A stretch of 42,665 bases of DNA from Cellulomonas rhizosphaerae. GTDB taxonomy: Bacteria > Actinomycetota > Actinomycetes > Actinomycetales > Cellulomonadaceae. A program made the translations under genes and the position numbers. Under the pieces are notes generated by a model. The model worked only from the letters and a program-made list of their open reading frames with translations. It was not told the DNA's origin and searched no databases. Positions 1 through 42,665 of this stretch are shown piece after piece; positions within the stretch are counted from its first letter, which is position 1; every line of letters begins with the position of its first letter. The DNA is taken from NCBI RefSeq assembly GCF_003470205.1, contig NZ_QWKP01000208.1, forward strand, positions 1-42,665. Reading direction: 5' to 3'.

Positions 1-266
1 TCGACGGCGTCGGTGTCCATGAAGCTCGCGTAGACCGCGCCGATCTTCGCGGCGACGCCCTCGGCGTCGTCCGTCGCGCTGTCGGTGATGATGTCGCGGA
101 CGTGCTCCTCCGCCTGGTCGTGCAGCGCGCGGAACGAGCCGTCCATGGCGCGGTCCGCGGGAATCTCGTGGGAGTCGATCCACCGGCCGTTGACGTGCCG
201 GAACAGGTCGTCCTGGGGGCGGGTGTCGGGGTCGATGGCGCTGAGGTCGATGCCGCTTCGAGTCAT
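1..266 (-). CDS. M13 family metallopeptidase, N-terminal fragment (runs off the window)
   Basis: The first 88 codons of a minus-strand gene whose remainder lies left of the window. The N-terminus (MTRSGIDLSAIDPDTRPQDD followed by LFRHVNGRWID) is the typical opening of actinobacterial PepO/neprilysin-type M13 zinc peptidases, where a D-x-x-x-RPQDDL-hydrophobic-HVNG-W segment precedes the helical N-lobe. The HExxH zinc motif would be far downstream, so catalytic competence cannot be judged. It is divergent from the isomerase gene starting at 325, and the 58-bp gap must hold both promoters. The family call rests only on this N-terminal block. Confidence 0.82.
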   Translation of the reverse strand, partial: MTRSGIDLSAIDPDTRPQDDLFRHVNGRWIDSHEIPADRAMDGSFRALHDQAEEHVRDIITDSATDDAEGVAAKIGAVYASFMDTDAV

Positions 267-324
267 GACCACAGCCTACGGACGCACGCCGACATGTGCG
301 GTCGACCTGCGGCAGGATGGGGCC

Positions 325-774
325 ATGCGCATCCACATCGGTTCCGACCACGCCGGTTACGAGCTCAAGTCCGCCCTCGTCGAGCACCTGCGTGCCGCCG
401 GCCACGACGTCGTGGACCACGGCGCGCACGAGTACGACGCGCAGGACGACTACCCGCCGTTCTGCCTCGAGACCGGCGAGGCCGTCGTCGCGGACCCCGG
501 CTCGCTCGGCGTCGTCATCGGCGGCTCGGGCAACGGCGAGCAGATCGCGGCCAACAAGGTCGACGGCGTGCGCGCCGCGCTCGCCTGGAACCTCGACACC
601 GCGCGGCTCGGCCGCCAGCACAACGACGCGAACGTCGTCGCCGTGGGCGCCCGCCAGCATTCGGTCGACGAGGCCACCGCGCTGGTCGACGCGTTCGTCG
701 CCGAGCCCTTCAGCGGCGACCCGCGCCACCAGCGCCGCATCGACCTGCTGACGGCGTACGAGCGCTCCCGCTAG
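325..774 (+). CDS. rpiB: Ribose-5-phosphate isomerase B (RpiB/LacAB family)
   Basis: A 149-residue protein interconverting ribose-5-phosphate and ribulose-5-phosphate in the pentose phosphate pathway. It opens with the family signature MRIHIGSDHAGYELK and carries the anion-binding loop GGSGNGEQIAANK. At about residue 72 it has Glu in the place where the E. coli enzyme has its catalytic Cys, which is the Mycobacterium-type RpiB active site. The length matches the family (about 150-160). The ATG at 325 is chosen because the conserved strand begins at residue 1; in-frame sequence further upstream is not RpiB-like. Its 3' end overlaps the convergent acetyltransferase gene by 4 bp. Confidence 0.93.
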   Translation: MRIHIGSDHAGYELKSALVEHLRAAGHDVVDHGAHEYDAQDDYPPFCLETGEAVVADPGSLGVVIGGSGNGEQIAANKVDGVRAALAWNLDTARLGRQHNDANVVAVGARQHSVDEATALVDAFVAEPFSGDPRHQRRIDLLTAYERSR

Positions 775-2042
775 AACACCCAGCTGCACACGGGCGCGAC
801 GGGCCAGGCGAACGCGGCCCCCGCGGCCAGCGCTGCGCCGGCACGGTGCTCGACGACGAGCCCCGCACCCGCCAGCGCGGTGAGCGAGCGGCCGCCGAGG
901 TAGGCAGCACCGAGCTCGCGCACGTCCACGCTCAGGTCCGGTTCGGCGTCGGAGGCCTCGACCCGAGCGGCGTACGTGCCGTCGTCGGCGCGCTCGCCCG
1001 TGACCAGGCGCCACGCGCGGGCGTTGGCGGGCAGGCGCGCGTCGGCCACGTCGAGGACCACGTCGAGCGGCGCGCTGTACCGGCGGCCCGCGAGCGCCGC
1101 GGGCACGTCGAGGATGCGGACCCAGACGTTGTCGTTGAGGCGAGGGACGGCCGCGCGGACGTCGACGAGCAGCTGGAGCAGCGCGTCGTCGGCCGGCAGC
1201 ATGCCGCTCTCGACCTCGCTGGTCAGGTCGAGGTCGAGCAGGAACGACCACAGGCGGTGCGTCGCTGCGGCGTCGACGGCGACGGCCTCGCGGATCTTGA
1301 CGGGGTAGCGCGGGCCGGGGTCGGCCCAGACCTCCTTGCGGCGCAGCAGCGCGTACGCGCGCGGGTCGCCGGTCGCGTCCCGCACGACGACGATGCGCAG
1401 CGGCTCGGCGCCGTCGCGCCAGGCGGGCGGGTCGTTGAGCGTGCGGAGCGCGTCGGTGGTGCGCAGCACCCAGCCCGGGCGGCCCGCGCCCGCGCGACGG
1501 TGGACGTCCTGGACCAGGTCGGTGTGGCGCTCCCGGTCGACCGTGTCGAACGTGACCGTGAGGTCCTCGGTGCCCGGGACGTCGCGCAGCGCGGCCCCGC
1601 GCGGGATCTTGAGGCGCACGTCGTCGGCCGCCGACCCGTACCCGAACCGGCCGTAGATCGCGGGCTCGGCGGCGAACAGCGCGGACACGGGCTCGCCACG
1701 GCCCAGGGCGCGCTCGAAGTGGGTCGCGATCATCGAGGTCAGCAGCCCACGCCGCCGCTCGTCGGGCCGCGCGCCCACCCAGGTCAGTCCGGCGCACGGA
1801 ACCGTGGCGCCGGGGACGGGCAGGGTGAACGCGTACGACGAGTGCACGGCGGCGAGCACGCCGTCGGGCCGCTCGACGGCCATCGTGCGGTCCCACTCGA
1901 GGGTCGTGGGGACGATCGCGCGGGTCTCGGGCGACGGCTCGAACGCGAACGCGAGCTGGTCGACGTCCCGGAACTCGTCCTCGCGCTCCGCGGGGACGGA
2001 GACGGTGCGGTAGCCGGCGGGCAGCGGTGTCATGGCTGCCAT
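771..2042 (-). CDS. Eis-like GNAT family N-acetyltransferase
   Basis: A protein of up to 423 residues resembling the Eis family (two GNAT-like folds plus an SCP2-like C-terminal domain) that acetylates amines with acetyl-CoA. The N-terminal half has the acetyl-CoA pyrophosphate loop as V-GARPDERRRGLLTSMI (about residues 89-105), then ALFAAEPAIYGRFGYG, typical of Eis-type proteins. Both total length and the C-terminal region after about residue 300 fit Eis. Two in-frame ATGs (2042 and 2033) are possible. The substrate (aminoglycoside, lysine or other amine) cannot be read from sequence. Confidence 0.85.
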   Translation of the reverse strand: MAAMTPLPAGYRTVSVPAEREDEFRDVDQLAFAFEPSPETRAIVPTTLEWDRTMAVERPDGVLAAVHSSYAFTLPVPGATVPCAGLTWVGARPDERRRGLLTSMIATHFERALGRGEPVSALFAAEPAIYGRFGYGSAADDVRLKIPRGAALRDVPGTEDLTVTFDTVDRERHTDLVQDVHRRAGAGRPGWVLRTTDALRTLNDPPAWRDGAEPLRIVVVRDATGDPRAYALLRRKEVWADPGPRYPVKIREAVAVDAAATHRLWSFLLDLDLTSEVESGMLPADDALLQLLVDVRAAVPRLNDNVWVRILDVPAALAGRRYSAPLDVVLDVADARLPANARAWRLVTGERADDGTYAARVEASDAEPDLSVDVRELGAAYLGGRSLTALAGAGLVVEHRAGAALAAGAAFAWPVAPVCSWVF

Positions 2043-2066
2043 CGTGCCGCGCGTCCCGGACCGGGC

Positions 2067-2402
2067 CTAGTCGATTTCGTCGGGGAACCAGATCGCCTGG
2101 CGCAGCCGCACGCGGGCCCCGTCGGCACTCCGCGGCGTGCCCTCGGCGACCAGCTGCTCCATCGCGCGCGCCAGGTGCCGGGCCGGCGGGTTGCCCGACG
2201 CGTTGACCACGCGCCACCACGGCACGCCGCTGCCGGCCTGCGCCAGCACGGCACCGACCTGCCGCGGGCCTCCTCGCCGGGGCAGGCCCGCGGCCTCGAA
2301 GCCGTCGGACACGACCTCGGCGATCAACCCGTAGGTCATCGCCCGACCGGGCGGGATGCTCTCGACGAGGTCGAGCACCGCCTCCGCGTAGTCGTCGTCC
2401 AC
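2067..2402 (-). CDS. Alkyltransferase-like (ATL) MGMT-family DNA-binding protein
   Basis: A 111-residue protein equal to the DNA-binding C-terminal domain of O6-alkylguanine-DNA alkyltransferase. Visible motifs are IPPGRAMTYGLIAEV, GGPRQVGAVLAQ (recognition helix with the Arg-finger region) and VPWWRVVNASG. The alkyl-acceptor motif PCHRV has become PWWRV: the reactive Cys is replaced by Trp, as in ATL proteins, which bind O6-alkylguanine lesions and pass them to nucleotide excision repair rather than repairing them. It sits 6 bp downstream of the oxidoreductase gene on the same strand and is probably co-transcribed with it. The function is inferred from the family. Confidence 0.9.
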   Translation of the reverse strand: MDDDYAEAVLDLVESIPPGRAMTYGLIAEVVSDGFEAAGLPRRGGPRQVGAVLAQAGSGVPWWRVVNASGNPPARHLARAMEQLVAEGTPRSADGARVRLRQAIWFPDEID

Positions 2403-2408
2403 GTGCCC

Positions 2409-3443
2409 TCAGTCCTCGGCGAACAGTCCTGCGATCGTCGGCAGGGTACGCGGGTCGCCCTGCACGAGCATCGTGGTGACCGCGGTGGAGCGCCAGGCGG
2501 GCAGCTGTGCCCGGATGTCGTCGGGCGTCCCGACGAGCGCCACGTCCCGGATCAGCTCGATCGGCACGGCTGCCGCGGCACGCGCCTTGTCCCCGGCCAG
2601 GTAGTGGGCCTGGATCTCGTCGCACGCGTCGGAGTAGCCGAGCCGGTCGAGCACGTTGCGGTGGAAGTTGGCCCCCTTGGCGCCCATGCCGCCCGCGTAC
2701 AGGGCGACGAACGGGCGGATCGAGTCGGCCGCGCTCTCGACGTCCGTACCGAGCACGACAGGAACCGCCGCCGTGATCTCGAACTCTGCGGGGTCGCTCA
2801 GTCCCGCCTGCCGCACCGCGAAGCCCTCGGCGAGCAGCGCGCGGTACTCGTCGTCCATCCGCGGCGAGTAGAACATCGGCAGCCAGCCGTCGGCGATCTC
2901 CGCCGACATCGCGATGTTCTTGGGTCCCTCGGCGGCCAGGTGGATCGGCAGGTCGGCGCGCAGCGGGTGGACCGTGGAGCGCAGCGGCTTGCCCAGGTGG
3001 GTGCCGCCGTCCAGGGGGAGCTGGAAGAACTCGCCGTCGTAGGTCACGGGCGCCTCGCGCGCGAGCACCTGGCGCACGATCGCGACGTACTCACGCGTGC
3101 GGGCCAAAGGCTTGGGGTACGGCTGGCCGTACCAGCCCTCGACGACCTGCGGGCCGGAGGCGCCCAGGCCCAGGACGAACCGGCCGCCCGAGAGGTGGTC
3201 GAGCGTGAGGGCCGCCATGGCGGCAGCCGTCGGCGTGCGCGCGGACAGCTGCGCGATGGCCGTGCCGAGGCGGATCCGCTCCGTGCGCGAGCCCCACCAC
3301 GCCAGCGGGGTCAGCGCGTCCGAGCCGTAGGCCTCCGCGGTCCAGACCGAGTCGAAGCCCAGCTGCTCGGCAGCGAGGACGGTCTCCTGCGCGCCGACCG
3401 GGGGGCCGGCCGACCAGTAGCCCATGTAGTAGCCCAGACGCAC
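2409..3443 (-). CDS. LLM-class F420-dependent oxidoreductase (Rv3520c-like)
   Basis: A bacterial-luciferase-fold (TIM barrel) oxidoreductase of 344 residues, most like the Rv3520c group of F420-dependent enzymes. It opens MRLGYYMGYWSAGPP and has the SVWTAEAYGSDALTPLAWWG, GLGASGPQVVEGWYG and C-terminal LVGTPDDIRAQL segments of that group. The GTG at 3443 is preferred because a strong GGAGG lies 5 nt before it; the ATG at 3455 overlaps that ribosome-binding site and only adds MEVV. The substrate is unknown; Rv3520c-type enzymes are usually linked to lipid or sterol metabolism. A palindrome at 3499-3514, shared with the acyl-CoA ligase gene at 17125, lies upstream and is a likely operator. Confidence 0.87.
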   Translation of the reverse strand: MRLGYYMGYWSAGPPVGAQETVLAAEQLGFDSVWTAEAYGSDALTPLAWWGSRTERIRLGTAIAQLSARTPTAAAMAALTLDHLSGGRFVLGLGASGPQVVEGWYGQPYPKPLARTREYVAIVRQVLAREAPVTYDGEFFQLPLDGGTHLGKPLRSTVHPLRADLPIHLAAEGPKNIAMSAEIADGWLPMFYSPRMDDEYRALLAEGFAVRQAGLSDPAEFEITAAVPVVLGTDVESAADSIRPFVALYAGGMGAKGANFHRNVLDRLGYSDACDEIQAHYLAGDKARAAAAVPIELIRDVALVGTPDDIRAQLPAWRSTAVTTMLVQGDPRTLPTIAGLFAED

Positions 3444-3498
3444 GACGACCTCCATCTCGACGCGTCGGCGGTGACGCGAGCGCCCAGGCTATCGGGTG

Positions 3499-3514
3499 GT
3501 TACTCGCGAGTAGC
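3499..3514. promoter_or_regulatory. Palindromic operator candidate, copy 1
   Basis: GTTACTCGCGAGTAGC, with a perfect TACTCGCGAGTA core, 56 bp upstream of the oxidoreductase start and touching the stop codon of the DUF1648 gene. The same 16-mer with one C-to-T change occurs at 17154-17169 upstream of an acyl-CoA ligase gene. The size and symmetry suit a TetR-type repressor; the regulator itself is not in the window. Confidence 0.5.
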
Positions 3515-4488
3515 TATCTCCGCGCGCGCGCCCGGTCGGCGAGCGTGTTGAGCAGTGCGGCGCCGGTCGCGGCGTCGTCGACGGTGATGACCGCGACGCG
3601 GTCGCCCGTGCGGCGCACCTCGAGCGCGTCGCCGCCGCGCAGGACGATGCCCGTCCGGCCGCCGCGGCCGAGCCGGTAGCCCCAGCCGCCGAAGTCCTTG
3701 ACGGGGTGGACGGTCGCCACGCCCGCCTCGACGACCTCGTCGAGGGGGACGCTCAGCGTCGGCCAGCCGAGCAGGCTGCGCGCGACCAGCCCGCGCTCGT
3801 CGACGCTCACGTCGAAAGCGACCATCGTGAGCAGCAGGACGGCCAGAGCCAGCGCCAGCAGGCCGAGTGGCCACACACGCGTCACGACCGTGAGCACCAG
3901 GACGACGAGGACGGCGGCGATCCCCACGACGAGCGTGGTGCGGGAGAAGGCGCTGCGACGCCAGGCGGCGCGCTCGGTGCTGCCGAGCGTCAGGCGCGGC
4001 GCGTCGGCGGCGATCGGCTGCGTCGCGGGTTGGTCGCCGTCGCCGGGTGTCACGACCGCGGCCAGGGCGCCCAGCGCGAGGCCCGCGACGATCGCCACCA
4101 GCAGGGTGGTGGTGATGCCCGGGGCCTGGGTGGCGTCGGTCAGCCCGCGCTGCGCGTCGAGCGACCCGAGCAGGATGACCGCGAGAAGCGCCGACATCCC
4201 GAGGCTCGAGCCCGCCGCGATCCGCCGGGTCGACGACGCGTGACCGGCGAGGAACGCGAGCGCCCAGCTGCCGATCGCGAGGAGCGCGCCGACGACGAGC
4301 ATCGGCACGATCGCCGAGGCCAGCGAGCCGAAGCCGTCGGGCCCGTCGGTGCCCCAGTGCACGGCGACCGGGTCGGGCAGCTGGTCCGACCAGCTCACGG
4401 CCACGAGCGCGGCGACGCCGAGGATGACGAGCGGGGCGACCAGCGTGATCAGCGTCGTCGCGACGCGGTGGGGGACCGGGGTCCTCAT
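3514..4488 (-). CDS. DUF1648 domain-containing integral membrane protein
   Basis: A 324-residue membrane protein. The first 60 residues hold a membrane segment followed by LPDPVAVHWGTDGPDGFGS, the DUF1648 signature (VHWG..GxPDGxGS). About six to seven hydrophobic segments are visible (near residues 12-30, 57-80, 92-107, 127-147, 187-205, 207-222). The C-terminal 100 residues look like a soluble PH-like domain. The start codon overlaps the stop of the gntR-like gene by 4 bp (ATGA) with GGAGG upstream, so the two are translationally coupled. GntR/YtrA-type regulators commonly sit next to such membrane proteins, often in cell-envelope stress operons; the exact role is unknown. Confidence 0.85.
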   Translation of the reverse strand: MRTPVPHRVATTLITLVAPLVILGVAALVAVSWSDQLPDPVAVHWGTDGPDGFGSLASAIVPMLVVGALLAIGSWALAFLAGHASSTRRIAAGSSLGMSALLAVILLGSLDAQRGLTDATQAPGITTTLLVAIVAGLALGALAAVVTPGDGDQPATQPIAADAPRLTLGSTERAAWRRSAFSRTTLVVGIAAVLVVLVLTVVTRVWPLGLLALALAVLLLTMVAFDVSVDERGLVARSLLGWPTLSVPLDEVVEAGVATVHPVKDFGGWGYRLGRGGRTGIVLRGGDALEVRRTGDRVAVITVDDAATGAALLNTLADRARARR

Positions 4489-4832
4489 CGCAGAGCCTCC
4501 TTGAGCAGGGCCACCGCGGTGGCCGGTGGGATGTCGAGCCGGCGGGTCGTCGCGACGAGCGCGCTGATCGCCTCGTGCAGCGGGCCGTGGTCCGGGGCGC
4601 TCGCGACGACCGCGCCGCGGCCGCGCCGCAGCTCGATCACGCCGTCGGCGCGCAGCTCCTGGTACGCGCGCAGGACCGTGTGCAGGTTGACGTCGAGCGA
4701 CTCGGCCAGGTCCCGCGCCGAGGGCAGCCGCGTCCCGACGGGCAGCTCCCCGCGGGCGACGAGCGCGCGCACCTGCCCGCCGATCTGCTCGAAGAGCGGC
4801 TCGGCCGACGAGGGATCAATCCGCAGCAGCAC
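4485..4832 (-). CDS. GntR family transcriptional regulator (YtrA-type)
   Basis: A 115-residue regulator with the N-terminal GntR winged helix (IDPSSAEPLFEQIGGQVRAL, then LPVGTRLPSARDLAESLDVN and RAYQELRADGVIELRRGRG) and only a short helical tail. That is the YtrA subgroup layout, where the small C-terminal part dimerises. The GTG start lies 6 nt after a plausible -10 box, so the mRNA is probably leaderless. It likely represses its own operon with the downstream DUF1648 protein through the inverted repeat at 4844-4870. Confidence 0.9.
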   Translation of the reverse strand: MLLRIDPSSAEPLFEQIGGQVRALVARGELPVGTRLPSARDLAESLDVNLHTVLRAYQELRADGVIELRRGRGAVVASAPDHGPLHEAISALVATTRRLDIPPATAVALLKEALR

Positions 4833-4838
4833 GTGATC

Positions 4839-4870
4839 ACTCTACTTGTTAGCACGCAACTAGAACAAGT
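4839..4870 (-). promoter_or_regulatory. Promoter and inverted-repeat operator of the gntR-DUF1648 operon
   Basis: On the minus strand, TTGTTC (4868-4863) and TAGAGT (4844-4839) are 18 bp apart, and 6 nt later comes the GTG start, which predicts a leaderless transcript. A perfect 7-bp inverted repeat, ACTTGTT (4844-4850) and AACAAGT (4864-4870) with a 13-bp spacer, covers the whole -35/-10 region. That suits autorepression by the GntR protein it precedes. Confidence 0.55.
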
Positions 4871-4953
4871 TGCGAACCCGGGACGCAAGTAATTCGGCGA
4901 GCAGGTGTTTGCGCACGCCTCGGGCGGCGGAACCGTGCGCAATGACCTGTTCG

Positions 4954-5019
4954 CCGGGGCCGGGGGCCGGGCCCGGGGGCCGGGGGCCGGGGCCGGGGCC
5001 GGGGCCGCGGCGGGGGCGG
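4954..5019. repeat. GGGGCC-type simple-sequence tract
   Basis: About 66 bp made almost only of runs of three to five G separated by CC or CCC, ending at the stop codon of cysE. The plus strand has many G-tracts and could form G-quadruplexes; the cysE transcript would carry the C-rich strand. It fills the gap between the end of cysE and the gntR promoter. No gene is seen in 4871-5019. Confidence 0.75.
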
Positions 5020-5604
5020 CTAGATGTAGATGGCCGGGTCGTCGATCTCGGCGTCGAAGGGGGCCGTTGTCGGGCGGAGGCGGATCTTGGCGGGGACGCC
5101 GACCGCGATGCCGTTCGGGGGGACGTCGTGGATGACCACGGCGTTCGCGCCGATCTGCGCGCCGTCGCCGATCCAGACGGGCCCGAGGACCTTGGCGCCC
5201 GCGCCGACCACGACGTTGTCGCCGAGCGTGGGGTGACGCTTGCCGTGCCGCATGGACTTGCCGCCGAGGGTCGAGCCGTGGAACAGGACCACGTCGTTGC
5301 CCACCTCGGCCGTCTCGCCGATGACCACGCCCATGCCGTGGTCGATGAACAGGCGGCGTCCCAGCCGCGCGCCCGGGTGGATCTCGATGCCGGTCAGCGC
5401 TCGCACGAACTGCGAGAGCAGGCGGGCCGGCAGCCGCAGCGACGGCGTGCGCCACATGTGGTGGGCCAGCCGGTAGGTCCAGACCGCGTGCACTCCCGGG
5501 TACGCCAGGGCGACCTCGAGCAGCGAGCGCGCGGCGGGGTCGCGGCGGCGTGCGGCGTCGAGGTCCTCCCGGAGCGTGGCGAGGAGGTGCTGCGGGTCGG
5601 ACAT
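5020..5604 (-). CDS. cysE: Serine O-acetyltransferase
   Basis: A 194-residue cytoplasmic enzyme making O-acetyl-L-serine from serine and acetyl-CoA, the first step of cysteine synthesis. The helical N-domain is followed by the left-handed beta-helix with hexapeptide repeats and the conserved [21 protein letters not shown] and VIGETAEVG blocks; [18 protein letters not shown] is the active-site loop region. It is the short form (about 190 residues) typical of actinobacteria and Bacillus. It lies 82 bp downstream of cysK on the same strand, with a strong hairpin between them, and shares the cysK leader region. Confidence 0.95.
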
Positions 5605-5641
5605 GGTGTCTCGGTTCTGTGGAGCGGGTAGGGGACGCCGC

Positions 5642-5676
5642 GTCCCGGGCCCGCGCGGTGCGCGCGGGCACGGGAC
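5642..5676 (-). other. Strong hairpin in the cysK-cysE intergenic region
   Basis: GCCCGCGCG (5649-5657) pairs with CGCGCGGGC (5661-5669) across a GTG loop, extended after one mismatch by GTCCCG (5642-5647) with CGGGAC (5671-5676). No U-run follows on the cysK transcript side, so it looks more like an mRNA-stability or partial-attenuation element than a standard intrinsic terminator. Confidence 0.6.
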
Positions 5677-5686
5677 CAGTGCGTGA

Positions 5687-6622
5687 TCAGTCGAGCAGGT
5701 CCGCGTAGAGGATCGTCGACAGGTAGCGCTCGCCGAACGACGGGATGATCGCGACGATCAGCTTGCCCGCGTTCTCGGGACGCTCCGCCAGCTGCTTGGC
5801 GGCGTAGAGCGCGGCGCCCGACGAGATGCCGACGAGCAGGCCCTCCTCGGCGGCGGCGCGACGGGCGTAGGTCACGGCCGTCTCGGCGTCGACGTCGATG
5901 ACCTCGTCGTACACCGTGGTGTCGAGGATCTCTGGCACGAAGTTGGCGCCGATGCCCTGGATCTTGTGCGGGCCGGGCTGGCCACCGTTGAGGATCGGCG
6001 ACTCGGCCGGCTCGACGGCGACGATCTGGATGCCGGGCTTGCGCTCCTTGAGCACCTGGCCGACGCCCGTGATGGTGCCGCCCGTGCCGATGCCGGCGAC
6101 GAGGATGTCGATCTCGCCGTCGGTGTCGGCCCAGATCTCCTCGGCCGTCGTCCTGCGGTGGATCGCCGGGTTGGCCTCGTTGGCGAACTGGCGGGCCAGG
6201 ATGGCGCCCGGGCGCTCGGCGACGACCTCGTCGGCCTTGTTCACCGCGCCCTTCATGCCCTCGGAGGCGGGCGTGAGGATGAGCTCGGCGCCGAAGGCGC
6301 GCAGCAGGGCGCGGCGCTCCTTGGACATCGACTCGGGCATCGTCAGGACGACGTCGTAGCCGCGTGCCGCGCCGACGAAGGCCAGGGCGATGCCGGTGTT
6401 GCCCGACGTGGCCTCGACGATCGTGCCGCCGGGCTTGAGGTCACCCGACGCCTCGGCGGCGTCGATGATCGCGACGCCGATGCGGTCCTTGACCGAGTTG
6501 GCGGGGTTGTAGAACTCGAGCTTGCCGACGACCGTCGCGGGGGCGCCGTCGGTGATCTTGTTGATGCGGACCAGCGGGGTGTTGCCGACCAGCGCGGTCG
6601 CGTCGTCGTAGATGCGTGCCAT
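5687..6622 (-). CDS. cysK: Cysteine synthase A (O-acetylserine sulfhydrylase)
   Basis: A 311-residue fold-type II PLP enzyme that converts O-acetylserine and sulfide to cysteine. It starts [20 protein letters not shown]; Lys45 in [11 protein letters not shown] is the PLP Schiff-base lysine, TSGNTGIAL is the substrate loop, and [10 protein letters not shown] binds the PLP phosphate. The ATG at 6622 has GAGGAA 3-8 nt upstream; longer in-frame sequence is not conserved. It forms a unit with cysE downstream. The 395-bp upstream region holds a Cys-rich leader peptide and hairpins, implying cysteine-dependent control by attenuation. Confidence 0.96.
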
Positions 6623-6784
6623 GGTTCCTCTTCGGTCGAGCCGCCGTCGACGACGGCGTGCGGGGGACTGCCTGACGGGTGCCGCGTCCCGGGTGGGAGT
6701 GGCGTGGTGGGGGACCCTCACGCGATGGCGAGGGACGGGGCGAGCACTGGCGACGGCGCCCGCCCGGTCAGGGGCTGCGCGCGT

Positions 6785-6799
6785 GCTGGAGCGGCCAGC
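6785..6799 (-). other. Hairpin immediately after the leader-peptide stop
   Basis: On the minus-strand transcript GCTGG and CCAGC form a 5-bp stem with loop CCGCT, 4 nt after the leader stop codon. A second small hairpin (GCCGTC/GACGGC with a GTC loop) lies just before the cysK ribosome-binding site. Ribosome stalling on the leader's Cys codons could change which structures form. The structures are read by eye, not computed. Confidence 0.35.
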
Positions 6800-6802
6800 G
6801 CT

Positions 6803-6874
6803 CTACAGACAGCGACAACAGGGCGCGAGCAGGGCGCGCGGGGAGGTGGCGGGGGCGGCAGTGTGCACGCGCAT
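6803..6874 (-). CDS. Cysteine-rich leader peptide upstream of cysK (attenuator)
   Basis: A 23-codon ORF beginning ATG CGC GTG CAC and ending APCCRCL-stop, preceded by a strong GGAGGA 8 nt before the ATG. Three Cys codons (TGT TGT CGC TGT) sit just before the stop. It lies about 180 nt upstream of cysK on the same strand with inverted repeats between. Poly-Cys leader peptides are known cysteine-responsive attenuators in mycobacteria, and similar leaders precede sulfur-assimilation genes in other actinobacteria. Here the proposed logic is stalling at Cys codons when Cys-tRNA is scarce, opening cysK-cysE expression. Attenuation is inferred; the ORF, SD and Cys codons are seen directly. Confidence 0.75.
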   Translation of the reverse strand: MRVHTAAPATSPRALLAPCCRCL

Positions 6875-7016
6875 CGCTCGAGTCCTCCGAGACCGGGGTG
6901 GTCGGATGCGGCCGTGGGTACGGACCGCGATCGACCCTGACGCTAGCCGCAACGCCGGGGGGTGCGCAAAGCATCCCCACCAGGCGGACGCCCGCGGGTG
7001 ACCAGCGGGAACGACG

Positions 7017-7046
7017 AAGGCCCGCACCCGAACGGGTGCGGGCCTT
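7017..7046 (-). terminator. Intrinsic terminator of the PASTA lipoprotein gene
   Basis: A perfect 13-bp stem (AAGGCCCGCACCC paired with GGGTGCGGGCCTT) with a 4-nt loop starts 16 nt after the stop codon of the minus-strand lipoprotein gene. The descending strand ends CCTT followed by a T-containing run. It also insulates the cysK leader from upstream transcription. Confidence 0.85.
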
Positions 7047-7061
7047 GCGCAGCGATCAGCT

Positions 7062-7424
7062 TCAGATCTTGCGGACGGTGAGCTTGACGGCGCTGCCCAC
7101 AGGGACGGTGCCGGTCTCGGGGTCCTGCGCGACGACGAGCCACTTGGCGCCGTCCTCGCCGATCACGACGCCCTTGCCGTCCTCGTCGACGATGTTCGTC
7201 GTCAGGCCGAGCAGGTCGAAGGTGCCTTGTGCCGCGTCGACGGTCAGGTTCGTCTGCGAGATGACCTCGACCTCGGTCGGGGCGGCGGTCGTCTCGGCGG
7301 CCGAGGCGGACGAGGCGGACGTCGACGGCGAAGCGGCCGAGTCGGAGGAGTCGTCCGAGCAGCCGGCGAGCAGCAGGCTCGACGCGAGCAGCGCAGCGGC
7401 AGTCAGGGTGATGGTCTTCTTCAT
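7062..7424 (-). CDS. Lipoprotein with a single PASTA-like domain
   Basis: A 120-residue exported lipoprotein. MKKTITLTAAALLASSLLLAGC is a type II signal peptide whose lipobox LAGC has the modified Cys at residue 22, followed by an Asp/Ser/Ala-rich linker (about 23-52). The rest (NLTVDAAQGTFDLLGL, then WLVVAQDPETGTVPVGSAV and KLTVRK) follows the PASTA pattern (xLxxxxAxxxLxxLGL ... VxxQxPxxGxxVxxGSxVxLTV), with an insertion between its halves. PASTA domains usually bind muropeptides or lipid II in PknB-type kinases and PBPs; a free lipoprotein form suggests an envelope binding or sensing role. The ATG at 7424 is chosen by the signal peptide. Confidence 0.82.
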   Translation of the reverse strand: MKKTITLTAAALLASSLLLAGCSDDSSDSAASPSTSASSASAAETTAAPTEVEVISQTNLTVDAAQGTFDLLGLTTNIVDEDGKGVVIGEDGAKWLVVAQDPETGTVPVGSAVKLTVRKI

Positions 7425-7713
7425 GGTGGGAGGCCCCCAGGTCGATCTGATGTCGGTCGTTGCCCCGCGTCGGGGCGTCCCCGGGCGGCATGGGCCCGGC
7501 GTGCCGCGAACCCGCAGGTCCACGACGTGAGTGCGGCGACGAGGACGTCACCGGATGTGCCTGATCGACCGTACGTCCGATCACCCGCACGGGGGCTACC
7601 TATTTAGGGCGATCTGTGACAAGTGCGACAGCGACGAAGATCACTTTCGCCGGGCAATCGAGCGCGCAGCCGCTGGTCGGGACGGGCTTGACCCGCCCTC
7701 GGCCGATCCATAG

Positions 7714-8120
7714 GTCCTGCTGCCGGTCGCCGCGCTGCTCGGGCGGCGGCTGAGCGTCCTCGAGCTCGGGGACGACACGGGGACGACACGGCCCCGCGGG
7801 CTGGTGCTCGACGTCGAGGCGCACCGCCGGCTGCTCATGCTCGTGGCGGTCGTCCTCGTCGCGCTCGCCACGGCCGCAGCCGGCCCGGTCGCTTTCGTCG
7901 CGCTCATGGCCGGCCCGCTCGCAGCCCGGCTCCTGGCCGCGCGGGATCGGGCATCGTCGCGTCGGCCTGCGTCGGCGCGCTCATCGTCCTCGTCGCCGAC
8001 CTGCTCGCCCAGCACGCGCTGCGCACCCCCTTGTCCACCGGCGTCGTCACGGGGCTCATCGGCGCCCCGTACCTCGTCTGGCTGCTGATCACTACCAACC
8101 GGAGCGGAGCCGGCGGATGA
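7714..8120 (+). pseudogene. FecCD-type siderophore ABC permease remnant
   Basis: The C-terminal part of an iron-siderophore permease, truncated and frameshifted. The first frame reads VLLPVAALLGRRLSVLELG through GPVAFVALMAGPLAARLL, matching the conserved LxLLxLGxxxA and GPIAFVGLVAPHIARxL regions, then stops aligning near 7955. A second frame resumes with ASACVGALIVLVADLLAQ and ends STGVVTGLIGAPYLVWLLI, the family C-terminus. The whole N-terminal half and about 20 residues at the break are missing. Its stop codon still overlaps the ATP-binding remnant by ATGA, showing the former operon. About 190 bp before it (7525-7713) hold no gene I can identify. Confidence 0.8.
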
Positions 8121-8653
8121 CCGCGCACCACACCCTCGACGTCGTCGACCTGCGTCTGGGCTACGACGGCCCCGACGTCGTCCCCGGCCTCACGACCATC
8201 CCGACCGGCGCCGTGACGGCCATCATCGGGGCCAACGCGAGCGGGAAGTCCACGCTGCTGCGGGGGATGGCCCGCCTGCTCGCGCCGCGCGGGGGCCGGG
8301 TGCTGCTCGACGGCGCCTCGGTCCACGCGATGCGCAGCACGCAGGTCGCCAAGGTCATGGGACTGCTGCCGCGGTCGCCCGTCGCGCCCGACGGGATCAC
8401 CGTGGGGGACCTCGTCGCGCGCGGCCGCTACCCGCACCAAGGCTGGTTCCGGCACTGGACGGCGGCCGACGACCTTCCTCGACGTCAACTTCCAGGTCGA
8501 GGTGCTCGACCTGCTCACCGGCAGGCCGACGTGATCGACGCCGACGTCATCGCCGAGGTGTTCGACCTGCGCTGCGACGTGCAGGTCGACCCGCGCTCCG
8601 GGAGGCCGATGATCGTGCCTGTCGGTCGCCACCACGCGGGGGTTCGGGCCTGA
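8117..8653 (+). pseudogene. FepC-type siderophore ABC transporter ATPase, internally deleted
   Basis: The N-terminal 118 residues are a good FepC/FhuC ATPase: Walker A GANASGKST at about residues 38-46, LLPRSPVAPDGITVGDLVARGRYPHQGW after it. Then the frame is broken: in another frame PTTFLDVNFQVEVLDLLTG (the D-loop region) appears at about 8468-8525, and the original frame returns with VIDADVIAEVFDLRCDV and ends IVPVGRHHAG, the usual FepC C-terminus. The signature motif and Walker B are deleted, so it cannot hydrolyse ATP. With the permease remnant it marks a decayed iron-uptake operon. Confidence 0.85.
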
Positions 8654-8695
8654 CCCTCGACGTCTCACCGCAATTCGGTCACGCTGAGGGCTCAG

Positions 8696-8740
8696 GCTCG
8701 TGCCCATGGCAACCGATAAGTCGGTGGGACCCGGACGAGC
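8696..8740 (+). promoter_or_regulatory. Possible structured 5' leader of the M23 peptidase gene
   Basis: GCTCGT (8696-8701) can pair with ACGAGC (8735-8740), enclosing CCC/GGG (8703-8705 with 8726-8728) and ACCGA-TAAG-TCGGT (8712-8725), with unpaired ATGGCA at 8706-8711. The shape recalls small-ligand riboswitches, and cell-wall hydrolase genes of actinobacteria often carry c-di-AMP riboswitches, but I cannot match the class consensus. Confidence 0.3.
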
Positions 8741-8782
8741 GATGCCGGTGCCAGCACCGTTCGTCGATCTTGGAGTGATGCC

Positions 8783-10030
8783 ATGAGCCCCCGCCCCGCA
8801 ACCCGAGCACTGCTGCGGATCGGGGCGGCCGCCGGCGCCGGCGTCCTGCTCGCGAGCCTCGCGCTGTCGCCCGCGCAGGCGGCCACCGCGACGCCCAAGC
8901 CGGCGCCGAGCGCGACGGCGCCCGCGACGCCCAAGCCCACCGCGACCGCGACGCCGAAGCCCACCGCGACCGCGACGCCGAAGCCCACCGCGACTGCGAC
9001 GCCCAAGCCCACCGCGACTGCGACGCCCAAGCCCACCGCGACTGCGACGCCGAAGCCCACGGCCACCGCGACGCCCAAGCCGACCCCGACCCCGACGGCC
9101 ACCCCCAAGCCCCCGGCCATCCCCAAGAAGCTGACCCAGGCGAAGACCGACGGCGGCACCACGGTCGTCCTCCCGCTGGTCGCCAAGACGTACACGATCA
9201 CCTCCGCGTACGGCGCGCGGTGCATCCCGGTCCGCGGCGGCTCGACGTTCCACTACGGGCTCGACCAGGCGGTCGCCGACGGCACGCCGATCTACGCGGT
9301 CGCCTCGGGCACGGTCTCCTCGGTCGTCGCGCCGCGCAACGGCGCGGCCGGCTACGTCTCGGTCCGCAGCGTGATCGACGGCCAGGTGACCTACATCGGC
9401 TACGTGCACATGTGGAACCCGGGCAAGTACGTGAAGCTCGGCCAGGCCGTCTCGGTCGGCCAGCACATCGCCGACGTCGGCGCCTCCGGCCCGGCCACCG
9501 GCCCGCACCTGCACCTCGAGGTCTGGCAGAACGCGTTCTACGGCTGGGGCACGGCGGTCGACCCCGCCAAGTGGCTCGCGGCCCGGCACCTGCCGGTGGT
9601 CTCGCTCGCCAAGGCGTACCGCGCGGCCGCCGCGCCGACGAAGTGCACGTACTACCCGACGTACGGCCTGCGCGTCCGCTCGGGCCCGTCGACCTCGGAC
9701 AAGATCCTCAAGACGGTCCCGGCGAACACGACGCTGGCGAACAAGCCCGGCGTGAAGATCAACCGCTTCATCCCCGTGACGGTCACCACCGCGTCGGGGA
9801 AGAAGATCTCCGGCTGGGTCTCGAGCGACTACATCAGCCAGTACAAGACGTACTCGCTGGCGAAGAAGGCCACGGTCCGCGCCCGGGCGACGAGCGCCTC
9901 GGCGCGGGTCGCGACGGTCTCTGCCGGGCGCCAGGTGACGCTGCTCGGGAAGTCGGGGAAGTGGAGCCACGTGCGGGTCGCGGGCTACACGGGGTGGGTG
10001 CCGACGAAGTCGGTGCGAGCCGGCCTGTAG
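8783..10030 (+). CDS. Secreted M23 (LytM-type) peptidase with Pro-Thr linker and SH3-like repeats
   Basis: A 415-residue exported protein. A signal peptide ends near SPAQA (about residue 33). Residues 34-112 form a Pro/Thr/Ala/Lys linker with six exact PKPTATAT units. The M23 domain (about 130-265) has His157 and Asp161 in FHYGLDQ and the H-x-H zinc motif at 242-244 in GPHLHLEVW, so the zinc site looks intact. Two SH3-like wall-binding modules follow (GLRVRSGPSTSDKILKTV and a second ending GYTGWVPTKSV). Start ATG with GGAG 7 nt upstream. It probably cleaves peptidoglycan cross-bridges during wall remodelling. Its upstream gap may contain a structured leader. Confidence 0.92.
   Translation: MSPRPATRALLRIGAAAGAGVLLASLALSPAQAATATPKPAPSATAPATPKPTATATPKPTATATPKPTATATPKPTATATPKPTATATPKPTATATPKPTPTPTATPKPPAIPKKLTQAKTDGGTTVVLPLVAKTYTITSAYGARCIPVRGGSTFHYGLDQAVADGTPIYAVASGTVSSVVAPRNGAAGYVSVRSVIDGQVTYIGYVHMWNPGKYVKLGQAVSVGQHIADVGASGPATGPHLHLEVWQNAFYGWGTAVDPAKWLAARHLPVVSLAKAYRAAAAPTKCTYYPTYGLRVRSGPSTSDKILKTVPANTTLANKPGVKINRFIPVTVTTASGKKISGWVSSDYISQYKTYSLAKKATVRARATSASARVATVSAGRQVTLLGKSGKWSHVRVAGYTGWVPTKSVRAGL
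8930..9073 (+). repeat. Six 24-bp tandem repeats encoding PKPTATAT
   Basis: Six adjacent in-frame copies differing only at synonymous third positions (CCC/CCG, ACC/ACT/ACG, GCG/GCC), inside the linker of the M23 peptidase. Near-identity at DNA level indicates recent expansion by slippage or unequal recombination, so linker length probably varies between strains. Confidence 0.9.
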
Positions 10031-10033
10031 CGG

Positions 10034-10207
10034 TCAGCTGTCGCAGGAGCAGACGAGGTTCCGCTCCAGCACCACGTCGCCGAGGTCCGGCTGGGCCCAG
10101 GCCTCCGCCGCGGCGCGGTCCGCGAACGAGCGGGGTGCGAGCCGCCCGTCGGCCAGCATCACGACGGCCTCGATCTGCTCGCGGGGATCGGTCCACGTCA
10201 CGCTCAT
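10034..10207 (-). CDS. Hypothetical 57-residue protein
   Basis: A small acidic protein with an internal duplication-free sequence, MSVTWTDPREQIEAVVMLAD to VVLERNLVCSCDS; the C-terminus has a C-x-C pair. Support comes from a GGAGGAG ribosome-binding site 8 nt before the ATG and its tight convergent placement (3 bp from the M23 gene). It follows the YCII-like gene on the same strand. I do not recognise the family. Confidence 0.65.
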   Translation of the reverse strand: MSVTWTDPREQIEAVVMLADGRLAPRSFADRAAAEAWAQPDLGDVVLERNLVCSCDS

Positions 10208-10285
10208 CTGCTGCTCTCCTCCGGTTCGCTGTCCCTCGGTACAACCGTGCCCGGGCGCCGTTTGTGCCGTCGCCCGGGCGCGCAC

Positions 10286-10645
10286 TCACGACGAGTGGTC
10301 GATCGTCGGACGGATCTCGGCGGTCTCGGTGAGCGTGTCCGCGACGAGCCGCACCAGCGCGTCCAGGTCGGCTGTCCGCACGACGTAGAAGCCGCCGAGC
10401 TGCTCGACCGCCTCGGTGAACGGGCCGTCCGTCACCTCGGCCGGACGTCCGGCACCCCGGCGCACGATGCGGGCGGTGCTCGCGTATGCCAGCTCCTCGC
10501 CCGCAAGGATCTCGTGCCCGCCGTCCTTGCACAGCGCGGAGAAGGACCGGTGGCTCGCGTCGAGCGCCGCCAGCGACGCCTCGTCGCGCGCCGCCCACTC
10601 GCTCTCGTCGCCGTGCAGCAGCACCACGTAGGTCGCGGTCGTCAT
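10286..10645 (-). CDS. YCII-related (DGPF) domain protein
   Basis: A 119-residue protein of the YciI/DGPF family, an alpha-beta ferredoxin-like fold often found beside sigma factors. It begins TYVVLLHGDESEW and contains the diagnostic VTDGPFTEAVEQLGGFYVV (DGPF motif), then a C-terminal TAEIRPTIDHSS. The ATG at 10645 has GAGAGGGG about 6 nt upstream; longer in-frame sequence is not YCII-like. No ECF sigma factor is adjacent. The reaction is unknown. Confidence 0.88.
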   Translation of the reverse strand: MTTATYVVLLHGDESEWAARDEASLAALDASHRSFSALCKDGGHEILAGEELAYASTARIVRRGAGRPAEVTDGPFTEAVEQLGGFYVVRTADLDALVRLVADTLTETAEIRPTIDHSS

Positions 10646-10722
10646 GTCATGCCCCTCTCGTCGGTGCGGCCCACCGTGGCCCGCTGATCCCATGACGTGC
10701 CGCCGTCGGGCGATCGACACTG

Positions 10723-11814
10723 CTACGCGGGCAGCACCAGGTCGAGCTCGAGCCACGCGGCCAGGTCGGCGATCTCGCGGTGCACCGCCTTCGACACCCG
10801 GGCGCTGAACGGATCGTCCTCGTGCACGGCGCGCACGCGCAGCACGCCGGACTTGGTGTCGGCGCGGGCGTCGAGCTTCCCGACGAGGCGGTCGCCATTC
10901 AGGATCGGGAGCGCGTAGTAGCCCCACCGCCGCTGCGCCTCGGGCTTGTACATCTCCAGGATGTACTCGTACTCGAACAGGTCGCCCATGCGCTTGCGGT
11001 CGCTGATCAGGCGGTCGAAGGGGGACAGGAGCGCGGCCCGGCCGCGGAACGGCTGGTCGAGGTACGACGGGTCGACGCGCCACTCGCCGCGGACCCCCTC
11101 GACCACCGCGGCCTCGCCCGCGTCGTTGACGTCGAGCGGCTCGCCGGGGGTGGCCGGGCCGCGCGCGCGGGCGATGCCGAGCGCGCTCAGCCGCCGCTGG
11201 TCGCGGCGGGCCCGGGCCTCGTCGGCCGGGATCGGGTCGTCGTCGTCCGGGTAGACGCGCTCGGCCAGGTCCCAGAGCCGGTCACGTCCCCGGCCGCCGG
11301 CGGCCGCGACCTCGCCGCGCTGGACCAGCAGGTCGAGCATCATCCGCACGTTGCGGTCGTCGTTCCAGCCGCTCGACCTCCACGGCCGCACGCACGTGTC
11401 GGGCAGCTCGCTCGTCGGCAGCGGACCGTCGCGGCGCAGGCGGTCGAGGATGCCGAGCCGGCACGCGCGGTTGTCCTCGACCCACTGCCCGAGGCTCGTC
11501 TGCCACTCGCCGACGCCCGGCCAGGCGGCCATCTCCGCGCGCAGCAGCGCGACGTCCTCGGCGACCCGGACCATGCCGCGGTACTCGACGAGCCGGAGCT
11601 CGTCCATCGCGTCGCGCAGGTCCCGCGGGTCGTACGTCGGCCCCAGCCGGCTGAACAGCACGAGGTCCGCGCTCGGCGCGACCGCACTCGTCGGCTCGAG
11701 CTGCAGGAGGCCGACCGCGCGCACCGCGTCGATCAGGCTGGCGGGTCGCTCGGCCGTGAGGCGCTGCGCGCGGATCGCCACGCGGCGCGCGTCAGTGCGG
11801 CTGAGCTGGTGCAT
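10723..11814 (-). CDS. YcaQ-like winged-helix DNA glycosylase (HTH_42, DUF1006)
   Basis: A 363-residue protein of the AlkX/YcaQ family, which unhooks DNA interstrand cross-links or removes N-alkylpurines. Family motifs are LQLEPTSAVAPSADLVLFSRLG (the Q-x-E/D catalytic loop as QLE at about residues 37-39), WPGVGEWQTSLGQWVEDN, RGRAALLSPFDRLISDRKRM and GYYALPILNGDRLVGKLDARAD. The length matches YcaQ. It lies 32 bp downstream of the MerR-VOC gene and may be read from the same promoter. Actinobacterial relatives often protect against genotoxic natural products; that role here is inference. Confidence 0.87.
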   Translation of the reverse strand: MHQLSRTDARRVAIRAQRLTAERPASLIDAVRAVGLLQLEPTSAVAPSADLVLFSRLGPTYDPRDLRDAMDELRLVEYRGMVRVAEDVALLRAEMAAWPGVGEWQTSLGQWVEDNRACRLGILDRLRRDGPLPTSELPDTCVRPWRSSGWNDDRNVRMMLDLLVQRGEVAAAGGRGRDRLWDLAERVYPDDDDPIPADEARARRDQRRLSALGIARARGPATPGEPLDVNDAGEAAVVEGVRGEWRVDPSYLDQPFRGRAALLSPFDRLISDRKRMGDLFEYEYILEMYKPEAQRRWGYYALPILNGDRLVGKLDARADTKSGVLRVRAVHEDDPFSARVSKAVHREIADLAAWLELDLVLPA

Positions 11815-11846
11815 GACGAGAGCCTAGGAGCCCCCGCCCACACGCG

Positions 11847-12572
11847 TCAGCCCTGGTACAACCAGACGACGTTCGCGTCCGGGTCGCGCACGGCCGAGGA
11901 CCGCGGCATGCCCTGCGACTCGTGCGGCCCGAGCACCTCGGCGGCCCCGGCGTCGAGCGCCCGGCGGTGCGCGGCGTCCAGGTCGTCGACCAGAAGCCCG
12001 ATCGTCGCGGGGCCGGCCGCACCCGGGTAGTCCGCGGTCTGCAGGTGGACCAGGAAGAAGTCGCTCTCGCCGTACCGCCCGAACATGAACCCGGAGAAGT
12101 CCTCGTCGGCCGTCCGCTGCGTGACGTCGTCGTCGAACCCGAACGCGTCGATGTAGAACGCGGCCGCCGCGTCCTGGTCGCTCACGAGCAGCTTGATCTG
12201 CACCGGCCGTGCCCCGGCAGGCGGCCCGCTCGTCGGCAGCCCGTCGGACGCGAACCGCTCCGTGTCGCCGATGCTCGCAGCGATGCGTGACCGCTCGCGC
12301 TCGAGCCGCGCGCGGTGCGCCTCGAACACCGCGGCCGCGCCGGCGGGGTCGTCGAGCACCGTGCGGGTGTCGTCGATCGACAGGTCGGTCCAGCGCAGCG
12401 AGCGGATCTGCCGCGCCCGCTCGAGCTGGTCGGCGCGGTACCAGCGGTACCCGGTCGACTCGTCGACGCGTGCGGGTACGAGCAGGCCCACGTCGTCGTA
12501 GTGCCGCAGCGTGTGCACGGACAGGCCGCACAGGCGCCCGAACCGACCGATGGGGATCTCGTCGATGTCCAC
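11847..12572 (-). CDS. MerR family regulator fused to a VOC (glyoxalase/bleomycin-resistance) domain
   Basis: A 241-residue fusion. Residues 6-75 are a MerR winged helix (IGRFGRLCGLSVHTLRHYDDVGLL, then STGYRWYRADQLERARQIRSLR), followed by a dimer helix to about 105. Residues 113-240 are a VOC fold (VQIKLLVSDQDAAAAFYIDAFGF ... IGLLVDDLDAAHRRALDAGA ... SAVRDPDANVVWLYQG). Such fusions probably sense a small toxic ligand with the VOC domain. The GTG start at 12572 is chosen because it sits 7 nt after the -10 of a MerR-type promoter; no SD is present, implying a leaderless mRNA. Longer in-frame sequence upstream is antisense to the neighbouring surface-protein gene and lacks homology. Confidence 0.9.
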   Translation of the reverse strand: MDIDEIPIGRFGRLCGLSVHTLRHYDDVGLLVPARVDESTGYRWYRADQLERARQIRSLRWTDLSIDDTRTVLDDPAGAAAVFEAHRARLERERSRIAASIGDTERFASDGLPTSGPPAGARPVQIKLLVSDQDAAAAFYIDAFGFDDDVTQRTADEDFSGFMFGRYGESDFFLVHLQTADYPGAAGPATIGLLVDDLDAAHRRALDAGAAEVLGPHESQGMPRSSAVRDPDANVVWLYQG

Positions 12573-12579
12573 GGGAAGA

Positions 12580-12610
12580 ACTGTGGACCCTCGGGTTGCC
12601 CGAGGGTCAA
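12580..12610 (-). promoter_or_regulatory. MerR-type promoter with 19-bp spacer and 23-bp palindrome
   Basis: On the minus strand TTGACC (12610-12605) and CACAGT (12585-12580) are 19 bp apart, the overlong spacing MerR regulators correct by DNA distortion. A perfect inverted repeat, GACCCTCGGG and CCCGAGGGTC around a 3-bp centre (12586-12608), fills the spacer. The gene's GTG begins 7 nt after the -10, so it is predicted to be leaderless and autoregulated. Confidence 0.75.
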
Positions 12611-12634
12611 GCCCGTGCGTGGCCCGCGTGCCTG

Positions 12635-15097
12635 TCAGTGCCGGGTGCGACGTGCCAGGTGAACCCCCGTCGCTCCGAGGACGAGCAGCGCGCCTGCGAG
12701 CAGCCCGAGCGGGAGCACCTCGCTGCCAGTCGTCGGCAGGTCGCCGGGCGTCGGTGGCGCCGTCGATGTCGGAGTGGGAGTGGGAGTGGGCGTCGTCGGC
12801 GTGGGTGTCGGTGTCGGCGTCGGCGTCGGTGTCGGTGGGATCACGGCGGGTCGGACCGTGATCGTCACCGTCGCGTCGTCGCACAGTACGGGGGTGCCGT
12901 CGTCGCACACGATCACGTCGAACGTGTCCGTGCCCACGAACCCGGCGTCCGGCGTGTACGTGTACGTCCCGTCCGGCCGGACGGCCGCCGATCCGTGGCT
13001 CGGGGCTCGCAGCGCGGTGACGGTCAGGGTCTGTCCGACGTCGGGATCGGAGGTCTCGACCGTGCCCGCGACCGCGCGACCCTCGGTCGTGCTGACCGCG
13101 TCGTCCTGCGCGACCGGTGGAAGGTTGCTCGGGGGTGCGACGGTCACCGTGACCTGCGCCTGGGCGCACACGTCCGGGTCCTGGGTCGAGCAGATCTGGT
13201 AGTCGAACGTGTCCTGGCCGGTGAAGCCCGGATCGGGCGTGTAGACGACCTGTCCGTCGCCCGTGACGACCACGCCCCCGTTTGCGGGTGGGGTGGTGAT
13301 CGTGGGTGGCGCGACCATCCCTCGGTCGTTGTCGACGATCGGGATCTGCACCGGCGTCCCCGGTGGGGTCGTCGCGGCGTCGTCGCGCGCGACCGGCAGG
13401 ACGTGGATCGTGACCGTCGCCGAGTCGCACAGCCGCGGCACGCCGTTGTCGCAGACCTGGTACGTCAGAGTGTCCGTCCCCGTGAAACCGCGAGCGGGGA
13501 GATAGACCGTCGTCCCGTCCGGTCGGACCGTGGCGCGCCCGTGGTCGGGTCCGTCGGTCATCGTGTACGTGAGCTGTTGGTTCTCGTCGTCGTCGACGGC
13601 CGTGAGCACGCCGTTTACGGGAACGTTCACGCGAGTGGTGACCGTGGCGTCGGGCGCACGCGGGGGAGTGTTGTCCGGAAGGTCAGGCACGACGATCGTG
13701 CGGACCCTCGCTGCCGGGGACGTGCCGTTGTTGTTCGCGGGCTCCGGGTCCGCAGTAGCGGACGTGCCGGAAGCGACGTCGGTGAGGATGCCGCTGGCCG
13801 GCGCGGTCCCGCTCACCGTGAGCGTGCGGGTCTCGCCGGCCGCGACGGTGCCGAGGTCCCACGTGGCGTCCGACGCGTCGACGGTGCCGGGCGCGGACGC
13901 GACCGGGTCGACGAGGCTCGCCGGGATCGTGTCCGAGACCACGACGTCTGCCGCGTCGTCCGGACCGACGTTCGTGACCGTGATCGTGTACGTGACGGGA
14001 GCGCCGGCCAGGACGAATGCGGGCCCGGTCTTGGAGACCGCGAGGTCGGCGGACTTCGCGGTCGGCACGGGCAGGGTCGCGCACGACTCGGGTGCGTACC
14101 CGATCTCGGGTGGCGTGACCGTGCCGGCCACGACGTTGATCGTCGTGCCGCTGCTCTCGTCGAAGATCGGCCCGGTCCGCGTGGTGTCGTCGACCACGAT
14201 CGGCTCGGCGGCCGAGGATCCGGTGAAGCTGCCCTGGTTCGTCGTCTGCGCCGTGAAGCGGTACTGGCCGAAGCCGGTGACCGCCCCGTCGTTGCGCAGG
14301 CTGGCACCCGTGGTGATGCCGGGGGTCGTCTGCGACCAGCCGGCGTTGTTCGTGAGGTCGCCGTTGATCTCGATGACGCCCGTGTTCAGCGCCGTCCCGT
14401 CGTTGAACATCGACGACTCGGCGCGCAGGACGCAGGCGTTGGTCAGGGACGACCCCGCGTTGATCTCGACGAGGCCGGTCGTCACCAGCAGACCCGAGTT
14501 GTCGACATCGCCGTCGGAGGCGAACGAGCCCGCGACGCGCATGACCCCGGAGTTGTCGGCCGACGTGCCCGAGTTGAGCGTCAGCTGGGCGAAGTTCGCG
14601 GTGCCCTCGTTCACGAAGGAGGTGCCAGCGGAGAGGGTCATCTCCGACGTGACGTTCCATGTGCCTCCCGCACGGTTCACGAGCACGGCGGCGCCGTTGG
14701 TGTTCAGCCCCGAAGCGATCGTCACCCGGCCGGAGCTGTCGAGCATGAACCCGGTGCTCGTGCTGAGCCCTGGGAGAGTGACCGTGCCCTGGCTGAGCAC
14801 GTGCCCGGCAGCGTTGTTCATGTACGCCGGTGCGAAGGTGGCGCCGGCGGCGACGCAGACCGCGGCGCCCTCGTCGAACGCGTTGAGGCCGCCGGTGTAC
14901 GTCCCGGCCACCAGGAGTGCGACGTCACCGGAGTGCAGGCTCACGGAGGCGTCGGACGACGCGCTCAGCGTCACGGTCGGGGCCGCGCACTCCGACGCGT
15001 AGTCGCCCGTCGGTTCGGCGAGTACGGGGGCCGCGACGGACGCGGCAAGGACGGTGGTCGCGGCGACGAGTGCCGCACGGCGCATCAACGGATACAA
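12635..15097 (-). CDS. Sortase-anchored surface protein with DUF11 and tandem Ig-like domains
   Basis: An 820-residue wall protein: signal peptide (about 1-27), an Asn/Thr/Ser/Gly-rich, repetitive stalk-like region (about 30-340), a DUF11 domain (SADLAVSKTGPAFVLAGAPVTYTITVTN, about 350-460), three Big_9/cadherin-like repeats each ending with a YTPDAGFVGTDTFDVIVCDD-type motif (about 480-760), a Thr-Pro linker, LPTTG at about 786-790, a hydrophobic helix and a RRTRH tail. This is the classic sortase sorting signal. The TTG at 15097 has GAGGGG 5 nt upstream, better than the ATG at 15085, whose SD would be 17 nt away. Probable adhesin or matrix component; ligand unknown. Confidence 0.9.
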   Translation of the reverse strand: MYPLMRRAALVAATTVLAASVAAPVLAEPTGDYASECAAPTVTLSASSDASVSLHSGDVALLVAGTYTGGLNAFDEGAAVCVAAGATFAPAYMNNAAGHVLSQGTVTLPGLSTSTGFMLDSSGRVTIASGLNTNGAAVLVNRAGGTWNVTSEMTLSAGTSFVNEGTANFAQLTLNSGTSADNSGVMRVAGSFASDGDVDNSGLLVTTGLVEINAGSSLTNACVLRAESSMFNDGTALNTGVIEINGDLTNNAGWSQTTPGITTGASLRNDGAVTGFGQYRFTAQTTNQGSFTGSSAAEPIVVDDTTRTGPIFDESSGTTINVVAGTVTPPEIGYAPESCATLPVPTAKSADLAVSKTGPAFVLAGAPVTYTITVTNVGPDDAADVVVSDTIPASLVDPVASAPGTVDASDATWDLGTVAAGETRTLTVSGTAPASGILTDVASGTSATADPEPANNNGTSPAARVRTIVVPDLPDNTPPRAPDATVTTRVNVPVNGVLTAVDDDENQQLTYTMTDGPDHGRATVRPDGTTVYLPARGFTGTDTLTYQVCDNGVPRLCDSATVTIHVLPVARDDAATTPPGTPVQIPIVDNDRGMVAPPTITTPPANGGVVVTGDGQVVYTPDPGFTGQDTFDYQICSTQDPDVCAQAQVTVTVAPPSNLPPVAQDDAVSTTEGRAVAGTVETSDPDVGQTLTVTALRAPSHGSAAVRPDGTYTYTPDAGFVGTDTFDVIVCDDGTPVLCDDATVTITVRPAVIPPTPTPTPTPTPTPTTPTPTPTPTSTAPPTPGDLPTTGSEVLPLGLLAGALLVLGATGVHLARRTRH

Positions 15098-15184
15098 GAA
15101 TGCCCCTCACGTGTCCTGGCCCCTGCGCCGTACGTGCTTCCTGCGGCTCGTCCCGCCGGGATTGCGGCGCGACGACTCCGATCG

Positions 15185-15255
15185 AGCGGACGACGGGAAT
15201 CGAACCCGCGTAGCCAGTTTGGAAGACTGGGGCTCTACCATTGAGCTACGTCCGC
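15185..15255 (-). tRNA. tRNA-Gly (UCC anticodon)
   Basis: A full cloverleaf: 7-bp acceptor GCGGACG/CGTCCGC, D arm GCTC-AATGGTA-GAGC, anticodon stem CCAGT/ACTGG with loop CTTCCAA (anticodon TCC) and T arm with GGTTCGATTCC. The discriminator base is T, usual for bacterial tRNA-Gly. CCA is not encoded. Confidence 0.97.
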
Positions 15256-15359
15256 ACAGGTCCTGGCGCTGTACTGCCCAGGACCGCGGCACCCAGGGTA
15301 CCGGGTGCGTGGGGGCGGTTCGTGCACCGGCCGGGCTCACGCCCGGACTCCGGTGTGCA

Positions 15360-15433
15360 CGGGATGTGGCGCAGGTTGGTAGCGCGTCCGCTTTGGGAGC
15401 GGAAGGTCGTGGGTTCGAATCCCGCCATCCCGA
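15360..15433 (+). tRNA. tRNA-Pro (UGG anticodon)
   Basis: A 74-nt cloverleaf: acceptor CGGGATG/CATCCCG, D arm with GCGCAGGTTGGTAGCGC, anticodon stem TCCGC/GCGGA with loop TTTGGGA (anticodon TGG), T arm GTGGG-TTCGAAT-CCCGC, discriminator A. CCA is not encoded. Confidence 0.97.
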
Positions 15434-15448
15434 CTGTCTGACCGGGCG

Positions 15449-17125
15449 TCAGCGCGCGAGGTAGTCCTCGCGCACGACGCGCCGCAGCACCTTGCCGATG
15501 AGCGAGCGCGGCAGCTCGTCGAGCACCACGAGGTCGCGCGGCACCGCGTACTTCGCCACCCGCGGCGCGAGCCACGCACGGACCGACGCGAGGTCGACCG
15601 ACGCGCCGGGCGAGAGCGTGACGGCCGCGACGACGTGCTCGCCGAGGTCGCCCGCCGGGACGCCGATCACGGCGACGTCGAGCACGCCGGGCATCGCGCG
15701 CAGCTGGTCCTCGACCTGCGAGGGGTACACCTTGAACCCGCCGGTCACGATCATCTCCTTGATGCGGTCGACGAGGACCACCATGCCGTCGTCGTCCATC
15801 CGCACGATGTCGCCCGTGCGCAGCCAGCCGCCCTCGAGCAGCTGCTCGGCGGTCTCCTCGCGGCGGTGCCAGTAGCCCGCGAACACCTGCGGGCCGTGGA
15901 TGAGCAGCTCGCCCTCGTCGACCTCGCGCGTCGTGTCCTCCGGGTCGACGATCCGGATGTCCGTGCTCGGGAACGGCAGGCCGAGGGCGCCCGGCCGACG
16001 CGCGGGGGACAGGGGGCTGCCGAGCGCGACCGGCGAGGTCTCGGTCAGGCCGTAGCCCTCGACGACGTAGCCGCCGGTCAGCCGCTCCCAGCGCTGCGCC
16101 GTCGCGGCGGGCAGCGGCATCGCGCCGCTGATCGCGTAGCGGAACGACGTGAGGTCGGTCCCGCTCGTCTCCGCGGCCGCGGCGAGGCGGTCGAGCATGG
16201 GCGGGACCGCGGGCAGGAACGTGCCGGGCCGACGACGCTGCGCGGCGAGGACCTGCTCGGGGTCGAACTTGGGGAAGACGACCAGCGTCGCCCCGATGCG
16301 GCTCGCGTAGGTCAGGCACAGCGTGAGCCCGAACGCGTGGAAGAACGGCAGGACGCCGTAGATCGTCTCGGTGCCCTCCTCGGCCCCGGTCCACGCCTGG
16401 CCCTGCACGGCGTTCGCGACGAGGTTCGCGTGCGTGATCATCGCGCCCTTGGGCGTCCCCGTGGTGCCGCCCGTGTACTGGATGAGCGCGAGGTCGGCGG
16501 CGTCGGGCAGCGGGTACGCGTCGTCGAGGGGCGCGGTGCGGGCGACGAGGCGGTGCCAGGACGGGGTGCCCGCGGGGACGGGGCCGCGCAGGGCCTCGCG
16601 CGTGCGGCGCGCGGCGGGGACGGGCAGGCGCAGCGCGAGACGCGAGCGGCGGGGCAGGTCGGCGGACAGGTCGACCGCGACGACCGTGCGCACCGCGGTC
16701 TCGGCCTGGACCTGCAGGACGGCCTCGACGGCCTTCTCCCACACGATCGCGACGACCGCGCCGCTGTCGGCCAGCTGGTGCGCGAGCTCGCGGGCCGTGT
16801 AGGTGGGGTTGTGCTCGACGACGACGGCGCCGATCCGCAGCGCGGCGTGGAACGCGACGACGTGGGCCGCGCAGTTCGGCAGCGCGATCGCGACGCGGTC
16901 GCCCGAGCCGACGCCGAGGTCGACGAGCGCCTGGGCGCCGCGTGCCACCTCGTCGGCCAGCCCGGCGTACGTCGTCGTCGCGCCCAGGAAGTCCACGGCC
17001 ACCCGCTGCGGCCACGCGGCCGCCGCGCGGGCGAGCGAGGAGGTGACGGGCTCGTCGGGAAGGTCGACGACGGCGGGCACGCCCGGTCCGTAGGACGCGT
17101 GCCACGGGCGAAGGAGGTCCGACAT
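15449..17125 (-). CDS. Long-chain fatty acid-CoA ligase (AMP-forming)
   Basis: A 558-residue ANL-superfamily acyl-CoA synthetase activating a carboxylate with ATP and CoA. The P-loop is LIQYTGGTTGTPKGAMITH, the second core VVEGYGLTETSPVAL, the hinge and C-terminal core DRIKEMIVTGGFKVYPSQVED, and the catalytic Lys is in RSLIGKVLRR near the C-terminus. The ATG at 17125 starts MSDLLRPWHASYGPGV, as in FadD homologues; upstream in-frame sequence is not conserved. A palindrome 29 bp upstream matches the one before the Rv3520c-like gene, suggesting one regulator controls both. The chain length or substrate is not predictable. Confidence 0.92.
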   Translation of the reverse strand: MSDLLRPWHASYGPGVPAVVDLPDEPVTSSLARAAAAWPQRVAVDFLGATTTYAGLADEVARGAQALVDLGVGSGDRVAIALPNCAAHVVAFHAALRIGAVVVEHNPTYTARELAHQLADSGAVVAIVWEKAVEAVLQVQAETAVRTVVAVDLSADLPRRSRLALRLPVPAARRTREALRGPVPAGTPSWHRLVARTAPLDDAYPLPDAADLALIQYTGGTTGTPKGAMITHANLVANAVQGQAWTGAEEGTETIYGVLPFFHAFGLTLCLTYASRIGATLVVFPKFDPEQVLAAQRRRPGTFLPAVPPMLDRLAAAAETSGTDLTSFRYAISGAMPLPAATAQRWERLTGGYVVEGYGLTETSPVALGSPLSPARRPGALGLPFPSTDIRIVDPEDTTREVDEGELLIHGPQVFAGYWHRREETAEQLLEGGWLRTGDIVRMDDDGMVVLVDRIKEMIVTGGFKVYPSQVEDQLRAMPGVLDVAVIGVPAGDLGEHVVAAVTLSPGASVDLASVRAWLAPRVAKYAVPRDLVVLDELPRSLIGKVLRRVVREDYLAR

Positions 17126-17153
17126 GACGCCACCGTAACCTACGCAACCGTAA

Positions 17154-17169
17154 GTTACTCGTGAGTAGC
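17154..17169. promoter_or_regulatory. Palindromic operator candidate, copy 2
   Basis: GTTACTCGTGAGTAGC, identical at 15 of 16 positions to the element at 3499-3514, 29 bp upstream of the acyl-CoA ligase ATG. A direct repeat of TTACGG lies between it and the start. Likely a repressor site overlapping the ligase promoter. Confidence 0.5.
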
Positions 17170-17320
17170 AACACAGGGAAGACGCCCGGTTTGGTGGGGG
17201 CAGGGGCCCGTGGCGTACCATCGAGGGTCGCTTGCGCGCCGATGATGTCGGCTGCGCGGCTCATCGTGCCAGCCGCCGGACTCGCCGGTGCAGGCCCCCG
17301 ATCAGTTGGAGACCACTGAA

Positions 17321-18718
17321 GTGAAGAGCGCCGTCGAGACCCTGGAGCCCACCAAGGTCAAGCTGACCGTCGAGGTGACCTACGACGAGCTCAAGCCGAG
17401 CATCGCGCACGCCTACGAGCACATCGCGCAGGACGTGAACATCCCCGGCTTCCGCAAGGGCAAGGTCCCGCCGCGCATCATCGACCAGCGCATCGGCCGC
17501 CCCGCGGTCATCGAGCACGCCGTCAACGAGGGCCTGTCCGGCTTCTACGCCGAGGCCGTCCGTGACAACCAGCTGCGCCCGCTCGGCCAGCCCGAGGTCG
17601 AGGTCACCAAGGTCCCCGGCCTCGTCGCCGGCGACGAGGGCGAGCTGCACTTCTCGGCTGAGGTCGAGGTCCGCCCGGAGATCACGGTCCCCGAGCTCGA
17701 CGGCCTGTCCGTCACGGTCGACGACCTCGAGGTCTCCGACGAGGACGTCGACGGCCGCCTGGACGCGCTGCGCGAGCGCTTCGGCTCGCTCGTGGGCGTC
17801 GACCGTCCCGCGGCCGAGGGCGACTTCGTCGTCATCGACCTGGTCGCCACGATCGGCGACGAGGAGGTCGACAACGTCTCCGGCGTGAGCTACCAGATCG
17901 GCTCGGGCAACATGCTCGAGGGCCTGGACGAGGCGCTGACCAGCCTGTCGAACGGCGAGACCACCACGTTCGTCACCAAGCTCGCCGGTGGCGAGCACGA
18001 GGGCGAGGACGCCCAGGTCACGGTCACCGCGACCACGGTCAAGGAGCGCCAGCTGCCCGAGGCCGACGACGAGTTCGCGCAGCTCGCCTCGGAGTTCGAC
18101 ACGCTCGAGGAGCTCACGGCGGACCTGCGCGAGCAGGCGTCGAAGATCAAGGCGTCCAACCAGGCCGTCCAGGCCCGCGACCTGCTGCTCGAGCAGCTCC
18201 TCGCGGCGACCGAGATCCCCGTCCCGGCCGGCGTCATCGAGGCCGAGGTGCACCGCCACCTCGAGGGTGAGGGTCGCCTCGAGGACGACGTGCACCGTGC
18301 CGAGGTCGGCGAGCAGGCGGAGACGGCGCTGCGCAACCAGATCCTGCTCGACACGCTCGCTGAGCAGCTCGAGGTCAAGGTCTCGCAGGGCGAGCTCGTC
18401 GACTACCTCGTGAGCGCGTCGCGCCAGTACGGCGTGGACCCGAACACGTTCATCCAGAGCCTGGACCAGAACGGCCAGATCCCGGCCATGGTCGCCGAGG
18501 TCGCGCGCTCCAAGGCGCTCGCCATCGCGCTGCGCCGCGTCGCGGTCGTCGACGCCGCCGGCACGGCCGTCGACCTGTCCGAGTTCATCGGCACGGACGA
18601 GGACGACGCCGCCGAGGCCGCCGCCGAGCAGGCCGCCGCCGAGGTCGTGACCGACTCCGCCACCGACATCTCGTCGGTCGCCGCTGGCTCGGACACCGAG
18701 GACGACGTCAAGGCCTGA
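17321..18718 (+). CDS. tig: Trigger factor (ribosome-associated peptidyl-prolyl isomerase chaperone)
   Basis: A 465-residue chaperone at the ribosome exit tunnel. The N-domain opens MKSAVETLEPTKVKLTVEV and has the ribosome-binding signature GFRKGKVPPRII. The central FKBP-type PPIase domain (about 150-245) starts GDFVVIDLVATIGDEEVDN, and the C-terminal helical arms follow. The tail after about residue 430 is acidic and Ala-rich. The GTG at 17321 matches the conserved start, with GGAG 9 nt upstream; the in-frame GTG at 17288 adds a non-conserved extension. A terminator follows, separating it from clpP1. Confidence 0.96.
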   Translation: MKSAVETLEPTKVKLTVEVTYDELKPSIAHAYEHIAQDVNIPGFRKGKVPPRIIDQRIGRPAVIEHAVNEGLSGFYAEAVRDNQLRPLGQPEVEVTKVPGLVAGDEGELHFSAEVEVRPEITVPELDGLSVTVDDLEVSDEDVDGRLDALRERFGSLVGVDRPAAEGDFVVIDLVATIGDEEVDNVSGVSYQIGSGNMLEGLDEALTSLSNGETTTFVTKLAGGEHEGEDAQVTVTATTVKERQLPEADDEFAQLASEFDTLEELTADLREQASKIKASNQAVQARDLLLEQLLAATEIPVPAGVIEAEVHRHLEGEGRLEDDVHRAEVGEQAETALRNQILLDTLAEQLEVKVSQGELVDYLVSASRQYGVDPNTFIQSLDQNGQIPAMVAEVARSKALAIALRRVAVVDAAGTAVDLSEFIGTDEDDAAEAAAEQAAAEVVTDSATDISSVAAGSDTEDDVKA

Positions 18719-18730
18719 CGCACCGACCGG

Positions 18731-18763
18731 AGGGGCCCCGCCGCAGCTGCGGTGAGGGCCCCT
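18731..18763 (+). terminator. Intrinsic terminator after tig
   Basis: AGGGGCCC (18731-18738) pairs with GGGCCCCT (18756-18763), enclosing an inner CCGC-AGCT-GCGG hairpin and followed by TTCGTCGT. It begins 13 nt after the trigger factor stop codon. Confidence 0.75.
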
Positions 18764-18787
18764 TCGTCGTCCGTGGGGAGCGTGCTG

Positions 18788-18798
18788 CGCCGTCAGCG
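18788..18798. promoter_or_regulatory. Possible ClgR box upstream of clpP1
   Basis: CGCCGTCAGCG followed by AAAA fits CGC-N5-GCG with Y/R at the inner positions, the core of ClgR sites that activate clpP operons in actinobacteria. It lies 136 bp upstream of the clpP1 start. CGC/GCG triplets are common here, so this is weak evidence. Confidence 0.3.
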
Positions 18799-18933
18799 AA
18801 AACGGCCCCGAGCGGGACTGGGAGCGCCCCGTGCTCGCGTTAGGGTCACTGCAGCGCGAGAGGCGGACCGCCCAGGTCGGCCCCACGCACCGCAGGACAG
18901 AGAACGACGCAGCCGCCAGACGAAGGAGCCTTC

Positions 18934-19551
18934 GTGAACCAGAACGTGCCGGCGATGGCCCGGAACGACTCCCCGGCCTTCGGCCTCAACGACAGCATCT
19001 ACAACCGACTGCTGCGCGAGCGCATCATCTGGCTCGGCTCCGAGGTCCGTGACGAGAACGCGAACGCGATCTGCGCGCAGATGATGCTGCTCGCCGCGGA
19101 AGACCCGGACAAGGACATCTTCCTGTACATCAACTCGCCCGGCGGATCGATCACCGCGGGCATGGCGATCTACGACACCATGCAGTACATCCAGCCCGAC
19201 GTCGCCACGGTGGCCATGGGCATGGCGGCCTCGATGGGGCAGTTCCTGCTCTCGTCGGGAGCCAAGGGCAAGCGCTACGCGACGCCCCACGCCCGCGTGA
19301 TGATGCACCAGCCCTCGGGCGGCATCGGCGGCACGGCCACCGACGTCCGCATCAACGCCCAGCTCATCCTGCACATGAAGACTGTGCTGGCCGAGCTGAT
19401 CGCCGAGCAGACCGGCAAGGACGTCGAGCAGATCCACGCCGACTCGGACCGCGACCGCTGGTTCACGGCACCCGAGGCGCTCGAGTACGGGTTCATCGAC
19501 CACGTCGTGGAGTCGGCCGGATCCGTCGCCGGCGGCGGCGGCACGGCCTGA
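18934..19551 (+). CDS. clpP1: ATP-dependent Clp protease proteolytic subunit 1
   Basis: A 205-residue serine peptidase subunit. Catalytic Ser100 is in [12 protein letters not shown], His125 in MMHQPSGG, and the Asp lies in the ADSDRDRWF region; the handle and [10 protein letters not shown] loop are intact. The GTG start has AAGGAG 6 nt upstream. It precedes clpP2 by 33 bp; in actinobacteria the two form a mixed ClpP1P2 tetradecamer that works with ClpX or ClpC1. The Gly-rich C-terminus (SVAGGGGTA) is flexible. Confidence 0.97.
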
Positions 19552-19584
19552 GCCCCCTGACACCGAGACGCTGAGGAGAATCAC

Positions 19585-20307
19585 GTGAGCACCGAGTCCC
19601 AGTTCATCGCCCGCGCGGGCCGGCTCGCCGGTCCGTCCGGGTTCGGTGGGTTCGCACCCACCGCACCGTCGTCGCGCTACGTCCTGCCGCAGTTCGAGGA
19701 GCGCACCGCCTACGGCTTCAAGCGCCAGGACCCGTACACCAAGCTGTTCGAGGACCGCATCGTGTTCCTCGGCGTGCAGGTGGACGACGCCTCGGCCGAC
19801 GACGTCATGGCGCAGCTCCTCGTGCTCGAGGGCACGGACCCCGAGCGCGACATCACCATCTACATCAACTCGCCCGGTGGCTCGTTCACGGCCCTGACGG
19901 CCATCTACGACACCATGCAGTACATCAAGCCGGAGATCATGACGGTCTGCCTCGGCCAGGCGGCCTCCGCCGCTGCCGTGCTGCTCGCCGCCGGCTCGCC
20001 GGGCAAGCGCCTGGCGCTGCCCAACGCGCGCGTGCTGATCCACCAGCCCGCGATGGAGGGCGGCGGCTACGCGCAGGCCTCCGACATCGAGATCCACGCC
20101 AACGAGCTCATCCGCATGCGGGAGTGGCTCGAGGAGACGCTCGCGCACCACACGGGCCGCGACCTCGAGCAGGTCCGCAAGGACATCGAGCGCGACAAGA
20201 TCCTCACCGCCAAGCAGGCGCACGAGTACGGGATCGTCGACCAGGTGCTCGCCAGCCGCAAGGGTGTGCGGGCCACGACCGTCGAGCCGTCGCAGATCGA
20301 GGCGTGA
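19585..20307 (+). CDS. clpP2: ATP-dependent Clp protease proteolytic subunit 2
   Basis: A 240-residue ClpP paralogue with Ser128 ([13 protein letters not shown]) and His153 ([11 protein letters not shown]) in place. The N-terminal extension of about 45 residues before the core [13 protein letters not shown] is longer than in ClpP1 and is probably a processed propeptide or axial loop. The GTG start has GAGGAG 6 nt upstream. Co-transcribed with clpP1; a strong terminator follows, so clpX likely has its own promoter. Confidence 0.97.
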
Positions 20308-20323
20308 CCTCGTCCTAGCTCCG

Positions 20324-20367
20324 AGCGTGCGGTCCGGACCAGCGTCCGGGCCGCACGCTGGAGTTTT
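20324..20367 (+). terminator. Intrinsic terminator after clpP2
   Basis: A 15-bp stem with one T-G wobble (20324-20338 with 20345-20359; outer arms AGCGTGCGG and CCGCACGCT), loop CCAGCG, then GGAGTTTT. It begins 16 nt after the clpP2 stop. Confidence 0.85.
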
Positions 20368-20516
20368 CAGCCAGGTTGGAGCAGACACGCCGCGCCCGAC
20401 GACGGGGTACGGCTGACATCGCGCCCGTCGTGGTGTGCAATGGGGTTGGGCGCCCCCGATGCCGGGGGCCAGACGCACCGTCCGTCCGGGCGGGGCACAG
20501 ATCGAAGGGACACGAC

Positions 20517-21797
<1,281 letters not shown>

Positions 21798-21828
21798 CCT
21801 CCAGCCGGTCACGCCTAGGATCGGCCCC

Positions 21829-22143
21829 GTGAGCGACCTGCCTGCCCCGATCCCCGCCGACCTCGCACGCCTGCGCGGCAGCATCGACAACATCGACGCC
21901 GCGCTGGTGCACCTGCTCGCGGAGCGGTTCAAGGCGACGCAGCAGGTGGGTCACCTCAAGGCGGCCCAGGGCCTGCCCGCGTCCGACCCGGGCCGCGAGG
22001 CCGAGCAGGTCGCGCGGCTGCGGGACCTCGCGCACCAGGCCGACCTGGACCCGGTGTTCGCGGAGAAGTTCCTCGCGTTCATCGTCAGCGAGGTCATCCG
22101 CCACCACGAGGAGATCGCGCAGGCATCGCGCGACGACTCATAG
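21829..22143 (+). CDS. Chorismate mutase (AroQ type)
   Basis: A 104-residue all-helical chorismate mutase that converts chorismate to prephenate for Phe and Tyr synthesis. It shows LARLRGSIDNIDAALVHLLAERFKATQQVGHLKA (first helix with Arg, Asp and Lys active-site residues) and REAEQVARLRDLA ... FIVSEVIRHHEEIAQ. GTG start. Lying after clpX, it may share transcripts with it. Its last 6 bp overlap the convergent GNAT gene. Confidence 0.92.
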   Translation: MSDLPAPIPADLARLRGSIDNIDAALVHLLAERFKATQQVGHLKAAQGLPASDPGREAEQVARLRDLAHQADLDPVFAEKFLAFIVSEVIRHHEEIAQASRDDS

Positions 22144-22596
22144 GGCCAGCTTGAAGCCCTCGTGCGACTGCTCGTAGCCGAGGGCGCGGTAGAACCTGTG
22201 CGCGTCGCCGCGGCGCTTGTCGGACGTGAGCTGCGCGAGCGCGCACCCGCGTTCGCGCCCGCGCCGGTGGGCCTCGTCCATCAGCAGGCGCCCGACACCG
22301 CGGCCTCGCAGCGTCGAGTCCACCCGGACGGCCTCGACGATCATGCGCGTGCTCGCCCCGCGCGAGATCGTCGGGACGAACGTGAGCTGCATCGTCGCGA
22401 CCACCACGCCGTCGAGCTCCCCGACGACCAGCAGGTTGTTCGGGTCCGCGTCGATCGTCGCGAACGTTGCCTCGTACTCATCAAGCGAGGCACCCTCGCG
22501 ACCTGCGCCGATGGCATCGTCGGTGAGCAGGGTGACGATGCGCGTCAGGTCGTCGCGCCGCGCGTCGCGGAAGGTCACGTCCAGGTGGGTGGGCAC
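22138..22596 (-). CDS. GNAT family N-acetyltransferase
   Basis: A 152-residue single-domain acetyltransferase. Motif A reads VEAVRVDSTLRGRGVGRLLMDEAHRRGRERGC with the Q/RxxGxG/A acetyl-CoA loop as RGRGVG, followed by LTSDKRRGDAHRFYRALGYEQSHEGFKLAL, the usual GNAT C-terminus. The start is uncertain: a GTG at 22596 without a good SD is used because it covers the first strand. The substrate is unknown. Confidence 0.88.
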   Translation of the reverse strand: MPTHLDVTFRDARRDDLTRIVTLLTDDAIGAGREGASLDEYEATFATIDADPNNLLVVGELDGVVVATMQLTFVPTISRGASTRMIVEAVRVDSTLRGRGVGRLLMDEAHRRGRERGCALAQLTSDKRRGDAHRFYRALGYEQSHEGFKLAL

Positions 22597-22742
22597 AGCC
22601 GTGCACGCTATCCCGACCTACGGATTCGGGGTGGCGCGCGACGGTCAGGTGGGCGAGGGTGGACGAGTCAGTTCCGGCCGGCCGACAGGGGACGGACGTG
22701 CCCGCGGTCGCCGGTGATCGCCGCTCCCGGAGGTGCTGCCCC

Positions 22743-23936
22743 ATGGACCTGCACTGGCTCAAGCCGCTGCTCGGCCGCCCGTCCCCGTTCACGACCGTCT
22801 TCCTCGACGTGACCCGGGCGGAGGTGGCCGGAGAGGCCGAGGCGGCGGACCGGTGGAAGTCGCTGCGGCGCTCCCTCGAGCGCGACGGCGCGCCCGCGGC
22901 GGTGCTCGACGAGATCGGCGAGCTCATCGCCGTCCCGACAGGCGGCCGCGGCCCGCACGGCCGCGTGATCATCGCGGACGCCGAGGGTGTGCGCGTGGAC
23001 CGCGTGCTGTCCGACCCGCCCGCCCAGTCGGTCGGCGTGCACGGCCCGCTGCCCGCACTGCTGCCCGCGATCCGGTCGGCCGACGAGGCCGTCACGGCAC
23101 TGCTCGTCGTGACCGACCGCACGGGTGCCGACCTCACGCTGCGCTCGCTCGGTGCGGCGGCTGAGGGCGCCTCCGAGACCGAGGCGGTTGAGGGCGGCCA
23201 CGACGACGTGCACAAGACCCGCGAGGGCGGCCTGGACCGCCGCAGCCAGACCCGCGCCGAGGACTCCTGGCAGCGCAACGCCGAGGCCGTGGCCGCCGAG
23301 GTGGACCGCCGCGTGCGGGAGAAGGCTCTCGACCTGGTGCTGCTGACCGGAGACACCCGGGCGGTCGGCTTCGTGCGCGACGCGCTGGGCCAGGAGGCGC
23401 GCGCGCTCCTCGTCGAGGTGGCCGGTGGCGGGCGCGGCGAAGGCGTGAACGCGGCGGCGTTCGAGGCGAAGGTGGCCGAGGCGGTCACGAAGTTCCGGGC
23501 AACGCGACGCAAGGCCGTGCTGGACCGGTTCGCGACCGCGCAGGGTCGCGGCGAGAACGCGGTCACCTCGCTGGACGACGTCGTCGAGGTGCTGCGGCGC
23601 GGCCAGGTCGCCGAGCTCGTGCTGCACGTCGACGCGCTGTCCGGGGCACTGGGGGAGCGCGAGCTGTTCGTCGGGCCCGGCCCGCTCGAGCTCGCGACGA
23701 GCGCCGAGGACCTCGCAGCGATCGGCGTCGAGGGCGAGGGCTCGCGCTACACCGCGGACATCGCGCTCGTGCGCGCCGCGCTCGGCCAGGAGGCGGGCGT
23801 GACGTTCGCGGAGGACGGCGCGGTCGACCTCGTCGACGGCGTCGGAGCGCTGCTGCGCTGGTCGGACGGCTCGACGCCGAGCGAGGCCGTGCCGACCCAG
23901 TCCGGCGACCAGGCCCGGCTGCGGACCGTGGTGTAG
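22743..23936 (+). CDS. baeRF family protein (Rv2629-like, eRF1-domain)
   Basis: A 397-residue protein of the bacterial archaeo-eukaryotic release factor family, like M. tuberculosis Rv2629. It starts MDLHWLKPLLGRPSPFTTVFLDV. The loop region KTREGGLDRRSQTRAEDSWQRNAEAVA occupies the place of the GGQ loop in this family, and the eRF1 middle and C-terminal domain-like parts follow (LVLLTGDTRAVGFVRDAL; ELFVGPGPLEL). These proteins are thought to act at stalled ribosomes or as peptidyl-tRNA hydrolases, and Rv2629 responds to hypoxia; a function here is inference. The ATG has GGAGG 9 nt upstream. It is convergent with the next gene, 1 bp apart. Confidence 0.82.
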   Translation: MDLHWLKPLLGRPSPFTTVFLDVTRAEVAGEAEAADRWKSLRRSLERDGAPAAVLDEIGELIAVPTGGRGPHGRVIIADAEGVRVDRVLSDPPAQSVGVHGPLPALLPAIRSADEAVTALLVVTDRTGADLTLRSLGAAAEGASETEAVEGGHDDVHKTREGGLDRRSQTRAEDSWQRNAEAVAAEVDRRVREKALDLVLLTGDTRAVGFVRDALGQEARALLVEVAGGGRGEGVNAAAFEAKVAEAVTKFRATRRKAVLDRFATAQGRGENAVTSLDDVVEVLRRGQVAELVLHVDALSGALGERELFVGPGPLELATSAEDLAAIGVEGEGSRYTADIALVRAALGQEAGVTFAEDGAVDLVDGVGALLRWSDGSTPSEAVPTQSGDQARLRTVV

Positions 23937-23937
23937 C

Positions 23938-25746
23938 TCAGTCGCCGTGGCGGGTGTCGACGTACAGCGCGTCGACCTCCGCCGCGTAGTCCTTGAGCAC
24001 GAGCGCGCGCTTCACCTTCAGCGACGGCGTGAGGTAGCCGTTCTGCTCGGTGAAGTCGGTGTCGAGCACGCGGATCTTGCGGATCGACTCCGCGCGCGAG
24101 ACGGCCTCGTTGGCGCGTGCGACCGCACGGTCGAGAGCCTCCAGCACCTGCGGGTCCTGACCGGCGGCGTGCGCGTCCATCGCGGGCAGGCCGTGGTTGG
24201 ACAGCCAGCCCGGGAGCATCTCGGCGTCGAGGGTGACGAGCGCGCCGATGAACGGACGCTGGTCGCCGACCACGACGACCTGGCTCACGATCGGGTGGCC
24301 GCGCAGGCGGTCCTCGAGCTCTGCGGGGGCGACGTTCTTGCCGCCCGCCGTGACGATGAGCTCCTTGGTGCGGCCCGTGATGCGCAGGTAGCCGTCGTCG
24401 TCGAGCGTGCCGACGTCGCCGGTGCGGAACCAGCCGTCGACGAGGGCCTCGGCGGTGGCCTCGGGGTCGTGGCGGTAGCCGCGGAAGACGTGGGGGCCGG
24501 AGACCCAGATCTGGCCGTCGTCGTCGACGCGCAGCGCCGTGCCGGGGAACGCAGGGCCGACCGTGCCGACCTTCGTCAGGCCCGGGCGGTTGACCGTGGT
24601 CGGGGCGGTCGTCTCGGTGAGGCCGTAGCCCTCCAGGACGCGCACGCCGATGCCGCGGTAGAAGTGACCGAGCCGCTCGCCCAAGGGCGCACCGCCGGAC
24701 ACGGCCCACTCGCAGCGGCCGCCGAGCGCGGACCGCAGGCGCGCGTGCACGAGGCGGCTGGCCAGCGCGTGCCGGCTGCGCAGCGCGGCGCCGGGGCCCG
24801 CGGGGTCGTCCAGCGCACGGGAGTAGTCGACCGCGGCCTTGGCGGCCCAGCGGAACAGGCGGAGCTTCGCGCCCGAGCCCGCGGTCTGCTCGGCCGAGTT
24901 GTAGACCTTCTCGAACACGCGGGGCACCGCGAGCAGGAATGTGGGCTGGAACGAGGCGAGGTCGGCCAGGAGGTGCTTGGCGTCGGGCGCGTGGCCGAGC
25001 ACCGCGCCCGAGGGCACGCACAGCACCTGGATGAACCGCGCGAAGACGTGCGCGAGCGGCATGAACAGCAGCGTGCGGGCGCCGGGTACCGCGCAGACGT
25101 CGCCGAGCCCGTCGACGCCCGCCTCCGCGAGGGCGACGAAGTTGCCGTGCGTGAGCTCGACGCCCTTGGGCCGACCGGTCGTGCCCGAGGTGTAGATGAC
25201 CGTCGCGAGGTCGTCCATGCCCGCCAGGGCGCTCCGGCGCGCGATCTCGTCGTCCGCGACGCCCGCGCCCGCGGCGACCAGCGCGTCCAGCGCGCCCTCG
25301 TCGATCACGAGCACGTCGGTCAGCCCCGGCAGGTCGTCGCGGACCTGGGCCACGACGCGCGCGTGCGCGGGCGTCTCGACGACGGCGAGCTTGGCGCCCG
25401 TGTCGGCGGCGATCCAGCGCACCTGCTCGGCGGACGAGGTCTCGTAGACCGGCACGCCCACGGCGCCGGCGGCCCAGAGCGCGAAGTCGAGCACGGTCCA
25501 CTCGTACCGGGTCCGGGACATGATCGCGACGCGGTCGCCGGGCTCGACGCCGCGCGCGACGAGGCCCTTGGCGACCGAGGTGACCTGCGTGGTGAACTCG
25601 GTGACGGTGACCGGCACCCACGCGTCACCCTCGTGGCGCTCGGAGAAGACGCCGTTCGGGTCGCGCGCGAGGCGCGCGGCGAGCATCCCGGGGATGCTGT
25701 CGCGCGGATCGGTCGTGACGGTCGTGGGGGAGGAGAACTCACGCAT
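23938..25746 (-). CDS. Long-chain acyl-CoA synthetase (FadD15-like)
   Basis: A 602-residue AMP-forming synthetase of the larger FACS subgroup. Motifs: ATVIYTSGTTGRPKGVELTHGNF (P-loop), VLEGYGLTETTAPTTVN, DVGTLDDDGYLRITGRTKELIVTAGGKNVAPAELED, and the FTEQNGYLTPSLKVKRALVLKDY C-terminus typical of FadD15-type long-chain enzymes. ATG start at 25746. It follows valS on the same strand with a 36-bp gap and may be co-transcribed. Distinct from the 558-residue ligase at 15.4 kb: no shared operator is visible here. Confidence 0.93.
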   Translation of the reverse strand: MREFSSPTTVTTDPRDSIPGMLAARLARDPNGVFSERHEGDAWVPVTVTEFTTQVTSVAKGLVARGVEPGDRVAIMSRTRYEWTVLDFALWAAGAVGVPVYETSSAEQVRWIAADTGAKLAVVETPAHARVVAQVRDDLPGLTDVLVIDEGALDALVAAGAGVADDEIARRSALAGMDDLATVIYTSGTTGRPKGVELTHGNFVALAEAGVDGLGDVCAVPGARTLLFMPLAHVFARFIQVLCVPSGAVLGHAPDAKHLLADLASFQPTFLLAVPRVFEKVYNSAEQTAGSGAKLRLFRWAAKAAVDYSRALDDPAGPGAALRSRHALASRLVHARLRSALGGRCEWAVSGGAPLGERLGHFYRGIGVRVLEGYGLTETTAPTTVNRPGLTKVGTVGPAFPGTALRVDDDGQIWVSGPHVFRGYRHDPEATAEALVDGWFRTGDVGTLDDDGYLRITGRTKELIVTAGGKNVAPAELEDRLRGHPIVSQVVVVGDQRPFIGALVTLDAEMLPGWLSNHGLPAMDAHAAGQDPQVLEALDRAVARANEAVSRAESIRKIRVLDTDFTEQNGYLTPSLKVKRALVLKDYAAEVDALYVDTRHGD

Positions 25747-25782
25747 GGGGCGACCTTATCCGGGGCTGCCCCTACGGCAGGC

Positions 25783-28413
25783 TCAGCCCCGGGTGACCGG
25801 CTCGCCCAGCGAGGCGTCGCGCGCGACGACGGACTCGCCGTCCGACGTGGCCAGGTCGAGCGTCCCCGTGGCGCGGCCCGCGGACCGCACGTCGTCGAGC
25901 GCGAGCTCGACGTCGCCGCGCAGCGCGGCCGGCACGTCGAGCGTCACCGCGAGGATCTCCGTGCGCATCGAGACCTTGGCCTCCGACTTCACCTTGCGCA
26001 GCGCGGCGAGCGCGGCACCGGCGGCGGACACCACGGTCGGTGACGCGTCCGCGGCGGCGGCGCGCAGCGGTTCGGCCACGGGCCACGCGGCGCGGTGCAC
26101 CGAGCCCTCGCGCCACCAGGACCAGACCTCCTCGGTCGCGAACGGCAGCACGGGGGCGAACAGGCGCAGGAGCGTGTCGAGCGCGATGCCCAGGGCGGCG
26201 CGCGCCGAGTCGGCGCCCGCGCCCTCGCCGTACGCGCGGTCCTTGACGAGCTCGAGGTAGTCGTCGCAGAACGTCCAGAAGAACGTCTCGGACAGCTCGA
26301 GCGCGCGCGTGTGGTCGTAGGCCTCGAGCGAGGCGGTCGCGCGGTCGACGACGTCGGCCAGGCCGGCCAGCATCGCGCGGTCCAGCGGGACCGTGACGAG
26401 GGCGGGGTCGAGCTCGACCGTGCCGAACGACAGCGCGAACTTGCTCGCGTTGAGCACCTTGATCGCCAGGCGGCGGCCGATCTTCATCTGGCCGACCTCG
26501 AACGCGGCGTCGGTGCCCAGGCGGGCGGAGGCGGCCCAGTAGCGCACCGCGTCGGAGCCGTGCTCGACGAGCAGGTCCATGGGCGTGACGACGTTGCCCT
26601 TGGACTTGCTCATCTTCTTGCGGTCGGGGTCGAGGATCCAGCCGCTGATCGCCGCGTCGGACCAGGGCAGGCAGCCGTGCTCCTGGTGCGAGCGGACCAC
26701 GGTCGAGAACAGCCACGTGCGGATGATGTCCTGGCCCTGAGGGCGCAGGTTCATCGGGAAGACGCGCTCGAACAGGTCCGGGTCGCTGCGCCAGCCGCCC
26801 GCGATCTGCGGGGTCAGCGACGACGTGGCCCAGGTGTCCATGATGTCGGGGTCGGCGACGAAGCCGCCGGGGACGCCGCGCTGGTCGGCCGTGTATCCGA
26901 CTGGGACGTCGGACGACGGGTCGATCGGCAGCTGGTCCTCGGACGCGACGATCGGGTTCTCGTGGTCGGGCTCGCCGTCCGCGTCGAGCGGGTACCAGAC
27001 GGGGAACGGCACGCCGAAGAACCGCTGCCGGCTGATCAGCCAGTCGCCGTTGAGGCCGCCGACCCAGTTCTCGTAGCGGACCGCCATGAACTCCGGGTGG
27101 AAGTCGAGCTCGGCGCCGCGCGCGAGCAGCTCGTCGCGCAGGGCCGCGTCGCGGCCACCGTTGCGGATGTACCACTGGCGGCTCGTGACGATCTCGAGGG
27201 GCTTGTCGCCCTTCTCGTAGAAGTTCGCCTTGCGCTGCGTCTTGACGGGCTCGCCGTCCAGGTCGCCGCTCTCGCGCAGGCCTGCGACGACGAGCTCGCG
27301 CGCCGAGAAGGTCGTCTTGCCGGCCAGCTCGCCGTACAGCGCCTGCCCGGCGTCGGTCGAGAGCCAGTCCGGGGTCTCGGAGAGCAGGCGGCCGTTGCGC
27401 CCGATGACCGAGCGTGTGGGCAGCTGCAGCTCGCGCCACCACTGCACGTCGGTCAGGTCGCCGAAGGTGCAGCACATCGCGATGCCCGCGCCCTTGTCCC
27501 GCTCCGCGCCGGGGTGGGCCAGCACGGGGACCTCGACGCCGAACAGCGGGGAGGTGACCGTGGTGCCGAACAGGTGCTGGTAGCGCTCGTCGTCCGGGTG
27601 CGCGATGAGCGCGACGCACGCGGGGAGCAGCTCGGGGCGCGTCGTCTCGATGTAGACCTTGGTGCCGCCGACGCCGTGGAAGGCGACCCGGTGGTAGGCG
27701 CCCGGGTAGTCGCGCGCCTCGAGCTCGGCCTGCGCGACGGCCGTCTGGAACGTGACGTCCCAGAGGCCCGGTGCCTCGGCCTGGTACGCCTCGCCGCGCG
27801 CGAGGTTGCGCAGGAACGCCTGCTGGGCCACGGCACGGGCGTCGCCCGAGATCGTCTGGTAGGTCTTCGACCAGTCGACCGACAGGCCCAGGCGGCGCCA
27901 CAGCGTCTCGAACTGGCGCTCGTCGTCGACCGTGAGGCGCTCGCACAGCTCGACGAAGTTACGGCGGCTGATCGGCACCTGGTCGCCGGCCTTGCTGCTC
28001 TTGTTGTCGCCACCCTCGAACGGGGGCGTGAAGTCGGGCTCGTACGGCAGCGACGGGTCGCAGCGCACGCCGAAGTAGTTCTGCACGCGACGCTCGGTGG
28101 GCAGGCCGTTGTCGTCCCAGCCCATCGGGTAGAACACCTCGGCGCCCTGCATGCGGCGGTAGCGCGCCACGACGTCCGTGTGGGTGTACGAGAAGACGTG
28201 GCCGACGTGCAGCGACCCGCTCACCGTGGGGGGCGGGGTGTCGATCGAGTAGACCTGCTCGCGCGTCTTGGTGCGGTCGAAGCCGTACAGGTCCTGCGCG
28301 GTCCAGGCGGCGTTCCAGCGCTCCTCGACGCCGTCCAGCGAGACCCGGTCCGGTACCTGCCGCGTGCCGGCGGTGGGGTGGGCGGGTTCGGGGGCGGCGT
28401 TCAGGTCGGTCAT
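25783..28413 (-). CDS. valS: Valyl-tRNA synthetase
   Basis: An 876-residue class I synthetase charging tRNA-Val. The HIGH motif appears as PPPTVSGSLHVGHVFSYTHTD and KMSKS as DRKKMSKSKGNVVTPMDLL; the large CP1 editing domain and C-terminal anticodon-binding domain are present. Length equals that of the actinobacterial enzyme. The ATG at 28413 is chosen because GGGAAG lies 9 nt before it; the in-frame ATG at 28422 abuts the same SD. Divergent from the NRPS gene; the 134-bp gap must carry both promoters. Confidence 0.96.
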   Translation of the reverse strand: MTDLNAAPEPAHPTAGTRQVPDRVSLDGVEERWNAAWTAQDLYGFDRTKTREQVYSIDTPPPTVSGSLHVGHVFSYTHTDVVARYRRMQGAEVFYPMGWDDNGLPTERRVQNYFGVRCDPSLPYEPDFTPPFEGGDNKSSKAGDQVPISRRNFVELCERLTVDDERQFETLWRRLGLSVDWSKTYQTISGDARAVAQQAFLRNLARGEAYQAEAPGLWDVTFQTAVAQAELEARDYPGAYHRVAFHGVGGTKVYIETTRPELLPACVALIAHPDDERYQHLFGTTVTSPLFGVEVPVLAHPGAERDKGAGIAMCCTFGDLTDVQWWRELQLPTRSVIGRNGRLLSETPDWLSTDAGQALYGELAGKTTFSARELVVAGLRESGDLDGEPVKTQRKANFYEKGDKPLEIVTSRQWYIRNGGRDAALRDELLARGAELDFHPEFMAVRYENWVGGLNGDWLISRQRFFGVPFPVWYPLDADGEPDHENPIVASEDQLPIDPSSDVPVGYTADQRGVPGGFVADPDIMDTWATSSLTPQIAGGWRSDPDLFERVFPMNLRPQGQDIIRTWLFSTVVRSHQEHGCLPWSDAAISGWILDPDRKKMSKSKGNVVTPMDLLVEHGSDAVRYWAASARLGTDAAFEVGQMKIGRRLAIKVLNASKFALSFGTVELDPALVTVPLDRAMLAGLADVVDRATASLEAYDHTRALELSETFFWTFCDDYLELVKDRAYGEGAGADSARAALGIALDTLLRLFAPVLPFATEEVWSWWREGSVHRAAWPVAEPLRAAAADASPTVVSAAGAALAALRKVKSEAKVSMRTEILAVTLDVPAALRGDVELALDDVRSAGRATGTLDLATSDGESVVARDASLGEPVTRG

Positions 28414-28547
28414 GGGGCACATCTTCCCAGAACCCGGCGCACGCGCGCGCACGCCGACCAGCCCCCAGCGAACGTTGGTCGACGACACGGTGAACACAGC
28501 CCGCGCGTGCGGGGTCGGCCTCGGCGGGCCTGCGAGGATCGCTCGAC

Positions 28548-31500
28548 GTGACCACTGACGGATTCCTCCGCGCCGCGCTCGCCCCCGAGCCGCGGACGCT
28601 GCTCGACGTGCTGGCCGCGTCGGTGGCGGCGTCACCCGACGCGCCCGCGGTGGACGACGGCCGGACGGTCCTCACGTACCGCGAGCTCGCCGATGCCGTC
28701 GCCGCCGGGGCGGCCGGGCTCGCGGCCGACGGTGTCCGCCGCGGGGACCGGGTGGGCGTGCGCATCCCGTCGGGCACCGCTGAGCTCTACACCGCGATCC
28801 TCGCCGTGCTGGCCGCCGGCGCGGCCTACGTGCCCGTGGACGTCGACGACCCCGACGAGCGCGCGCGGACCGTGTTCCGCGAGGCCGCGGTCGCGCGCGT
28901 GCTGACCGAGGGCGACCTGCCGACCGCGAAGGGGCGCGCGCCCGAGGCACCCGGGCCGGCCGACGACGCGTGGATCATCTTCACCTCCGGCTCGACCGGA
29001 ACGCCCAAGGGAGTCGCGGTCACGCACCGGTCCGCCGCGGCGTTCGTCGACGCCGAGGCCCGCCTGTTCCTGCAAGGCGCCCCGCTGGGTCCGGGTGACC
29101 GCGTGCTGGCCGGGCTCTCGGTCGCGTTCGACGCGAGCTGCGAGGAGATGTGGCTCGCCTGGGGGCACGGCGCGTGCCTCGTCCCCGCGCCGCGCGCGCT
29201 GGTCCGCACGGGCATGGACCTCGGGCCGTGGCTGGTCGCGCAGGGGATCACGGTCGTCTCCACGGTCCCCACCCTGGCGGGGCTCTGGCGGCCCGACGAG
29301 CTCGCGGCCGTGCGGCTGCTGATCTTCGGCGGCGAGGCCTGCCCGCCCGAGCTCGCCGCGCGGCTGACCGGACCGGGCCGCGAGGTCTGGAACACGTACG
29401 GCCCGACGGAGGCGACGGTCGTCGCGTGCGCGTCGCTGCTCACCGGCGAGGGGCCCGTGCGGATCGGGCACGCGCTCGACGGGTGGGACCTCGCAGTCGT
29501 CGGCCCCGACGGGCTGCCCGTCGCGGACGGCGGGGCGGGCGAGCTCGTCATCGGCGGCGTGGGGCTCGCGCGGTACCTGGACCCCGTGAAGGACGCCGAG
29601 CGGTACGCGCCCGCGCTGGCGCTCGGGTGGGACCGGGCCTACCGCTCCGGGGACATCGTGCGGTACGAGGCCGAGGGGCTCGTGTTCGTCGGGCGCGCCG
29701 ACGACCAGGTCAAGATCGGCGGCCGGAGGATCGAGCTCGGTGAGGTCGACTCGGCGCTCGCGGCCTTGCCCGGCGTCGCGGGCGCCGCGGCCGCGGTGCG
29801 GCGCACGCCCGCGGGCTCGTCGGTGCTCGTCGGCTACCTCGCGCCGGCGCCAGGCGTCGAGCTGAGCCTGGACGAGGCCCGCGCGCTGCTGCGCGAGGCG
29901 CTGCCCGCCGCGCTCGTGCCGCTGCTCGCGGTCGTGCCCGAGCTGCCGACGCGCGGCTCGGGCAAGGTCGACCGCGACGCGCTGCCGTGGCCGCTGACCG
30001 GCGTCGACGCGCCGGGCCGGACCGCCGCGCTCTCACCGACGCAGGAGTGGGTCGCCGAGCGCTGGACCGCGACGCTCGGCGCCGCGGTCGCGGGCCCGGA
30101 CGACGACTTCTTCGCCAGCGGCGGCGGGTCGCTGGTCGCCGCGCAGCTCGTCTCCGCGCTGCGCGAGCGGTACCCGACCGTCACGGTCGCCGACGTGTAC
30201 GAGTTCCCGCGCCTCGCGGACCTGGCGCGCCGGCTCGACGAGCTCGAGCCCGCGTCGGCCGCGTCGGAGCGCACGGTCACGCCGACGCCGCGGCGCGCCC
30301 AGGCGATCCAGCTGCTCGCCGCGATCCCGCTCGCGGCCCTCGTCGGGCTGCGCTGGCTGACCTGGCTCATCGCCGCGGACGCCGTGCTGACCTCGACCGG
30401 CCGGATGGACTGGGTGCCGTCGGTGCCGCACGCGTGGTGGTGGGTCGCCGCGGGCTGGCTCGTGCTGATCAGCCCGCTCGGACGGATGGGCTCGACCGTG
30501 CTCGTCGCGCGCACGCTGCTGCGGGACGTGGCCCCCGGCCGCTATCCGCGGGGCGGCTCGATGCACCTGCGGCTGTGGTTCGTCGAGAGCTGGGCCGCCG
30601 CCGCGGGCGCGGGGAACCTGTCCTGCGCGCCGTGGACCGCGACCTACGCGCGGGCGCTCGGGGCGAGCGTCGGCAACGACGTCGACCTGCACACGATGCC
30701 GCCGGTCACCGGCCTGCTCACGCTCGGCAACGGCTGCTCGGTCGAGCCCGAGGTCGACCTCACGGGCCACTGGCTCGACGGCGACGTGCTGCGCGTCGGC
30801 AAGGTCCGGGTCGACAAGCGCGCCACGGTCGGCACGCGCAGCACCCTCGGGCCGGGCGTCCGGGTGGGGCAGGGCGCGGAGATCGCGCCGGGCTCCGGGG
30901 TGCTGGTCTCGGTGCCGCCGGGCGAGCTGTGGGTCGGCTCGCCGGCCGCGTTCGAGGGACCCGCTCGCGAGCACTGGCCGCACCGCCGAGCGCCGCGCGG
31001 GCGCCGGTGGGTCGGGATCTACGGGCTGAGCGCGGGCGTGCTCGCCGCTCTGCCGGTGGTCGCCGCGGCGTGCGGGCTGCTCGTCGTGGGCTGGTCGGTC
31101 CGGGACGCCGACGCGTGGTCGCAGGCGGCGTGGCGCGCGCTCGCGGCAGTACCGCTGGGGGCGCTCGCGATGCTCGTCGTGCTGCTCGTGGCGACGCTCG
31201 TCGGCGTCCGGCTGCTGGGGATCGGGATGACGGAGGGCTACCACCCCGTGCGCTCGCGGGTGGGGTGGCAGGTCTGGGCGACGCAGCGGCTCATGGACGA
31301 CGCGCGCACCCTGCTGTTCCCGCTGTACGCGAGCAGCCTCACGCCGCTGTGGCTGCGCGCGCTGGGCGCCGACGTGGGCCGCGACGTCGAGGCGTCGACC
31401 GTGCTGCTGCTGCCGTCCATGACGAGCGTGGGTGACGGCGCGTTCCTGGCCGACGACACGCTCATCGGCTCCTACGAGCTCGGCCGCGGCTACCTGCGGA

Positions 31501-32387
31501 TCGAGCGCGCGAGCATCGGCAAGAAGGCGTTCCTCGGCAACTCGGGGATGATCGCGCCCGGCCGGGCGGTGCCCAAGCGCGGGCTCGTGGCCGTGCTGTC
31601 GGCGACGCCCGAGCACGCCAAGTCGGGCTCGTCCTGGCTCGGGTCGCCGCCCGTGAAGCTGCGCCGGGCCGCGAGCGAGGTCGACGCGGGGCGGACCTTC
31701 GAGCCGCCCGTGCGGCTGCGGGTGGCGCGCGGGCTGGTCGAGGCGTGCCGCGTGGTGCCCGTGATGGTGACGTTCGGGCTGGGGGTCGGCGTGCTGCTCG
31801 TGCTGCAGGCCGTGGTCGACGCCGGGGGTCTCGGCGCCGCCGCGTGGGCGTCGCCGCTCGTCGTGCTCGGGGCCGCCGCGCTCGCGTGCGGGCTCGCGAC
31901 GGCCGCGAAGTGGCTGCTCGTCGGGCGGCTGCGCGCGGGGGAGCACCCGCTGTGGAGCTCGTTCATCTGGCGCAACGAGCTCGCGGACACGTTCCTCGAG
32001 ACGGTCGCCGTGCCGTGGATCGGGCCCGCGACGGTCGGTTCACCGGCCCTGAACGTGTGGCTGCGGTCGCTCGGCGCGCGCATCGGCCGTGGTGTCTGGT
32101 GCGAGACGTACTGGCTGCCGGAGGCGGACCTCGTCGAGATCGGCGACGGTGCCACGATCAACCGCGGTTGCGTGCTCCAGACACATCTGTTCCATGATCG
32201 GGTCATGAGCATCGACTCCGTGACCATCGGCGCGGGCGCCGGCATCGGCCCGCACGGCGTCGTGCTGCCCGCCGCGCACGTCGGCGACGGCGCCAGCGTC
32301 GGGCCGTCGTCGCTCGTGCTGCGCGGCGACCACATCCCCGCCGGATCCCGCTGGGCGGGCAACCCCGTCGCACCGGTGACCGCATGA
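28548..32387 (+). CDS. Pls/PosA-family single-module NRPS (predicted lysine-type poly-amino acid synthetase)
   Basis: A 1279-residue membrane synthetase. Adenylation domain (about 10-490): A3 IIFTSGSTGTPKGVAVTH, A5 NTYGPTEATV, A7 YRSGDIVRY, A8 GRADDQVKIGGRRIELGEVD, A10 Lys473. Carrier domain (about 500-575) with Ser528 in GGGSLVAAQ for phosphopantetheine. Then six membrane segments (about 584, 632, 821, 865, 1065, 1100) separating three left-handed beta-helix domains (about 705-800, 940-1030, 1175-1275), the layout of epsilon-poly-lysine synthetase Pls. No condensation or thioesterase domain. The pocket residues I align read D-A-E-S-I-G-T-V-V-K, close to known lysine codes. GTG start with GAGGAT upstream; ATGA overlap with the M1 peptidase. 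Product is inferred. Confidence 0.88.
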   Translation: MTTDGFLRAALAPEPRTLLDVLAASVAASPDAPAVDDGRTVLTYRELADAVAAGAAGLAADGVRRGDRVGVRIPSGTAELYTAILAVLAAGAAYVPVDVDDPDERARTVFREAAVARVLTEGDLPTAKGRAPEAPGPADDAWIIFTSGSTGTPKGVAVTHRSAAAFVDAEARLFLQGAPLGPGDRVLAGLSVAFDASCEEMWLAWGHGACLVPAPRALVRTGMDLGPWLVAQGITVVSTVPTLAGLWRPDELAAVRLLIFGGEACPPELAARLTGPGREVWNTYGPTEATVVACASLLTGEGPVRIGHALDGWDLAVVGPDGLPVADGGAGELVIGGVGLARYLDPVKDAERYAPALALGWDRAYRSGDIVRYEAEGLVFVGRADDQVKIGGRRIELGEVDSALAALPGVAGAAAAVRRTPAGSSVLVGYLAPAPGVELSLDEARALLREALPAALVPLLAVVPELPTRGSGKVDRDALPWPLTGVDAPGRTAALSPTQEWVAERWTATLGAAVAGPDDDFFASGGGSLVAAQLVSALRERYPTVTVADVYEFPRLADLARRLDELEPASAASERTVTPTPRRAQAIQLLAAIPLAALVGLRWLTWLIAADAVLTSTGRMDWVPSVPHAWWWVAAGWLVLISPLGRMGSTVLVARTLLRDVAPGRYPRGGSMHLRLWFVESWAAAAGAGNLSCAPWTATYARALGASVGNDVDLHTMPPVTGLLTLGNGCSVEPEVDLTGHWLDGDVLRVGKVRVDKRATVGTRSTLGPGVRVGQGAEIAPGSGVLVSVPPGELWVGSPAAFEGPAREHWPHRRAPRGRRWVGIYGLSAGVLAALPVVAAACGLLVVGWSVRDADAWSQAAWRALAAVPLGALAMLVVLLVATLVGVRLLGIGMTEGYHPVRSRVGWQVWATQRLMDDARTLLFPLYASSLTPLWLRALGADVGRDVEASTVLLLPSMTSVGDGAFLADDTLIGSYELGRGYLRIERASIGKKAFLGNSGMIAPGRAVPKRGLVAVLSATPEHAKSGSSWLGSPPVKLRRAASEVDAGRTFEPPVRLRVARGLVEACRVVPVMVTFGLGVGVLLVLQAVVDAGGLGAAAWASPLVVLGAAALACGLATAAKWLLVGRLRAGEHPLWSSFIWRNELADTFLETVAVPWIGPATVGSPALNVWLRSLGARIGRGVWCETYWLPEADLVEIGDGATINRGCVLQTHLFHDRVMSIDSVTIGAGAGIGPHGVVLPAAHVGDGASVGPSSLVLRGDHIPAGSRWAGNPVAPVTA

Positions 32388-33676
32388 CCTTCGGACCCTC
32401 GCAGGGGGCCCTCGACGTCTCGCGCTACGAGCTGGAGCTGGACTACCGGGTCGTAGGGAACAGGCTCGACGCCCGGGCGCGCGTGCACGGGGTCGCGCGG
32501 CGGCACCTCGACCGGTTCTCGCTCGACCTCGCGGGGCTGCGCGTCAGCCGCGTGCTGCTCGACGGCAGGCGGCCCGAGCGGTGGACGCACCGCGCGGGCC
32601 AGCTGACCATCCGCCCCGGCGGCGTGCTGGCGCCGGGCGCGCCCGTCGTCGTCGAGGTGCACTACACGGGCAACCCGCGGCCGATCCGCGGGCCGTGGGG
32701 CGAGGTCGGCTGGGAGGAGCTCGCGGACGGCGTCATCGTCGCGGGCCAGCCCGACGGCGCGCCCTCGTGGTTCCCGTGCCAGGACCACCCGGCCGACAAG
32801 GCCTCGTTCGGCATCGTCGTCACGACCGACGCCGGGTACGAGGTCGTGTGCAACGGGTCGCTCGTGTCGCGCACGGCGCGCTCGAGCCGGGTGCGCTGGG
32901 AGTTCGACCAGCCCGAGCCCACCGCTCCCTACCTCGCGACCGTGCAGATCGGGCGCTACCAGCGCTGGGTCAGCGCGGCGGGTCCCGTGCGGCAGGAGGC
33001 GGCCGTGCCCGCGCGGCTGCGGGCGGCGTTCGAGCACGACTTCGCGCGGCAGCCGCAGATGTTCGAGGTCTTCGAGGAGCTGTTCGGGCCGTACCCGTTC
33101 GCCGGGTACACGGTCGTCGTGACCGACGACGACCTCGAGATCCCGCTCGAGGCGCACGGCCTGTCCATCTTCGGCGCGAACCTCGTCGACGGGCACCGGG
33201 GCGCCGAGCGGCTCGTCGCGCACGAGCTCGCGCACCAGTGGTTCGGCAACAGCGTGACGGCCTCGACGTGGCAGGACATCTGGCTGCACGAGGGCTTCGC
33301 CTGCTACGCGGAGTGGCTGTGGTCGCACGCGTCGGGCGGACGGACGGCCGACGACCAGGCGCGCACGGCCCACACACGCCTGGCCGGGCTGCCCCAGGAC
33401 CTCGTCGTGGGCGACCCCGGGCCTGAGCTGATGTTCGACGACCGGCTCTACAAGCGCGGTGCGCTGACCCTGCACGCGCTGCGCCGGACGGTCGGGGACG
33501 ACGCGTTCTTCGCCACGCTCCGCGCATGGACCGCGCAGTTCCGGCACGGCAGCGTGAGCACCGCGCAGTTCGTCTCGCTCGCGTCGGGGATCGCCGGGCG
33601 GCCGCTCGACGCGCTGTTCGACGCCTGGCTCTACGCGGCGCCGCTGCCCGCGCTGCCGAGCGCCGTCACGGCCTGA
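32384..33676 (+). CDS. M1 family zinc metallopeptidase (compact form)
   Basis: A 430-residue gluzincin aminopeptidase-like protein. The zinc motif is H280-E-L-A-H284 with the third ligand E303 (HELAHQWFGNSVTASTWQDIWLHE), complete. It has the N-terminal beta domain (about 1-190) and catalytic domain but lacks the long C-terminal helical domain of PepN/ERAP enzymes. The GxMEN substrate motif is replaced by PLEAHGLS. Translationally coupled to the Pls-type synthetase by ATGA, so it may trim, mature or detoxify that product; it could also be a general peptidase. No signal peptide is seen. Confidence 0.92.
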   Translation: MTFGPSQGALDVSRYELELDYRVVGNRLDARARVHGVARRHLDRFSLDLAGLRVSRVLLDGRRPERWTHRAGQLTIRPGGVLAPGAPVVVEVHYTGNPRPIRGPWGEVGWEELADGVIVAGQPDGAPSWFPCQDHPADKASFGIVVTTDAGYEVVCNGSLVSRTARSSRVRWEFDQPEPTAPYLATVQIGRYQRWVSAAGPVRQEAAVPARLRAAFEHDFARQPQMFEVFEELFGPYPFAGYTVVVTDDDLEIPLEAHGLSIFGANLVDGHRGAERLVAHELAHQWFGNSVTASTWQDIWLHEGFACYAEWLWSHASGGRTADDQARTAHTRLAGLPQDLVVGDPGPELMFDDRLYKRGALTLHALRRTVGDDAFFATLRAWTAQFRHGSVSTAQFVSLASGIAGRPLDALFDAWLYAAPLPALPSAVTA

Positions 33677-34226
33677 CCTCGCGCACGACGACGGCCGCGC
33701 CGACCGGGGCCGCGACCGCGCCCAGGTGACCGGGCGGGTCCATGTCGTGCAGCTCGCACGCGGCGACCTCGGGCGGCGCGGCGACGACCTGGCCGGCGCT
33801 GATCGTGACGCGCCGCGGGTCGAGGGTCAGGCCGAGGCCGGACGCCTTGAGGACCGCCTCCTTGCGCACCCAGGCGCGCAGCCGTCCGTCGGCGGTCGGC
33901 GCGTGCTCGTCTGGCGACAGGGCGACCTCGTCGAACCCGGGCCACAGCTCGTCGCGGCGGTGCTCGAGGTCGATCCCGACCGGGCTGTCGAGCGATGCGG
34001 CGACGGCGACCACGCCGGTCCCGCGCGTGATCGAGACGTGCGCGCCCGTCGTCGTCGGGGCGCCGTGCGCGGCGCTGCCGCAGGTGGGGCAGCGGCGGCC
34101 GACGACGACGTCGGCCGGGTCGACGCCCCGCACGTGGGCCACGGCGCGACGGGCCAGCTCGGAGGCCTCGTCGGGCGCACCGGGCGTCACCCGCGCCCAC
34201 CAGACCAGCACCCGCGACTCGCTCAC
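33666..34226 (-). CDS. 4'-phosphopantetheinyl transferase (Sfp type)
   Basis: A 186-residue enzyme that moves phosphopantetheine from CoA to carrier-domain serines. Motifs: GRRCPTCGSAAHGAP near residue 45, VSITRGTGVVAVA, VGIDLEH (Mg-binding Asp and Glu) and WVRKEAVLKASGLGL (the KEAxxK motif). It is short for Sfp but complete across all motifs. GTG start with AGGATG upstream. It converges on the M1 gene with an 11-bp overlap, and is placed to activate the carrier domain (Ser528) of the neighbouring synthetase. Confidence 0.9.
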   Translation of the reverse strand: MSESRVLVWWARVTPGAPDEASELARRAVAHVRGVDPADVVVGRRCPTCGSAAHGAPTTTGAHVSITRGTGVVAVAASLDSPVGIDLEHRRDELWPGFDEVALSPDEHAPTADGRLRAWVRKEAVLKASGLGLTLDPRRVTISAGQVVAAPPEVAACELHDMDPPGHLGAVAAPVGAAVVVREVRP

Positions 34227-34336
34227 GCGGTCATCCTGCCGTGGTCCGCCTCGGAACACGTCGGACCGGTCACGGCGTTAGGGTCGCTGGAGGCCGCCCG
34301 GACGGGGCGGTCGACGATCGACGAGGGATGTGTGGC

Positions 34337-35353
34337 GTGTCAGGTGTGACGGCGGCCGGTCTGACGGTCGGCTATGCGGCGGCGCTCGAGCAGTTCCCGC
34401 CCATGGAGGCGGTCGAGCTCTCGGCGTACGCGGAGCAGCACGGGTTCTCGGGCGTGATGGCGGCCGACCACTACCAGCCGTGGGTGCCCGCGCAGGGCGA
34501 GGCGTCCTTCGTCTGGAACGTGCTCACCGCGCTCGGCGAGCGCACGTCCGGCGACATCGGGCCCGGCGTCACCGCGCCGACGTTCCGGTGGCACCCGGCG
34601 ATGGTCGCGCAGGCGTCGGCGACGCTCGCCGCGATGTACCCCGGGCGGCACTGGCTCGGGCTCGGCTCGGGCGAGGCGCTCAACGAGCACATCACCGCGC
34701 AGTACTGGCCCGAGGCGCCCGAGCGCATCAACCGGATGTTCGAGGCCATCGACATCATCAAGAAGCTGTTCTCGGCCTCGCTCGCGGGCAAGGACGTCAA
34801 GCACGCGGGGCAGTTCTACAAGCTCGAGTCGACGCGGCTGTGGACCATGCCCGAGGTGGCGCCCGAGATCCTCGTCGCGACAGCCGGGCCGGTGACCGCC
34901 AAGCGGGCCGGGCGGCACGCGGACGGGCTCATCACCGTCGGCGCGCCGCTCGAGAAGATCAGCGGGCTGTTCGGCAAGTTCGAGGAGGGCGCGCGCGAGG
35001 CCGGCAAGGACCCGTCGTCGATGCCCAAGGTGCTGCAGGTGCATCTGTCCTGGGCGCCGACCGACGAGGAGGCGCTGGCCAACGCGATGCACCAGTGGCC
35101 CAACGGCGGCATGAAGTTCCCCAAGGGTGACATCCGCACGCCGTTCGACTTCGAGCAGATGGCCAAGCTCGTCCGGCCGGAGGACTTCGAGGGCCGCATG
35201 GTCATCTCGTCGGACCCGGACAAGCACCGCGCCGACCTGCAGAAGTACGTCGACCTCGGCTTCGACCGGATCTACCTGCACAACGTGGGGCGCAACCAGC
35301 GCGAGTGGATCGAGACGTTCGGCGCCGAGGTGCTGCCGAAGCTCGTGCGATGA
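34337..35353 (+). CDS. F420-dependent glucose-6-phosphate dehydrogenase-family oxidoreductase
   Basis: A 338-residue luciferase-like enzyme of the TIGR03557/FGD group, which reduces F420 with a hydride from a sugar phosphate or related donor. Seen: [67 protein letters not shown], and [20 protein letters not shown]. The GTG at 34337 has GAGGG 9 nt upstream; the ATG at 34328 abuts the SD. It overlaps cofE by ATGA, so F420 use and F420 polyglutamylation are co-expressed. Whether the donor is really glucose-6-phosphate is not certain. Confidence 0.88.
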
Positions 35354-36117
35354 GCTTCGAGGTCTGGGCCCCGTCGGGCCTGGGGGAGATCGCCGCGGGC
35401 GACGACCTCGTGGTGCTGCTCGCCGGGCTGCTCCGGTCCGACCCTCACGGGCTCGAGGACGGCGACATCCTCGTGCTGACCAGCAAGGTCGTGTCCAAGG
35501 CTGAGGGGCGTTCGGTCTCGGCCGACGACCGCGAGCAGGCCATCACCGACGAGACCGTACGCGTCGTCGCGACCCGCGAGCATCCCGGCGGCGTGACGCG
35601 CATCGTGGAGAACCGCCTCGGGCTCGTGATGGCCGCGGCCGGTGTCGACGCGAGCAACACGCCCGTGGGGACCGTGCTGCTGCTGCCGGTCGACCCGGAC
35701 GGCAGCGCCCGCGCGCTGCGAGCCGGGCTGTCCGCCGCGTTCGGGGTGCGGATCGGCGTGATCGTCTCGGACACCGCCGGCCGGCCCTGGCGGCAGGGGG
35801 TCACCGACATCGCGATCGGCGCGGCGGGCGTCGTCGTGCTCGACGACCTGCGCGGCCAGCACGACTCGTTCGGCCGCCCGCTGGTCATGACCGTGGCCGC
35901 GGTGGCCGACGAGGTCACCGCCGCCGCCGAGCTCGTCAAGGGCAAGGCCGACGGCCGGCCGCTCGCCGTGGTGCGCGGGCTGGCGCACCTCGTGACGGCG
36001 GACGACGGCCCCGGTGCCGCGGCGCTCGTGCGGCTCGGGCCCGAGGACATGTTCGCGCAGGGCAGTGCCGAGGCGTACGCACAGGGGTGGAAGGACGCGC
36101 TCGAGGAGCGCGCGTGA
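35350..36117 (+). CDS. cofE: Coenzyme F420-0:L-glutamate ligase
   Basis: A 255-residue GTP-dependent enzyme that adds gamma-linked glutamates to F420-0. Signature segments are [80 protein letters not shown] (GTP and metal site), and the [25 protein letters not shown] end. It equals the N-terminal half of FbiB; the nitroreductase-like C-terminal domain is absent, so it is a stand-alone CofE. Linked by 4-bp overlaps to the upstream F420 enzyme and the downstream GH3 gene. cofD (fbiA) is not in the window. Confidence 0.94.
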
Positions 36118-37307
36118 GCTCGCGGCGGGCGCCGTGGGTGACGCTCGGGGTCGTCGTGACCCTGGGTGCGGCGGTGCTCGCGGTGTGGTTCGCGCGGCCG
36201 ACGGGTGCCCCGGAGGCGGCGCCGACGCCCGCCCCCACGCCGACCCCAACGCCCACTCCGTCCGCAGACCCGTGGGCGGGCTGGTCGCTCGAGCAGCAGG
36301 TCGGGCAGGTGTTCATGGTCGGCGTGAGCGTGAGCGACCCGAAGGCCGTGAGCACCGCCGCGATCCGCGACGACCACGTGGGCAACGTCTTCCTGCAGGG
36401 CCGTACGACGGCCGGCGCGGACGCCGTGCGCTCGCTGGTCGACTCGTTCACGGCCCTCGTCGGGCCGGAGAGCACGCACTCGACGCCGCTGCTCGTGGCG
36501 ACCGACCAGGAGGGCGGCGAGGTCCAGGTGCTGCGCGGACCGGGCTTCTCGACGATCCCGTCGGCGCTCGAGCAGTCGTCGCTGCCGGCCGCGGACCTGA
36601 GAGCCCAGGCGTCGACGTGGGGAGCCGAGCTGGCGGCAGTCGGGGTCAACCTCGACCTCGCGCCCGTGATGGACCTCGTCACCGGGAACCCCGCGTCCAA
36701 CCCGCCGGTGGGTGCGCTCGACCGGTCCTACGGCTTCACCGCGGACTCGGTCACGACGCACGCGAACGCGTTCAGCGCGGGTCTCTCGTCGGCCGGGGTC
36801 GGGGTCTCGATCAAGCACTTCCCGGGGCTCGGGCGGGTCACGGCCAACACCGACGACACCGCGGGCGTCACCGACTCGGTGACCACGCGCGACGATCCGT
36901 CGGTGGAGGTCTTCAAGGCCGGGATCGCCGCGGACCCGATGTCGGTGATGGTCTCGACCGCGATCTACAGCCGCATCGACCCCGACAAGCCCGCGGCGTT
37001 CTCGTCGACCGTGGTGACCGGGATGCTGCGCGGCGACCTGGGCTACGACGGGCTCGTCGTGACCGACGACCTGTCGGGCGCGAAGCAGGTCGCGGCGTGG
37101 AAGCCCGGCGACCGGGCGGTGCTCGCGCTGCAGGCCGGCGTGGACCTGGTGCTCGTGTCGAAGGACCCGACGGTCGCGCACGAGATGGTCGCCGCCGTGC
37201 TCGACCGCGCGCGCACCGACCCGGCGTTCGCCGCGCAGGTGCGGACCGCGGCGCAGCGCGTGCTGGTCGCGAAGGGCCAGTGGCCGCCGGTCAGCCCTGC
37301 GCCGTGA
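36114..37307 (+). CDS. Glycoside hydrolase family 3 (NagZ-like, membrane-anchored)
   Basis: A 397-residue protein: an N-terminal membrane anchor (about 7-26), a Pro/Thr linker, then a single GH3 catalytic barrel starting [27 protein letters not shown] and [17 protein letters not shown] match the KH and substrate loops; the catalytic nucleophile is in [10 protein letters not shown]. The canonical NagZ acid/base dyad D-x-H after KHFPGHG reads N-T-D-D here, so catalysis may differ or the substrate may be other than GlcNAc-anhydroMurNAc. GTG start overlapping cofE by 4 bp. Likely acts on cell-wall saccharides outside the membrane. Confidence 0.87.
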
Positions 37308-37662
37308 TCTGCGCCGACTGACCCGTCGCGCCGGGCTCGCCGCCCGGGATCGGCTCGGCGATCACCGCCGTGCCGTACGCACACACCTCGGCGAACTGGC
37401 CGATGGAGTTGGTGTCGAACCGCATCGCGATGATCGCGTTCGCGCCCCGCGTCTGGGCCTCGGTGACCATCCGGTGCATCACCTCGTGGCGGCTCTGCGT
37501 GACGATCGACGTGTACTCGGGGATCTCGCCGCCGCCGATGGAGCGGATTCCCGCGGTGAAGCTCGTGCCGAAGTTCGTCGAGCGCACCGTGATCCCCATG
37601 ACCTCGCCGAGCACGGCCTGGATGCGGTAGCCGGGCAGGTCGTTCGTCGTCACCACGATCAT
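37291..37662 (-). CDS. YbjQ/UPF0145 (heavy-metal-binding-like) protein
   Basis: A 123-residue protein of the YbjQ family, MIVVTTNDLPGYRIQAVLGEVMG then NFGTSFTAGIRSIGGGEIPEY and GANAIIAMRFDTNSIGQFAEVCAYGTAV. It forms beta-alpha pentamers; function is unsettled. It lies 17 bp downstream of the HhH-GPD gene and its end overlaps the convergent GH3 gene by 17 bp. The start is set by the conserved N-terminus; no good SD is visible. Confidence 0.9.
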   Translation of the reverse strand: MIVVTTNDLPGYRIQAVLGEVMGITVRSTNFGTSFTAGIRSIGGGEIPEYTSIVTQSRHEVMHRMVTEAQTRGANAIIAMRFDTNSIGQFAEVCAYGTAVIAEPIPGGEPGATGQSAQITAQG

Positions 37663-37679
37663 GGGTGCGATCGTGCCAT

Positions 37680-38252
37680 CTACTGCGCCTTGGCCGCGGC
37701 CTTCTTCGCCTGCTTGAACTCGCGGACCTTCTGCAGCGACGCCTCGTCGACCACGTCGGCGACCGATCGGTACCCCTCGAGCGCGTAGTCGCCCGCCGCG
37801 GCCTCCCAGCCGTCGGGTCGCACGCCCAGCTGCTTGGCGAGCAGCGCGACGAAGATCTGCGACTTCTGCTTGCCGAAGCCCGGCAGCGCGGTGAGGCGGT
37901 TGAGCAGGTCCTTGCCCGACGTCGCCTCCGTCCACAGCCGTGTGGTGTCGCCGTCGTAGTCGTCGCGGATGATCCGGGCCAGCTCCTGCAGCCGCGCGGC
38001 CATGGCCGCCGGGTAGCGGTGGATCGCCGGGGGAGTGCTGCAGAGGGCGACGAACTCCTCGGGGTTCGCCGCGGCGATCTCCCGCGGGTCGAGGTTTCCG
38101 AACCGGGTGAGGACCTTCCACGGCCCGCGGAACGCGTGCTCCATGCCGTACTGCTGGTCGAGGAGCATCCCGACGAGCGGCGCGAACGGCTGCTCGTCGA
38201 GGACCTTGTCAGCTGCCGCGTCGTTGGCGATCCCGAAGCCCATGGGGCTCAT
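37680..38252 (-). CDS. HhH-GPD family base-excision DNA repair protein
   Basis: A 190-residue DNA glycosylase-like protein with the helix-hairpin-helix and GPD region, QPFAPLVGMLLDQQYGMEHAFRGP at the start and LTALPGFGKQKSQIFVALLAKQLGV in the middle. The first 14 codons fall in the 40-bp repeat, so this gene's 5' end is the insertion site of the island to its right. Two ATGs (38252 and 38243) are possible; both lie at the island junction, and the upstream region of this gene was replaced by island DNA. Its former upstream neighbour is probably the hypothetical gene at 41206. Confidence 0.88.
   Translation of the reverse strand: MSPMGFGIANDAAADKVLDEQPFAPLVGMLLDQQYGMEHAFRGPWKVLTRFGNLDPREIAAANPEEFVALCSTPPAIHRYPAAMAARLQELARIIRDDYDGDTTRLWTEATSGKDLLNRLTALPGFGKQKSQIFVALLAKQLGVRPDGWEAAAGDYALEGYRSVADVVDEASLQKVREFKQAKKAAAKAQ
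38212..38251. repeat. 40-bp direct repeat, left copy (attachment-site candidate)
   Basis: A perfect 40-bp match to 41164-41203, covering codons 1-14 of the HhH-GPD gene. It marks the left end of a 2,952-bp insert. No further copy was seen inside the window. Confidence 0.85.
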
Positions 38253-38293
38253 GCTCGCATGTGCGTTCCACACCGGGGCAGCCGCACTGACTC

Positions 38294-38677
38294 CTAGATG
38301 CGTGCCACCCACGACCTTGCTCGAGCGCGACCTTCCTGGTCGTTCGACTTGCGCGTCGTCCACATCTCCGTGACCTCGGCTGTTCCGCACTCGCGGGCGC
38401 CTTCGTACATGAACAGCCGGCTCCCGACCACTACGTCGACCCAGAACGGCGGGTACAGGGGCAGGAGGACCGCGCGGGCGCTCTCACCCGGTGCCAGCGT
38501 GGCTGGATTCAGTACGAGCACTGGTGCGCCACCGACGGTGTCGGGATCGGGAACCGCGATCGACCAGTTCGGGCGGAAGTCGCCCTCACGCTCGGCGACG
38601 ATCACGCTCGCGCGTCCGCCGTCTTCCGTGCGCCGCAGGGTTAGGTCGACTGCCACAAGTAGTTGCCCGAACTCCAT
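38294..38677 (-). CDS. Stand-alone EF-Tu domain III-like beta-barrel protein
   Basis: A 127-residue protein with the layout of the C-terminal EF-Tu barrel: DLTLRRTEDGGRASVIVAER near the start (like FxxxxYxLxxEEGGRxxP), FRPNW, TLAPGESARAVLLPL (PGE strand) and VGSRLFMYEGARECGTAEVTEMW (FxLREGxRxxGxGxVT). No G domain is present, so it cannot bind GTP. The ATG has GAGGTG 7 nt upstream. It lies inside the island. Small EF-Tu-D3-like proteins are annotated in actinobacteria without a role; acting as a decoy or sensor of phage attack on EF-Tu is only speculation. Confidence 0.65.
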   Translation of the reverse strand: MEFGQLLVAVDLTLRRTEDGGRASVIVAEREGDFRPNWSIAVPDPDTVGGAPVLVLNPATLAPGESARAVLLPLYPPFWVDVVVGSRLFMYEGARECGTAEVTEMWTTRKSNDQEGRARARSWVARI

Positions 38678-38679
38678 CG

Positions 38680-38912
38680 TTACGCACCTCGCTGGTCGAG
38701 TAGCATGCCTAAAAGAAGTGCAAAGGAATCATCGTAAGTAGCTGGTTTGCGGTGGGGACGCCAGTGAGCCAGAGTGTCATGGTCTGATTCTGGCAGTCTC
38801 AACCTTTGACGTGTTGAGACAAGCACCTCGTCGTCGAGACGCGGCTCGGCGTGGTGCTCCGGCGTCGAGATCCGTCGAAGAGCGCGCGACGTCCGATGAG
38901 GTACTTCAACGG
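38680..38912 (-). other. Gap with a gene remnant and an inverted repeat
   Basis: No complete gene. A minus-strand frame ending at 38680 reads YDDSFALLLGMLLDQRGA-stop, close to the DEQPFAPLVGMLLDQQYG segment of the HhH-GPD protein but with A/T-rich codons; it stops 2 nt before the EF-Tu-like ATG. GTCTCAAC (38796-38803) and GTTGAGAC (38813-38820) form an 8-bp stem, possibly a weak terminator for the HEPN gene. Confidence 0.4.
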
Positions 38913-39476
38913 CTAGCCGACGACGCGGAGCCAGTCGCGAACTCGAATCTCCATACGCTCGACATCTGCGTCTGTGAGTGTGCCGGTGTGGGCTAGTGCC
39001 CGCCTCGTTCGGTTTAGTTCCTCGAAATAATAGTTGACCCACGCTTGATCGCCAAGCAGTGGCTCGAAATGCTGCCACTGGCCGACGATGATATCGCCGT
39101 ACTGTGGAAAGTCGACGTACGCGAGCAGGGACTCCCCTCGGGGTCCGTGCCAACGAGCCTTGTGATCGTCCACCTGGCGCTTCTCCGCGATCTTCCTGAT
39201 TGCCAGGTCCACGCCGTTGGTCCACCACTTGTCGACACCAAACGCCTCGCGGAGCGTCGCCTCGACGAGTTCTCGGATGGAGTTTTCCAGGCAATACAGC
39301 AGTTCGTACACTCGACCCATTGATTCGGCCTGTGTGCGCGCCTCTTCGGAAAACTGCTCGATCGAGCTCCGCCCCTCAATGGTCACGGCTCCGGCGGCGA
39401 CGTCGATGCCCAGGTGTCGGTTCGTCGCCATTGCGCGGAACAAAAAAGCTTGTAGGTCGCGTTCAGTCTCGCTCAC
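38913..39476 (-). CDS. Swt1-type HEPN domain protein (candidate RNase effector)
   Basis: A 187-residue protein. The HEPN_Swt1-like domain spans about residues 55-187: VYELLYCLENSIRELVEATLREAFG, WWTNGVDLAIRKIAEKRQ, FPQYGDIIVGQWQHFEPLLGD and YYFEELNRTRRALAHTGTL. The R-x4-H motif of HEPN ribonucleases is RRALAH. The GTG start overlaps the DUF5343 stop codon by 4 bp (GTGA), so the two are co-translated. HEPN RNases are common toxins in toxin-antitoxin and abortive-infection systems. RNase activity is inferred from the intact motif; the target is unknown. Confidence 0.8.
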   Translation of the reverse strand: MSETERDLQAFLFRAMATNRHLGIDVAAGAVTIEGRSSIEQFSEEARTQAESMGRVYELLYCLENSIRELVEATLREAFGVDKWWTNGVDLAIRKIAEKRQVDDHKARWHGPRGESLLAYVDFPQYGDIIVGQWQHFEPLLGDQAWVNYYFEELNRTRRALAHTGTLTDADVERMEIRVRDWLRVVG

Positions 39477-40102
39477 GTGAGGTGCGCCTTGAGGCTCTTG
39501 AAGATCGCGTCGTAAACGGCTACGTCGGTAGACAACGGAAGGTGGACGTGGATGTCGTGCCGCAAGGATATTTGCCCCGGGTGAGCCTCGAACTTCTGCT
39601 GGGTGCTCGATGACGTTGCCTCGCCAGCATCGTCCAACTCGAGTTCGCCTACAAATTCGGGCTCGACGGAACCGACCATGGCGGTCGAGAAGTCGGCGAG
39701 GTCAGCGAGCGTTTTGAATGTCGAAGCCATCTTTGTGGTGACTGAAGTGCCCTTGTCCGAGAGGCGTGAGAACATCCCGTTCAACTCATTGATCGAACGT
39801 GTGTGGGCATCAGTGTCGATCGCGAAGACATCCTTGTATGCCGTCCGGAGTGACGTTGCCAAGACAGAGCGGGATAACGCGGGGTCCTTATAGTCGCGGT
39901 AGCGGGACGTCGGACGCCCACCCGCGTCGAGCAGGCCGAGTGCCTTCATGACAGAGATCATGGGACGGTCGGAGGAGCTCGCGTACCCCAGCTGCTTCAG
40001 AAACTCGTAGGTGAACGTCTCGGGCACGGCGGCCTTCTGGAGCGCACCCAGAATCCCGGCCGTGTTCCTTGTGCTTGTGAGGTACGCGCTAGGCAGGCTC
40101 AT
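39473..40102 (-). CDS. DUF5343 domain-containing protein
   Basis: A 209-residue protein matching DUF5343: MSLPSAYLTSTRNTAGILGALQKAAVPETFTYEFLKQLGYASSSDRPMISVMKALGLLDAGGRPTSRYRDY and then LSRSVLATSLRTAYKDVFAIDTDAHTRSINELNGMFSRL, a helical, winged-helix-like N-half. The C-terminal 60 residues after a Ser/Thr-rich break form a separate beta-rich part. The ATG lies 6 nt after a TACTGT -10 box and has no SD, implying a leaderless transcript. It precedes the HEPN gene with a 4-bp overlap and is the likely antitoxin, regulator or sensor partner. Confidence 0.8.
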   Translation of the reverse strand: MSLPSAYLTSTRNTAGILGALQKAAVPETFTYEFLKQLGYASSSDRPMISVMKALGLLDAGGRPTSRYRDYKDPALSRSVLATSLRTAYKDVFAIDTDAHTRSINELNGMFSRLSDKGTSVTTKMASTFKTLADLADFSTAMVGSVEPEFVGELELDDAGEATSSSTQQKFEAHPGQISLRHDIHVHLPLSTDVAVYDAIFKSLKAHLT

Positions 40103-40751
40103 GTCCAGACAGTAAAGGACTGAGGCGTCGGCCGTCTGCGTCTTGTCTGGAAATGATCCGGCCCGGCCCGGCCGGTCGGTCGGGCGGGCGCGCGTGTGGA
40201 ACGGCGTGATCACTCCCGGCCGCTACCTCCGAGACGCGCTGCCGTGCTGCCCCACGTCCGAGCGCCAGCCATGCAGGAGCTCCGCGAACATCTCCCGCTC
40301 GATCTGCTGGTCGTCGAACATCTCATACCGCGAAAGTGCGACGACGTGCTCGTCCCTGATTCCACTGGGTCGGACTAGCAGATCCGGCCTCCCCGTCGCC
40401 ATTGCGGTCAGACCCTGACCGATCCCAGGGGTCGACAAGCTTGCTCGCGACCCAATCGCGGAGGCACCGACGTGACGTTTGCGCCAGTGCCTCGGCCAGG
40501 GCGGCATGCGCCAGACGTCGGCTGACGTCGATGGCACCGCTCGCTCTCAGGACGAAGATTCTCTCGACGGCTGGCGAACCCTGCGTTCGAGGAGCACGCC
40601 TAAAGGAGGGGGACAGAGCGATCCACGTCTCTTCATGCGTCGCGGGCCGGACCAACATGCATGGGCAGTAGGCCCAGGTGAGCCGCAGGCGCGGCATCGG
40701 CGCCTGGCGCACTTGCCCCCACCGCGGGGAAGTGCGCACCGCGGTGAGCGA
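40103..40751. other. Island stretch without a confident gene
   Basis: About 650 bp. A minus-strand reading frame, 40402-40223, encodes a possible 59-residue protein starting MATGRPDLLVRPSGIRDEHV and ending SRR; it has AGGG 10 nt upstream but no family match. Another frame (VERIFVLRASGAIDVSRRLAHAALAEAL and on, about 40640-40420) looks coding but breaks off. I read this as the remains of one or two disrupted genes. Confidence 0.4.
40104..40151 (-). promoter_or_regulatory. Promoter and inverted repeat of the DUF5343-HEPN operon
   Basis: TACTGT (minus strand, 40114-40109) is a good -10 placed 6 nt before the ATG; no clear -35 is present. Perfect 8-bp inverted repeats, TCCAGACA (40104-40111) and TGTCTGGA (40144-40151), are 40 bp apart centre to centre, about four helical turns. 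One arm overlaps the -10 and start, which suits autorepression with DNA looping. Confidence 0.45.
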
Positions 40752-41150
40752 TCACACGGCGGGCGGATGATCTCCGTGCAGGCGACGGCGAAGCCATGGC
40801 CACCAGCGCGGCCATGCTCGTTTCCACTCGTTCGCGAAGATCTCGTTCGCGATCTCACGCGGATCCTCGGGCGCGCCTTCATAGCCACGACTCGACGCAT
40901 AGTCATGGAGGCGGGCGCGAAGGAACTCGGGATCTCTCGTTCCACCCTTCTCGAGGCGCACGTCGCCGTCGCTCTCGTCTCCGACGACTGCAGTCAGTCG
41001 CGCGCCGTCGAGGCCGATGAAGACCTCGTACTCACCGTCGGCCACATCGGCGGCCTCGACCCATCGCTGCGCTTGTATGGGGGACTTGAACAGGAGGATG
41101 CCGTCTCTCGCGAACACGAAGACCGGGTCCAGGTGTTGTGAAGGCTCCAT
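40752..41150 (-). CDS. Hypothetical 132-residue island protein
   Basis: MEPSQHLDPVFVFARDGILLFKSPIQAQRWVEAADVADGEYEVFIGLDGARL then TRDPEFLRARLHDYASSRGYEG and a Trp/Arg-rich end (WKRAWPRWWPWLRRRLHGDH). The first half resembles small proteins annotated as hypothetical near toxins; I do not recognise a family. The ATG at 41150 has no SD. An in-frame TTG at 41204 would add 18 residues, 14 of them from the 40-bp repeat (the HhH-GPD N-terminus), so translation may now begin in the duplicated host sequence. Confidence 0.6.
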   Translation of the reverse strand: MEPSQHLDPVFVFARDGILLFKSPIQAQRWVEAADVADGEYEVFIGLDGARLTAVVGDESDGDVRLEKGGTRDPEFLRARLHDYASSRGYEGAPEDPREIANEIFANEWKRAWPRWWPWLRRRLHGDHPPAV

Positions 41151-41163
41151 GGTCAACGATCTT

Positions 41164-41203
41164 GCTGCCGCGTCGTTGGCGATCCCGAAGCCCATGGGGC
41201 TCA
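41164..41203. repeat. 40-bp direct repeat, right copy (attachment-site candidate)
   Basis: Identical to 38212-38251. It lies 2 bp from the end of the hypothetical gene at 41206, the gene that probably preceded the HhH-GPD gene before insertion. Codons read from this copy run in frame into the 132-residue island protein. Confidence 0.85.
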
Positions 41204-41205
41204 AC

Positions 41206-41547
41206 CTACCGGCGGACCTTCCATTCGTCGGGGTGGCCGTTCCACCAGTGCACGCCGGCGTCGTTACGGATGAGAGTGTCGAAGAGGCTCCCGAGCGGCT
41301 CGCCGAGCTCGAAGCTGAGGATCTCGTCGACGACGCCGTCGATTGTCCAGTCAGGCTCGACGGCGCGGCGCAGGCCCAGCAGCACGTCGCCGTACAGCGG
41401 CTGCCGGTAGACGAGGCAGAACACGTCGTCAGGCTCAGCCCAGGCCTCCACGACCTCCGTCACCAGATTGGAGTCGCCCCACGGCACCTGTCCTGCTCCG
41501 GCAACAACGCGCCCGAGAACTTCTCGCGCCCGCGTCGATCCACTCAT
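41206..41547 (-). CDS. Hypothetical 113-residue protein
   Basis: MSGSTRAREVLGRVVAGAGQ to GVHWWNGHPDEWKVRR, with a DVLLGLRRAVEPDWTIDGVVDEIL segment. The ATG has AGGAG 5 nt upstream, good support for a real gene. The stop codon is 2 bp from the right 40-bp repeat, whose ATG starts the HhH-GPD-like reading frame, so this gene and the HhH-GPD gene were probably adjacent (13 bp apart) before the island entered. Family unknown. Confidence 0.7.
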   Translation of the reverse strand: MSGSTRAREVLGRVVAGAGQVPWGDSNLVTEVVEAWAEPDDVFCLVYRQPLYGDVLLGLRRAVEPDWTIDGVVDEILSFELGEPLGSLFDTLIRNDAGVHWWNGHPDEWKVRR

Positions 41548-41641
41548 CGCGCTCCTGACTCGGCTGCGGGCTGGTGCGTTCAGCGGCTCAGTTCCTAGTC
41601 GTGGCATTGTCCCTCGCCCGGGACAGGTGAGAATCGTCGTC

Positions 41642-42298
41642 GTGACCTCGGAACCTGCTGTTGGGCGATGGATCGTCGTGGTGCCCGTCAAGGTCGCGAC
41701 AGCCGGGAAGTCACGGTTGTCGGGGGTGCTCGACGACAGGGTGCGGGCCGCGCTGGTGCGGGCGATGGCGCTCGACACGATCGACGCGGCGCTCGCGGCC
41801 TCGGCGGTCGGGCACGCGCTTGTCGTGACCGCAGACCCCGAGCTGCGGGGTGCTGCGGGGCGCTTCGGGCTGGTGGACGAACCACCCCTGGTGCCCGGCG
41901 TCTCGCCCCTCGATGCCGCGGTCCTGGCGGGCGTTGCGGCCGCACGCTCCCGGGTTCCCGGGGTGTCCGTGGCGATGCTGCTCGGAGACCTCCCGGCCCT
42001 GCGCCCTGACGACCTGGATGCCGCGCTCGACCTGGCCGCCGCCATGCCCCTCGGCTTCGTCGCCGACGCCGGGGGGACCGGGACGACGATGCTCACGGCG
42101 TTCGGGGGAGCGGATCCGAATCCGCACTTCGGCGTGGGTTCGGCGGCGGCGCACACGGCTGCCGGCCACGTGCCGCTCGCGGCGCCCGGGTCGTCGAGCC
42201 TGCGTCGGGACGTGGACCTGCCGGCTGACCTCGACGAGATCGCGCGGCTCGAGCTGGGGGTGCGGACGGGGCCGTTGCTCGCGCGGTTGCGCGGTTGA
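41642..42298 (+). CDS. cofC: Phospholactate/phosphoenolpyruvate guanylyltransferase (F420 biosynthesis)
   Basis: A 218-residue nucleotidyltransferase-fold enzyme of the CofC/FbiD family. It activates 2-phospho-L-lactate, or phosphoenolpyruvate in mycobacteria, with GTP for F420 assembly. Motifs: VVVPVKVATAGKSRLSGVLDD (nucleotide loop), VALLVTADPEL-like HALVVTADPELRG, VAMLLGDLPALRPDDLDAAL and GTGTTMLTAFGGADPNPHFGVGSAAAH. The GTG at 41642 has AGGTGA 8 nt upstream. It is divergent from the hypothetical gene at 41547. Which phosphate donor it uses cannot be read here. Confidence 0.9.
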   Translation: MTSEPAVGRWIVVVPVKVATAGKSRLSGVLDDRVRAALVRAMALDTIDAALAASAVGHALVVTADPELRGAAGRFGLVDEPPLVPGVSPLDAAVLAGVAAARSRVPGVSVAMLLGDLPALRPDDLDAALDLAAAMPLGFVADAGGTGTTMLTAFGGADPNPHFGVGSAAAHTAAGHVPLAAPGSSSLRRDVDLPADLDEIARLELGVRTGPLLARLRG

Positions 42299-42337
42299 CG
42301 TTCTCCACAGGCAGCCCGCTGTGGTGTCAGTGGTCGG

Positions 42338-42353
42338 TCGTACAGTTGTTCGA
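42338..42353. promoter_or_regulatory. Near-consensus LexA (SOS) box
   Basis: TCGTACAGTTGTTCGA differs at one position from the actinobacterial SOS box TCGAAC-N4-GTTCGA. It lies 37 bp upstream of the DUF222-type gene. Some 13E12-family genes of M. tuberculosis are LexA-controlled, which supports the call. Confidence 0.6.
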
Positions 42354-42389
42354 GTGAGGGCGGTTGGCTTCGGACGACGAGGAGGGGCG

Positions 42390-42665
42390 ATGGGTCTGCC
42401 GGGTGGGTTTGTGGAGTCCAGTCGTGCCGCGACCGCGGGTGGCTCGTTGCCTGCGGTCGATCCTGATCCGATCGTGCTGCCTGCTGATGCTTATGAGGCG
42501 TCGCCCGGCCGGGTGGTGCCGACGTTCCCGGTGCGGGCGACGTTGACGCAGGTCGCGGGCCTGCTCGAAGGGCTGGACCTGTCGTCGTTGTCGACGGCGG
42601 AGCTGGTCGAGGTGGCGGCGGGCTGGGCGCAGGCCGCCGCGATGGTGGCGGCCCGGCAGGCTGAG
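42390..42665 (+). CDS. DUF222 (13E12-type) HNH endonuclease family protein, N-terminal part
   Basis: The first 92 codons of a gene running off the right edge. The segment LTQVAGLLEGLDLSSLSTAELVEVAAGWAQAAAMVAARQAE is the usual start of DUF222 proteins, which mostly carry a C-terminal HNH nuclease domain (outside the window). The ATG has GGAGGGG 3-9 nt upstream. These genes occur in many near-identical copies in actinobacterial genomes. An SOS box precedes it. Confidence 0.75.
   Translation, partial: MGLPGGFVESSRAATAGGSLPAVDPDPIVLPADAYEASPGRVVPTFPVRATLTQVAGLLEGLDLSSLSTAELVEVAAGWAQAAAMVAARQAE

What the first reader, a model, noticed from the sequence alone, without database searches (positions are those of the whole stretch)
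38212..41203. A 2.95-kb island framed by a perfect 40-bp direct repeat at the start of a DNA-repair gene
The same 40 bp occurs at 38212-38251 (codons 1-14 of the HhH-GPD gene) and 41164-41203. The gene that probably preceded it (41206) now sits beyond the island, and the HhH-GPD reading frame is intact on the left, so integration was neat and gene-preserving, as with site-specific recombination. The cargo is accessory (HEPN, DUF5343, orphan proteins) and no recombinase is present.
Basis: partly seen in the sequence, partly recalled or inferred. Interest (0 to 1): 0.8.

Follow-up and report, generated by a model that had tools for sequence, protein, structure and literature searches.

The report
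Gene cassettes stacked in repair gene
The island looks like the worn remnant of a string of small foreign gene packets, one with candidate anti-virus genes, of a kind that repeatedly slots into the very start of one DNA-repair gene in actinobacteria and usually gives that gene a new beginning, an apparently undescribed way of collecting genes.

Summary
The 40-bp repeat is real but does not frame the insert. Against two empty-site relatives (G047, G011) the foreign DNA is about 38266-41626, next to CofC; the 41206 gene and the right repeat copy lie inside it. Cargo includes a DUF5343+HEPN pair (PADLOC candidate defence system PDC-M34). A decayed second HhH-GPD start also lies inside (38692-38780), ending at codon 29/30 (GACCAG).

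That junction recurs. In Cellulomonas, Isoptericola and further actinomycetes, small inserts without a recombinase sit upstream of HhH-GPD; each leaves a truncated HhH start. In six of nine family genomes the gene has received a foreign promoter and first 29 or so codons, with the switch at GACCAG. One distant family has arrays of up to eight truncated starts and cargo shared between genomes.

I infer gene cassettes moved in trans by a site-specific recombinase. A 6.8-kb element with a large serine integrase sits at the same codon in G546, and phage Bxz2's serine integrase is reported to use a mycobacterial glycosylase gene. The enzyme is not shown. The window's own array is rearranged: its HhH-GPD start is native, and the origin of the 40-bp repeat is unresolved.

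The parts
37680..38243 (-). HhH-GPD base-excision repair gene, the target; native 5' end here (98% to G047 over an 84-nt 5' stretch, 94% over the body)
   Evidence: PF00730
38212..38251 (-). left copy of the 40-bp repeat (start of the HhH-GPD gene)
38266..41626 (.). whole insert relative to the empty site in G047 (about 3.36 kb)
   Evidence: blastn against G047: 32795-38265 and 41627-42661 align; against G011 34252-38244 and 41630-42298
38294..38677 (-). orphan ORF, 127 aa, proposed cargo of the proximal cassette
   Evidence: no Pfam or PADLOC match
38692..38780 (-). decayed HhH-GPD 5' end of the MTLWLTG type (89 nt, frameshifted), preceded by CTGCCAGAATC as in a G059 fragment
   Evidence: best of ten fragments compared is G059 fragment 1, 101 matching positions in 140-nt stretches
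38680..38697 (-). junction: core GACCAG (38697-38692), then CGAGGTGCG and a stop TAA (38682-38680) three codons after the core, as at other junctions
38913..39476 (-). HEPN protein, PADLOC PDC-M34B (1.6e-111)
39473..40213 (-). DUF5343 protein, PADLOC PDC-M34A (5.8e-71, from residue 38)
40752..41204 (-). orphan ORF overlapping the right repeat copy; a likely real start is ATG 41150
   Evidence: no Pfam or PADLOC match
41164..41203 (-). right copy of the 40-bp repeat: truncated native-type HhH-GPD start, inside the insert
41206..41547 (-). orphan protein, 113 aa; absent from the G047 and G011 stretches, so probably cargo and not the ancestral neighbour
41627..42298 (+). conserved flank: CofC-like gene (ORF 41468-42298; homology to G047 from 41627), the ancestral neighbour
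   Evidence: PF01983

Best explanation
The 5' end of this actinobacterial HhH-GPD gene is an integration site for small gene cassettes. A cassette carries one to a few cargo genes and, at one end, a promoter plus about the first 29 codons of HhH-GPD. Recombination at codon 29/30 (core GGNATGNTNCTNGACCAG) places the cassette inside the gene: the old 5' end is left behind, truncated and often closed by a stop codon, and the gene body is joined to the cassette's promoter and 5' end, so it stays intact. The joined gene again presents the same core, so cassettes can stack. These steps are read from sequence comparison. The window holds a decayed, rearranged array of this kind with perhaps two or three cassettes, one carrying the candidate defence pair PDC-M34 (inferred from the internal relic and two empty relatives). 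The recombinase is not in the cassettes and is supplied in trans; a large serine integrase is my first guess (inferred).
For: Empty sites in G047 and G011. Truncated HhH starts upstream of the gene in 5 of 69 HhH-bearing genomes of the genus (81 searched), with no further copy elsewhere at E 0.001; in 4 of 69 HhH-bearing genomes of the 79 family genomes searched (a fifth, G111, was dismissed); in 8 of 178 HhH-bearing genomes of an order sample of 392, four of them new. In six of nine family genomes the left-behind fragment is closer to the host's relatives than the joined start is, and against one chosen native relative each the switch lies at GACCAG: left of it fragment/native 0.76-1.0, full/native 0.58-0.75; right of it 0.21-0.38 and 0.88-1.0. 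Joined starts of G021 (Cellulomonas) and G133 (Isoptericola) are 83% alike in DNA over 84 nt. Family f36 has stacked arrays; a shared cargo stretch is 94.1% identical between G686 and G826 where the HhH region is 74.0%. 19 of 42 junctions have a stop exactly 3 codons after the core; 0 of 74 full genes have one within 10 codons. No tyrosine recombinase and only one serine recombinase (G546's) in 1.77 Mb of these loci; the profiles recovered 20 of 20 and 7 of 7 left-out members.
Against: In G000, G059 and G140 the joined gene has a native-like 5' end, which simple insertion at codon 29/30 does not give; G142 supports the swap only weakly (fragment 0.70-0.76, joined start 0.60-0.63 to relatives). 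The window's 40-bp repeat stops at codon 11, not at the core, and the native start expected next to CofC is missing. No recombinase for the cassettes was identified; G546's element leaves a different right end (new start ATG TGG TGC). The sequence right of the core varies between cassettes.
Confidence: 0.72

Rival explanations
1. Accretion of decayed integrative elements (CIMEs): each segment was once a complete mobilisable element with its own integrase that integrated at the HhH-GPD site, lost its integrase and transfer genes, and was followed by the next.
For: G546 carries an intact-looking element with serine integrase, HTH_17 protein, relaxase, NikA-like and Rep proteins at the site, next to a 0.66-kb segment. 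Tandem accretion of this kind is described (passages of PMC5704250). OrfA with a regulator gene in G056, G059, G141 and G142 could be residue of a common backbone.
Against: Segments are small (about 0.5-2.6 kb outside family f36) and hold cargo genes, with no integrase remnant by profile (ORF pieces under 60 aa were not scanned). Each carries a HhH start that restores the gene, which the G546 element does not. In f36 cargo is shared between arrays of different genomes.
Confidence: 0.2
2. Ordinary homologous recombination: DNA with a HhH 5' stretch recombines anywhere in the roughly 90-bp homology, and the fixed codon-29 junction is only the inherited end of an ancestral insert.
For: About 90 bp of homology exists, and native-like joined starts in G000, G059 and G140 suggest homologous exchange at least there.
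Against: In G021, G075 and G142 the joined start differs from the native relative up to the base before GACCAG, in G133 up to about ten bases before it; random crossovers would spread.
Confidence: 0.12
3. One reading: one island moved by site-specific recombination with the 40-bp repeat as attachment sites and 41206 as the ancestral neighbour.
For: Perfect 40-bp repeat, intact HhH-GPD gene, no recombinase.
Against: Insert boundary at 41626, not 41203; 41206 absent from the empty-site relatives' locus; junctions in relatives lie at codon 29/30; an internal relic shows more than one event.
Confidence: 0.05

Closest known systems
Integrons and their gene cassettes (general knowledge; PMC8618304 seen only in a listing)
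   Same: Arrays of small recombinase-less segments stacked at one chromosomal place, with varied cargo.
   Different: The recombination site is the coding 5' end of a DNA-repair gene, renewed at each insertion; no integrase in the stretches read around the arrays; cargo strands are mixed.
CIMEs and tandem accretion of ICEs and IMEs (PMC5704250, passages)
   Same: Integrase-less modules bounded by attachment sites, stacked at the end of one gene.
   Different: Modules here are often gene-sized, carry the gene's 5' end and promoter, and recur with shared cargo across genomes.
Serine integrase of phage Bxz2, attB in Msmeg_5156 (PMC9262239 and PMC2884959, passages)
   Same: Integration inside a gene called putative DNA glycosylase; MSMEG_5156 stands beside Rv1156 under DNA repair in a table of PMC3625197 (passage). 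That it is the same HhH-GPD family is recalled, not tested.
   Different: Bxz2 carries its integrase; its attP and attB share only 4 bp, whereas cassette and target here share the whole left side of the site.
Elements that enter the 5' end of a gene and supply a new one, such as SXT in prfC (recalled, no call)
   Same: New promoter and start supplied by the element; old 5' end left behind.
   Different: SXT is a large self-transmissible element with its own integrase; here small stacked segments without one.

Membership tests
Integron | IntI-type tyrosine integrase gene next to the array | tested here: not met
   Profile from 20 tyrosine-recombinase domains of the genus: no hit at E 0.1 in 83 loci, 1.77 Mb, including six f36 arrays with flanks. 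The rest of the genomes was not covered; all 81 genus genomes hold PF00589 proteins somewhere.
Integron | attC sites with folded R'/R'' boxes at cassette ends | not tested
   The conserved repeat is coding HhH-GPD sequence; folding was not computed.
Integron | cassettes mostly in one orientation behind one promoter | tested here: not met
   ORFs on both strands in the f36 arrays (home-made gene caller).
CIME / tandem accretion | module bounded by two attachment sites and lacking integration genes | tested here: met
   HhH starts on both sides of segments; no recombinase by profile. Transfer genes were not searched for separately.
CIME / tandem accretion | derived by decay from an ICE or IME with the same specificity | tested here: inconclusive
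   An IME sits at the same codon in G546, but its right end differs and no decay intermediates were seen.
Large serine integrase system | cassettes are recombined by a large serine integrase at the HhH core | not testable with these tools
   Such an integrase (Resolvase 4.4e-15, Recombinase 5.8e-15, Zn_ribbon_recom 5.6e-08) is present in G546; its action on cassettes needs an assay.
PADLOC candidate system PDC-M34 | adjacent M34A (DUF5343) and M34B (HEPN) genes | tested here: met
   5.8e-71 and 1.6e-111, ORFs overlapping by 4 bp. Defence activity is untested.

The most novel reading that the evidence does not exclude
An integron-like gene-capture system spread over several families of actinomycetes in which the coding start of a DNA-repair gene is the recombination site: each incoming cassette replaces the promoter and first 29 or so codons of the gene and recreates the site, giving arrays of defence, toxin-antitoxin-like, regulatory and transport genes assembled by an enzyme acting in trans.
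Probability: 0.5. Interest if true: 0.9.

Novelty: new variant of a known kind. Interest (0 to 1): 0.78.

Why it matters
If right, one conserved repair gene works as a dock for gene cassettes across actinomycetes, a group where integrons are rarely reported (recalled). It gives a simple signature (truncated HhH-GPD starts ending at GACCAG) for finding undiscovered defence genes, and makes two questions testable: which recombinase moves recombinase-less cassettes, and whether swapping promoter and N-terminus changes the repair gene's activity.

Tried and rejected
Simple 40-bp attachment-site model: contradicted by the empty-site alignment.

Chance matches: the motif right of the core (YNTTARCCACNNNNTATCRCYGCAGNTCA, up to 3 mismatches) hit 4 of 81 genus genomes, all at HhH junctions, reversed control 0. 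A shorter form hit 31 of 221 family genomes and the reversed control 13; 7 of the 31 are HhH junctions, the others that were returned as loci were not. The exact form found 5 stretches in genome contigs, of which Hymenobacter L107 has no HhH start and is taken as chance. The class-level pattern hit 28 of 355 genomes, and its reversed control hit more genomes than that (over 60 by my count of the table), so a match alone means nothing; of 9 of the 28 examined, 6 (all family f36) were HhH arrays and G638, G673, G285 were not; the other 19 were judged from the matched letters only.

Control for 5' duplications: of 667 ORFs in the same loci 8 had an upstream same-strand partial copy at 1e-6; one is HhH-GPD of G056, seven are low-complexity or paralogue-like. 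This control is insensitive: it recovered only one of the four other genus genomes with known fragments.

Recombinase search: the first motif scan gave hits that I judged spurious and missed the real serine integrase of G546, which lay in the scanned sequence; it was replaced by the profile scan.

Nothing in phages, plasmids or IMG/VR for the cassette ends or OrfA. G546's integrase has 457 phage and 21 plasmid relatives, all under 60% identity. G111: stray match, not HhH. G470's third match, E 0.009 on another contig, was not looked at. G024 (7.9 kb between CofC and HhH-GPD) has no truncated copy and was not counted. Kitasatospora, Nonomuraea and Tsukamurella: HhH gene without extra starts in the stretches read. 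OrfA has no significant Pfam match and was not modelled. Ten paper searches listed nothing that by title or abstract describes such arrays; PMC12161575 was seen in the listing only; preprints and most subscription papers are not held.
Full report
Observation. The two 40-bp copies at 38212-38251 and 41164-41203 are identical. The HhH-GPD gene (37680-38243, minus strand) is intact. The island carries a HEPN gene and a DUF5343 gene overlapping by 4 bp that match PADLOC's candidate defence pair PDC-M34B and A at 1.6e-111 and 5.8e-71, plus orphan ORFs without Pfam match. What 'phage defence candidate' means was seen in passages of PMC11514479; defence by this pair is untested.

Empty site. Of 81 genus genomes 69 have the HhH-GPD gene. 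The closest, G047 (99% protein identity) and G011 (91%), have it next to a divergent CofC-like gene, without the cargo and without the 41206 gene in the stretch read. G047 aligns to the window at 32795-38265 and 41627-42661. The insert is therefore about 38266-41626, the right repeat lies about 0.4 kb inside it, and 41206 is part of it.

Recurrent truncated starts. Copies of the HhH start lie upstream of the gene in G021 (1), G059 (2), G075 (2), G056 (1) and in the window. A profile search of all 81 genomes finds extra copies at E 0.001 only in these five genomes and only there. Of 79 of the 140 other family genomes, 69 have the gene and five a second match: G133, G140, G141, G142 (genus g8) and G111, which is not HhH.

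The window's relic. At 38692-38780 lies a start of the MTLWLTG type, foreign to this lineage, whose own start reads MGFGIANDAA. It is one base short (frameshift), is preceded by CTGCCAGAATC, and ends at GACCAG, then CGAGGTGCG and TAA. Its best match among ten fragments is G059 number 1, promoter included.

Where the exchange happens. In six of the nine family genomes with cassettes the left-behind fragment is closer to the host's relatives than the start now joined to the gene. G056 is clearest: fragment 100% and body 98% to G057, joined start 77%; G142 is weakest. Against one chosen native relative each, fragments match left of GACCAG (0.76-1.0) and not right of it (0.21-0.38), full genes the reverse (0.58-0.75 and 0.88-1.0). 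In G021, G075 and G142 the joined start differs from the native one up to the base before GACCAG; in G133 up to about ten bases before; in G056 a 39-bp identical stretch leaves the point open. Joined starts of G021 and G133, from two genera, are 83% alike in DNA over 84 nt and 92.5% in protein over 40 residues, some of them right of the core. In G000, G059 and G140 the joined start is native-like. Homologous exchange after insertion, or cassettes carrying a native-like start, could explain this; neither is shown.

Cargo in the family. G133 AIPR (9.9e-42); G059 a CAP12/Pycsar TIR protein (2.7e-13) and a protein without family; G141 an ORC-CDC6-like ATPase (8.3e-13), with a like protein in G142 by eye; G140 DUF4265 (5.8e-25); G075 and G021 no match over cut-off; G056 a sub-threshold Abi_C match. 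In PADLOC, of ten such proteins the TIR protein matched PDC-S35 (6.1e-10) and two ATPases only weakly (4.2e-3, 1.8e-3); the AIPR protein was not given to PADLOC. G056, G059, G141 and G142 also have a small conserved ORF (OrfA) at the core, with an HTH regulator beside it (Pfam for G141 only; by eye otherwise, G056's broken); OrfA matches in 5 of 221 family genomes, all at HhH-GPD, in G140 only its end.

Wider spread. In an order sample of 392 genomes (178 with HhH starts) eight have two matches, four of them new: G366, G424, G546 (family f7) and G470 (f19), with spacings of 0.49-0.66 kb; G366 and G424 share one insert. A class-level pattern search (28 of 355 genomes, not specific by itself) led to six genomes of family f36 with stacked starts: G826 eight upstream of the gene over 28 kb, G686 four, G868 three, G787 three, and in stretches without the full gene G875 seven and G819 four, two of them short. 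Spacings reach about 7 kb. The repeat runs from the promoter to GACCAG. Of 90 ORFs called there by my own script, 69 were scanned: short-chain dehydrogenases (7), RecG-C/AlbA_2 types (4 and 3), response regulators (3), NYN (3), one PglX-like protein, IS transposases and others; only 25 of 80 Pfam, 25 of 57 PADLOC and 25 of 56 PHROG families were displayed. A dehydrogenase stretch is 94.1% identical over 510 bp between G686 and G826 while their HhH region is 74.0% over 588 bp.

No recombinase in the cassettes. Profiles built from 20 tyrosine-recombinase domains of the genus and 7 serine recombinases were run on 14,761 ORFs from 83 loci (1.77 Mb, the window included): no tyrosine hit at E 0.1 and one serine hit, G546's own; left-out members were recovered 20 of 20 and 7 of 7. 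An earlier motif scan was unreliable. Genomes elsewhere hold recombinases: all 81 of the genus have PF00589.

Mechanism. Over 42 junctions the left side of the core is strongly conserved; 19 have a stop exactly three codons after GACCAG, against 0 of 74 full genes within ten codons. I infer a site-specific recombinase acting in trans. In G546 a 6.8-kb element with relaxase, NikA-like, Rep, HTH_17 and a 512-aa large serine integrase sits at the same codon, and phage Bxz2's serine integrase uses Msmeg_5156, a putative DNA glycosylase listed beside Rv1156 (passages only). That Msmeg_5156 belongs to the same HhH-GPD family is recalled. A tyrosine recombinase is not excluded, since cassette and target share the whole left half of the site.

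The 40-bp repeat. The right copy follows 41206 as HhH starts follow cargo in other cassettes, so it may be the end of a 41206 cassette; or it may be a remnant of the native start. The data do not decide, and the native start expected beside CofC is gone.

Verdict. The window shows a degenerate example of a recurrent, apparently undescribed kind of cassette stacking at a repair gene. The general pattern is well supported; the enzyme and the history of this copy are not.

Noticed in passing
L199 (G546 C20), reverse complement about 227-7061: 6.8-kb mobilisable element with large serine integrase, HTH_17, relaxase, NikA-like and Rep inserted at HhH-GPD codon 29; the gene restarts with ATG TGG TGC.
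   Followed up: partly
next to the junction core in G056, G059, G141, G142 (L108, L046, L142, L143): Conserved small ORF (OrfA, about 147 aa, no family) beside the core with an HTH-type regulator gene; in the family searched, found only at HhH-GPD.
   Followed up: partly
family f36 arrays: L200-L205, L209-L228: Long arrays with related cargo (short-chain dehydrogenases, RecG/AlbA-like, Fic-like by eye) in different genomes.
   Followed up: partly
L222 (G787 C425), about 13462-13822: A second, start-less HhH-GPD-like body (45% identity, 4.4e-18) downstream of the full gene.
   Followed up: no
L090 (G024), upstream of HhH-GPD: About 7.9 kb of transporter-like genes between CofC and HhH-GPD without a truncated start; a different kind of insertion or rearrangement.
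   Followed up: no
upstream of HhH-GPD starts in many loci: A -10-like box lies a few bases before the ATG, suggesting leaderless transcripts; seen by eye only.
   Followed up: no
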